From the NCBI GenBank assembly GCA_018066125.1, contig JAGHSA010000028.1:1-44287 (forward strand): DNA of 44,287 nucleotides, given 5' to 3'. Position numbers and translations under genes: made by a program. Every line of letters begins with the position of its first letter. Position 1 is the first letter of the stretch. Source of the DNA: Candidatus Cryptobacteroides onthequi (GTDB taxonomy: Bacteria > Bacteroidota > Bacteroidia > Bacteroidales > UBA932). Under the pieces are notes generated by a model. That model saw only the letters and a list, made by a program, of their open reading frames with translations. It made no database searches and was not told the origin of the DNA. Below, piece after piece: positions 1-44,287 of the stretch.

Positions 1-1007
1 CCGTAGGCTGCCTTCGAGAGATCCTTGATAGGCTGGATCACGCTGTAGAGGATCACCATGTAATAGATGAAGGTAGGGGCGTCTATAGGGGAGTTGTCGC
101 TGAGGATGAGCGTGCCGCCGAACCAGAGCACGATGGCTATCATCACGGTGCCGAGGAATTCGCTTACCGGGTGAGCCATGGCCTGGCGGGTGGAAACACG
201 TCCCGTCTTGTCCTTCATGGCGCCGGTCACGCCTTCGAAACGCTCAGACATCTTCTTCTCCGCGAGGAAGGCCTTGATGACCCTGAGACCGCCGAGGGTT
301 TCCTCGACCTGCGACATGGTGTCGCTCCAGAGAGTCTGGGCCTCGAGAGACTTGGCCTTGAGCCTGCGGCCTATGAGTCCCATGAGCCAGAGCATCACCG
401 GTGCGAAGACTATGGTGAAGAGAGTCATCTGCCACGAGATGAGTATCAGTGTCCCGAAATAGAACACAATCAGGATAGGGTTCTTGATCAGCATGTCGAG
501 TGAACTCGTGATCGAGGTCTCGACTTCCTGCACGTCGCCGCTCATCCTGGCTATGATGTCTCCTTTCTTTTCTTCGGAGAAGAATCCTATCGGGAGGCTG
601 AGTATCTTGTTGTAGATCTCCATGCGCAGATCCTTGACGATGCCGGTGCGGATAGGCACCATCACCGCCGTGGAGCCGAAATAGCATGCGGTCTTGAGTG
701 CGGTCATGACCGAGAGGACGAGGCAGAGGATGATGAGTGTCATGGATCCTCCATGCACGGTCATGAACTGCGACACGTAGAAGTAGGCGTTGTTGAGAGC
801 CTTCTCCTTGAAGTCTATGGCTGTGTCCCAAGGGATGAACTCATATACCTTGTCGTTGATCCTGAAGAGTATCTGGAGTATAGGTATGATGAGGGTGAAC
901 GAGAATATGTTGAACACCGCCGAAAGGATGTTCAGAAGGACGGATCCGCCCAGATAGTTCTTGTATGGCGCCACATAGCGGCGTATCATTTTCCAGAAGT
1001 CTTTCAT
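1..1007 (-). CDS. ABC exporter, transmembrane domain (partial)
   Basis: The gene starts at the ATG at 1007 (MKDFWKMIRRYVAPYKNYL) and runs off the left edge, so about 335 residues are visible. What is present is a typical ABC type-I exporter membrane domain: several long hydrophobic helices, an 'EEKKGDIIARMSGDVQEVE' coupling segment typical of MsbA/lipid and multidrug exporters, and 'VEETLGGLRVIKAF'. The nucleotide-binding domain with Walker A, the signature and Walker B would lie outside the window. It sits 28 nt downstream of the M28-like gene on the same strand, so the two may be co-transcribed. Family knowledge suggests lipid or drug export across the inner membrane; the substrate cannot be told. 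Confidence 0.9.
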   Translation of the reverse strand, partial: MKDFWKMIRRYVAPYKNYLGGSVLLNILSAVFNIFSFTLIIPILQILFRINDKVYEFIPWDTAIDFKEKALNNAYFYVSQFMTVHGGSMTLIILCLVLSVMTALKTACYFGSTAVMVPIRTGIVKDLRMEIYNKILSLPIGFFSEEKKGDIIARMSGDVQEVETSITSSLDMLIKNPILIVFYFGTLILISWQMTLFTIVFAPVMLWLMGLIGRRLKAKSLEAQTLWSDTMSQVEETLGGLRVIKAFLAEKKMSERFEGVTGAMKDKTGRVSTRQAMAHPVSEFLGTVMIAIVLWFGGTLILSDNSPIDAPTFIYYMVILYSVIQPIKDLSKAAY

Positions 1008-1035
1008 CTGTGATTGTTTCTAGGTGCAGATTGCA

Positions 1036-2055
1036 TCATTTCATGTCGGCGAGCTTGCCCCAGATCCATCTGTAGATGATCTTGGTCCTGGCCTCCAGAA
1101 GCATCGGGCAGATCTTGTCAGGCGTGTCTGTGAGCCTGTTGGTGTCCATGGTGATGCCGGAAGTGAACATCACGCCGTAGATGCCGTGCTCGCGGAACAC
1201 TTTCTGGTCTGACACCTTGTTGAGGAACATGTCTGTGAATCCGGTGCTGCCGTAGTAGTCGAAGCTCAGGTCGAGATAGCGCTCTCCCTGGCGGTTGCAC
1301 TTGTGGAGGAGTATCTTGTCCGCGTCCTTGCACCCGAGCATGATGAGATAGTCGTCGAAGCCCTTGTGCGCCGGAGCCTGGTTGCCGCCGAGGATGTCGA
1401 GGTTGACCATCATGGTGATATCCCTTGGGTTGATCGCCCTGTTGGAGTATGGGTCTCTGAACATGCCCCTGGAGATGCGGTTCCAGAGATTCTCCGATCC
1501 CGCAAGGCTCAGCTGCTTGGCGTCGAATGCCACGAAGATGATGTTCTGGCGTATCTCCCCGCCCATTGCGGCGACATATCTGAACATGTCGGCTATGCCG
1601 AGAAGGGCTGCGACTCCGGAGGCGTTCGAGTCTGCGCCCGGGTAGATGGATCCGTCGAGCATCCCTATGCCGTCATAGTGCGCTCCGATGATGATGTAGC
1701 TGCTGCGGTTTGCCGGTCTGGTGGCCGGAATCATTCCGATCACATTGTGGCATACGCCCTTGGCGTTGCGGAATGACTGCGAATATGTGCTCCCGAAAGG
1801 GGTGAGTCCGAGTCCTGCGAATCTTCTGGAGATCCACCATGCTGCATCCACAGCACCTCTCTGGACTGTGCCTCGTCCTTCGCAGACTGCACTTGAGAGA
1901 TAGTCTGTGTAGTGCTTGAGCGTGGTGCTGTCGACAACGCTCTCCGCGTCTCTGAAAGGCTGGAGGGTGACTCTGTGGCTCTGACATGATGCCTGTGCCT
2001 GTGAAATGGCCGCTGCTGCCAGCACTGTAAGGAATATTTTTTTTGCCGGATTCAC
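1036..2055 (-). CDS. secreted M28-family peptidase homologue, catalytically degenerate
   Basis: 339 residues with an N-terminal export signal (MNPAKKIFLTVLAAAAISQA, then ASC). The start codon is GTG at 2055. The M28 zinc aminopeptidase fold is recognisable from 'GAHYDG' (H126, D128), 'PGADSNASG' (D142), 'FVAFDAKQLSLAGS' and 'MVNLDILGG' (D220). The usual Glu-Glu pair (general base plus zinc ligand) is replaced by Lys180-Gln181, and the last zinc-ligand His, expected in an SDHxxF context, is Gln284 (SDQKVF). Three of the residues needed for a two-zinc aminopeptidase are therefore absent. It may be a binding protein or pseudoenzyme, or use another chemistry. A minus-strand -7 element lies at 2101-2108. 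M28 fold fairly sure; activity doubtful. Confidence 0.8.
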   Translation of the reverse strand: MNPAKKIFLTVLAAAAISQAQASCQSHRVTLQPFRDAESVVDSTTLKHYTDYLSSAVCEGRGTVQRGAVDAAWWISRRFAGLGLTPFGSTYSQSFRNAKGVCHNVIGMIPATRPANRSSYIIIGAHYDGIGMLDGSIYPGADSNASGVAALLGIADMFRYVAAMGGEIRQNIIFVAFDAKQLSLAGSENLWNRISRGMFRDPYSNRAINPRDITMMVNLDILGGNQAPAHKGFDDYLIMLGCKDADKILLHKCNRQGERYLDLSFDYYGSTGFTDMFLNKVSDQKVFREHGIYGVMFTSGITMDTNRLTDTPDKICPMLLEARTKIIYRWIWGKLADMK

Positions 2056-2076
2056 GGGTAAGGCCTGATTTATGAT

Positions 2077-2084
2077 TATATTTG
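2077..2084 (+). promoter_or_regulatory. Bacteroidetes -7 promoter element (TATATTTG) for the TPR gene
   Basis: TATATTTG matches the Bacteroidetes TAnnTTTG -7 consensus and lies about 52 nt before the ATG at 2136. No good TTTG is seen at the usual -33 spacing, so the call rests on the -7 box and position only. Confidence 0.55.
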
Positions 2085-2100
2085 CATGATTCGTGAGTTA

Positions 2101-2108
2101 CAAAAGTA
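2101..2108 (-). promoter_or_regulatory. Bacteroidetes -7 promoter element (TACTTTTG) for the M28-like gene
   Basis: Read on the minus strand this is TACTTTTG, an exact TAnnTTTG match about 45 nt before the GTG start at 2055. It is interleaved with the plus-strand -7 box at 2077-2084, so the two divergent transcripts would overlap at their 5' ends. No clear -33 box. Confidence 0.45.
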
Positions 2109-2135
2109 ACAATTCCACGCCACATTCGGAAATAA

Positions 2136-4175
2136 ATGAAGAGACTTGGTACAATATTGGTCATGATGGTTCTATGGAGCCAGGCATGTCTTGCACAGTA
2201 TGACAAGGACGTATTCTCGTTCAGGGGAAGGAACGCCCTTGCAGATGGAAGATATGCCCAGGCCATAGAGCAGTTCAACATCCTGGCGCGTCTGGATACC
2301 ACAGACTACTGGACTTATTTCTACCGTGGCATCGCCAAATACAATCTCGGTGACATCCGTGGAGCCCAGCAGGATTTCGATACGTCCGTGCGCCTCGACC
2401 CTGTGTTTACCAACGGATATCATTACAGGGCCATTACATACAGCCGCTTCGGCAGGTACGACGAGGCTCTGGCAGATTTCAAGAAGGCAATAGATCTCCG
2501 TCCGGGTTTCATCGGTCTGTATTTCAGCCGGGGAGTGACATACTTCCTGGCGCAGCGCTTTGAAGATGCCGTGTCGGATTTCGACCGATACATCCGCAAG
2601 GAGCCGAAGGACCCTTCCGCATATCTGAACAGGGGAGCCAGCTATCTCTTCCTCGGTGACACCACCAAGGCGATAAATGACTACAACAAGGCCATAAAGC
2701 TCGACCGCTTCGAGCCTGAGGGATACATACGCCGCGGCCGTCTCTATGCCGAACGCAAGGAATATGACAAGGCCATCGGCGATATGGACAAGGCCATCTC
2801 TCTGGATTCGACCAACACTTTCGCATACTTCAACAGGGCGATCATGTACTATGACCAGATGGACTACAACAGGGCCATGTCAGACCTCAATCATGTGCTG
2901 AAAGAGGAACCGGGCAACGCCCTCACCCTGTACAACAGGAGTCTCATCTATGCACAGGTCGGTGACTATGAGTCGGCTCTGGCCGATATGGACAGGGTGA
3001 TCAACATCAACCCCGGCAACGTGCTCGCGTTCTACAACCGTGCCTCATACTTCGCGCAGATGGGACGCTGGAAGGATGCCGTGGAGGACTACGACAAGGC
3101 CATCGAGCTGTATCCGGATTTCGCCAAGGCATACATGAACCGCTCTTATGTCAAGAACATGATGGGTGACATGAAGTCTTCCAAGGCCGACTACCAGACC
3201 GCGCAGAAGAAAGTTGCCGAGTATCGTGCCAAGACCGCTGATTCAGAAGGGTCGTTTGCCGATACCACCAAGAAATACAGCTCCCTGCTGAGCCTTGACG
3301 CCGACTTCGCGAAGAAGGACTTCGACAATGAACTGCTCCAGCACAGAGATATCGACATACGTCTCAAGCCTCTCTACAAGTTCAGGCTGGCAGCGGCGAG
3401 GGACAATCAGATGTATGCGCTGAAGAACAGGTATGAGAATCCTCTCATGGACCGCTTCATCAATGACTCCCATGTACCGGTCATCATCACCAACCTCGAT
3501 TCCATCCCTGGCGTCAGGGTAGTCGGAAGTTTCGAAAACGCCGTGATGGGAGACAGCAACCTCGGGGCCGGCAGGATGACTCTTCCTGCTTCGGAACTCA
3601 ATTTCATCAAGGGCCTGTATGAGCTTCAGAACAAGCAGTTCACATCCGCTCTGAACTATTTCGACAGGGCAGTGGAATCTGCGGAAGACGATCAGACCAA
3701 GGCGAAATATGCAGAGTTCTACCGTGCATTCTACATGATGAACAGAGGCGTCCTCAGGGCTGAGATGATCGATTTCATCGCATCGATCCAGAACAATGTC
3801 CAGACTCTCACCATGGATGATCAGGGTGCCATCAGGGCAAGGGTCAGCGACCAGTCAAGCTATACCTACGACTATTCGGAGGCTATCGAGGACATGCGGC
3901 AGGCGAGTGCTCTTGTGCCGGATTTCCCGTACTTCTATTTCAACCTCGGAAATCTCTATTGCCTCTCATCGCAGCTTGTCAGCTCCATCGAGAGCTATGA
4001 CAAGGCCATCAGCCTCTATCCATACATGGGGGACGCATATTTCAACCGCGGACTTGTCCTGATCTATCTCAAAGACAAGGAGAAGGGCTGCATAGACCTC
4101 TCCAGGGCCGGTGAACTCGGTGTGGCTGATGCATACAGTGTCATATCTAAATATTGTGAGGATGAGCGCCATTAG
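2136..4175 (+). CDS. tetratricopeptide-repeat protein, exported
   Basis: 679 residues with an N-terminal signal peptide (MKRLGTILVMMVLWSQACLA, then QYDKD). From about residue 25 to 365 there are tandem 34-residue TPR units with the pattern 'AYxNRGxxYxxxGDYxxAIxDYxKAIxLxP', roughly ten copies. A less repetitive middle part (about 370-520) follows, and a second short TPR block near the C-terminus (FPYFYFNLGNLY, YDKAISLYPYMGDAYFNRG). TPR arrays hold protein partners; no enzymatic motif is visible. The start is the first ATG after the promoter at 2077. Its stop overlaps the start of the metallo-hydrolase gene by 14 nt, implying a shared transcript. A periplasmic or envelope scaffold role is inferred. 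Confidence 0.9.
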   Translation: MKRLGTILVMMVLWSQACLAQYDKDVFSFRGRNALADGRYAQAIEQFNILARLDTTDYWTYFYRGIAKYNLGDIRGAQQDFDTSVRLDPVFTNGYHYRAITYSRFGRYDEALADFKKAIDLRPGFIGLYFSRGVTYFLAQRFEDAVSDFDRYIRKEPKDPSAYLNRGASYLFLGDTTKAINDYNKAIKLDRFEPEGYIRRGRLYAERKEYDKAIGDMDKAISLDSTNTFAYFNRAIMYYDQMDYNRAMSDLNHVLKEEPGNALTLYNRSLIYAQVGDYESALADMDRVININPGNVLAFYNRASYFAQMGRWKDAVEDYDKAIELYPDFAKAYMNRSYVKNMMGDMKSSKADYQTAQKKVAEYRAKTADSEGSFADTTKKYSSLLSLDADFAKKDFDNELLQHRDIDIRLKPLYKFRLAAARDNQMYALKNRYENPLMDRFINDSHVPVIITNLDSIPGVRVVGSFENAVMGDSNLGAGRMTLPASELNFIKGLYELQNKQFTSALNYFDRAVESAEDDQTKAKYAEFYRAFYMMNRGVLRAEMIDFIASIQNNVQTLTMDDQGAIRARVSDQSSYTYDYSEAIEDMRQASALVPDFPYFYFNLGNLYCLSSQLVSSIESYDKAISLYPYMGDAYFNRGLVLIYLKDKEKGCIDLSRAGELGVADAYSVISKYCEDERH

Positions 4176-5025
4176 GTTCAAGTCACTGTCAAGCGGAAGC
4201 TGCGGAAACTGCTACTTCCTCGGCATAGAGCAGGACGGCGCCGTCACTGACGCCATTCTCATCGATGCCGGCGTCAGTTACCGTAGACTCAAGAAGGAGC
4301 TGGCCGCCGAGCACATAGACCTGTCGGTGATCAAGGCGGTGATCGTGACCCATGACCACATGGACCACATCAGGAGCCTGGGTTCGTATTGCAAGTATCT
4401 GCATATCCCGGTGTACGCCACAAAGCTTCTTCATGATGCCATGGCACGCCATACATACACTCTCGAACACCTGGGCGCTGTGAGACGCGACCTCAGGGAC
4501 GGAGTGTGGAACGATATCATTCCCGGCGCCTTTTCGGTCCGCTATTTCATCGTGCCTCACGATGCCACGCAGACTGTGGGCTACGGCATACGCATAGGGG
4601 ATGCCTATCCTTTCGTGATCATGACGGATATCGGGGCAATGACACCGGAAGCGATGGCATACGCTTCCCATGCCCGTACCGTGGTGGTTGAGTCCAATTA
4701 TGACATGGACATGCTCATGGGCGGCCCATATACGCACGAGCTGAAGATGCGCATCTGTCAGGGCAACGGCCATCTGTCTAATGACGGCTGCGCCGAAGCC
4801 ATCGCGAAGTTCTACCATCCGGGTCTGGACCATATCTATCTCTGCCATCTGAGCGAGAACAACAACACTCCGCAGCTGGCTTATGCCGCATCGTCTGATG
4901 CGCTTGGCAGGCTCGGATTCAGGCCTTCATACGAGCATTCGGCCTCATTCGTGCACGGAGACGGCTCGTCTGTCACTCTCCAGCCTCTTCCGCGGCGCAC
5001 CCCTTCTCCGCTTTTCACCCTTTGA
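4162..5025 (+). CDS. metallo-beta-lactamase-fold hydrolase, WalJ/YycJ type
   Basis: 287 residues from the ATG at 4162 (MSAIRFKSLSSGSCGNCYFL), chosen because the N-terminus then matches the YycJ/WalJ family start; an upstream in-frame ATG at 4111 would add residues unlike the family. The metal-binding HxHxDH motif is present as 'THDHMDH', and the family signature 'HLSENNN' occurs near the C-terminus. Members are cytoplasmic, metal-dependent 5'-exonuclease-like or otherwise uncharacterised phosphodiesterases linked to DNA repair or cell-wall control in Firmicutes; the role in Bacteroidales is less clear. The gene overlaps the TPR gene by 14 nt and is followed by pgi after a 67-nt gap. Confidence 0.85.
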   Translation: MSAIRFKSLSSGSCGNCYFLGIEQDGAVTDAILIDAGVSYRRLKKELAAEHIDLSVIKAVIVTHDHMDHIRSLGSYCKYLHIPVYATKLLHDAMARHTYTLEHLGAVRRDLRDGVWNDIIPGAFSVRYFIVPHDATQTVGYGIRIGDAYPFVIMTDIGAMTPEAMAYASHARTVVVESNYDMDMLMGGPYTHELKMRICQGNGHLSNDGCAEAIAKFYHPGLDHIYLCHLSENNNTPQLAYAASSDALGRLGFRPSYEHSASFVHGDGSSVTLQPLPRRTPSPLFTL

Positions 5026-5092
5026 TATGATGGTGGAAAAGCGGATTTTTATTAAATTCGCAGGATTCGAAATTTCAAAAACTAAACATAAA

Positions 5093-6421
5093 ATGGTTAA
5101 AGTAAATCTGGGAGGCTGCAGCTCCTTTGTAAACGATGCAGATTACAAGACATATGTCCAGAAGGCACTTGCTGCCTTCGATACACTTCAGAATGAGGAT
5201 GGTGCCGGAAACGATTTCCTCGGATGGAAGACTCTTCCTATCGACATCACCGAGTCACTCATCTGTGACATCGAGGCTGTGCGTGACTCATGGAAGGCAA
5301 AGGGTGTCAACCTTGTAGTCGTGATTGGTATCGGAGGCTCATATCTCGGCGCAAAGTGTGCGATCGAGGCTCTCAGCCACTCATTTGTCCGTCCGGCAGA
5401 CAAGCCTCAGGTGGTATTCGCGGGCAACAATCTCTCTGAGGAGTATCTCGCAGAGCTTATGGATCTCGCCAAGACCTGCAACACTGCTGTGATTGTCATC
5501 TCCAAGTCAGGTACCACCACAGAGCCTGCAGTGGCATTCCGCATCTTCAAGGAGTATGTAGAGCAGACCTATGGCAAGGCAGAGGCTGCCGAGCGTATCG
5601 TTGCCATCACCGATGCCAAGAAGGGCGCTCTCAAGACTCTCGCCACTCAGGAGGGATACAAGTCATTCATCGTCCCTGACAATGTCGGCGGTCGTTATTC
5701 AGTCCTCACTCCGGTGGGTCTCGTGCCTATCGCAGTCGCAGGTTTCGATATCCGCGCCATGCTCAAGGGCGCTGCTGAGGAGCGTGAGGCTCTTCTCGTG
5801 AAGTCAGAGGACAACGCTGCTGTCCAGTATGCCGCAATGCGTAACCTCCTCCACCTCGAGAACGGCAAGTCTACAGAGATCCTTGTCACCTACAACCCTA
5901 AGTTCACCTACCTCGCAGAGTGGTGGAAGCAGCTCTACGGCGAGTCTGAAGGAAAGGACCTCAAGGGTATCTTCCCGGCATCTGTCACCAACACCGCAGA
6001 CCTCCACTCGATGGGCCAGTTCATCCAGGAGGGAAGTCGCATCATGTTCGAGACTGTAGTCAACATCGAGAAGGCAAACCGTTCAGTTGTCATCGGCTCA
6101 GACGAGCAGAACCTTGACCAGCTCAACTACCTCGCAGGCCAGCATGTCAACCACTGCAACGCAATGGCACAGCTCGGTACCAAGCTCGCCCACATCGACG
6201 GCGGCGTGCCTCAGATGGAGGTAAGCATCGAGAATATCAATGAGGAGAACCTCGGTGCCATCTTCTATTTCTTCGAGTTCTCATGCGGTATCAGCGCATA
6301 CGTGCTCGGTATCAACCCATTCAACCAGCCGGGTGTCGAGGCTTACAAGAAGAACATGTTCGCTCTTCTCCGCAAGCCAGGTTTCGAGGCTCAGACAGAG
6401 GCAATCCTCAAGAGAATCTAA
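5093..6421 (+). CDS. pgi: glucose-6-phosphate isomerase
   Basis: 442 residues, close to the usual ~445 of Bacteroides Pgi. It interconverts glucose-6-phosphate and fructose-6-phosphate in glycolysis and gluconeogenesis. Hallmarks in order: 'GIGGSYLGA', 'SKSGTTTEPA' (phosphate-binding loop), 'GGRYSVLTPVGL' (PGI signature 1), 'QEGSRIMFET' and 'INPFNQPGVEAYK' (signature 2 region with the active-site Lys). The ATG at 5093 (MVKVNLGGCSSF) is preferred over an upstream in-frame ATG at 4883 that would overlap the preceding gene heavily. A weak -7-like TAAATTCG lies at 5053-5060, so it may have its own promoter. Codon choice is strongly biased (GGTATC, CTC, AAG), as expected of a highly expressed gene. 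Confidence 0.97.
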   Translation: MVKVNLGGCSSFVNDADYKTYVQKALAAFDTLQNEDGAGNDFLGWKTLPIDITESLICDIEAVRDSWKAKGVNLVVVIGIGGSYLGAKCAIEALSHSFVRPADKPQVVFAGNNLSEEYLAELMDLAKTCNTAVIVISKSGTTTEPAVAFRIFKEYVEQTYGKAEAAERIVAITDAKKGALKTLATQEGYKSFIVPDNVGGRYSVLTPVGLVPIAVAGFDIRAMLKGAAEEREALLVKSEDNAAVQYAAMRNLLHLENGKSTEILVTYNPKFTYLAEWWKQLYGESEGKDLKGIFPASVTNTADLHSMGQFIQEGSRIMFETVVNIEKANRSVVIGSDEQNLDQLNYLAGQHVNHCNAMAQLGTKLAHIDGGVPQMEVSIENINEENLGAIFYFFEFSCGISAYVLGINPFNQPGVEAYKKNMFALLRKPGFEAQTEAILKRI

Positions 6422-6424
6422 GTC

Positions 6425-7273
6425 ATGAAGAGGTTTTTTGCAATCGCAGCTCTCGCTGCTGCATTTGTCTCAGTCTTCTCATGCGGTACCGCAAAGCAGG
6501 CTGCAGACGGCAAGACCGGTTTCCCTGCCGACAGGCAGGGCGGCAAGATCGCCATCGTGGCTCATCGCGGATTCTGGGACTGTGAAGCTGCCGGCTATAC
6601 CCAGAATTCCATCGCCTCGCTCAGATGCGCACAGGAAAACCATCTCTGGGGCAGTGAGTTCGATATCCATGTGACCAGCGATGACGAGGTCATCGTCAAT
6701 CATGACAACAATATCCAGGGTGTAGTCATCTGGGACAATCCTCTCTCTACCTTCAAGGCCATGACCCTGAAGAATGGCGAGAAGCCGTCCACACTCGATG
6801 AGTATCTCACCCAGGGAGAGAAGTCGCACACAATGCTCGTCTGCGAGCTCAAGAAGCAGAAGAACAACCAGAGAGCAGATGTCCTTCTGGAGAAGACCGT
6901 AGAGCTTCTCAGGGCTCACAATCTCTTCACTCCTTCACGTGTTGTGTTCATCACATTCGACAAGTACCTTTGTGACCGTATTGCGAAGGAATATCCTCAG
7001 TTCGTGAACCAGTACCTCAGCGGCGATATCGCTCCTGCGAAGCTCGCTGCCCAGGGTATCAACGGTATCGACTATGAGAAGAAGGTGTTCAAGCTCTTCC
7101 CGGGCTATGTCGAGGAAGCTCACAATCTGGGCATGAGTGTCAATGCATGGACTGTCAACGATGAAGAGACCATGAAGTCACTCTTCGGTCTGGGCATCAA
7201 TCAGCTGACCACCAATGACCCTCTTCTTGCAAGGAAGCTTCTCGGCAAGAATGAATACAAGGGAAGGAAATAA
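6425..7273 (+). CDS. glycerophosphodiester phosphodiesterase family lipoprotein
   Basis: 282 residues starting 3 nt after the pgi stop. A lipoprotein signal (MKRFFAIAALAAAFVSVFSC) anchors it to the envelope. The GDPD TIM-barrel motifs are visible: 'AHRGFWD' (first catalytic His), 'EFDIHVTSDDEVIVNHD' (metal-binding Glu and Asp, second catalytic His) and C-terminal 'VNAWTVNDEE' and 'GINQLTTNDP'. The family splits glycerophosphodiesters into glycerol-3-phosphate and an alcohol; many Bacteroidetes copies are lipoproteins of unknown exact substrate. It probably shares the pgi transcript and ends at the hairpin at 7291-7321. Confidence 0.9.
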   Translation: MKRFFAIAALAAAFVSVFSCGTAKQAADGKTGFPADRQGGKIAIVAHRGFWDCEAAGYTQNSIASLRCAQENHLWGSEFDIHVTSDDEVIVNHDNNIQGVVIWDNPLSTFKAMTLKNGEKPSTLDEYLTQGEKSHTMLVCELKKQKNNQRADVLLEKTVELLRAHNLFTPSRVVFITFDKYLCDRIAKEYPQFVNQYLSGDIAPAKLAAQGINGIDYEKKVFKLFPGYVEEAHNLGMSVNAWTVNDEETMKSLFGLGINQLTTNDPLLARKLLGKNEYKGRK

Positions 7274-7290
7274 CTCTTTGTATCTGATAC

Positions 7291-7321
7291 AAAAAAGGCG
7301 GCCCGGAAGAGCCGCCTTTTT
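7291..7321. terminator. bidirectional rho-independent terminator
   Basis: GGCGGC at 7297-7302 pairs with GCCGCC at 7311-7316 across an 8-nt loop, flanked by an A-run on the left and a T-run on the right (AAAAAA...TTTTT). The symmetry lets it end both the plus-strand GDPD transcript and the convergent minus-strand lipoprotein operon, which stops at 7330. Confidence 0.85.
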
Positions 7322-7329
7322 CATTGCCA

Positions 7330-7746
7330 TCAGAAGTTTGATATCTGAATGCTGTCCGGTATTGAAGAGATTCTTTTGTAAATCGACTCTTCCGATCCGG
7401 ATGTGAGAGTGAGCATGCCGTCGGTTACCTCGACAGTGTAGGCCGCTGCCCACGGAGTTCCGTCGGTGTAATTGCCGGACAGTCTGTTGCCAGTCAGTGT
7501 CCAGCTTCCGTCATATCGTACGTAGGAACTGTTTTCGTCGAGTCTCTGAAAGATGACAAACTTGCCGTCCCCGACAATGTCCAGATAGACCTGAGGCGTC
7601 TGTCCGTATTGCCCGCTGACGCTGACAAGTTCCCATGCCCCCGGAAGATCATTACGGTAATCCTTCTCCTTTTCACATGCGCAGAAGACGATGGCAGAAA
7701 TGACAGCTGCCATCAGGTACCTGAGAATATTGCTGAACTTCATCAT
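7330..7746 (-). CDS. small lipocalin-like lipoprotein
   Basis: 138 residues from the ATG at 7746 (MMKFSNILRYLMAAVISAIVFCAC). The start overlaps the TGA of the upstream protease gene as ATGA, and a GGAGG lies a few bases before. A lipoprotein signal ends at FCAC-EKEKD. The mature part, with 'LPGAWELVSVSG', 'YVRYDGSWTLTGNRLSGNY' and 'YTVEVTDGMLTLTSG', is the short beta-barrel pattern of Bacteroidetes lipocalin-like proteins. No catalytic motif. It is the last gene of a four-gene operon of exported lipoproteins (15584 down to 7330). Function unknown; small-ligand binding or inhibition of the neighbouring protease are possibilities only. Confidence 0.75.
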   Translation of the reverse strand: MMKFSNILRYLMAAVISAIVFCACEKEKDYRNDLPGAWELVSVSGQYGQTPQVYLDIVGDGKFVIFQRLDENSSYVRYDGSWTLTGNRLSGNYTDGTPWAAAYTVEVTDGMLTLTSGSEESIYKRISSIPDSIQISNF

Positions 7747-9638
7747 AACCATCCTCCATTGTTGCTGGCGTTCTCTCTGGAGACAATGGATATTGTCCTT
7801 TTGAAGAGTTTTCCGCCCATATCCGTATCTGTTCCTTCCGCTGCACCTCCGGCAACTGCTTCCACTGTGATTCTGGCCGATCCCATCTTGCTGCAATTTA
7901 TGTGCAGAATGCCCTGAGATACGGCAGGAGCCTCTTTGAGGCCCAAAGCTTCGCTGTCTCTGCTGCTGATGCTTACTTCCTTGATGGCAATCTTTGAGGC
8001 ATCTTCTCCGAGAAGACGTCTGAGGTCTATGCTTGCGTCAGTGCCTGTCTTTACTGTCACGAAAGGTACTCCCTCTACATTCATGAGCATCTTCCATGCA
8101 TCGATAACTCCGGTGCCCATGCCGCCTTTCCTCGAGGCGAGATCAAAGCTTGAAGTCGGCCCCATCTTGCTGCCGGAAAGTCTGTCTTCCAGCGGGTTCA
8201 CGGCTGTGAGTATCATGGCCTCGAACTCGTCTCTTGTGAAATGTCTTCCAAGCTGCTTTGCATAAGAGAGACCGAGCGCCGCGATTCCTGATACTACCGG
8301 AGTTGCCTGAGATGTGCCGTGCATGAAACCGTAGTCGTTGCCCTTGAGTTCGCTCGGGAGGGTCGAAAGCATGGTGAGGGTAAACGTGTTGTCTCCGCCC
8401 GGCGCCGCAATGTTTACTCCCAGACCATAGTTCGAGTACCATGCTGGGAGGTTGTCCTGCGAGATGGCAGACACACAGATGTAATCCCTGTATGCACCGG
8501 GATACTCTGCAAAGTTGTTATGACTGTTTCCTGCGGAAATGATGACGATGTTGCCGTCCACCGCACTGTTGTTGGCGTTTTCCGGTGCCCTGAAATAGTC
8601 GAATGCCGCTTTCACGGCCGAAAGGCTTTCGCTGAATGCCCTGTCGGAATAGTATTTGCCCAGTCCGAAAGAACACTGAAGCACACTCGCTCCGTTGTCG
8701 GCTGCATATTTGATTGCCTTTGCCACGGCTGCGTTGTCGTGGCTGCTGCCGCTGAAGATCTGGCATGACATGATCCTCACGCCGTCGCCCTTCCCGGATC
8801 CTCCGGCAACGCTGCTGATTCCGATGCCGTTGTTGTTCACGGCGGCTACAAGACCGGCCACGTGTGTGCCATGGCCGTTGTCACCCCCCTTATTCCAGGA
8901 GATGGGTCCGTCATCAATGAAATTGTAACCATGGATGTCATCGACATATCCGTTCCTGTCGTCATCAATGCCGTTGCCGGGAATCTCTCCCGTATTCGTC
9001 CACATGTTTGCCTCCAGGTCGGGGTGAGTGTACTTGACACCCTCGTCGACCACGGCCACAATGATTGACGGGTCGCCTGCGCACAGACTCCATGCATCCT
9101 TGATGTTCACGTCACATCCTGCGACGCAGGTCTGCCCGAATGTGGACTTGTCTCCGTTGTTGAAAAGGAACCACTGGCTTTTGAACAGCGGATCATTCAT
9201 GGAGACAGGCTCGGCAGCAGACTTTGTCATCGGTGCGATGTCGCAGACAGTCATGTCGTCGCTCTCCGAAGGATCGGTCAGCGCGGCACAGAACTCTATG
9301 CTCCGTACAGCCTCGCTCTTCGAGAGTCTTCCTGCCACCTCTCTGGCCTCCATTCCTTCCGGGATGGTGACCACAAACCATCTGTCCAGCCCGTATCTGT
9401 GCTCTATGGATTCCTTGCCTGGAGTAGAAGGGAACAGCCTTTCATATTCAAAACCGTCCGCGGCTGAGCTTATGTCATCCGCCTGGACAAGAATCCTGGA
9501 GTTGTCCGCATTTTCTGGGCTGCCGATTACCGATGCCGCAAGTGGGGTGTCCTCTATAAGGGAAGTTCTCCCGTCGCATCCTGAAAGGAGCAACGGAAGA
9601 ACTGCCATTGAAAGTATAAACAGTCTGTTTTTCAGCAT
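7743..9638 (-). CDS. S8 subtilisin-family serine peptidase, lipoprotein
   Basis: 631 residues with a lipoprotein signal (LSMAVLPLLLSGC-DG). Residues 45-125 form a propeptide-like region ('DRWFVVTIPEGMEAREVAGRL') resembling the fervidolysin-type N-terminal prodomain. The catalytic triad is intact: Asp198 in 'VAVVDEGVKYTHPDL', His256 in 'NGHGTHVAG', Ser443 in 'MHGTSQATPVVSG', with oxyanion Asn371 in 'IISAGNS'. A small beta-rich C-terminal domain follows (about 500-631). It should be an active endopeptidase on the cell surface or in the periplasm. It lies 5 nt downstream of the LRR lipoprotein gene and overlaps the next gene by 4 nt, tying it to the SusCD locus across the divergent promoter region. 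Confidence 0.93.
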   Translation of the reverse strand: MLKNRLFILSMAVLPLLLSGCDGRTSLIEDTPLAASVIGSPENADNSRILVQADDISSAADGFEYERLFPSTPGKESIEHRYGLDRWFVVTIPEGMEAREVAGRLSKSEAVRSIEFCAALTDPSESDDMTVCDIAPMTKSAAEPVSMNDPLFKSQWFLFNNGDKSTFGQTCVAGCDVNIKDAWSLCAGDPSIIVAVVDEGVKYTHPDLEANMWTNTGEIPGNGIDDDRNGYVDDIHGYNFIDDGPISWNKGGDNGHGTHVAGLVAAVNNNGIGISSVAGGSGKGDGVRIMSCQIFSGSSHDNAAVAKAIKYAADNGASVLQCSFGLGKYYSDRAFSESLSAVKAAFDYFRAPENANNSAVDGNIVIISAGNSHNNFAEYPGAYRDYICVSAISQDNLPAWYSNYGLGVNIAAPGGDNTFTLTMLSTLPSELKGNDYGFMHGTSQATPVVSGIAALGLSYAKQLGRHFTRDEFEAMILTAVNPLEDRLSGSKMGPTSSFDLASRKGGMGTGVIDAWKMLMNVEGVPFVTVKTGTDASIDLRRLLGEDASKIAIKEVSISSRDSEALGLKEAPAVSQGILHINCSKMGSARITVEAVAGGAAEGTDTDMGGKLFKRTISIVSRENASNNGGWL

Positions 9639-9643
9639 GAAAA

Positions 9644-12600
9644 CTATTCCTCGTCGTTACGTGAACCGCTCATGTTGATAGCGAAGATGAGGGCGCGGCC
9701 GCCGCTGACCTTGAAGAAGATCTCCTCACCTTCCACGGTAGAGTTGTCGCTCTTGTACTGACCGGAGAGGTTGTACCAGTGGTAGTTGGTATTGCCATCC
9801 TGGATGAAGCTCTTGCCGTCCTCAGAGATGGTGTTGATTACACCTACGGTAAGAGGGTTCTCGTCCTTTGTAACGTAGCTTGGTCCATAGTTTGAAGAGT
9901 CGGTGTCCTTGGTGAGAACTGGCTTTCCTGAGCTTCTCTCGAGTGTGATGGTCACATTCTCGGAATCGGTGACTGCAAAGAACTTGATCACCTTTCTGCC
10001 TGACTTCACCTTGATGGATGCCTGACCTCCGTCGTTTACGAGGAAGCCCTCAGAAGCCATGGTGTAGTTGATGGCGAAGTTCACTTTCTCAGCGTTTGTG
10101 CCTGCGGTGAGCTCAGTGATGTAGTTCCACTCGTTGGTCTTCATCGAGTAGGTAGGGTTGCTGAAATTCTGGACCATGATCTCGCCAGAAGCGCCTTCTA
10201 CAACACCGTCAGCAAGAGAGTTGCCTGAGCCTACGTTTACGGCTGCGAGCTGCGAACCTGTAGCTATGATCTTCTTGATGGTACCGTTCTTTGCCGCATT
10301 GGTGATGATGACAGTCTTGATGCCTGTATTCGAGATGTCGAGAGTCTCAAGCTTTGAGAGTGAACCGAGGTTGAGCTCTCCGCTGATGCCGGTACCTGCA
10401 AGGTTGAGATACTTGACTGCGGTAAGAGAAGATGTTCCTGAGAGAGATGTTGCACCTGTGTTGCTCATATCAAGGCTCTCGAGGTTGGAGAGGATGTATG
10501 GAGAGAATGAGAGCTGCTTGTTGTCAGACACATTGATGACCTTCAGGCTGCTTGGGAGTGACTGATAGTCGAGTGTGCCGGCAAGAGCATTGTTCTTGAG
10601 GTTGAGCTCTACAAGGCTTGTGTTCTTCTTGAGGTTGATCTTGGAGATGGCGTTGTTGCTGAGGTCAAGGACCTTGAGGGTCTTGATTGCAGAACCGTCA
10701 AACTCGGTGAGCTTGTTGTTTGAAAGATTGAGGGTCTCGATAGGGAAGGCCTCGAGTCCGGCGATGCTGCTGAGACCGAAGTATGAAAGGTCGAGTTCCT
10801 TGACAGCTGCAAGCTCTGTCTCTGAGATCTCTCCATTATTGTCTGCGTCGAAATTCTTGAGGACGAGCTTCTTGATATATTCATCCTCGATGAGTGAAGC
10901 ATAGTCTGAAACAGGAACCTCGTTTGGATCGTCAACAAACACGACCTTGACGTAGATGTAATTAAATGTGTCCCAGTCGAAGTACGATGTAGGAATGTCG
11001 AACTTGGTGTTATCGACGCCCTTTGCGTAACGTACCTCAAGGAGGCTTGAGCAGCTGTAAGCTGATGCCTTTTCAAGATTCTTTGCAGTAGAGAAGTCGA
11101 GAAGCTCGACTGACTTGTTGTACTGAGAGTTGAAAGAGACAAGCTTAGGAGAGTGTGAGAGGTCGATGGTCTTGAGCACTGTGTAGTTGCCAGAGAAAGT
11201 GGTGAGGTTCACGAGGTGCGAGAAGTCCATCTCCTTGATCTTTGCATTGTCGATCGAGAGGTACTCGAGCCTGTCATTCTTTGAGATGTCAAGGCTTGTG
11301 AGGTTCTCAGAACCGATGCTGAGAGTCTTGAGCTCTGGGCATGAGCTGAAATCAGCCGAAGCAATCTTTGAAGAATAGACTGAAATGGTATCAACCTTTG
11401 GCATCGCTGCGGCATTCACGCTTGTGAGTGCGGTCGCATAGCAGATGAAAGAGTTGAGTGAAGGGAGTGAGGTGTACTCGATCTCTGCAAGATTTGAGCA
11501 GAGAGGCATGCTGAGCTTCACGAGAGCCTTGAGCTCGCCGAGAGTTGCCTTCTTGAGGCTCTTAGCGGTGACGTGGATGTACGTGAGGTTCCTGTTTGCA
11601 GAAAGGTCGATGGTTTCGAATGTCGACTTGCCTGCACCGTATGAAGGGCCTGAGAACTGGAATGATTCGAGATTGTAGAATGCCTCGACGCCTGCGAATG
11701 AAGAGATTGCGTAGTCCTCGTCTTTGATGTTGATTTCCTTGACCTCTGCAGCCTCTGCAGCTGAGATGGCACCGTCATTGTCTGTGTCAAAGTTAGCGAG
11801 GATGTATGCCTTGAAGTTGTCGCACTCGAATGCAGGAGCGGCAAAGCTTGTCTCGCTCTCCTGAGCGATGGTGATGTGCTGTACTGCATAGCCGTTGGCA
11901 TCAATGAGATTGACAGTACCGATTCTCTTTGCTGGAGTGTTGTTTGCATCGACGTTTACGGTGAAGGTCTCTGTGCGTGTGGCGCCGGCCTTGGTCTCCA
12001 CGATGCTGATCCATGAAGAAGATGAAGGATCCACCTCTGCTGTGAACTCAACGTTTGTGGTGACAGAAACGGTCACCTCACCACCTGCAGGAGCGACAGT
12101 CTCTGCAGATGCCACATACTCGAGGATACCCTTTGTGAATGAGATGGTCTTGAGGTCTGTCTTGCCCTTGCCGTCAGTAGCGAATACGAGGACCTTTCCC
12201 TTATCTGATGCGTCAGAAGCAGGGACGCTGACCTTGATCACACCCTTTGAAGCGCTTTCAGCGACAGCCTCTGCAGACCAGTTGCCTGATGCGAAGGCGT
12301 CGACGACGGTGTTGTCGTCAGCTCCGTTGACTGTGTATGCAATCTCGGTTGCTCCACCTGCCACGATCTCGTAGGTCTTGGTGTTGTCGATAACGACTGC
12401 AAATGCGACCTCGCGTGGAAGGATGAGTGTGCTGCCGTCGGTGAAGATGAATACGACACCCTCGGATGTCTCCTTCACGCCTGCGAAGATTGCGTTGCAT
12501 GCGCTTCCTCCGGTCTGTGCGGATCCAAGATCTGTCCATGTAGTTCCATTGTCACTGGAAACTTCCCATCTGCCGTTGTTGACACGTACGACAGGAGCGA

Positions 12601-13081
12601 CTCCGCTGGCTGACACCTTGTTGCCGGATGCATCGAGAAGAGCTTTTCCATTGACAGTCCAGTAATATGTGTTTCCTTCGAGGACTACACCGATTTCAGG
12701 GGTGATTCCGTCCTTACCGTCCTTACCGTCAGCTCCGTTTGTACCATTTGTACCATTTGTTCCGTTTGTTCCGTTGATGCCGTCTTTTCCATTGTAGATG
12801 GTGATGGCAGGGCTCTTGGTGAAATGAATGGTGTAGCCGATGACCTGTCCTTCGGCGTTGGTGACATTCTCCACACCTGTCACATAGTCGTTCTGCTGAA
12901 GAGCATTGACGATGGTACGGAGACCTGAGATCTCAGAATTGATGCCATCTACCTTTTCCTTAAGACCCTTGATTTCAGTCTCAAGATTGCCGACACGGTT
13001 GATGATGTCTGTGTCGTCGTAGGAACAGCCCACGATTGCCAGGACTGATGCTGCGATTGCGCTGATAACCTTCTTGTTCAT
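9644..13081 (-). CDS. surface lipoprotein with coiled coil, collagen-like, BACON, EF-hand and LRR segments
   Basis: 1145 residues. In order: lipoprotein signal (ASVLAIVGC-SYDD); a coiled coil at about 25-65 ('VGNLETEIKGLKEKVDG'); a PL29-type N-terminal domain (DUF4988) with a Gly-X-Y stretch (GTNGTNGTNGTNGADG); a BACON domain ('TVAPAGGEVTVSVTTN...WISI'); then two modules that each open with an EF-hand-like loop ('DTDNDGAISAAE', 'DADNNGEISETE') and continue with leucine-rich repeats of about 20-24 residues ('LKVLDLSNNAISKINLKKN'). The C-terminus is a beta-rich domain. No lyase or hydrolase motif is seen. Parts such as BACON and LRR usually bind ligands. It is second in the operon of exported lipoproteins beside SusCD; a substrate-binding surface role is inferred. 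Confidence 0.85.
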   Translation of the reverse strand: MNKKVISAIAASVLAIVGCSYDDTDIINRVGNLETEIKGLKEKVDGINSEISGLRTIVNALQQNDYVTGVENVTNAEGQVIGYTIHFTKSPAITIYNGKDGINGTNGTNGTNGTNGADGKDGKDGITPEIGVVLEGNTYYWTVNGKALLDASGNKVSASGVAPVVRVNNGRWEVSSDNGTTWTDLGSAQTGGSACNAIFAGVKETSEGVVFIFTDGSTLILPREVAFAVVIDNTKTYEIVAGGATEIAYTVNGADDNTVVDAFASGNWSAEAVAESASKGVIKVSVPASDASDKGKVLVFATDGKGKTDLKTISFTKGILEYVASAETVAPAGGEVTVSVTTNVEFTAEVDPSSSSWISIVETKAGATRTETFTVNVDANNTPAKRIGTVNLIDANGYAVQHITIAQESETSFAAPAFECDNFKAYILANFDTDNDGAISAAEAAEVKEINIKDEDYAISSFAGVEAFYNLESFQFSGPSYGAGKSTFETIDLSANRNLTYIHVTAKSLKKATLGELKALVKLSMPLCSNLAEIEYTSLPSLNSFICYATALTSVNAAAMPKVDTISVYSSKIASADFSSCPELKTLSIGSENLTSLDISKNDRLEYLSIDNAKIKEMDFSHLVNLTTFSGNYTVLKTIDLSHSPKLVSFNSQYNKSVELLDFSTAKNLEKASAYSCSSLLEVRYAKGVDNTKFDIPTSYFDWDTFNYIYVKVVFVDDPNEVPVSDYASLIEDEYIKKLVLKNFDADNNGEISETELAAVKELDLSYFGLSSIAGLEAFPIETLNLSNNKLTEFDGSAIKTLKVLDLSNNAISKINLKKNTSLVELNLKNNALAGTLDYQSLPSSLKVINVSDNKQLSFSPYILSNLESLDMSNTGATSLSGTSSLTAVKYLNLAGTGISGELNLGSLSKLETLDISNTGIKTVIITNAAKNGTIKKIIATGSQLAAVNVGSGNSLADGVVEGASGEIMVQNFSNPTYSMKTNEWNYITELTAGTNAEKVNFAINYTMASEGFLVNDGGQASIKVKSGRKVIKFFAVTDSENVTITLERSSGKPVLTKDTDSSNYGPSYVTKDENPLTVGVINTISEDGKSFIQDGNTNYHWYNLSGQYKSDNSTVEGEEIFFKVSGGRALIFAINMSGSRNDEE
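12737..12772 (-). repeat. four 9-bp tandem repeats encoding Gly-Thr-Asn
   Basis: Four tandem units (GTTTGTACC, ATTTGTACC, ATTTGTTCC, GTTTGTTCC on the plus strand) encode the Gly-Thr-Asn triplets of the collagen-like stretch in the LRR lipoprotein. Units differ by one or two bases. Changes in copy number would stay in frame. Confidence 0.85.
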
Positions 13082-13109
13082 TGTTTAGTCAGTATTATGA
13101 TTGTTTGTC

Positions 13110-15584
13110 TTATTTCTTGATAGAGACGCCTTTGGCTTTGACATCGGAGACTTTCATGATGACCTCCTGGACGCCAGGTGCAGACTGAACGTTCCAGAAC
13201 TGATAGGCCTCTGTATAACCTACTTCGCGGTTGCCTGTCACCGATGCCTTCGGCTCAGGAATAGGGATGAACAGGTCGTAGTGGAGCGGGCCGAAGCGGC
13301 CTTCCGCATCTTCTGCGTATGCAGTGATACTCCAAGGCATGTATGACATGGTCTCTCCTTCTTCGGTCTTGAATATGTAGCCGCTTCCCGGCTTTGCATT
13401 GGAGTCGGCACCATACCACCAAGGCCTGAGAAGTCCACCCTTCTTGTCGACAATGTTGTCACCTTCTACTTCCGGCATGATGATGAGGTTTACGAGGTGG
13501 TCGATTCCTCCGGAGCTTGCAAAATTCTCCTTTGGAGGCCAGATGCCCCAGTACCAGTGAGCCGGGTCGCCTGTGGTCTGGATCATCACTCTCATGATGC
13601 AATCGCCGTCGTCGTATCTGCCCCACATGTTGGCGTCAAGGGCTTTCAGGTCTTCGGAGCGGAAGATCTCATATGTGTATGAAAGGTCGCAGTTCGCCTT
13701 TCCGAATGGAATCTCAGGAGAATGGAACTTATACTCATACATCTTGGTGGTGTTGCTTCCCTCATATCCGAACACGAGGAGAGAGTAGTCGGTGTCTGAA
13801 GTCCAGTTAGATGTCCATTCCCTCTCACCTTTATATACATAGTAACTGATCTCGTCCTCATAGATGTCGCGGATCTGATCCATGACTTCTCTCTCCATGA
13901 GAGAGCCGTCTTCGTGGCGGTAGGTTGCGAGGTCCTCTGTCGTGATGAGGAAAGGCATGTAGTAGTCTGTAGGGTTGGATGGCGTGATCTTGAAGGTCGC
14001 ATATTTCCAACTGTTGGTCACAAGTTCCACTGAGAACGTGTTGTCAGACTGGGCCGGTGTGCCTGTCTTGGCATCAACCCGCTTGATCGCAGTGGTCAGT
14101 TCGCCCTTTTCGTTCACACCGAATACATAGATGCGGTAGTTGGACTCCGGATCGAATGTCCAGCCGAGGTCCTGTCTTCCCCAGATGGTGCAAGTGCCGC
14201 TGTGGAGGTCCGGATGATTTGCCCATGTGATTCCTGGACCATACGATCCGTTCGCCAGTGAATTGTTCTCGGAATTGAGAATCCTCTGGTACATCTGGAA
14301 ATCGTTCATGCCCTTGCAGCGGGCCTCGCTGATGAAGGCGGTGTAGTACTTTGTTGCAGGGTTGCTAGGGGTCACCTTGATCTGGATGTCCATTGCCTTG
14401 ACCTCAGTGACTTGAACGTCGAATGTGCAGTTGTCCGTTATCTCATTCTCAAGAGTCGTGAATGTGAATACCTCCATGGCTTCACTGGTGGCATTTCCCT
14501 CGCGGTCCATTCCCCAGGCCACGACATGGTAGAGGGTGCCCATCGAGAGGTCCTCCTCCACTTTCTCTGACACCTTGCCCTTGTAGAGGAAGTCATCCAT
14601 GGTGTAGTCGCTCATCGCCACTGCCTTCACGATGTCATCGATGAACTGAGACTGGATCTCCTGGAGTGTCACCTGCTTGAATGTCGCGTCGTCGGCCCAT
14701 GTCCAGTAGTACGTAGCGCTCAGGTCGTTAGGCGTGATGTTGATTGTAGCGGTGTTCTGGCCGATGTTGGTGGCATTGCCATCGAATGAGAGGCTTGCCT
14801 CGACTACTGAAGAAGTGCTGAAAAGGCGCATGGCAACAGGCGTGGTGCGCTTTCCTTCGATATCCATGCCATAGACGATGGCGTAATATTCTGTGCCGAG
14901 ACTGAGCTTCGAGAACTTCATCTCGGTTGCTTCGCCGCTGGTAGTCACCTTATACATGTTTGTCATTCCCTTGAGATGGTCAGAGAACGACATTCCTGTG
15001 TGGACCGTTTCTTTGATATATGCGAGGTCGCTCTGATAGAGCGCATCACCCCATCCCATCTGACCCGGTTTTGATGTGTCCAGAGCCAGGTATTTGTCCA
15101 CAGCGGATTTTGAGAAAACCTCAAAGAAGTAGTTGTTCTTGTATCCTCTTGGCGCGAATTTGACTACTGCGCTTGTGGATTTGATGTCTTTGATCTCGAT
15201 GACAAAGTCCTCGAATGCAAAAGCAACCTGAGAGACGTTGATGGTCGCGATCTCCTTCGAATTGTAGCTGACTGTGATCGATCCTGAGCGTTCGTCGCCG
15301 AGGTTGTCTGCCACATCAAATGTGATGCCTTCGTTGGTGGCCTTGAGGTTGAGGATCCACTCAGTGGATGTGGTGGCCTTCAGAACCTGACCGGCAACAG
15401 GGTTGGTGACGGTTACCGGGATGGAGTGGCTTGCAGAGTTTCCATCCACAAATACTGAGGTCCTTACCTCAACTGTCGGGTCCTTAGGCTCTTCAGGGAT
15501 TGGCTTGTCAACTTGTTTGCACGCGTTGATGGCGAGAAATGCCATGGCAAGCAGTGCGAATTTGAAATGGAATCTTGAATTCAT
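13110..15584 (-). CDS. surface lipoprotein with BACON and five tandem beta modules
   Basis: 824 residues from the ATG at 15584 (MNSRFHFKFALLAMAFLAINAC). The lipoprotein signal dictates this start; an upstream in-frame ATG at 15692 would put it inside the divergent promoter. A BACON domain (about 35-120, 'WILNLKATNEGITFDVADN') is followed by five modules of 110-190 residues. Modules 1-4 share a core: an opening strand such as 'ATINITPNDLSATYYW' or 'IKVTPSNPATKYYTAF', a helical insert, then 'GTEYYAIVYGMDIEGK' or 'NYRIYVFGVNEKGEL'. They look like divergent Fn3/Ig-type domains. No catalytic residues are evident. First gene of the minus operon, facing SusC. Likely an outer-membrane ligand-binding protein of the locus; the ligand is unknown. 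Confidence 0.8.
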   Translation of the reverse strand: MNSRFHFKFALLAMAFLAINACKQVDKPIPEEPKDPTVEVRTSVFVDGNSASHSIPVTVTNPVAGQVLKATTSTEWILNLKATNEGITFDVADNLGDERSGSITVSYNSKEIATINVSQVAFAFEDFVIEIKDIKSTSAVVKFAPRGYKNNYFFEVFSKSAVDKYLALDTSKPGQMGWGDALYQSDLAYIKETVHTGMSFSDHLKGMTNMYKVTTSGEATEMKFSKLSLGTEYYAIVYGMDIEGKRTTPVAMRLFSTSSVVEASLSFDGNATNIGQNTATINITPNDLSATYYWTWADDATFKQVTLQEIQSQFIDDIVKAVAMSDYTMDDFLYKGKVSEKVEEDLSMGTLYHVVAWGMDREGNATSEAMEVFTFTTLENEITDNCTFDVQVTEVKAMDIQIKVTPSNPATKYYTAFISEARCKGMNDFQMYQRILNSENNSLANGSYGPGITWANHPDLHSGTCTIWGRQDLGWTFDPESNYRIYVFGVNEKGELTTAIKRVDAKTGTPAQSDNTFSVELVTNSWKYATFKITPSNPTDYYMPFLITTEDLATYRHEDGSLMEREVMDQIRDIYEDEISYYVYKGEREWTSNWTSDTDYSLLVFGYEGSNTTKMYEYKFHSPEIPFGKANCDLSYTYEIFRSEDLKALDANMWGRYDDGDCIMRVMIQTTGDPAHWYWGIWPPKENFASSGGIDHLVNLIIMPEVEGDNIVDKKGGLLRPWWYGADSNAKPGSGYIFKTEEGETMSYMPWSITAYAEDAEGRFGPLHYDLFIPIPEPKASVTGNREVGYTEAYQFWNVQSAPGVQEVIMKVSDVKAKGVSIKK

Positions 15585-15637
15585 ATGTTCTTTTGACGCA
15601 GGAAAAATGAATAAATCTCGCAAAGATTGTAAAAAAG

Positions 15638-15670
15638 TTTGAATAATTATGAAAAACGGGGCTATATTTG
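15638..15670 (+). promoter_or_regulatory. promoter of the SusCD operon (TTTG - 21 bp - TATATTTG)
   Basis: TTTG at 15638-15641 and TATATTTG at 15663-15670, separated by 21 bp, match the Bacteroidetes sigma-ABfr promoter (-33 TTTG, -7 TAnnTTTG). Transcription would begin near 15677, about 45 nt before the SusC start. On the other strand only a one-mismatch -7 (AATCTTTG, 15621-15628) is visible for the divergent operon. Confidence 0.75.
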
Positions 15671-15721
15671 CGCGTTTTTGTCGCAAAAGCACTCCCGAAT
15701 CGGGGTTAATCGGTAAATGAG

Positions 15722-18700
15722 ATGTTGAATATGATAAAGAGATTGATGTTATTGATGATTGCCATTGCTCTTCCGCTGACGGCAGCGGCTCAGGGTAAGA
15801 CAGTCAAGGGAACCGTTCAGTACAAAAGTGACGGAGAACCGGTGATCGGCGCTTATGTCACTGTCGATGGTACTGACCTCAAGACCATTACGGATTTTGA
15901 CGGCCATTTCATTTTTGAAGGCGTCCCATCTTCAGCAAAGACGGTTTCGGCCTCCTACCTGGGATTGAAGGATCTCAGACTCCCGGTTGCCGCAGAGATT
16001 ACATTCGAGATGGAAAATGATTCCGAGTTGCTGGAAAGCGCCGTCGTGACGGGTATGCAGGTGATGGACAGACGCCTGTTTACGGGCAGTGCGACCAAAG
16101 TCGGGGGAGGCGATGCCAAGATCGACGGTGTGGCTGACATCAGCCGTTCACTTGAAGGAAGGGCGGCAGGAGTGTCCGTTCAGAATGTTTCCGGAACTTT
16201 CGGAACTGCACCAAAGATCAGAATCCGTGGTGCGACTTCTATCTACGGCAGTTCGAAGCCTCTCTGGGTGGTCGACGGCGTCATCATGTCTGATGTGGTC
16301 GACGTGAGTGCAGACGAACTTTCATCCGGTGATGCCAATACCCTGATCTCATCTGCCATTGCAGGACTCAATTCTGATGATATCGAGAGTTTTGATATCC
16401 TCAAGGATGGCTCGGCAACTTCAATTTACGGTGCAAGGGCGATGGCGGGAGTGATCGTGGTGACGACCAAAAAGGGTGTTGCCGGTCAGAACCACATCAA
16501 CTATACCGGTGAGTTCTCGTCAAGGCTGAAGCCTGCGTACAGGACCTTCAATATCATGAACTCCCAGGATCAGATGGATATCTATCAGGAACTTGAGCAG
16601 AAAGGATATCTCAATTACGCGACATTCTCAAACGTTCCTGACAGTGGAATCTATGGCAAGATGTATGAACTCATCAGCAAGTACGATCCTGCCACAAAGA
16701 AGTTTGCCCTTGAAAACACTCCTGAAGCCAGGGCTGAGTACCTCAGGGCTGCAGAATACAGGAATACTGACTGGTTCGACATGCTCTTCTCCACAGCCGT
16801 GCAGCAGAATCACTCGGTCAGCATCTCAGGAGGCAGCGAGAAGGCGACATATTATGCGTCGATCTCTGCAATGAACGACCCGGGATGGACCAAGCAGAGT
16901 TCGGTGGCCCGCTATACTGCAAACATGAACGCAAGCATCAAGGTGTTTGACAATCTGTCTTTCAATATGATCAGCAATGCTGCGTTCCGAAATCAGAAGG
17001 CTCCGGGAACTCTCAGTTCCGATATCGATGCCGTCTCCGGAGAAGTCAAGAGAGACTTTGACATCAACCCATATTCCTATGCGCTCAATACATCCAGGGC
17101 TCTCGATCCGGATGAGTACTATACCAGGAATTATGCCAAGTTCAATATCTTCAACGAACTGGACAACAATTATGTAGGCCTCAGTGTCAAGGATTTCAGA
17201 ATCCAGGGTGAGCTCAAGTGGAAGCCTCTCTCAAAAGTGGACATATCTGTCCTCGGCGCTGTGAAGAACTCATCTACTTCACAGGAGCATTTCATCCTGG
17301 ACGACTCCAACCAGGCACTGGCATACAGGGCTATGGGCAACTCTGTGATCAGGGAGAACAACACATTCCTTTATTCAGATCCTGATGATCCGAATGCTCT
17401 TCCGATCTCCATCATGCCTAACGGTGGTATCTATGACCGCGCGGACAACTCTCTCCTGGGGTACGATTTCCGTTCGTCAGTGACCTACAGTGATACATTC
17501 GCCCGCAATCATATCGTCAACCTCTTCGGCGGCATGGAGCTCAACAACATTGACCGTCACGCCAGCACATTCAGGGGCTGGGGAATGCAATACAGCATGG
17601 GCGAGATCGCCAACTACGCATATCAGGCATTCAAGAAGGGTTCTGAACAGAATACTGACTATTTCACCCTCGGAAATACATATGACCGAAGCGTGGCATT
17701 CTTTGCAAATGGAACCTACTCGTACGCCGCCAGGTACATTGTGAATGGAACAATACGATATGAGGGCACCAACAAGCTCGGAAAGACAAGGTCAGCCCGC
17801 TGGCTCCCTACATGGAACCTTTCTTTCTCGTGGAATGCCAGCGAGGAGGACTGGTTCGAGCCTCTCCGCGATGTCGTTTCTCACCTGTCCCTCAAGAGCT
17901 CATATTCTCTTACGGCTGACCGTGGACCATCAAACGTGACCAACTCAAGCGTTGTGATCTCAAGTTCTACCCCTTGGAGACCATTCACTTCAATCAGGGA
18001 GAGTCAGCTCTATATCTACGATCTGGCGAACAACGATCTCACATACGAGAAGAAGCGGGAGCTGAATCTCGGTCTCGAGGCTGGATTCCTCATGAACAGA
18101 ATCAACTTCGCAGCCGACTGGTATACCAGAAACAACTACGATCTCATTGGCGTCATAAACACTCAGGGTGTAGGAGGCCAGGTGCAGAAGTTCGGCAATA
18201 TCGCTTCCATGAAATCCAGTGGACTTGAGCTCAGTCTCACGACCAACAACATTCAGGGAAGTGATTTCAAATGGACAACCAACTTCATCTACTCGCACAG
18301 CAAGAATGTTGTCACGGACCTCAAGACGACAGTGCGGGCAATCACTCTTGTGGCCGGAAACGGATTCGCTCAGCAGGGATATCCTGTACGAAGCATATTC
18401 TCTATCCCATTCATGGGGCTTAATGACGAGGGACTTCCGACATTCAAGGATCAGGACGGCAATGTATCTACCACCGGCGTATATTTCCAGACTTCCGATC
18501 CTGAGAAGCTCAAGTTCCTTGAGTACAGTGGAAGTGCCGATCCTACCGATGTGGGCTCGCTCGGAAACATCTTTACCTTCAGGCATTTCAAGCTGAATGC
18601 TTTCATCACATACTCATTCGGCAATGTCATAAGACTCGATCCTGTCTTCAGGGCTGCGTATGATGACCTTACTTCGATGCCGAAGGAGTTCCGCAACAGA

Positions 18701-19057
18701 TGGATGGTTCCTGGCGATGAGGCAATCACAGACGTGCCTGTAATTGCCAGCCGCATCCAGAACAGAAACAATACCAATCTGTCTGTTGCGTACAATTCGT
18801 ACAATTATTCTACTGCACGTATCGCAAGAGGCGATTTTGTGAGAATGAAGGAGATTTCTCTCAGTTATGATGTCCCTAAGGAAGTGGTCGCGAAGCTCAA
18901 GCTCAGCTCTATGGGCTTCAAGCTGCAGGGCACAAACCTTTTCCTGCTCTATTCCGACAAGAAACTCAATGGGCAGGATCCTGAGTTCTTCAATACCGGA
19001 GGCGTGGCGGTGCCTATGCCGAAACAGTTTACATTCACTGTAAGAATTGGAATTTAG
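15722..19057 (+). CDS. SusC/RagA-family TonB-dependent outer-membrane transporter
   Basis: 1111 residues. The signal peptide ends near residue 23 (LPLTAAAQG). Next comes a carboxypeptidase-regulatory-like beta sandwich (about 25-100, 'GEPVIGAYVTVDGTDLKTITDFDG'), then the plug with the SusC signature 'SLEGRAAGVSVQN...IRIRGATSIYGSSKPLWVVDGV' and 'DIESFDILKDGSATSIYGARAM', then a long beta-barrel ending in an aromatic-rich strand (PKQFTFTVRIGI). It imports ligands over the outer membrane using TonB energy, capped by its SusD partner encoded 13 nt downstream. First gene of the plus operon with SusD, a metallopeptidase and DUF4302. The ligand is probably peptide or glycopeptide, judged only from neighbours. 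Confidence 0.95.
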   Translation: MLNMIKRLMLLMIAIALPLTAAAQGKTVKGTVQYKSDGEPVIGAYVTVDGTDLKTITDFDGHFIFEGVPSSAKTVSASYLGLKDLRLPVAAEITFEMENDSELLESAVVTGMQVMDRRLFTGSATKVGGGDAKIDGVADISRSLEGRAAGVSVQNVSGTFGTAPKIRIRGATSIYGSSKPLWVVDGVIMSDVVDVSADELSSGDANTLISSAIAGLNSDDIESFDILKDGSATSIYGARAMAGVIVVTTKKGVAGQNHINYTGEFSSRLKPAYRTFNIMNSQDQMDIYQELEQKGYLNYATFSNVPDSGIYGKMYELISKYDPATKKFALENTPEARAEYLRAAEYRNTDWFDMLFSTAVQQNHSVSISGGSEKATYYASISAMNDPGWTKQSSVARYTANMNASIKVFDNLSFNMISNAAFRNQKAPGTLSSDIDAVSGEVKRDFDINPYSYALNTSRALDPDEYYTRNYAKFNIFNELDNNYVGLSVKDFRIQGELKWKPLSKVDISVLGAVKNSSTSQEHFILDDSNQALAYRAMGNSVIRENNTFLYSDPDDPNALPISIMPNGGIYDRADNSLLGYDFRSSVTYSDTFARNHIVNLFGGMELNNIDRHASTFRGWGMQYSMGEIANYAYQAFKKGSEQNTDYFTLGNTYDRSVAFFANGTYSYAARYIVNGTIRYEGTNKLGKTRSARWLPTWNLSFSWNASEEDWFEPLRDVVSHLSLKSSYSLTADRGPSNVTNSSVVISSSTPWRPFTSIRESQLYIYDLANNDLTYEKKRELNLGLEAGFLMNRINFAADWYTRNNYDLIGVINTQGVGGQVQKFGNIASMKSSGLELSLTTNNIQGSDFKWTTNFIYSHSKNVVTDLKTTVRAITLVAGNGFAQQGYPVRSIFSIPFMGLNDEGLPTFKDQDGNVSTTGVYFQTSDPEKLKFLEYSGSADPTDVGSLGNIFTFRHFKLNAFITYSFGNVIRLDPVFRAAYDDLTSMPKEFRNRWMVPGDEAITDVPVIASRIQNRNNTNLSVAYNSYNYSTARIARGDFVRMKEISLSYDVPKEVVAKLKLSSMGFKLQGTNLFLLYSDKKLNGQDPEFFNTGGVAVPMPKQFTFTVRIGI

Positions 19058-19070
19058 CGGAGGAACATTT

Positions 19071-20642
19071 ATGAGAAGAATGATTAAATATGTGATGACA
19101 GCCGTCGCCGTTCTGGTGGCAGCGTCATGTGACAGTTTCCTGAACATACAGCCTGATAACAGGACAGAAATCGATACGGAAGATAAGGTGACGACACTCC
19201 TCACTTCTGCATACCCGGACATCTGCTTCATCATGGTGACCGAAATGATATCGGACAATGTGGATGATTTCCGTATCTCCTACGCGGAAACAGACCGTTT
19301 CTCTGATGAGCTTTTCGCATGGAAGGATGTCACGGAGGATGACAATGAGAGCCCTGAAAATATATGGCAGAGCACATATTCTGCAATCGCGGCTGCAAAT
19401 GAGGCCTTGAAGGCAATCGAGGCCATGGGGTGCAATACCACCACACTTCAGCATGCGAAGGCAGAGGCACTTCTGTGCCGTGCATACGGGCATTTCCTTC
19501 TTGCCAACATCTTCTGCATGGCGTACGACAGCAAGACTGCTTCCAAGAATCTGGGCGTTCCGTACACCACAGTGCCGGAAGTGACACTGAACCCTCAGTA
19601 TGACAGGGGCACGCTCGATCATGTATATGAGATGATCGACGAGGACATCCAGGAGGCACTCCAGCTTCAGGGAGATTCATATTTCCAGGTGCCTAAATAC
19701 CATTTCAACAAAAAGGCGGCCTATGCCTTCGCAGCCAGATTCTATCTCTACTATGAGAAGTGGGACCTTGCGGAAAAATATGCATCCCTGTGTCTCGGCA
19801 ATCAGCCGGAGTCTCTTCTCCGTGACTGGGATGTGCTTGGGAATCTGCCATCTACCAGCTACAGCCAGGTAGTCAACCAGTTCATCAATGTCAATGAGCC
19901 GGCAAACTTCCTTCTCTGTACGGCATACTCTGCTGTCGGCCTCGCTTTCGGACCTTATGCTTATTATACTGCATACTCTCATGGCGCATATCTTTCTGAA
20001 ACGGAGGATATTCTTGCCGGCAATCTCTGGGGAAGCGGATTCCAGGCCTACAGATTTGAGCCGAGGTCATATATCAACGCACTTGACAGAGTCATTTTCT
20101 GGAAGATCCCGTATCTCTTTGAATATACAGACCCTGTAGCCGGAATCGGCTACTTCAGGACTGTGTACCCGGTATTCTGGGCGGACGAAACCCTCCTGAG
20201 CAGAGCGGAAGCGCGTGTGATGACGGAAGACTATGACGGAGCTGTCCAGGATATCAACAGATGGATCCACAACTTCACGACAAGTACCAAGGATTACACC
20301 CTCAATGAGATCGTGAGATTCTACAATTCGGCGGACTATCATGTCTGGAACAAGCCTACCATCAAGAAGCATCTCCACCCGGGATTCGATATCGGACCGG
20401 AGGGCTCGGTGAAAGAGAGTCTCCTCCAATGCATCATCGGTCTGCGCCGAATAGAGACACAGGGCCAGGGAATGCGCTGGTTTGACATCAAGCGCTATGG
20501 CATCGAGATAGAAAGAAGGGTGATGGATGCCTCTGGCGAGCCTCAGGCGATTTCGGACAGGCTCCCGGTCGATGACCTGCGCCGTGCCGTTCAGATCCCT
20601 CTGAAGGTCACAGATGCCAATCTTCAGGCCAATCCACGTTAA
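19071..20642 (+). CDS. SusD/RagB-family outer-membrane lipoprotein
   Basis: 523 residues from the ATG at 19071 (MRRMIKYVMTAVAVLVAASC), which has a GGAGGAA ribosome site 7 nt before it; an earlier in-frame ATG at 19047 overlaps the SusC stop and lacks a signal. The mature start 'CDSFLNIQPDN' is the classic SusD N-terminus. The TPR-like helices that clamp the SusC barrel are visible ('EALLCRAYGHFLLANIFC', 'KKAAYAFAARFYLYYEKWDLAEKYA'), and the C-terminal 'LLQCIIGLRRIETQGQGMRWFDIKRYG' is the conserved family tail. It serves as the surface lid and primary ligand binder for the SusC porter. Confidence 0.95.
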   Translation: MRRMIKYVMTAVAVLVAASCDSFLNIQPDNRTEIDTEDKVTTLLTSAYPDICFIMVTEMISDNVDDFRISYAETDRFSDELFAWKDVTEDDNESPENIWQSTYSAIAAANEALKAIEAMGCNTTTLQHAKAEALLCRAYGHFLLANIFCMAYDSKTASKNLGVPYTTVPEVTLNPQYDRGTLDHVYEMIDEDIQEALQLQGDSYFQVPKYHFNKKAAYAFAARFYLYYEKWDLAEKYASLCLGNQPESLLRDWDVLGNLPSTSYSQVVNQFINVNEPANFLLCTAYSAVGLAFGPYAYYTAYSHGAYLSETEDILAGNLWGSGFQAYRFEPRSYINALDRVIFWKIPYLFEYTDPVAGIGYFRTVYPVFWADETLLSRAEARVMTEDYDGAVQDINRWIHNFTTSTKDYTLNEIVRFYNSADYHVWNKPTIKKHLHPGFDIGPEGSVKESLLQCIIGLRRIETQGQGMRWFDIKRYGIEIERRVMDASGEPQAISDRLPVDDLRRAVQIPLKVTDANLQANPR

Positions 20643-20662
20643 TCCTATTTGAATCGAGTATC

Positions 20663-21562
20663 ATGAACTATAAATCAATATTAGCAGCAATTGTTCTTTC
20701 CGCAAGCTTCTCGTGCGTGACCTCATGCTCTGAGGAGGACCTGAGCTCGGAAAGTGTTATCGTTGTGAAACAGACAAACGATACATCCTTTGATCTGTGG
20801 CTGAAGGAGAACTTCCTGAAACCATACAATATCCAGTTCAAGTATCGTTTCGAGCAGAACGAGGCCGACATGAATTATTATACCGTTCCTGCGAAACTCA
20901 GAGATGCGATAAAGATGGCACATATAGTCAAGCATCTATGCGTCGAGACTTACAACGAAGTGGCCGGCGAGGATTTCACCAAGAGCAACTTCCCGAAGAT
21001 GTTCTTTCTGATAGGCGAGTGGGAGTACAACAACAATGGTACTTTCATTCTCGGTACTGCAGAGGGCGGTAAGAAAATCATGCTCTCGGGACTGAACTAT
21101 CTCACTCAGCATCTCTGGAATGCCGATGAGCTGAACGACTACTACATAAGGACAATCCATCATGAGTTTACGCATATCCTGAATCAGACTGTTCCTTACC
21201 AGACTGACTTCAAGCTTGTGACCGACAAGGGATATGTAGTGGACAACTGGAGCAGCGAGCCGTATGAGTCCGAATATCTCCAGAATGGATTCGTGTCGGC
21301 GTATGCCCAGAAGACTCATGAGGAGGATTTTGCCGAGACGCTGTCCCTTTATGTGACCAATACTCCGGAATGGTGGGATGCGCTGCTCGCGGTACCTGGA
21401 TGCAATGCTGCCGCCATCCGTGCAAAGCTGGACTATGTAAGAGACTATATGGAAGATTCGTGGGGCGTGGATATCGATCTCCTGCGCAGCGTGATCATCA
21501 GACGCCAGTCGGAGATTATCGACGGAAAAGTCAGTCTTGATGACATAACTCTCAACAACTAG
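20663..21562 (+). CDS. Mx1-type zinc metallopeptidase lipoprotein
   Basis: 299 residues with a lipoprotein signal (ASFSCVTSC-SEEDL). The zinc motif is HExxH ('HHEFTHILNQT'), and the downstream 'HEEDFAETLSLYVTNTPEWW' supplies the probable third ligand Glu. The layout matches the 'putative zinc-binding metallopeptidase' family (Peptidase_Mx1) often found directly behind SusD genes in Bacteroidetes. It lies 20 nt after susD and 4 nt before the DUF4302 gene, in one operon. An active surface peptidase is likely; its substrate in this family is not established, as far as I know. Confidence 0.88.
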   Translation: MNYKSILAAIVLSASFSCVTSCSEEDLSSESVIVVKQTNDTSFDLWLKENFLKPYNIQFKYRFEQNEADMNYYTVPAKLRDAIKMAHIVKHLCVETYNEVAGEDFTKSNFPKMFFLIGEWEYNNNGTFILGTAEGGKKIMLSGLNYLTQHLWNADELNDYYIRTIHHEFTHILNQTVPYQTDFKLVTDKGYVVDNWSSEPYESEYLQNGFVSAYAQKTHEEDFAETLSLYVTNTPEWWDALLAVPGCNAAAIRAKLDYVRDYMEDSWGVDIDLLRSVIIRRQSEIIDGKVSLDDITLNN

Positions 21563-21566
21563 CCTT

Positions 21567-22874
21567 ATGAAAACAAATCTCAGAACAACTCTCGGCATTG
21601 CCGCAGCAATATTCTCTCTGACTTTTGTCTCATGTCAGAATGAGAGTCTGGACTATTTCGGACAGACCGCGTCTTCAAGAATCCAGGAATCTCTCGAGAG
21701 CGCACGCAAGGTGCTGCTCGAGGCGGAAAACGGATGGGCCATGGAATACTTTACTGCAAGTGGAGGGTACAATTATGCCATCAGGTTTATCGGAACCGAC
21801 ACGCAGGGCAATCCGATCGATTCCCTGGTTGCTGCCAGTGAACTCTCGTATCGCGAGCCTGTGGGCAGCTATTTCAGACTGACTACAGATGATGGCCCTA
21901 TCCTCAGTTTTGATACCTATAATGAAGTCCTTCACTATTTCGCTACTCCTGATTCGGACAATTATCAGGCGTATGGAGGTGATTTCGAGTTCATTATCCT
22001 GAGTGCCACTGAAGATGAAGTGGTGCTCAAGGGAAAGAGGACTGGGTATATCTCAAGGATGACTCCTATCAGAAGCGGCGACATCCTGTCTGTTTCTCAG
22101 GAGGCCGGTCTTAATTCTGACAAGTTTGTCGTGCTGTCTGCTTCCGGCTTTGTCAATGGGGAGCGTGCACTGGTCGAGTTTGACCTTGCAATGCGCAATA
22201 TCATCATTTCGGGATATCAGGATGACGGACAGGTCGATAAGGCCAACCAGATCATCGAACCGTTCATCATCACGGGAGACGGCGTCAAGTTTGTGGATGA
22301 GATCGAGGCTTTCGGTGCCAGATTCAACAGCATCACTGTCAATCAGGCTCGCACGAAACTTCTCATATCCGGTGTGGAGTCAAGTCTCAATATCGATCCG
22401 GTGCCGAGCGGATATACTCTCTTCAAGGATTTTCCGGGCAACTATATATTCACTTATCAGACTGGCGAAGGAAAGACCGTGTCCAGAAATGTGACGCTCT
22501 CGATTTCTGACCAGATGAACAAGTATATCATGCTCAGCGGATTCTCGAACGATTATGGGATTGAGTTCTCGTACAGTTATACTGACGGATGTCTCCATTT
22601 CTACCCGCAATATGTCGGCGAGCTCTCATCTACGGACCTTGTGGCGGTGTTTACGAGTGACGGCAACGTGGTTTCAAATGCTGCAGGCATCGACCTGATA
22701 TCTGACGGCAATGGCGGATACAGGTTCAAGGACAATCCAAACGACAGGTTCTATGCCAGCTATATGGTCCTCTTCAGGGATTATGAGGCTGAAGACGGAA
22801 TGTGGTACTATGACCAGTTCTTCGGTTGGAGCCCAAGTCTCTTTATCCCCAAGACACTCACAAGAGTCAGGTAA
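21567..22874 (+). CDS. DUF4302-type lipoprotein
   Basis: 435 residues with a lipoprotein signal (AAIFSLTFVSC-QNES). The N-terminal pattern 'SSRIQESLESARKVLLEAENGWAMEYFTASGGYNYAIRF' is what I recognise as DUF4302, a family that travels with SusCD and Mx1 peptidases. The body is beta-rich with paired aromatic strands ('PVGSYFRLTTDDGPILSFDTYNEVLHYF'), and no catalytic motif is seen. Last gene of the SusC operon, ending 8 nt from the convergent lipoprotein gene. Function unknown; by position probably an accessory ligand-binding protein of the SusCD complex. Confidence 0.82.
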   Translation: MKTNLRTTLGIAAAIFSLTFVSCQNESLDYFGQTASSRIQESLESARKVLLEAENGWAMEYFTASGGYNYAIRFIGTDTQGNPIDSLVAASELSYREPVGSYFRLTTDDGPILSFDTYNEVLHYFATPDSDNYQAYGGDFEFIILSATEDEVVLKGKRTGYISRMTPIRSGDILSVSQEAGLNSDKFVVLSASGFVNGERALVEFDLAMRNIIISGYQDDGQVDKANQIIEPFIITGDGVKFVDEIEAFGARFNSITVNQARTKLLISGVESSLNIDPVPSGYTLFKDFPGNYIFTYQTGEGKTVSRNVTLSISDQMNKYIMLSGFSNDYGIEFSYSYTDGCLHFYPQYVGELSSTDLVAVFTSDGNVVSNAAGIDLISDGNGGYRFKDNPNDRFYASYMVLFRDYEAEDGMWYYDQFFGWSPSLFIPKTLTRVR

Positions 22875-22882
22875 TCGGCTGG

Positions 22883-23932
22883 TTATCGGGGCTGATATTT
22901 TATTCCGGAGACTGCGGTCAGGCGGTTGACGTCTATTTCGAGGGTGTTGGAAGGGGAGAGAGCCACCGGTCCGTCGCTTGTGTTCCTTGCTGTCACGGAT
23001 ACGGTGATCTTCCTGATGTCACCGAGCGCTCCGTCTGTTTTGGCGTGGAGCTTGACTTCTGTGGTGGAACATGCCAGGATTTCGTTGCTGAATGAAAGAG
23101 ACGTCGTGCCGTTCTCAGATACGGCGCTTGCGCTCAGGTCGAGCGGGAATGTGCTTCTGACACTTGTGATGAGGTCAAACTCATTCAGGCTTACGCTTAT
23201 GGCGCTCATGTCCGCGCCCATTTCCTCCAGATCGAGGGTGGTGTCGAAGCTGATCTCTGAACCGGCTTCAAATGCCATCTTGATGCTGGATCTTGCGATA
23301 AGATTATAGATCACGCTTCCTGTTCCGGTCATTTCTCCTCCCTTGGTCACAGGTCTTGCGGTGAACGACAGGTCTTCGATGAGGATTGCATCCGGAATCG
23401 GGTACAAGATGTCCGAGAGTGCCTTCCCTCCGACTTTGACTGTGAAGCATTCTGCGTCGGCAGGCAGCTCGATCTCGAAAGCTGCCGCCAGTCCATTTGC
23501 CTTGGCGTTGCCTCTGAGGGTGACGGTGCTGCCGACAGGGTTGTTGACCTGGAACTCGATCTCAGGCTCATGCAGCCTGAATCCGGTCTTTGACTGTCTC
23601 AGGAAATCCGGAGCCGATACCGGGACATAGATCTTCCTGTCGCTGTAGACAGTGCCGTATGCCAGTTCGTCTGCAGAGACAGTCACTTCGCCGCCTGCAG
23701 TCTCTCCCGTCTGTATGTACGTGCCTTCTTCGTCGGTGTCTGTGCCGCTGAAACCGAGAAGGTCATCTGAGCTGACTTCGCCGAGACTCTTTCCTACTGG
23801 GATCGAGACGCCGGGAGCTACAGTCATTTCCAGATTGAGTTTTCTGAAGTCGTAAACCTCATTGATGCATGAGCTCATGAAGGCGGCCGCAGCAAGGAGT
23901 GGAAGTGAGGCTGAAAGGATATTGGTTTTCAT
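22883..23932 (-). CDS. hypothetical exported lipoprotein
   Basis: 349 residues from the ATG at 23932 (MKTNILSASLPLLAAAAFMSSC), selected for its lipoprotein signal; a longer in-frame form starting at 24040 has no signal and crosses the promoter. The mature protein is Ser/Thr/Val-rich and nearly all beta in character ('ISFDTTLDLEEMGADMSAISVSLNEFDL'), with no Cys after the lipobox and no recognisable catalytic motif. I do not recognise the family. It converges on the DUF4302 gene with only 8 nt between stops and no terminator, so transcripts may collide. Its own -7 element is at 23954-23961. A link to the SusCD locus is possible but unproven. Confidence 0.75.
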   Translation of the reverse strand: MKTNILSASLPLLAAAAFMSSCINEVYDFRKLNLEMTVAPGVSIPVGKSLGEVSSDDLLGFSGTDTDEEGTYIQTGETAGGEVTVSADELAYGTVYSDRKIYVPVSAPDFLRQSKTGFRLHEPEIEFQVNNPVGSTVTLRGNAKANGLAAAFEIELPADAECFTVKVGGKALSDILYPIPDAILIEDLSFTARPVTKGGEMTGTGSVIYNLIARSSIKMAFEAGSEISFDTTLDLEEMGADMSAISVSLNEFDLITSVRSTFPLDLSASAVSENGTTSLSFSNEILACSTTEVKLHAKTDGALGDIRKITVSVTARNTSDGPVALSPSNTLEIDVNRLTAVSGIKYQPR

Positions 23933-23953
23933 GATGATGTCAGTTGTCTCGGG

Positions 23954-23961
23954 CAAAACTA
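23954..23961 (-). promoter_or_regulatory. Bacteroidetes -7 element (TAGTTTTG)
   Basis: On the minus strand TAGTTTTG matches TAnnTTTG, 22 nt before the lipoprotein start at 23932. A TTTG at 23985-23988 has a 23-bp spacing, slightly longer than the usual 19-21. Confidence 0.5.
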
Positions 23962-24093
23962 ATATAGGATGATGACAACTGTCACAAAGACCTTTTCCAT
24001 ATATGACAAAGCGATTCAAACTGAGCTCACTGTCATTCAAAAATCGACAAAAGGCACCGAACGAAGGGGGTGGGAGGGTGGATACAACGAAAG

Positions 24094-24117
24094 AAGCCCA
24101 GCCAAACGGCTGAGCTT
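24094..24117 (-). terminator. hairpin terminator behind the lysine tRNAs
   Basis: On the minus strand a 10-bp stem (one G-T pair) with a 4-nt loop forms between 24108-24117 and 24094-24103, followed by a short CTTTC stretch. It lies 6 nt after the tRNA-Lys(CTT) 3' end and would close the two-tRNA transcript. The T-run is short, so strength is uncertain. Confidence 0.6.
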
Positions 24118-24123
24118 CAGAAG

Positions 24124-24196
24124 TGCTCCCTTAGGGACTCGAACCCTAGACCCACTGATTAAGAGTCAGTTGCTCTACCAACTGAGCTAAGGAAGC
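24124..24196 (-). tRNA. tRNA-Lys (CTT)
   Basis: 73 nt folding into a full cloverleaf: acceptor GCTTCCT with AGGGAGC, D-stem GCTC/GAGC, anticodon stem ACTGA/TCAGT around loop CTCTTAA (anticodon CTT), T-arm TAGGG TTCGAGT CCCTA, discriminator A, CCA not encoded. It follows tRNA-Lys(TTT) by 22 nt and shares its promoter. Confidence 0.95.
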
Positions 24197-24218
24197 AGAA
24201 TGTCAAATAAACTTTTTG

Positions 24219-24291
24219 TGATCCGTTCGGGGCTCGAACCCGAGACCCCAACATTAAAAGTGTTGTGCTCTACCAACTGAGCTAACGAATC
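24219..24291 (-). tRNA. tRNA-Lys (TTT)
   Basis: 73 nt cloverleaf: acceptor GATTCGT with ACGGATC, D-stem GCTC/GAGC, anticodon stem CAACA/TGTTG around loop CTTTTAA (anticodon TTT), T-arm TCGGG TTCGAGC CCCGA, discriminator A, CCA not encoded. First of two lysine tRNAs; together they decode AAA and AAG. Confidence 0.95.
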
Positions 24292-24329
24292 TTTCCGACC
24301 ACTTTCCGGTTTATTTCCGAACGGGATTG

Positions 24330-24360
24330 CAAAGGTAGGCTTTAAATTTGAAAAAACAAA
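24330..24360 (-). promoter_or_regulatory. promoter of the tRNA-Lys pair (TTTG - 19 bp - TACCTTTG)
   Basis: On the minus strand TTTG (24357-24360) and TACCTTTG (24330-24337) are separated by 19 bp, an exact match to the Bacteroidetes -33/-7 promoter. The predicted start lies about 30 nt before the first tRNA. Confidence 0.8.
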
Positions 24361-24401
24361 CTTTTGCCGACTTTTTTTGCATTTTTTTTGAGTTTGCCCT
24401 C

Positions 24402-25280
24402 TCAGAATACGATTTTCTTTCCCGTCACTTCCTCGATCGATTTGAAACTGCCGAGATCCGTCCACATCCAGTCGGCTGCAATCATATACTTATGCGGTGT
24501 CTTCTCCATCACGGCATAGTCTATTGATATCTTTTCGCAGGTAGGGAAGAGACGTGCCAGCTCATTCTGTTCCTTATCTGTGTAGAGAGCCGGCTCAAGC
24601 TCGTCCATCACTCCTTCGATCTGTGGAGCATAGCTTCTAAGTTCACTCTCTATCGTGCGCACATTCCATACGAAAATGCCTGCATTCCAGTAGTACCCGC
24701 CCTCGCTGAGATAGCGCTCAGCCGTTTCGAGGTCAGGCTTCTCCTTGAATGCTGTGGTCTTCACCACGGTGTTGATGACACCCGGGGCATTTATGTATCC
24801 GTACCCGGTCTCGGGCCTTGTTGGCTGTATGCCCACGCACACTATCGCTTTCTGACTTTCTGTGAATTTCAGCGCTTCACGCATGGTCGCCGCAAACGCC
24901 TTGCAGTCCGGAACGTATGCATCGGCCGGTGTCACGATGATATTGGCGTCAGGATGCTTCAGTGCTATCTTTCTGCTGGCATAGGCTATGCAGGGCGCTG
25001 TGTTTCTGGCCTCAGGCTCCAGAAGGATGTGGTCCCTGGGGATATCCGGTAGCTGTTCCTGAACAAAATCCAGGTATCTTTCCGAGGTTACGACCCACAG
25101 TCCGGCGTTCGGGGCCACCTCGAGGAACCTCTGCCTTGTGAGCTGTATCATTGTCTTCCCGCAGCCGAGGAGGTCGATGAACTGTTTCGGATGCTCGGGA
25201 GTACTCAGGGGATAGAGTCTGCTGCCGACGCCGCCGGCCATTATGACAATCTGTGTATCTTGTGTTCCCATGAGCTTCAT
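24402..25280 (-). CDS. mannose-1-phosphate guanylyltransferase, short form
   Basis: 292 residues. It makes GDP-mannose from mannose-1-phosphate and GTP in the cytoplasm for polysaccharide or fucose precursor supply. The nucleotidyltransferase signature is complete: 'MAGGVGSRLYPLSTPEHPKQF', 'LLEPEARNTAPCIAYA', 'VTPADAYV', 'KPDLETAERYL' and 'YYWNAGIFVW'. The protein stops soon after 'DWMWTDLGSFKSIEEV', whereas family members I know run on to about 350-360 residues with a C-terminal beta-helix segment; no remnant of that segment is seen downstream. Starts at 25280 (MKLMGTQ) or 25271 are both possible. Divergent from the export operon, which fits its role as a precursor enzyme. Confidence 0.9.
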   Translation of the reverse strand: MKLMGTQDTQIVIMAGGVGSRLYPLSTPEHPKQFIDLLGCGKTMIQLTRQRFLEVAPNAGLWVVTSERYLDFVQEQLPDIPRDHILLEPEARNTAPCIAYASRKIALKHPDANIIVTPADAYVPDCKAFAATMREALKFTESQKAIVCVGIQPTRPETGYGYINAPGVINTVVKTTAFKEKPDLETAERYLSEGGYYWNAGIFVWNVRTIESELRSYAPQIEGVMDELEPALYTDKEQNELARLFPTCEKISIDYAVMEKTPHKYMIAADWMWTDLGSFKSIEEVTGKKIVF

Positions 25281-25336
25281 CTTTTTACAAATACTGTAAT
25301 TCTGTTATCTTTTGATGCAAAGTACATGCTGAAAGA

Positions 25337-25344
25337 CAAAGATA
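25337..25344 (-). promoter_or_regulatory. Bacteroidetes -7 element (TATCTTTG) for the guanylyltransferase gene
   Basis: TATCTTTG on the minus strand matches TAnnTTTG and lies 56 nt before the start at 25280. A TTG with about 22-bp spacing may act as -33. It is back to back with the plus-strand box at 25359-25366. Confidence 0.5.
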
Positions 25345-25358
25345 TGCAAGTATTTTTG

Positions 25359-25366
25359 TATTTTTG
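25359..25366 (+). promoter_or_regulatory. Bacteroidetes -7 element (TATTTTTG) for the export operon
   Basis: TATTTTTG matches TAnnTTTG, 24 nt before the ATG at 25391; a second copy of the same octamer ends at 25358. No clear -33 box at normal spacing. It supports the downstream start choice for the epimerase gene, because the ATG at 25364 would fall inside the promoter. Confidence 0.5.
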
Positions 25367-25390
25367 CAACCCTTAAGGTCGGAAAATTTC

Positions 25391-27322
25391 ATGAAACTGC
25401 TCAATGAACTGTCCAATTGGTATTTTTCCAGAAAGGCACTCCCTTACTGGTGTGTCCTTCTCGTTGATTGTGTTGTAGTTGCCATTTCCGGATACGTTTC
25501 ATTCTACATCACCCATTCGGGAGATGTGTTCGCATCCAGTTTCTGGCCGCTTACCAGGGGACTCCTGCTCCTGATTCTCATCTTCATCCTTCCGTTCCGC
25601 CTTTTCCATACATACTCCGGTATTCTCCGCTATTCGTCCTTTGTGGATCTCCAGAGACTATCCATGGCGATTCTCATCGGATCGGCAGCCACATGTGCCG
25701 TGAATCTTCTTTTCGGAGATCTACTTTCCGGCATCGGAATACTCATTCTCGACTGGAAGTCGCTGACGGTCCTGTTCTGCATAGTCAGTCTTGCCCTCTG
25801 GCTCGAAAGGGTGCTTGTGAAGACGGTTTTCGATGTGTTCCGTCAGAATGCCGCCACTCAGCCGGTATTCATCTACGGTGTGCGTGAGGGTGGAGCAGCC
25901 ATCGCCAAGTCCATCAGAAACGATGCGACCGTCAAATATTCCCTCAAGGGTTTCGTCTCTCCGGATGACTCGATGAAAGACGCATACCTTCTCGGTGTGC
26001 CGGTCTATCAGGATGATGAGAAGCTGGTGGAAATCATGAAGGAAAAGGGTGTCAAGGCGTTTTTCGTTTCACCTCTCCAGACTGTGCACTTCAGAGAGCG
26101 TGAGGATCTTGTGAACGCGCTCATCGACGCCGGCATACATATCCTGATGTATCCGGAGGCGGAAGAATGGGATGGTCATACCATCATGAGACGCCTCAAG
26201 GAGGTCGACATCGAGGATGTGCTTCCGCGAAACAAGATCGAGGTCGATCTGGAGGCAATCGGCCTTCTCCTCAAGGGAAAGACCATACTCATCACGGGCG
26301 CGGCCGGATCCATAGGCTCGGAGATGGTGCGCCAGGTGGCGCTCTTCCAGCCCAAGGCGATGATTCTCATCGATCAGGCAGAAACGCCTATGCATGACAT
26401 ACGCCGCATGATGGCGGGCAGTTTCCCGGATGTCGAGGCCGTGACACTGGTATCCAGCATCACCAAGAAAGAGAGGATGGAGTCCCTCTTCCAGAAGTAC
26501 CGTCCGGACTATGTATTCCATGCCGCAGCATACAAGCATGTCCCTATGATGGAGGACAACCCTGTCGAAGCCATACAGAACAATGTCTACGGCACACGCG
26601 TCATCGCAGACCTTGCGGTCAGATACGGCACAAGGAAGTTCGTGATGATATCGACCGACAAGGCCGTCAACCCTACAAATGTCATGGGCTGTTCAAAGCG
26701 TATCTGCGAGATATACTGCCAGAGCCTCAATGCCGCCATAGCGGCGGGCAAGGTCGAGGGTGTGACCCAGTTCGTGACCACCAGATTCGGCAATGTCCTC
26801 GGCTCTAACGGCTCGGTCATCCCTATCTTCCGCGAGCAGATCGCCAAAGGCGGTCCTGTGACTGTGACCCATCCGGATATCGTCCGTTTCTTCATGCTCA
26901 TCCCTGAGGCCTGCCGTCTCGTCCTGGAAGCGGGAACCATGGGACGCGGCGGAGAGATTTTCGTATTCGACATGGGCAAGCCGGTGCGCATCGTGGATCT
27001 TGCGAAGAGAATGATCAGTCTCAGTGGCGCTACCGATGTGCAGATCGTATTCTCCGGCCTCCGTGACGGAGAAAAACTCTATGAGGAGGTTCTAAGCGAT
27101 GCCGAGAAGACCGCTCCTACATGCCACCCGAAGATCAAGGTGGCAAAGGTCAGGGAGTATGAGTATGCCGAGGCATGTGCCAATGAAGAGAGGCTGTTCG
27201 AAGCCTGCCGCACGTTCGATGACATGGCCATCGTAAAGGTCATGAAAGAGATAGTTCCAGAGTTCAAGAGCAAGAACTCGAAATATGAAATACTTGACAT
27301 TAATGAAGACGTCGATGAATAG
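25391..27322 (+). CDS. membrane-bound nucleotide-sugar epimerase/dehydratase (CapD/WbpM/FlaA1 type)
   Basis: 643 residues from the ATG at 25391 (MKLLNELSNWYFSRKALPYW). Four hydrophobic segments lie in the first ~150 residues, followed by a first Rossmann-like domain (about 165-270). The SDR catalytic domain then has the NAD-binding 'ITGAAGSIGSEM' (about residues 300-311), 'HAAAYKHVPMME' and the catalytic 'STDKAVNPTNVMGCSKR', giving the Met-x3-Lys form typical of UDP-GlcNAc 4,6-dehydratases of this class. It makes a modified UDP-sugar for exopolysaccharide initiation at the inner membrane. First gene of a four-gene operon with wza-, wzc- and cpsB-type genes; overlaps the next gene by about 20 nt. 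Confidence 0.93.
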   Translation: MKLLNELSNWYFSRKALPYWCVLLVDCVVVAISGYVSFYITHSGDVFASSFWPLTRGLLLLILIFILPFRLFHTYSGILRYSSFVDLQRLSMAILIGSAATCAVNLLFGDLLSGIGILILDWKSLTVLFCIVSLALWLERVLVKTVFDVFRQNAATQPVFIYGVREGGAAIAKSIRNDATVKYSLKGFVSPDDSMKDAYLLGVPVYQDDEKLVEIMKEKGVKAFFVSPLQTVHFREREDLVNALIDAGIHILMYPEAEEWDGHTIMRRLKEVDIEDVLPRNKIEVDLEAIGLLLKGKTILITGAAGSIGSEMVRQVALFQPKAMILIDQAETPMHDIRRMMAGSFPDVEAVTLVSSITKKERMESLFQKYRPDYVFHAAAYKHVPMMEDNPVEAIQNNVYGTRVIADLAVRYGTRKFVMISTDKAVNPTNVMGCSKRICEIYCQSLNAAIAAGKVEGVTQFVTTRFGNVLGSNGSVIPIFREQIAKGGPVTVTHPDIVRFFMLIPEACRLVLEAGTMGRGGEIFVFDMGKPVRIVDLAKRMISLSGATDVQIVFSGLRDGEKLYEEVLSDAEKTAPTCHPKIKVAKVREYEYAEACANEERLFEACRTFDDMAIVKVMKEIVPEFKSKNSKYEILDINEDVDE

Positions 27323-28103
27323 TTTTTTCAAACTCGCCGTGACAGCCCTCGTGGTCGCTGTCGTTGCCGGTTGTGCATCATCAAAGGATATCCTGTATTT
27401 CCAGGACATCGATCAGGTCCAGCTCAAGAAGCTTACCACAGAGTATGAGGCTGTCATAAAGAAAGACGACAGGCTTGTCATACTGGTCAGCGGCCCTGAC
27501 AAGATGGTCTGCGCCCCATACAACCTCACTCTCGGCGAAGTGGGCAATACCGGTGCCACCAGCACCAACCCTGAGACTTCTACCCTCAGCTATCTTGTGG
27601 ATGGCGACGGATACATCAACTTCCCGATCCTCGGTCCCATCAAGGTGGATGGCATGACGCGCAACCAGCTCGTGACCTATCTTACCGAGCGCATCGGACT
27701 GGACGTGAAGGACCCTATCGTATATGTCGCCTTCAAGAACTACAAGATCACAGTCCTCGGCGAGGTCAGGAATCCGGGCACCTATACCATGGATTCAGAG
27801 AAAAACAACATTCTCCAGGCACTTGGAAAGGCCGGTGACCTGAACCTTACCGCGAAGCGTGACGGCATCCTTCTTTTCCGTGAGGTGGACGGAGTGATGA
27901 CTCACTATACCGTGGACCTCAGGAACAGCGACCTTCTCCAGGCTCCGTACTTCTATCTCCAGCAGAATGACGTTATCTACGTGCCTGCAAATGCACAGAG
28001 AGTCGCAGCTGCGAATACCGCCACCGGTATCTGGAGCGTAGTCCTTTCTTCTGTAACCACAATGGTGGCAGTACTCAGTCTCGTACTCAGAGCAAAAAGT
28101 TAG
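27303..28103 (+). CDS. Wza-type polysaccharide export lipoprotein
   Basis: 266 residues from the ATG at 27303 (MKTSMNSFFKLAVTALVVAVVAGC); an ATG at 27315 would work equally well. Lipoprotein signal ending AGC-ASSKD. The polysaccharide-biosynthesis/export domain ('YEAVIKKDDRLVILVSGPD', 'YLVDGDGYINFPILGPIKVDGMTRNQL') is followed by an SLBB domain ('KITVLGEVRNPGTYTMDSEKNN') and a hydrophobic C-terminal helix that may cross the outer membrane. It forms the outer-membrane exit channel for exopolysaccharide and works with the Wzc-type kinase encoded 3 nt downstream. Confidence 0.93.
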   Translation: MKTSMNSFFKLAVTALVVAVVAGCASSKDILYFQDIDQVQLKKLTTEYEAVIKKDDRLVILVSGPDKMVCAPYNLTLGEVGNTGATSTNPETSTLSYLVDGDGYINFPILGPIKVDGMTRNQLVTYLTERIGLDVKDPIVYVAFKNYKITVLGEVRNPGTYTMDSEKNNILQALGKAGDLNLTAKRDGILLFREVDGVMTHYTVDLRNSDLLQAPYFYLQQNDVIYVPANAQRVAAANTATGIWSVVLSSVTTMVAVLSLVLRAKS

Positions 28104-28106
28104 TAA

Positions 28107-30599
28107 ATGATTATGGATAACAACACCAATATGCCTCAGACCCCTGTCTCACAGCAGGACGATCTCAATATCAAAGACATCATCGACTGCTGCTGGCGTG
28201 TAAGATGGTGGATGGCAGGTGCAGCGATCCTTTCACTGATCCTTGCATTCTGCTACGTCAGGTCACAGACACCTACATATCAGAGATCCACATGGATCAT
28301 GCTGAACAAGCCCGACGGCACAAATGCAGACCTTTCGCTTCTTGCCGAATTCACTGGAAAGACCGTCACCAAGAAGATCGACAACGAGATATTCATCCTC
28401 AAGAGTCCGACCCTTCTCTCCAAGGTCGTGACCGACCTCGGACTCAATACAAGGTACTACCATTATGCCATGCCTATCGCCGACCGTCTCCGTGTCGGAC
28501 GCTTCCTCATGGCCACCAAGCTGGTGGAGTACTACATGAACAATCCTGTCGAGATGTCGGTGGAGCAGAACGGACTCTACCCGGACGCAATGCATCCGAC
28601 CTCGATCTACGTCAAGTTCAAGAATATCGACGGGGAGAAGTTCGTCATCAGAAAGTTCCTTGTCAACGGCCAGTCCTTCAAGGCTGCGGCCAAGACCTAT
28701 TCATATGGTGAAAGCATCATCATGGATGCATTCAACCTCGTGATTTCGAAGACTGCAATCGATGATCTGATCGATGGTGATTCATACGTGTGCACCTGGA
28801 ATACGCCGATGGCGACTGCCAACGCTTTCGAGTCGAAACTCACAGCGACAGCCAACGGCAAGGGCGCGGCTCAGACTGATGTAGTGACTCTCTCCATCGT
28901 GGACGCACTCCCGCGCAGGGCAGAGGATATACTCAACGCCCTCGTGCTGAAGACCAATGCGGAAAGCCGTGAGTACAAGGGACTCTCCATGCAGAGCACC
29001 ATGGACTTCATCGACCAGAGGCTTGCAGCCATCTCATCTGATCTCGGAGCCGCCGAGCAGAATTACAAGAACTATCAGGCCAACAGGGTGGTGGTCAATC
29101 TCGAGTCCCAGTCCCAGTTGGAGCTTACCTCGGATATGCAGTACAAGACTCAGCTTACCGAGGTAAGGATGCAGATCCAGATTCTCAACATGGTCTCAGG
29201 CATCATGAAGGAATCAGGTCCCGGTGATTACAGGGTCATCCCTGCAAACATCGGTATCAGCGATACCGGTCTCCATACCATCATAGCCAACTACAACTCC
29301 CTGGTGGCTGAGAGGAACATGATGGTCGCAAACTCATCCGAGACCAACCCAAGGGTTCTCAGCATGAACTCACAGCTCGACGATGCCAAGCAGAGTATCA
29401 ATATGGCCATCGCCAGCCTTCAAAAGGTATATGCCCTCAGAGAGAAGGAACTCGGTACTATAGTAGGAGCCAGTCAGAAGAAGATGGCCGATATCCCTCA
29501 GCAGCAGTATGAGCTACAGCAGCTCTCACGTAAGGTCGATATCATCGAGCCTCTCTACCTCCTTCTCCAGCAGAAGCGTGAGGAAGCCCAGATCGCTCTG
29601 TGCTCTCAGACTGACAACTTCCGTGTCATAGAGCCGGCTTTCGGACCAAAGCTCCCTGTGTCACCGAACTCGAAGATGATATACCTTCTGGCTCTCATCA
29701 TCGGTCTGGCTCTGCCTGTTCTCACTGTCTGGGCCCGCAATTTCTTCAAGCACAAGGTCGAGACCAAGAAGGATGTCGAGGACAGGGTCAATGCCTCAGT
29801 TCTCGCCGTGCTTCCAAAGAACTCTGTCGAGGACGGATATGCACTACTCGCCGCGGGAGCCCGTGATACGTCTTCAGAGGCATTCAGGATGCTCCGGTCA
29901 AATATCCAGTACCTGCCGGGAGTGCGTGTGATACAGGTCACATCGTCAAGCCCGGGTGAGGGCAAATCATATGTGGCGGGCAATCTCGCCGCTTCCATCG
30001 CCCATACAGGAAAGAAGGTTGTCATCGTGGGTATGGATATCCGAAAGCCTACGCTCCACAAGATATTCACAAAGGTGCAGCAGAAGCCTGCTGCTTCCAT
30101 CGTCGCTTATCTCATAGGCAAGATCACTTCAGTAGACGATATGATACAGCCAAGCGGTACAGGATTCAACCTTGACGTCATCGTTGCGGGCGCTGTACCT
30201 CCGAACCCGTCAGAGCTCCTCTCACAGGGCACACTCGAGTCGCTTATCAACGAGCTCAGAAGCAGGTACGACTATGTCATCATCGATTCGGCACCGTATC
30301 TTCCGGTCACAGACTCCGCTCTCATCAACCCATATGTAGATGCCACACTCTATGTCGTCAGAGCGGACTACACAGAGCTCAAGATGCTCGAGGAGGTCAA
30401 TGTCGCATTTACAAATCCTAACCAGCCTGTCAAGAATCCATATATCGTACTCAACGGACTCGATCTTGAATCCAACAAGTACAAGTATGGATACGGTGTC
30501 GGTTACGGCTATGGCTACGGCAAGAACGGCTATGGCTATGGCTACGGCTACGGTTACGGCTATGGTGAGGACGCTTTGAAAGAAGATTCTGAAAAGTAA
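28107..30599 (+). CDS. Wzc-type polysaccharide co-polymerase and BY-kinase
   Basis: 830 residues. Transmembrane helix near residues 33-50, a Wzz-type periplasmic domain with long coiled-coil helices, a second transmembrane helix at about 527-545, then a cytoplasmic BY-kinase with Walker A 'SSPGEGKSYVAGN' (about residue 613), Walker A' 'VVIVGMDIRKP' and Walker B 'YDYVIIDSAPY'. The extreme C-terminus is a Gly-Tyr tail with 12 tyrosines in about 32 residues, the place where these kinases autophosphorylate in trans. It controls chain length and export with the Wza-type channel. The stop overlaps the ATG of the phosphatase gene as TAATG. Confidence 0.95.
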   Translation: MIMDNNTNMPQTPVSQQDDLNIKDIIDCCWRVRWWMAGAAILSLILAFCYVRSQTPTYQRSTWIMLNKPDGTNADLSLLAEFTGKTVTKKIDNEIFILKSPTLLSKVVTDLGLNTRYYHYAMPIADRLRVGRFLMATKLVEYYMNNPVEMSVEQNGLYPDAMHPTSIYVKFKNIDGEKFVIRKFLVNGQSFKAAAKTYSYGESIIMDAFNLVISKTAIDDLIDGDSYVCTWNTPMATANAFESKLTATANGKGAAQTDVVTLSIVDALPRRAEDILNALVLKTNAESREYKGLSMQSTMDFIDQRLAAISSDLGAAEQNYKNYQANRVVVNLESQSQLELTSDMQYKTQLTEVRMQIQILNMVSGIMKESGPGDYRVIPANIGISDTGLHTIIANYNSLVAERNMMVANSSETNPRVLSMNSQLDDAKQSINMAIASLQKVYALREKELGTIVGASQKKMADIPQQQYELQQLSRKVDIIEPLYLLLQQKREEAQIALCSQTDNFRVIEPAFGPKLPVSPNSKMIYLLALIIGLALPVLTVWARNFFKHKVETKKDVEDRVNASVLAVLPKNSVEDGYALLAAGARDTSSEAFRMLRSNIQYLPGVRVIQVTSSSPGEGKSYVAGNLAASIAHTGKKVVIVGMDIRKPTLHKIFTKVQQKPAASIVAYLIGKITSVDDMIQPSGTGFNLDVIVAGAVPPNPSELLSQGTLESLINELRSRYDYVIIDSAPYLPVTDSALINPYVDATLYVVRADYTELKMLEEVNVAFTNPNQPVKNPYIVLNGLDLESNKYKYGYGVGYGYGYGKNGYGYGYGYGYGYGEDALKEDSEK
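30501..30563 (+). repeat. hexamer tandem repeat encoding Gly-Tyr
   Basis: Nine GGYTAY hexamers (GGTTAC, GGCTAT, GGCTAC), interrupted once by a Gly-Lys-Asn segment at 30519-30527, encode the tyrosine tail of the Wzc-type kinase. Copy-number change would keep the frame. Confidence 0.9.
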
Positions 30600-31294
30600 T
30601 GTTCTGGTTCAGGAAGAAGCCGGTCATGGTCCCGCTGACTATGGGCGCAAAAGATATCCACAACCACCTCCTGCCGGGGGTGGATGATGGTTTCAAGAGG
30701 GCAGAAGACTCCCTGCAGGCGATAGGGAAGATGGTGGAGAATGGTGTAAAGGAGATAGTCTTCACACCTCATATGAATCCCGAACTCTTTGTCGGCCAGA
30801 CAGAGGCTCATCTCCGAGAGGTCTATGCTGATTTCAGCTCCAGAATACCTGCGGAGTGGGGGCTGAAGACATCTCTTGCTGCCGAATACATGTGCATCAA
30901 GGACTTTGAGCACAGGGCTTCCGATCCGGAGCTCCTGACCTTCGAAGATGATTCAGTCCTGGTGGAGATGTCCTATTATTACAGGAGCCCCAATTTCGAG
31001 ACAGCCCTGTTCGAACTGGTCATGGCCGGAAAGAAACCGATAGTGGCACATCCTGAACGCTACCTGTATATGGCTGAGTGCCTGTCTGATTTCGACAGGA
31101 TGGCCGAGATGGGCTGCCGTTTCCAGATGAACTATATGTCCCTGACAGGTGCCTACGGACCGGAATCTCTGAAGATTCTCAGATACCTGAAGGATCGCGG
31201 CTACTACCATTTCGCCGCAACCGACCTTCACACCAACCATCAGCTTGACAAGATACTTGCGATCAATGTAGAAAAAGACAAGCCCCTTTTCTAG
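30599..31294 (+). CDS. CpsB/YwqE-type tyrosine-protein phosphatase (PHP family)
   Basis: 231 residues. The PHP metal-binding motifs are clear: 'DIHNHLLPGVDDG' (first HxH and the Asp pair), 'VFTPHMNPE', 'VAHPERY' and 'AATDLHTNH'. The family removes phosphate from tyrosines of BY-kinases in capsule systems. Its start overlaps the Wzc-type stop by one base (TAATG), so translation is coupled with its substrate. Last gene of the operon; its final codons form part of the terminator at 31276-31304. Cytoplasmic, no signal peptide. Confidence 0.93.
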   Translation: MFWFRKKPVMVPLTMGAKDIHNHLLPGVDDGFKRAEDSLQAIGKMVENGVKEIVFTPHMNPELFVGQTEAHLREVYADFSSRIPAEWGLKTSLAAEYMCIKDFEHRASDPELLTFEDDSVLVEMSYYYRSPNFETALFELVMAGKKPIVAHPERYLYMAECLSDFDRMAEMGCRFQMNYMSLTGAYGPESLKILRYLKDRGYYHFAATDLHTNHQLDKILAINVEKDKPLF

Positions 31295-31304
31295 GGGCTT
31301 GTCT
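31276..31304 (+). terminator. rho-independent terminator overlapping the cpsB stop codon
   Basis: AGACAAGCCCC (31276-31286) pairs perfectly with GGGGCTTGTCT (31294-31304) across a 7-nt loop, followed by CTTTAT. The left arm lies inside the phosphatase coding sequence and the TAG stop (31292-31294) ends at the stem. It can also serve the convergent operon ending at 31326. Confidence 0.85.
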
Positions 31305-31325
31305 CTTTATCGTCTGGCCGGGGCA

Positions 31326-32816
31326 TCACTTCTGCCTCTTAAGCTGCTCCGGGGTAATCTCCCAGTCATCCGTGCGGAACGGTGCGAGAGGGACTTCCGA
31401 GACAGTCATGACATTGGATTCAAGCACATTCCTGAATGCATATCTGACTGCCACAGGTGCGGCTACAGAATCGCACTGGACGGTGATCCTGTCAGCTACC
31501 GGCCATCCGAGCTTGGCGGTGGCGGCATGGAACACCCTGTCCTCGCCGGCTACCTCGAATCCCTTTATCCGGATCACTTTTATATCCTTGTCGAGCCAGG
31601 AGAAACTCTCTCCGGTGGCTGGCCAGCTGGTGGATACCGCCATATCCTTGAAATGGAGTATCACGCTGCTGCCATCTGTTTCCATACCGGAATAGCGCGG
31701 CGATTCGCCGCAAAGGCCCTTGATGCCGTAAGTCCTGGACAGCGCGATGGCAGCCATCCTTTCACCGACGAGCACCTTTCTTGCCGGATGGATCATGCGA
31801 GGGGAGTCCATGTCCGTGGTCGGCGCGATGTAAGTCAGCGGAGTGGCGTCAGCTGCCTTGTACTGCTGCTCGACTATCACAGGCACGGTGAGGTATTCCG
31901 AGCCGTCATATACGTACTGGGCTATCTGCGCTGCAATGAAAGGCATCTGATCGTTCCCCCATGCCTCACGCCAGTCCAGGATCATCCTGTTCATGAGCTT
32001 GGCGTAGTCAAATGGATGGTAGCGGTTAGACTCTCCCTGATACCAGATGAAGCCCTTGGCGGTATAGTTCACGATAGGTGCTATCATGCCCTTGTAGAGC
32101 TTGCCTGGCCCCGGCCCCTCCGGTACTTCATCGAATACCGACTTGTCGATGTCCGGAATGGCCTTTATGGATTCGGGCATCATCCAGGTCTCGATCATAG
32201 TGCCGCCCCAGTAGCTTGTGATGAGTCCTACCGGCACGCCCAGAATATCTGTAAGCATCCTGCCGAAGAAGTAGGCCACTGCACTGCAGTTGGCGACATT
32301 TTCAGGGGTAGGGTACTGCCACTCTCCGGTGCAGTCGCTCTGAAGTGTGTCCGTGGCATGGCGGAGGACATTGAATATGCGCATGTCAGGATGCGCATAG
32401 CTGTCACGTATCGCCTGTGCGGATCCTGCTACAGGCTGACTCACGAATCCTTTGACAGGCATCTCCATGTTTGACTGGCCCGAACAGATCCACACCTCGC
32501 CGAGAAGTATGTCATTGAGGGTCACTGAGGATTTCTTCGAGTCTGAGAAACTGATGCTGTAGGGGCCCCCTGCATCAGTGGTGGCCACTTTCAGTTTCCA
32601 GCAGCCTTCCGAGTCGGCTTTGGTCTGACGCCTGACCCCGTCCCAGGATGGTTCGACACAGACAGTGCTTCCCGGGGCAGCCTTGCCCCAGAGGGTGACT
32701 TCTGCGTTTCTCTGAAGCACCATCCCGTCGCTCAGGACGGATGGGAGCTTCACTTCTGCATTCATTGCTGCGGCAGAGGCCGCGAATGCCATGATGGCGA
32801 TAAACAGGCGTTTCAT
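31326..32816 (-). CDS. sialate O-acetylesterase family protein
   Basis: 496 residues with a Sec signal peptide (AFAASAAAMNA, then EVKLP). N-terminal beta domain ('LPSVLSDGMVLQRNAEVTLWG'), then an SGNH-hydrolase core with the nucleophile Ser in 'CSGQSNMEMPVKGF', 'GLITSYWGGTMIETWM', 'GFIWYQGESN' and the catalytic His in 'MIHPARKVLVGERMA'. The family removes O-acetyl esters from sialic acids or other sugars. Its start codon directly abuts the GH110 stop, in the last position of a five-gene minus operon. Periplasmic or surface deacetylation before glycosidase attack is the likely role; a xylan-type acetyl esterase is the main alternative. Confidence 0.92.
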   Translation of the reverse strand: MKRLFIAIMAFAASAAAMNAEVKLPSVLSDGMVLQRNAEVTLWGKAAPGSTVCVEPSWDGVRRQTKADSEGCWKLKVATTDAGGPYSISFSDSKKSSVTLNDILLGEVWICSGQSNMEMPVKGFVSQPVAGSAQAIRDSYAHPDMRIFNVLRHATDTLQSDCTGEWQYPTPENVANCSAVAYFFGRMLTDILGVPVGLITSYWGGTMIETWMMPESIKAIPDIDKSVFDEVPEGPGPGKLYKGMIAPIVNYTAKGFIWYQGESNRYHPFDYAKLMNRMILDWREAWGNDQMPFIAAQIAQYVYDGSEYLTVPVIVEQQYKAADATPLTYIAPTTDMDSPRMIHPARKVLVGERMAAIALSRTYGIKGLCGESPRYSGMETDGSSVILHFKDMAVSTSWPATGESFSWLDKDIKVIRIKGFEVAGEDRVFHAATAKLGWPVADRITVQCDSVAAPVAVRYAFRNVLESNVMTVSEVPLAPFRTDDWEITPEQLKRQK

Positions 32817-34523
32817 TTATTCTTCGATATTGACATTGTCACATTCATTCATGGTGAAAGCCTCACCGCTGCGGCCATAGACATAGTCGCTGCTCATTTC
32901 TACCTTGTTGCCCCTGTAGGTGACACCGTCCACGCAGTAGAAATTGAGAATGCGCGGGTCGAAGGTGCGGAAGGTGTTGCCTTCGATCAGGATGTTGCTG
33001 TGGTAGCGGCTGCCCTCATGCTCCGGGATTCCGCTGCCCACACATATGTTGGCATTGCCCCAGGTGCTGCTGCCGTAGAGGCAGTTGTCGAAGAGGTTGT
33101 TCCTGATGATGACATCCTTCACGCCCGACTGTTCGAACCAGTAGTTGCCGTCACCCTCGAACAGGATTGCGGTGCCGGGAGCGTGGAAGGTGTTGTCTTC
33201 AATCACGACTTTGCCCTTGGATCCGATGAGGATGCCGCGCGCACGGTTGTTGCCTATGTAGCAGTCCTTGATGAGCACCTCTGCCGTGTTGGCCTGAGAG
33301 TCTGCGAGGGCGTCATTGATCTCGAAGCACTCCGGTACGGGTCCGGTGAATGTGACCAGCGAATAGTCGTCATTGTATCTGGTCACTTCCTTGACCTTGA
33401 GCGTGTCATACGTCATCATGGTCCGGTGGTTGACGATTTCCAGCTCCATCCCGGGACGTATGAAGTCAAAGCCGTAGTTGAACCAGCAGAGGAGCTGGTC
33501 ATCGGCAGTCTTTTTCTTCGCGGACGCATACCATCCGTGGATATTGGTGGCGTCATCCTTCTGGTTGCGGAAGTCGCATCCGATCATCCTGATGTATCCC
33601 TTGCAATTGATGAAATGGGTCGCATCCGCAGTGATGCTTATCATCCTGTCCTTGCCTGGAGAAGGCACGACATTCACCCTGTTCAGCTCGAGGTCAGACG
33701 ATCTCTGAGCTATCACACCCATGCCTCCGCAATGCCAGATGTTGACATTCTCCATCAGGAAGCCGTCCACGCCGTCCAGAGTGAAGCCCGGGCAGAGACG
33801 CGCCTTGGCCCCGAATACGAGAATGTTTCCCACAGTGGCCTCGATGTCATCCTTGTAGACCTTGACCTGTCCGTCAGGAAGCTGCTCAGCCTGCAGTCCG
33901 GCACCCCATATCCAGTGGTCATGGACATAGTGTGCGACCTCTCTCTTCTCGGAGTCGAATTCCAGCAGGTTGCAGTATGGGTACTCCACCTTGTCCTGAT
34001 CCCTGAACGCAAGTATGCCGTTCTGTATCCGGATGATGTAGTCCTCAGGAAATCTCAGTGTCACCCATCCCTTGCCTGTTCCGGTGACGGTTCCCTCAGA
34101 ATGATGGGTCCTGGTGTAATCCATGGACAGGTTGCGTATGGTGATATTCTTCGAATTCTCGATATTGAAAGGGGATACGAATCCGCTGAAAAGGAGCAGC
34201 GTGTTGTTTCCCTCTATCGTAAGACCGTCGACTCCTTCGATCTCGAAGGCGATGCGTTTGTCGCTCGGGTCGTTGTTGCTGATGATCTGATACTTGCCGA
34301 AGCAGTAGTCCGGGCGTATGCGCAGAGTGTCTCCCGGAAGCACGAGAGTGCTGTTGCTGCTCTTCGAGCATTCTTCCAGTGCGAGTCTGATCGCAGGCTC
34401 CGCGTCCGTTTCAAGCATCTCAGGAGTCAGATAGTCCTGGAGATAGACTGTCCGGGGAGCTTCCCGGGTACATGATGCCGCCATGCAGAGTGCGGCGGTC
34501 AGCATAAATGATACCTTCTTCAT
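32817..34523 (-). CDS. GH110-type alpha-1,3-galactosidase (right-handed beta-helix)
   Basis: 568 residues with a lipoprotein signal (LTAALCMAASC-TREAP). The beta-helix shows repeated strands 'GLTIEGNNTLLLF', 'NSKNITIRNLSMDY' and 'GFLMENVNIWHCGGMG'. The key signature is Asp300 in 'SITADATHF' plus Asp323-Asp324 in 'QKDDATNIHG'; the 23/24-residue spacing equals that of the three catalytic Asp residues I recall for characterised GH110. GH110 enzymes release terminal alpha-1,3-galactose by an inverting mechanism, for example from blood group B or linear alpha-Gal epitopes. It sits between the six-hairpin gene (2 nt) and the O-acetylesterase (0 nt). Family assignment is from memory of motifs. Confidence 0.78.
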   Translation of the reverse strand: MKKVSFMLTAALCMAASCTREAPRTVYLQDYLTPEMLETDAEPAIRLALEECSKSSNSTLVLPGDTLRIRPDYCFGKYQIISNNDPSDKRIAFEIEGVDGLTIEGNNTLLLFSGFVSPFNIENSKNITIRNLSMDYTRTHHSEGTVTGTGKGWVTLRFPEDYIIRIQNGILAFRDQDKVEYPYCNLLEFDSEKREVAHYVHDHWIWGAGLQAEQLPDGQVKVYKDDIEATVGNILVFGAKARLCPGFTLDGVDGFLMENVNIWHCGGMGVIAQRSSDLELNRVNVVPSPGKDRMISITADATHFINCKGYIRMIGCDFRNQKDDATNIHGWYASAKKKTADDQLLCWFNYGFDFIRPGMELEIVNHRTMMTYDTLKVKEVTRYNDDYSLVTFTGPVPECFEINDALADSQANTAEVLIKDCYIGNNRARGILIGSKGKVVIEDNTFHAPGTAILFEGDGNYWFEQSGVKDVIIRNNLFDNCLYGSSTWGNANICVGSGIPEHEGSRYHSNILIEGNTFRTFDPRILNFYCVDGVTYRGNKVEMSSDYVYGRSGEAFTMNECDNVNIEE

Positions 34524-34525
34524 GG

Positions 34526-36568
34526 TTATTTCAGTGTGATATTCTTGATTTCCTGTCCAGGAGCCGTGGTCCAGCTCTTTGTCATGCCGTCTGACAGCAC
34601 TTTCACCTCTATCTTGCCGCCAGTCCTGTGCACCTCGATGTCGAAGTCGTTTCCGAACGCCTTGATATGGCGCAGTGCCATCTCATCCCATCCGGAAGGC
34701 ATCTGTACTTTCAGACTGAATGAACGGAGACCGGTCGGACGTATGCCGAAAAGGCCTTCTGTGACTATCCTGCAATACAGTCCGCTTTCTCCGGAAAGAT
34801 GCCTCTGCGATCCTTCCGGCCATGCCTCGATCGGGTATGGTACATGTATTCCGGTGAGCCTTCTCGTCGAGTAGCTGAGCAGCTGCTCGAGCGCCTGGTC
34901 GGCATAGCCTGCAGCAAAGGCACCCCTGAGTGCATAGAGTGTCGATCTGTCCCAGAATGTTTCGCTGTCCTGCTGTGTGAGGATGCCGTCTTCCGTCATC
35001 ATGAGAGGGGAGAAGAGCGCCTTGAGCGTGCCTTCGGCCCTGTCATTGATGCCGAAGCAGAGCGGGAGGCATATCCATGAGCGGAGCAGATCGTTGCCGT
35101 CATAGTAGCGGTAGGTGTCGAAGCCGCTCACATTGGCGCTGAAATACCTGCCTATGGCCTTGCGCAGGGCCTCTGCCTGCTTCCTGTACGATGCGGTCAC
35201 GGATGCAGGTTCGCCCAGCTCCTTCGAAAGGTACACCGCGGACACGAGGCCGTCATAGTAGAGACATGCAGTCGAGAGGTTCGCGTCGCCCGCAGGAAAG
35301 CGCCCCTCGAGCTCGTCGGAGTCCGAGGCCGGCACTCCGTCGGCAGTGAGCTGGCGTCGGCAGTATTCGAGGCACCATTTGATGAAAGGCCACAGTTCAC
35401 GGGCTTCAGCCTTGTCTCCACGTGTGAGGACGTACCTGGAGGCTCCGTGGGTCACCATTGCGGCGTCGCCTCTGTCGCCTGCGCCGTCCCAGATGTCGAT
35501 TCCCTCCGCAATGATGGAGCTCGGGAGCGGCTTGTAACTGTCATTCATGAAGCGCGCATAGTGCCTGTAGCAGTTGAGAGCGCTCTCGTTGCCGGTGCTG
35601 TATCCGAGATACGGGTAGAACGGGGACACATACTCGCACTCGTCATTGCACCAGAGCGCTGCATAATATGATTCTCCGCCCGGACCGTGCATGAGGCCGC
35701 CCTTGGTGCGGTAGATGCTCTCCGACGCCCTGATCTTGGCGAACCTGAATTCGGCGTCTATCGCCTTCTCCGGCGTCTCCAGTATCAGCGAGTTGTCGAT
35801 GTCATTCGAGATGAAACCCATCCTGGCAGCACGCTCGGCTTCCACATCCGGTGTCAGCATGCTCTCCGAAGCATCCCTGTACGCCTGATAGACGGCTGCG
35901 AAACTTACGCATTCTCCCGGCTCGACGGTGTAGGTGCCGCTGCCCGTGATGTCTGCGCGTACCGCATAGACGCCGTCCACTCCCTTGTCCTCGGGAGTCT
36001 TAGCCACCTGGCTGAATTCCGGGACAAGAACGGTCACCGCCTTGTCGCTGATGTTTTTCAGGCAGTAAGTCTCGCACAGGACCGGCAGGGTTGTGCTCGG
36101 GAACACGCTCATGGACACTTCTACCGTCGGCTTGAGGTAGCTGCCCCGGGCTCCTCCTATGTTGGCCTTGCCCACAGCGTAGGAAGTGGTGACATTCACG
36201 GCTCCGTCGATGGTCACGCTGCCGGTGCCGGTCTGCTTGGGCACAAGCGAGTTGACGCTCACGAGCGACATGATGTCGGTGGCGTTCCTGTGCAGGAGAC
36301 TTGCATGTGTGTCATTGGGTATGCGCCTGAGCATAGGGAATACCAGAGAGCGCTCCTGGTGATAATGCCCCAGGTCGTCGATACCCCATCTGAGTACACA
36401 GGATATCTGCTCTCCGCTCATCTCTATGTGGTCGTTGTAAGGAAGAGAGATTCCGTTGATGTCCAGGGAGATTGTGTGTCCGTCTCCGGCTATGCTCCAG
36501 CAGGTCTGGGCTGCAGACGGAATCATTGCGATGGCTGCGGCTGCGAGGACCGCGATCATTCTTTTCAT
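34526..36568 (-). CDS. six-hairpin (alpha/alpha)6 glycosidase-like protein, family not recognised
   Basis: 680 residues with a Sec signal peptide (AAAAIAMIPSAAQ). An N-terminal beta-sandwich (about 20-290) is followed by a helical catalytic-type domain (about 300-620) with 'SYYAALWCNDECEYVSPFYPYLG', 'AEGIDIWDGAGDRGDAAM', 'DELEGRFPAGDANLST', 'WICLPLCFG' and 'EAWPEGSQRHLSGESGLYCRI', then a C-terminal beta domain. The layout is that of six-hairpin glycosidases (compare GH63, GH78, GH95, GH116), but none of those signatures fits exactly. Several acidic residues in the listed motifs are candidate catalytic groups. It lies 4 nt after the GH99-like gene and 2 nt before the GH110 gene. Probably an exo-glycosidase; specificity unknown. 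Confidence 0.75.
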   Translation of the reverse strand: MKRMIAVLAAAAIAMIPSAAQTCWSIAGDGHTISLDINGISLPYNDHIEMSGEQISCVLRWGIDDLGHYHQERSLVFPMLRRIPNDTHASLLHRNATDIMSLVSVNSLVPKQTGTGSVTIDGAVNVTTSYAVGKANIGGARGSYLKPTVEVSMSVFPSTTLPVLCETYCLKNISDKAVTVLVPEFSQVAKTPEDKGVDGVYAVRADITGSGTYTVEPGECVSFAAVYQAYRDASESMLTPDVEAERAARMGFISNDIDNSLILETPEKAIDAEFRFAKIRASESIYRTKGGLMHGPGGESYYAALWCNDECEYVSPFYPYLGYSTGNESALNCYRHYARFMNDSYKPLPSSIIAEGIDIWDGAGDRGDAAMVTHGASRYVLTRGDKAEARELWPFIKWCLEYCRRQLTADGVPASDSDELEGRFPAGDANLSTACLYYDGLVSAVYLSKELGEPASVTASYRKQAEALRKAIGRYFSANVSGFDTYRYYDGNDLLRSWICLPLCFGINDRAEGTLKALFSPLMMTEDGILTQQDSETFWDRSTLYALRGAFAAGYADQALEQLLSYSTRRLTGIHVPYPIEAWPEGSQRHLSGESGLYCRIVTEGLFGIRPTGLRSFSLKVQMPSGWDEMALRHIKAFGNDFDIEVHRTGGKIEVKVLSDGMTKSWTTAPGQEIKNITLK

Positions 36569-36572
36569 ATGG

Positions 36573-37754
36573 TTACTGTTTTTTCAATGCTTTTCTCACT
36601 GCCTCGAGGTAGGCAAATCCGTGGATCTTGTCCGGAAGAAGATATGAGTCCTCGACCCACTCGTTCCACGCGTTGATATATATGAAATGGGGCTGTTCAG
36701 TGTGTCTGTCGGCGTATTCCTTCGCTTTCTCGAGAGTTGCCTGGAACAGCTCGGGCGTTCTGTTGATATGGCAGACGTCAGCCTCTCCCTTCTCCGGGAA
36801 GCGTGGGGTGTCGTCCCAGCCGATGGAGACTGTCGGATATACGTCCGCCGTGGTGAGAAGACTGTCCCAGCAGTCCCACAGCTCCACTGCCGTTGTGCAG
36901 AACTTCTGATAGTCAACGTCGGTTCCGCCCATGTTGTAGCTGGCGAAGCTGTCGATGCCGAGTGTCTCGACGATTTCCTTACATTTCATGCGGTACTTCT
37001 CATTGTAGTATCCGTTGGTCCAGATCGAGCACTGGAGGTAGACGCCGGGGTATCCTGCCTTGCGGCATTTGTCCCTGAATACATCGATTGCGCCCCTGGC
37101 TGCCTGGAGGTCGCCTCCGAATGACTCCATGAAGTCATCCAGGCTGTAGATCATGAATATCGGCCTGCCATCGACCTTGGCGTAGTTCTTCCTCCAGAAA
37201 TACTTCTCTATTATGCGGTCAGTGATGGTCTCGAACTGCTCCGGAGGGACATCTCCCGAGAAGAGCCGGCTCTTGTCGTCCCCATACCTGTAGCAGTTCC
37301 AGTAGTTGCGGGGTACATCATGGTTCGCCCACATGACATAGAAATCCATCTTTCCGCATGACTTTGCCTTCAGGAAACCGTTGTCGAGAGCTCCTTCGAG
37401 GAACGGCTGGTCCAGATACCAGTACCAGTCATAGACAAAGGTGTTCACGCCGTATCTGAGGGCCGTCTGTATCCATTTCTCCACTACTTCGGGGTCGTCA
37501 TCCATCTCACATCCCCAGAGGGGCTGCTTCGGCTGCCGGTGGCCTTCGAAGCGCGGGGTCGCCTTGTTGATGATTTCCCATTCTCCCATGCCCTGCGGCC
37601 AGAGCAGCTCATGGGCGAGTGAGTCGTCATGGCATGACGGCCATATGAAGGCACAGACACGGTGATCTTTCACACCCTCCGTCCTGCAGGAGAGCATGGT
37701 GAAAAGGGCAGCAAGAAGCAGGGCGGTCAAGAATGAGAAGGAACATTTTGTCAT
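36573..37754 (-). CDS. secreted GH99-like / WbsX-domain lipoprotein
   Basis: 393 residues from the ATG at 37754 (MTKCSFSFLTALLLAALFTMLSC), fixed by the lipoprotein signal; an ATG two codons upstream (37760) is equally possible. Motifs: 'GMGEWEIINKATPRFEGHRQPKQPLWG', 'GVNTFVYDWYWY', 'FYVMWANHD', 'VDGRPIFMIYSLDDF' and the C-terminal 'YINAWNEWVEDSYLLPD'. These match the WbsX family, whose TIM barrel resembles GH99 endo-mannosidases. WbsX proteins often lie in O-antigen clusters in the cytoplasm; here the copy is exported and sits among glycosidases, so a hydrolase role is more likely. Position 19 nt after the GH28-like gene supports co-expression. Confidence 0.85.
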   Translation of the reverse strand: MTKCSFSFLTALLLAALFTMLSCRTEGVKDHRVCAFIWPSCHDDSLAHELLWPQGMGEWEIINKATPRFEGHRQPKQPLWGCEMDDDPEVVEKWIQTALRYGVNTFVYDWYWYLDQPFLEGALDNGFLKAKSCGKMDFYVMWANHDVPRNYWNCYRYGDDKSRLFSGDVPPEQFETITDRIIEKYFWRKNYAKVDGRPIFMIYSLDDFMESFGGDLQAARGAIDVFRDKCRKAGYPGVYLQCSIWTNGYYNEKYRMKCKEIVETLGIDSFASYNMGGTDVDYQKFCTTAVELWDCWDSLLTTADVYPTVSIGWDDTPRFPEKGEADVCHINRTPELFQATLEKAKEYADRHTEQPHFIYINAWNEWVEDSYLLPDKIHGFAYLEAVRKALKKQ

Positions 37755-37773
37755 GATCATCGTATTTATGATT

Positions 37774-39003
37774 CTAATGGAGCAAGTGCTTGAAGGCGGC
37801 CATGTCTTCCTCGATCTGGCGTCTCTTCTCCTCAGAGAGCTGCATCTCCGGGAAGCTGCCGCCATCAACGGCGATCTCTGCATTGACGGCCTCATATCCG
37901 AGAGGAAGCTCTACATCTTTCATCACGATGTTGCGGAACGGATGCTCATGCCATGCTCTGATGATGGCTTTCTGCTCTGTACTGCCGGACACTCCTTCGA
38001 AGAGTATGTCACTGAATTCCGCCTCTCTGGAGTACATGTGATGCATCTTGAGGAAGCACTTTGCCTCCACGCGCACATCGTATGTGCGGATGTCGTGGAT
38101 GTCCGTGCCTCTGGATGTCTTGCCGTATGCCGCCACATAGTTGAATGCGGTGCCGCTGTCGCTGATGTCGATGTCGGAGAAATATGCATCGTGGATGGCT
38201 CCCTCTCCGACTCCGACGCGTATGGCGTTGCAGCTTGAGGATATGCCGCATCCCGTGACATATACATACGCGCAGTCCTGAGGCCTTTCGAGCAGCTTTC
38301 CGCATGACGCCCTCAGCGTGATGCAGTCGTCTGCCGTGTCGATGCGGCAGCCGCTGATCAGCACGTGCTGCGACCTGTCTATGTCGAATCCGTCTCCATT
38401 ATAGGTGTGGAACTTCCTCCTTTCGGTGTGTACGTAACAGTCGCGTATCCATACCCAGTCACAGTTGAGGATGAAACAGGTCCAGTATGGTGAATTGCTC
38501 AACTCCACACCTTCGATCCTGATTCCGCTGCAGTCCGCGAACCATACCATCTGTGACGGGCGCACCGGGATGGCTTTCTTGGACGGCCAGAGCACGCCAT
38601 TGCTGTCAAGCAGGAATGCTTCGGAGTTGCCGTCAATCGCTCCGGGACCGGTTATGGCCACATTTCGGAGGCCCACTCCCACAATGAGATGGCCGCCGGA
38701 AGTGTTGTCTCCGTCCTTGCCGGATGCCCAATTCTGGGGATAGCAGTCAGCAGCGCAATAGTCCTCGATCGAAGGGCTGCCCTTGATGGTGGCGCCTTCG
38801 CAGAGGTGAAGCTCGATATTGTCCCTGAGATAGATCGTGCCGCTGAGATAAGTGCCTGCCGGCAGTTCCACCACGCCGCCACCCTGTGCGTATGCAGCAT
38901 CCACTGCAGCCTGAATGGCTTTGGTGTCGAGGGCGGTTCCATCGCCCTTGGCTCCGAAGGCCAGGACAGAAAGGGATGCGAGGAGGGATATGATCAGATG
39001 CAT
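37774..39003 (-). CDS. GH28-like right-handed beta-helix protein, divergent active site
   Basis: 409 residues, short signal peptide (MHLIISLLASLSVLA, then FGAKGDG). The N-terminal 'FGAKGDGTALDTKAIQAAVDAA' and the beta-helix coils ('CSGIRIEGVELSNSPYW', 'CDWVWIRDCYVHT') are typical of GH28 (polygalacturonase fold). Of the usual active-site motifs, an Asp-rich 'NGDGFDID' and 'TADDCITLR' are kept, but the GHG motif is replaced by 'SSSCNAIRVGVGEG', and no RIK motif is seen. It is either inactive as a galacturonase or acts on another sugar. The hydrophobic leader runs directly into the first fold motif. First gene of the five-gene minus operon, divergent from the GH36-like gene. Confidence 0.85.
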   Translation of the reverse strand: MHLIISLLASLSVLAFGAKGDGTALDTKAIQAAVDAAYAQGGGVVELPAGTYLSGTIYLRDNIELHLCEGATIKGSPSIEDYCAADCYPQNWASGKDGDNTSGGHLIVGVGLRNVAITGPGAIDGNSEAFLLDSNGVLWPSKKAIPVRPSQMVWFADCSGIRIEGVELSNSPYWTCFILNCDWVWIRDCYVHTERRKFHTYNGDGFDIDRSQHVLISGCRIDTADDCITLRASCGKLLERPQDCAYVYVTGCGISSSCNAIRVGVGEGAIHDAYFSDIDISDSGTAFNYVAAYGKTSRGTDIHDIRTYDVRVEAKCFLKMHHMYSREAEFSDILFEGVSGSTEQKAIIRAWHEHPFRNIVMKDVELPLGYEAVNAEIAVDGGSFPEMQLSEEKRRQIEEDMAAFKHLLH

Positions 39004-39044
39004 GATTATAGGAATTGGTTCAGTGAATATACAGACCTTTTTCG

Positions 39045-39052
39045 TAAATTTG
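39045..39052 (+). promoter_or_regulatory. Bacteroidetes -7 element (TAAATTTG) for the GH36-GH2 operon
   Basis: An exact TAnnTTTG match 27 nt before the ATG at 39080, in the 76-nt divergent gap. No -33 TTTG at normal spacing and no clear minus-strand element for the GH28-led operon. Confidence 0.55.
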
Positions 39053-39079
39053 TATTATTGGACAACTTTTCAACTGAAA

Positions 39080-41164
39080 ATGATCAAGAAAACCATCCTC
39101 TTTCTGTCGATGCTGCTTGCGTCTGCAGCTGCCTATGCCGGGGAATCCGCAAAGCCATCATACTGCGCACGCATGGAGGGCGATACCCTCGTGATAGGCA
39201 ACGATCTCATCTGCCGCCGCTTCCTCTGGAATGGCGGAGACCTCATGACTCTCTCCGTTGAGGACAAAGCCGCCGGCCGGGTGTACAGTACCCGGAAGAA
39301 TGCACCTGACTTCGTGTTCACGAGTCAGCCGGCAAAGGCTTCGGATGCCTCATTCGATGCGTCTGCAATACCGTGTGACGGCATCAGACCGTCGCACCTC
39401 AAAGTGACCGTGGCTTACAGGTACGGGGACTACAATGTGAGGAGAGAGTTCCGTGTGTACGAACATGTCCCGGCGATAGCGGTCGACAACTTCGTGGCGT
39501 CTGTCAAGTCCATGGAAGTGTCATCGGATGCATCCGGCAGGGAGATCAACGTCGCAGACCACAAGAACATCGAATCCAAGGCAGACATGGCACAGGGCGC
39601 GAAACGTACCCTCCGTCTGGATGGGCTCGATCTCGGAGGTGCCCACTGGCATGCAAGCGCGGTGGAGTTCAGCGATGTCACGGACTGGAACAACAATCTG
39701 GTCAGGCGCGTCGACTTCATTCCATACCGCAAACTGTCGTATCGTGGCAACATACTGTTCGCCAGGAGTGTGGAGGGCGAGGGTCTCTTCCTTCTCAAGG
39801 AGGCTCCATGCTCTGGAGTCCAGATCGGTTCTGATGGCGCTGATTTCGAGTGCGAGGCTGGCAAGTTCTCTGTCACAGGTATCGGCGCGACCCCTGAGGA
39901 TCTGTCATCCGGAAGGTGGATCAGGCTGTACTCGACCGTTCTTGGCGTTTACGGCGCTGAGGAACTTGATGCATACGAGGCTCTGAGAGCGTACCAGCGC
40001 TGTCCGCGCATCCACATGAGAGGCAGGGATGAGATGGTCATGATGAATACCTGGGGCGACAGAAGCCAGGATGCGAAAGTCAATGAACAGTTCTGTCTCC
40101 AGGAACTCGAGAAGGCTGCGCGTCTCGGTGTCACCCATTTCCAGATAGATGACGGCTGGCAGGAGGGAAAGAGTCCCAACTCTGCCGTCGCAAAGGGCTC
40201 GTTCAGGAACATTCATGACAATCCTCTCTACTGGGTGCCGGCGAAGGACAAATATCCCCGCGGCCTCACTCCCGTGGTGGAGAAGGCCAGAGAACTGGGC
40301 ATCGAGCTCGGCCTCTGGTTCAATCCAAGTGTCCAGAATGACTTTGAGGACTGGGAGAAGGATGTGGCTGCCGTCGTGAAACTCTATAAGCAGTACGGCA
40401 TCAAGGTGTTCAAGATCGACGGACTTCAGGTCCCGACCAAGACTGCGGAGGCCAATCTGAGGAAGTTCTTCGACACTGTGCTCGAGCAGACAGACAATCA
40501 GGTGATTTTCAATCTTGACGTCACTGCCGGGCGAAGGGGAGGTTACCACATGTTCAACGAATACGGCAACATCTTCCTTGAGAACCGCTACACAGACTGG
40601 AACAATTATTACCCATACTGGACTCTTCGCAACCTCTGGCAGCTGTGCGCCTATGTGCCGGCAGAGAGGCTCCAGATAGAGTTCCTGAACAAATGGAGAA
40701 ATGCCGACAGATACAAAGGTGATCCGTTCGCACCGCAGGCGTATGATTTCAGCTACGTTTTCGCGACTGCTATGGCAGGACAGCCTCTGGCATGGATGGA
40801 GGCTTCAAATCTCCCGGAGGAGGCCTATGACATCGCGCCTCTGATGAAAGAATACCTCCGTGTCGCTCCGGATTTCCATGAGGGCACCATTCTCCCGGTG
40901 GGCGATGAGCCGTCTGGCCGCTCCTGGACCGGATTCCAGTCCGTCAAGGGAGATGAAGGCTACATGCTCATCTACCGCGAGTCCGCTCTGGAATCCTCGC
41001 AGGCCATTGATACCTGGCTGCCTGAGGGTGCACGTGTCCTATTCACCAGAGTTCTCGGCACGGGAAAGGATTTCACCGTCAAGGTCGGGAAGAAGGGAGA
41101 GGTGCGGTTCGCGCTTCCTGATATGAACAGTTTCGTCATGTACAAATACATCGTGAAGAGATGA
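39080..41164 (+). CDS. GH36-like alpha-galactosidase (clan GH-D), secreted
   Basis: 694 residues from the ATG at 39080 (MIKKTILFLSMLLASAAAYA), fixed by the signal peptide. An N-terminal beta-supersandwich (about 25-310) precedes a TIM barrel beginning 'MMNTWGDRSQDAKVNEQ'. Barrel motifs: 'THFQIDDGWQEGK', 'GLWFNPSVQNDF', the probable nucleophile Asp447 in 'VFKIDGLQ', and the probable acid/base Asp506 in 'LENRYTDWNNYYPYW'. Clan GH-D enzymes retain stereochemistry and release alpha-galactose or alpha-N-acetylgalactosamine. The subgroup is unusual compared with GH36 KWD-type sequences, so the specificity is open. Its TGA overlaps the GH2 start as ATGA. Confidence 0.88.
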   Translation: MIKKTILFLSMLLASAAAYAGESAKPSYCARMEGDTLVIGNDLICRRFLWNGGDLMTLSVEDKAAGRVYSTRKNAPDFVFTSQPAKASDASFDASAIPCDGIRPSHLKVTVAYRYGDYNVRREFRVYEHVPAIAVDNFVASVKSMEVSSDASGREINVADHKNIESKADMAQGAKRTLRLDGLDLGGAHWHASAVEFSDVTDWNNNLVRRVDFIPYRKLSYRGNILFARSVEGEGLFLLKEAPCSGVQIGSDGADFECEAGKFSVTGIGATPEDLSSGRWIRLYSTVLGVYGAEELDAYEALRAYQRCPRIHMRGRDEMVMMNTWGDRSQDAKVNEQFCLQELEKAARLGVTHFQIDDGWQEGKSPNSAVAKGSFRNIHDNPLYWVPAKDKYPRGLTPVVEKARELGIELGLWFNPSVQNDFEDWEKDVAAVVKLYKQYGIKVFKIDGLQVPTKTAEANLRKFFDTVLEQTDNQVIFNLDVTAGRRGGYHMFNEYGNIFLENRYTDWNNYYPYWTLRNLWQLCAYVPAERLQIEFLNKWRNADRYKGDPFAPQAYDFSYVFATAMAGQPLAWMEASNLPEEAYDIAPLMKEYLRVAPDFHEGTILPVGDEPSGRSWTGFQSVKGDEGYMLIYRESALESSQAIDTWLPEGARVLFTRVLGTGKDFTVKVGKKGEVRFALPDMNSFVMYKYIVKR

Positions 41165-43647
41165 AGATGAAAAGATTGATTGTCATGGTGGCGGCCGCTG
41201 CCTTGGTGCTCCCTCTGATGGGGCAGGTGAGGAGCGAAATGCTCCTGAAGGATGGATGGAAGTTTGTCAAGGGGGATGTTCCCGGAGCAGAGGTGCCGTC
41301 TTTCGACGATTCGGCATGGGAAAGCGTCTCTGTACCGCACGACTGGGCGATCAAGGGACCGTTCGATATCGAGAATGACCTCCAGAAGGTGGCCGTGGTC
41401 CAGAATGGCGAAAAGGTCGCCACGCTCAAGACCGGGCGCACCGGTGGCCTGCCGTACATGGGTACCGGGTGGTATCGCACCGGATTCGAGGCATCGCCGG
41501 AACGCAGCGTGGAGCTCATATTCGACGGAGCAATGAGCGAAGCTCAGGTCTATGTCAATGGCGAACGTGTATGCCAGTGGCCATATGGCTACGCTTCTTT
41601 CCACTGCGATGTTACTCCTTACCTCAATGCCGACGGCCGCAATGTGCTGGCTGTGCGTCTGGAAAACCGTCCGTTCTCAAGCCGCTGGTATCCGGGTGCC
41701 GGACTTTTCCGCAATGTTCATGTCGTTTCCACTTCCAGGAGTGCACATGTTCCTGTCTGGGGCACATATGTCACCACTCCGAGCGTTTCGGCAGAGCGCG
41801 CGTCAGTCCGTCTGGAGATATCGGCTGAGGCCGAGGATGGTCTCATGATAGAGTACAGGACCTCCATCAAGGATCCGGAGGGAAGGGAAGTGGCTGCCCG
41901 CGTGTCGCAGTCAGCCCATCATGCAGGTGTGGCTCTGCCGCAGCAGTTCGTCGTGGACAATCCTATGCTCTGGTCTCCGGAAACCCCGTGGCTTTACCGT
42001 GCCGAGACCGAGCTCTATGTCGACGGTGCACTCGTGGACAGGTATGACACCCGTTTCGGCATACGCAGGATCGAGTTTATCCCGGAGGTGGGATTCTGCC
42101 TCAATGGCGAAAGGCGCAAGTTCCAGGGCGTATGCAACCACCACGACCTCGGCCCTCTGGGGGCGGCAGTCAACGTCTCTGCGCTCAGGCATCAGCTCGA
42201 GCTGCTCAAGGATATGGGCTGCGACGCCATCAGGACCTCGCACAACATGCCTGCTCCGGAGCTGGTCGATCTCTGCGATGAGATGGGCCTGATGATGATG
42301 GTGGAGCCTTTCGATGAGTGGGGAGACGCCAAATGCCAGAACGGATACCACCGCTTCTTCGACCTGTGGGCAGAGACGGACATGGTGAACATGATCCATC
42401 ATTACAGGAACAATCCATGCGTCGTCATGTGGAGCATTGGCAACGAGGTTCCTTCACAGAGTGCTCCGGAAGGATGGAAGGTGGCTGCATGGCTTCAGGA
42501 CATATGCCACAGAGAGGATCCGACCAGGCCTGTCACCTGCGGAATGGACAGGGTGGACAATGTGCTTGCCAACGGTTTCGCGGCGCTCCTTGACATCCCG
42601 GGATTCAATTATCGTACATTCAAGTATGTCGAGGGCTATCAGAAGCTCCCTCAGGGTTTCCTCCTCGGCTCTGAGACTGCGTCTGCCGTAAGCTCCCGCG
42701 GGGTATATCATTTCCCTGTGGAAAGAGGCTTCAGCGTGAAGTCTCCGGACCATCAGTCCAACGGATACGATACTGAAGCGTGCAGCTGGTCCAATATCCC
42801 TGATATAGATTTCGCCCTTGCTGACGACTATCCGTGGACCATGGGTCAGTTTGTCTGGACCGGTTTCGACTATCTGGGAGAACCGAGTCCATACGATACG
42901 GACGGCTGGCCGAGCCACAGTTCCGTTTTCGGGATAATCGATCTTGCATCTCTTCCAAAGGACAGGTTCTATCTCTACAGGAGTGTGTGGAACAAGACTT
43001 CCGAGACCCTCCATGTGCTCCCTCACTGGACATGGCCCGATCGTGAGGGAAAGGTTACTCCGGTGTTTGTCTATACTTCGTATCCATCGGCCGAGCTCTT
43101 TGTCAATGGAGTATCGCAGGGGGTGCGCTCAAAGCAGCCTGCGGCATCCCTTACTCAGGGCATCCAGACAGAGGTGCTCGAGGACCGTTACCGCCTGATG
43201 TGGGATGATGCAGTATATCACAAGGGCGAAATCCGCGTCGTGGCATATGACGCTTCCGGCGCACCTGCGGCTGAGAAGGTCGTGAAGACAGCAGGCAGGC
43301 CGTATGCCCTGAAACTCACTCCGGCGAGCGGGAATGTGCTTGACGGCAGGAAGCTCCCGCGTGACGGAGCGGAGATCGCATATGTGACTGTAAGTGTCGT
43401 GGACAGGAACGGGATCGAGGTGCCTTGCGCTGCCGATGAGGTGTCTGTGGAGGTTTCCGGGCCGGCGGTTTTCCGGGCCGTGGCCAATGGCGATCCTGCA
43501 TGCCTTGAACTCTTCCATCTTCCTCACATGCATCTCTTTGCCGGTAAGATGTCTGTCCTGGTGCAGTCACGAGAGGATGATTCTGGCGCTCCCGTCGTGC
43601 TCACAGTGAAGGCCAAGGGCCTCAAGAGCGCGACTTTGGAACTGTAG
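41161..43647 (+). CDS. GH2 beta-galactosidase family protein, secreted
   Basis: 828 residues with a signal peptide (AAAALVLPLMGQ). Domains: sugar-binding jelly roll (about 25-200, 'MGTGWYRTGF', 'YVNGERVCQWPYGYASF'), Ig-like middle domain, TIM barrel from about 300 with 'GVCNHHDLGPLGAA', 'IRTSHNMPAPEL', acid/base Glu429 in 'WSIGNEVPSQ' and nucleophile Glu505 in 'LLGSETASA', then C-terminal Ig-like domains. Both catalytic residues are present, so an active retaining beta-glycosidase is expected, most likely beta-galactosidase. The ATG overlaps the stop of the GH36-like gene (ATGA), coupling alpha- and beta-glycosidase synthesis. Last plus-strand gene before the noncoding right end. Confidence 0.93.
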   Translation: MKMKRLIVMVAAAALVLPLMGQVRSEMLLKDGWKFVKGDVPGAEVPSFDDSAWESVSVPHDWAIKGPFDIENDLQKVAVVQNGEKVATLKTGRTGGLPYMGTGWYRTGFEASPERSVELIFDGAMSEAQVYVNGERVCQWPYGYASFHCDVTPYLNADGRNVLAVRLENRPFSSRWYPGAGLFRNVHVVSTSRSAHVPVWGTYVTTPSVSAERASVRLEISAEAEDGLMIEYRTSIKDPEGREVAARVSQSAHHAGVALPQQFVVDNPMLWSPETPWLYRAETELYVDGALVDRYDTRFGIRRIEFIPEVGFCLNGERRKFQGVCNHHDLGPLGAAVNVSALRHQLELLKDMGCDAIRTSHNMPAPELVDLCDEMGLMMMVEPFDEWGDAKCQNGYHRFFDLWAETDMVNMIHHYRNNPCVVMWSIGNEVPSQSAPEGWKVAAWLQDICHREDPTRPVTCGMDRVDNVLANGFAALLDIPGFNYRTFKYVEGYQKLPQGFLLGSETASAVSSRGVYHFPVERGFSVKSPDHQSNGYDTEACSWSNIPDIDFALADDYPWTMGQFVWTGFDYLGEPSPYDTDGWPSHSSVFGIIDLASLPKDRFYLYRSVWNKTSETLHVLPHWTWPDREGKVTPVFVYTSYPSAELFVNGVSQGVRSKQPAASLTQGIQTEVLEDRYRLMWDDAVYHKGEIRVVAYDASGAPAAEKVVKTAGRPYALKLTPASGNVLDGRKLPRDGAEIAYVTVSVVDRNGIEVPCAADEVSVEVSGPAVFRAVANGDPACLELFHLPHMHLFAGKMSVLVQSREDDSGAPVVLTVKAKGLKSATLEL

Positions 43648-44130
43648 AGCTGGCCGCAGAGGGGCATAGCCGCAGACGCGCCGGTCGCGGCAGTCTCCGC
43701 CGCGAATCAAAGATGAATACGTCTGCACTGTCTAATACTTGGCACAATAAATAAGGGGCTTTCCGTCTCCGCCTCTGATCGTGCCGCCTTGGCCGCAGCT
43801 GCGGGAAAGCCTCTTTGCGGGCGAAGAATGGCTCCGCAACGCCCGCTTCAGAGACTTTCCCTCCACTGCTCTGGGCGGTACTGGATAATCAGTAAGGCAA
43901 ACCGATGGAGTATGCTGACGCGACGAAAGTTTTGGCAAGTCTGGTTTTTACGGATATGCCCTACAGCATACTGGAATGAGGGTTGACAGAAACAGACCCC
44001 ACCTGTAGCGGCCTTTGTTTCTGCTGACCTGCCCTACAAGTATCTGTGTTGGGGGTGCACAAAAACAGTGCGTGCCAAATCATGCGAATAGGCATAGCGA
44101 GGTTCTCGTCCCTTGTCGGGGCAGGTACAC
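43648..44130. other. noncoding region with several inverted repeats
   Basis: No credible gene is seen in this stretch; short open frames lack family features. It holds a perfect 12-bp palindrome CCGCAGCTGCGG (43793-43804), a long-range pair AGGGGCTTTCC (43753-43763) with GGAAAGCCTCT (43804-43814, one mismatch), a perfect 7-bp stem GCGGGCG (43817-43823) with CGCCCGC (43840-43846), and CAGAAACA (43987-43994) with TGTTTCTG (44016-44023). TGCCCTACA occurs twice (43957-43965, 44030-44038), each followed by partly similar sequence. It could be a structured RNA, decayed repeats, or remnants of an element. Confidence 0.5.
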
Positions 44131-44131
44131 A

Positions 44132-44160
44132 AAAAAAGAACTTCAGATTTCTCTGAAGCT
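44132..44160 (-). terminator. rho-independent terminator (minus strand)
   Basis: On the minus strand CTTCAGA (44152-44158) pairs with TCTGAAG (44141-44147) over a 4-nt loop, extended by a G-T and an A-T pair, followed by TTCTTTTTTT. It stands directly behind the tRNA 3'-end-like sequence at 44165-44185, as expected for the native terminator of a tRNA gene. Confidence 0.75.
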
Positions 44161-44164
44161 CTTG

Positions 44165-44185
44165 CGGTGCGGAAGGGACTGCGAA
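44165..44185 (-). other. tRNA 3'-end fragment, putative attachment site
   Basis: On the minus strand the sequence contains TTCG, AGTCCC and TTCCGCACCG, resembling the T-loop/T-stem and acceptor 3' side of a tRNA with acceptor CCGCACC and discriminator G. No matching 5' half (a GGTGCGG acceptor, D-arm, anticodon arm) lies in the remaining 102 nt to the right edge. This is the pattern left when an integrative element enters a tRNA 3' end and displaces the original tail. The call is inference from a short match. Confidence 0.4.
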
Positions 44186-44221
44186 AGGCGAAAATCCAAG
44201 AAATCCACTTCTGGCGAAGAA

Positions 44222-44242
44222 TTTAGTACCATTTTAGTACCA
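44222..44242. repeat. direct repeat TTTAGTACCA, two copies
   Basis: TTTAGTACCA occurs at 44222-44231 and 44233-44242 with an 11-bp period, about one helical turn. It stands 18 bp before an ATG at 44261 that stays open to the edge (MKMPCNYLQ). Short tandem sites near an attachment site could be arm-type integrase sites, but nothing else supports it. Confidence 0.4.
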
Positions 44243-44271
44243 AATCACGAAATATCTTTAATGAAAATGCC

Positions 44272-44287
44272 CTGCAATTACTTGCAG
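44272..44287. repeat. inverted repeat CTGCAA-TTAC-TTGCAG at the window edge
   Basis: A perfect 6-bp inverted repeat with a 4-nt spacer forms the last 16 bases. Its meaning cannot be judged because the window ends here. Confidence 0.5.

Follow-up and report, generated by a model that had tools for sequence, protein, structure and literature searches.

Loci built around a SusC/SusD pair are mostly read as carbohydrate systems. Pairs that import oligopeptides have nevertheless been described, namely RagAB of Porphyromonas gingivalis and BT2263-64 (excerpts of PMC10132118), and a mucin glycopeptide model exists for BT4240-50, an O-glycoprotein polysaccharide utilisation locus (PUL) with a surface M60-like peptidase (excerpts of PMC11992087). 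A third kind of cargo is that of the iron capture system (ICS) of Capnocytophaga canimorsus, composed of icsA and icsC-icsH (Manfredi et al. 2015, as reported in PMC5429918), which is said to exploit serotransferrin as an iron source and not as food, each polypeptide being reportedly needed (PMC5429918). Both peptide-importing SusCD pairs and PULs with peptidases have been published before, so that the kind of locus reported here is not new.

The window, i.e., the whole stretch of DNA analysed (44,287 nt, from the gut-type bacterium Candidatus Cryptobacteroides onthequi), carries between positions 7330 and 22874 eight genes for predicted surface proteins, arranged as two divergent four-gene operons separated by 137 nt. 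The plus operon codes, in this order, for SusC, SusD, an Mx1/TIGR04549 metallopeptidase and a DUF4302 protein; the minus operon contains the genes for a lipoprotein with BACON and an FN3 chain, a DUF4988/BACON/LRR/EF-hand lipoprotein, an S8 subtilase and a lipocalin-like lipoprotein. Both position and order of the eight genes, as originally proposed, were confirmed by ORF and Pfam analysis. The same was true of the export signals, read by eye in all eight products with no predictor used: seven are of the lipoprotein type ending in Cys, while SusC has an ordinary signal followed by Gln.

Length of the control region common to both operons (nt 15585–15721) was likewise confirmed from the start codons, as the ATG of the BACON/FN3 gene ends at nt 15584 and susC opens with its ATG at nt 15722, leaving 137 nt in between. 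Within this region, on the plus strand, the sequence TATATTTG is found at nt 15663–15670, which fits the Bacteroidetes -7 element; occurrences of the motif over the whole window (12, vs 9.5 expected) are not above chance. By eye, a stretch upstream of the BACON/FN3 gene resembles its counterpart in another genome, G402.

In the plus operon, the first gene (nt 15722–19057) encodes a SusC/RagA-type TonB-dependent outer membrane transporter with a SusC plug domain (TIGR04056, 575 bits, cut-off 368.25), which matches RagA with an E-value of 1.9e-49 and is nearer to 8ypu/8ypt. The adjacent gene (nt 19071–20642, plus strand) codes for a SusD-type lipoprotein (SusD-like_3, 6.1e-37, Pfam); the ligand is not deducible from the SusC and SusD sequences. 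The third product (nt 20663–21562, plus strand) is a putative zinc metallopeptidase lipoprotein (Peptidase_Mx1, 1.3e-80) and a full member of TIGR04549, scoring 330.8 bits against a curated cut-off of 75; its HEFTH motif (aa 167–171) corresponds to HExxH, with H167, E168 and H171 invariant in 13/13 aligned sequences, and 9urd and 4l7a are its solved relatives. The last gene (nt 21567–22874, plus strand) encodes a lipoprotein with DUF4302 (5.6e-45) and DUF4987, predicted to form a chain of beta-barrel-like modules. All four genes are collinear on one strand.

On the opposite strand, the gene closest to the control region (nt 13110–15584) codes for a surface-type lipoprotein in which Pfam, a structure model and Foldseek indicate a BACON-like domain followed by about five FN3-like modules. 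The BACON match is weak in this protein (1.9e-04, under the Pfam cut-off) and is found at E ≤ 0.01 in 6/12 family members. In the model (pLDDT 82.6, pTM 0.48) an N-terminal BACON-like sandwich precedes about five FN3-like beta modules, several of them with inserted helices, so that the initial "five-module" label proves about right; the Foldseek matches, fibronectin III 7-10 among them, were proteins with tandem FN3/Ig domains, and their whole-chain TM-scores were low. The next gene (nt 9644–13081, minus strand) encodes a lipoprotein with DUF4988 (2.1e-18, Pfam), a collagen-like stretch and BACON, LRR and EF-hand matches, the last corresponding to EF-hand-like motifs. It is followed by the S8 subtilase lipoprotein gene (nt 7743–9638, minus strand; Peptidase_S8, 5.1e-43, with an N-terminal Peptidase_S8_N domain in Pfam), in which the catalytic triad and the oxyanion Asn are present as D198, H256, N371 and S443, invariant in 9/9 aligned sequences. 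Its best solved relative is Deseasin MCP-01. The end of this gene overlaps the one for the lipocalin-like lipoprotein (nt 7330–7752, minus strand; Cys signal), whose Lipocalin_4 match (3.6e-05) came from a Pfam scan with a longer upstream start; an S8 gene and a similar small gene occur together in 19/20 fetched S8 loci. The SusCD pair is accompanied by two putatively exported peptidases, S8 and Mx1, each of which has a Cys-type signal as judged by eye and intact catalytic residues.

To establish how common the plus operon is, its genes were counted across Bacteroidota. In a phylum-wide draw of 247 genomes, DUF4302 occurred in 13, including the window's own, and at 16/16 places it lay directly behind Mx1. 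Ten loci of this draw all showed SusC and SusD before Mx1 and DUF4302 after it (nine labelled, the tenth identified by Pfam). Among 116 further distinct Mx1 loci, SusC and SusD preceded Mx1 in 113 and DUF4302 was present in 112, or 114 after Pfam found two more places in G178. The plus operon is therefore a fixed module, SusC-SusD-Mx1-DUF4302. Wherever DUF4302 was found in the phylum-wide draw, the module ties it to a peptidase. Behind four of the ten loci, which belong to other orders within the class, nine genes were housekeeping, mobile, biosynthetic or without match, indicating that the smallest form has one recognisable enzyme, a peptidase; one gene following a same-order locus was a BACON gene. 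A BACON gene is fifth, after DUF4302, in 104/112 loci. This five-gene form is absent from the window, where the following gene (nt 22883–24040) is on the opposite strand and has no Pfam match.

The locus had also been described as devoid of carbohydrate-active enzymes (CAZymes). According to Pfam this holds for the eight genes, but not for the whole window, which contains a glycosidase cluster at nt 31326–43647 (SASA, GLAA-B-type, WbsX, Melibiase and GH2 genes). In the sense of a CAZyme linked to SusCD the locus is not a PUL, as the nearest glycosidases start at nt 31326. This cluster might nonetheless speak for a host-glycan system, in which mucin-type oligosaccharides or small glycopeptides would enter through SusCD, with the sugar as both nutrient and induction signal, and the peptidases would only open the glycoprotein for glycosidases encoded elsewhere. 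Published excerpts on Bacteroides thetaiotaomicron point in the same direction: BT3958/BT3959 are termed a mucin O-glycan PUL, upregulated with the core 1 disaccharide, and were observed on human milk oligosaccharides and on galactooligosaccharides as well (PMC5238430); BT3960 is enriched in OMVs and annotated as a calpain-like protease (PMC6222051); and BT3961 is a DUF4302 protein (PMC10434189). With a protease and a DUF4302 protein following BT3958/59, the order fits the module as far as these excerpts go, but the identity of BT3960 as the Mx1 protein is derived from its position. Moreover, the window's glycosidases lie more than 8 kb off, behind a capsule-type cluster, and no CAZyme family match was obtained by Pfam in 46 chosen neighbours of Mx1 loci, an absence that covers known families only, several large neighbours having no Pfam match. 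On balance, we regard the host-glycan explanation as unlikely.

Conservation of the eight-gene block in related genomes, the check proposed with the first interpretation, was not observed for the two exact operons. The BACON/FN3 gene was not found in any of the 116 Mx1 loci, and Mx1 was missing from the surroundings retrieved for 17 orthologues of that gene. The exact eight-gene pairing was seen only in the window, whereas the type of coupling recurs. Within the Mx1 runs of the 116 loci, S8 was present in 20, LRR in 17, both in 14 and either in 23. Locus L096 shows the order SusC-SusD-Mx1-DUF4302-S8 plus a small gene resembling the window lipocalin (4e-14; without Pfam match), and locus L199 has an M6 peptidase within its Mx1 run. 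In G235 a minus-type cassette is coupled to another SusCD and an M64 peptidase in a single run, on one strand, in the order S8, SusC, SusD, two unassigned genes, BACON/M64 peptidase, DUF4988, the BACON/FN3 orthologue, LRR and Lipocalin_4.

These data bear on the possibility that an importer operon and a free-standing surface protease unit are merely chance neighbours, standing back to back, or joined by the assembly, with no joint action. The window's genome is a draft of 75 contigs that is 85% complete, hence a mis-join at the 137-nt gap is conceivable, and there is one instance of the exact pairing. In the sequences initially retrieved around the 17 orthologues, of which 15 had at least 1.3 kb visible upstream of the BACON/FN3 gene, a SusC-labelled gene occurred in G235 only; in the extended stretches of G402 and G297 a weakly similar SusC starts about 16 kb beyond S8, and in G142 and G134 both operons are present on different contigs. 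The upstream likeness to G402 seen by eye also fits this explanation. Against it, equivalent couplings recur (23/116 Mx1 loci, and G235), and S8 places cluster near Mx1 beyond a rough chance estimate: with the window's genome left out, 3, 4, 4 and 5 of the S8 places used lay within 10, 12.5, 15 and 20 kb of Mx1, vs 0.35, 0.44, 0.53 and 0.71 expected (P 5.7e-3 to 8.3e-4). We consider chance neighbourhood rather unlikely. As no second example of the exact pairing turned up, that the operons work together is argued by analogy.

By a slight preference, we read the locus as one for protein or glycoprotein utilisation at the cell surface, known in kind but rearranged, with peptides or glycopeptides as the putative cargo. 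This reading, as first put forward, is supported in part: two intact peptidases, SusCD, the lipoprotein signals and the lack of a CAZyme speak for it, whereas it is weakened by the missing linkage of the exact operons in the relatives inspected and, to some extent, by the published counterparts in B. thetaiotaomicron (mucin O-glycans) and Capnocytophaga (transferrin iron); S8, LRR, BACON, lipocalin-like, M6 and M64 classes recur in relatives beside SusCD-Mx1-DUF4302 or another SusCD. The two operons would then act jointly. The BACON/FN3 stalk protein, together with the LRR protein and like it presumably exposed at the cell surface, may hold a protein or glycoprotein there; the S8 subtilase, predicted to be proteolytically active, would cut it endolytically; Mx1, with DUF4302 as a fixed binding partner, would perform the other share of the work, trimming or selecting fragments at the transporter mouth; and SusD/SusC would import the resulting peptides or glycopeptides by TonB energy.

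A broader view, tentative and to our judgement somewhat short of an even chance, is that SusC-SusD-Mx1-DUF4302 may be an obligate four-part outer-membrane machine, one module spread over Bacteroidota, with metallopeptidase and tandem beta-barrel receptor as permanent SusCD subunits working on folded or glycosylated proteins. Lineages would plug in interchangeable front ends (BACON proteins, S8+LRR+FN3 cassettes, M6 peptidases) for different ends, from transferrin iron to peptides or mucin glycopeptides, similarly to CAZyme swapping in polysaccharide loci, and in the window the front end would be plugged in divergently. Should the module serve peptides or glycopeptides in gut Bacteroidales, B. 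thetaiotaomicron, with one apparent copy or more, would allow a direct test.

Among the known systems, the ICS is the nearest one with a described function and shares with the window the order SusC, SusD, zinc metallohydrolase (icsC, icsD and icsE, as given in PMC5429918), and in the excerpts considered on DUF4302, the metallohydrolase name and the family names, no functional account other than that of the ICS, second-hand in PMC5429918, was found. Like the ICS, the module might hold and open a metal-carrying host glycoprotein and import the metal or a metal-bearing piece. The ICS differs from the window in its described cargo, transferrin iron, and the passages considered of PMC5429918 mention no S8/LRR/BACON-FN3 operon. 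Iron-dependent regulation of counterparts conflicts in the published excerpts (up in Riemerella, down in B. thetaiotaomicron), and published counterparts disagree on cargo, transferrin iron in Capnocytophaga vs mucin glycans for the apparent B. thetaiotaomicron copy. Metal capture appears to us unlikely. As for the preferred reading of a protein or glycoprotein utilisation locus, the window's SusCD would resemble RagAB and BT2263-64 in its predicted peptide cargo. BT4240-50 has in common with the window a surface endopeptidase, SusCD and a surface-binding protein, but it combines glycosidases with M60L, in contrast to the CAZyme-free locus of the window with its S8 and Mx1 peptidases (excerpts of PMC11992087). 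TRV642_0198-0209 of Flavobacterium collinsii is likewise a SusCD locus with peptidase enzymes and predicted oligopeptide uptake, its peptidases belonging to S9, S37, M24 and M43 rather than to S8 and Mx1 (excerpts of PMC10132118). With respect to TIGR04549, the "substrate import-associated zinc metallohydrolase lipoprotein", whose SusC and SusD adjoin it in the window too, the plus operon shows no difference from the kind, the divergent operon being extra. Finally, the Bacteroidales operon SusC-SusD-Mx1-DUF4302-BACON, defined here by count and apparently exemplified by BT3958-BT3961 of B. thetaiotaomicron, has its first four genes in the same order as the window, which in place of the fifth BACON gene carries its BACON-bearing gene divergently.

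Gene calls and family profile matches bore out the eight-gene content of nt 7330–22874 given in the preliminary description. On the plus strand, SusC (15722–19057), SusD (19071–20642), an Mx1/TIGR04549 metallopeptidase (20663–21562) and a DUF4302 protein (21567–22874) were identified by profile matches. The minus operon encodes, in transcription order, a lipoprotein with BACON and a chain of FN3 domains, here termed FIVE (15584–13110), a DUF4988/BACON/LRR/EF-hand lipoprotein (LRR, 13081–9644), an S8 subtilase (9638–7743) and a lipocalin-like lipoprotein (7752–7330). As previously described, 137 nt separate the divergent start codons of FIVE and SusC; the export signals, judged by eye, are lipoprotein-type in seven products and ordinary in SusC. 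The S8 subtilase has D198, H256, N371 and S443, and Mx1, whose solved relatives are 9urd and 4l7a, has HEFTH, the catalytic residues being invariant across the aligned relatives (9 and 13 sequences, respectively). At 1036–2055 lies an M28-family peptidase gene, oriented away from the locus, whose product may start with a Cys-type signal.

The four genes of the plus operon form a fixed module. Mx1 was present in 35 of 200 relatives, at 45 places. In a second draw, of 247 genomes from across the phylum (that of the window among them), Mx1 was above cut-off in 13 and DUF4302 in the identical 13, lying directly behind Mx1 on the same strand at all 16 DUF4302 places; SusC and SusD preceded Mx1 in each of the ten loci fetched from this draw. 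Besides the window, 116 distinct Mx1 loci were compared, namely all 44 others from the relatives and the best 80 of 498 from a named genome collection. SusC and SusD lay upstream of Mx1 in 113 of them and DUF4302 downstream in 112, or 114 once Pfam adds two further places in genome G178, and the remaining two (L247 and L253) reach a contig edge. A fifth gene, where there was one, carried a BACON domain in 104/112 loci. Behind four phylum-draw loci, from other orders of the class, the nine genes scanned were unrelated or had no Pfam match (e.g., SDR, LysR, UvrB, integrase and lantibiotic dehydratase, the last at L279 8068–10866), so that, at its smallest, the module comprises four genes and the peptidase is its one recognisable enzyme. 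The window's plus operon is without the usual BACON gene, the next ORF (22883–24040, minus strand, convergent with the DUF4302 gene) being lipoprotein-like and unmatched in both Pfam and NCBIfam. Elsewhere in the window's genome (L065, G000:C20, 8908–17222), the SusC-SusD-Mx1-DUF4302 operon occurs complete a second time, here followed by the usual BACON gene.

The minus operon is a genuine unit as well, though in other genomes it lies elsewhere. Of 400 genomes of the genus, 17 besides the window's have strong FIVE orthologues (E < 1e-130), with LRR beside FIVE in 16 of the 17 stretches fetched (that of G318 stops at the contig edge), S8 in 13, either behind LRR or adjoining the other side of FIVE, and a lipocalin-like gene in seven. 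The upstream side of FIVE was covered for 1.3 kb or more in 15/17 stretches, and neither Mx1 nor DUF4302 occurred in any of the 17. In genome G235 (L182, L268; G235:C13), S8, SusC, SusD, two unknowns, a BACON/M64 peptidase, a DUF4988 protein, FIVE, LRR and Lipocalin_4 follow on one strand; this SusCD differs from the window's, and the run is a second and independent SusCD locus armed with peptidases. A SusC of weak similarity starts ≈16 kb past S8 in G402 and G297, with other genes between, and in G142 and G134 both operons are present on separate contigs. S8 lipoproteins of this family are common across the genus, with a small lipocalin-like gene at 19 and a SusC-labelled gene at 13 of the 20 S8 loci fetched. 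FIVE-LRR pairs in L175–L179 and L181 adjoin an S8 gene of another subfamily, divergently in 5/6; in L175, the only one scanned, this S8 protein matches a type IX sorting domain below threshold, and its neighbour is a weak outer-membrane-barrel match.

The pairing of the two operons, unfamiliar in the preliminary description, was unique to the window in its exact form, FIVE being absent from all 116 Mx1 loci, but equivalent couplings recur. Same-strand Mx1 runs include S8 in 20 of the 116 loci, LRR in 17, both in 14 and either in 23, the typical order being SusC-SusD-Mx1-DUF4302-BACON-LRR-S8 (E105, E107, E108) or one continuing as BACON-S8-gene of ≈300 codons-LRR (E083, E113). Three S8 proteins scanned from these runs showed a type IX sorting domain, above cut-off in two and just below in one, and the genes behind them gave an outer-membrane barrel, a weak PorV match and no match. 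Directly behind DUF4302 in L096 come an S8 lipoprotein gene and a small one that resembles the window's lipocalin-like gene and has no Pfam match. Outside the window's genome, four of the S8 places used fell within 12.5 kb of Mx1 vs 0.44 expected (Poisson P 1.1e-3; 5.7e-3 to 8.3e-4 for limits of 10 to 20 kb), a rough null because S8 genes adjoin SusCD loci generally. That the window merely holds two unrelated neighbouring operons, as the single exact pairing would allow and the recurring couplings would not predict, is rather unlikely. Among the other runs, that of L199 has an M6 peptidase, that of L217 a PKD protein matching InhA below threshold, and that of L214 (13433–16555, a Prevotella-titled record) AhpC/TSA-like, DUF6029 and Omp28 genes; speculatively, a thiol enzyme next to a peptidase might help to deal with proteins rich in disulfides. 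Gene lengths similar to those of the L214 run were seen in L192, L195, L226 and L233.

The best reading, slightly better than an even bet, remains the protein or glycoprotein utilisation locus originally proposed, although glycan-led, iron-capture and neighbour readings stand beside it; the four overlap and are not mutually exclusive. Common to all but the last would be a surface machine holding and cutting host or dietary protein at the SusCD mouth. Among 46 chosen neighbours of Mx1 loci, Pfam found no CAZyme family, several large neighbours matching nothing. Elsewhere in the window, capsule/exopolysaccharide-type genes occupy 24402–31294 (nucleotidyl transferase and Wzz/AAA_31 chain-length kinase by Pfam; apparent nucleotide-sugar epimerase, export lipoprotein and phosphatase by eye), and a glycosidase cluster on both strands (31326–43647) comprises a SASA esterase, a GLAA-B-type beta-helix enzyme, an unassigned 680-aa protein, WbsX, Melibiase and GH2. 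This cluster appears aimed at alpha-galactosylated glycans, and no SusCD was noticed beside it.

Published data point in two directions. BT3958–BT3961 of Bacteroides thetaiotaomicron, equated by gene order, is an apparent copy of the module: BT3958/BT3959 is described as a mucin O-glycan PUL with the core 1 disaccharide as inducer (PMC5238430), BT3960 is OMV-enriched and annotated as a calpain-like protease (PMC6222051), and BT3961 is a DUF4302 protein that, like BT3958-59, drops under iron depletion (PMC10434189). A glycan-led version of the locus, favoured by this inducer and not by the neighbours scanned, is unlikely. By contrast, the iron capture system of Capnocytophaga canimorsus is reported to take iron from serotransferrin and to need every polypeptide, and its icsC, icsD and icsE correspond to Riemerella genes for SusC, RagB and a zinc metallohydrolase, which rise in iron depletion (log2 3.06 to 3.81; PMC5429918); iron capture by the present locus is also unlikely. 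This kind of locus is already known, as are SusCDs importing peptides and peptidase-bearing loci (PMC10132118; PMC11992087), and what is noteworthy here is an obligate Mx1-DUF4302-SusCD module with swappable peptidase front ends.
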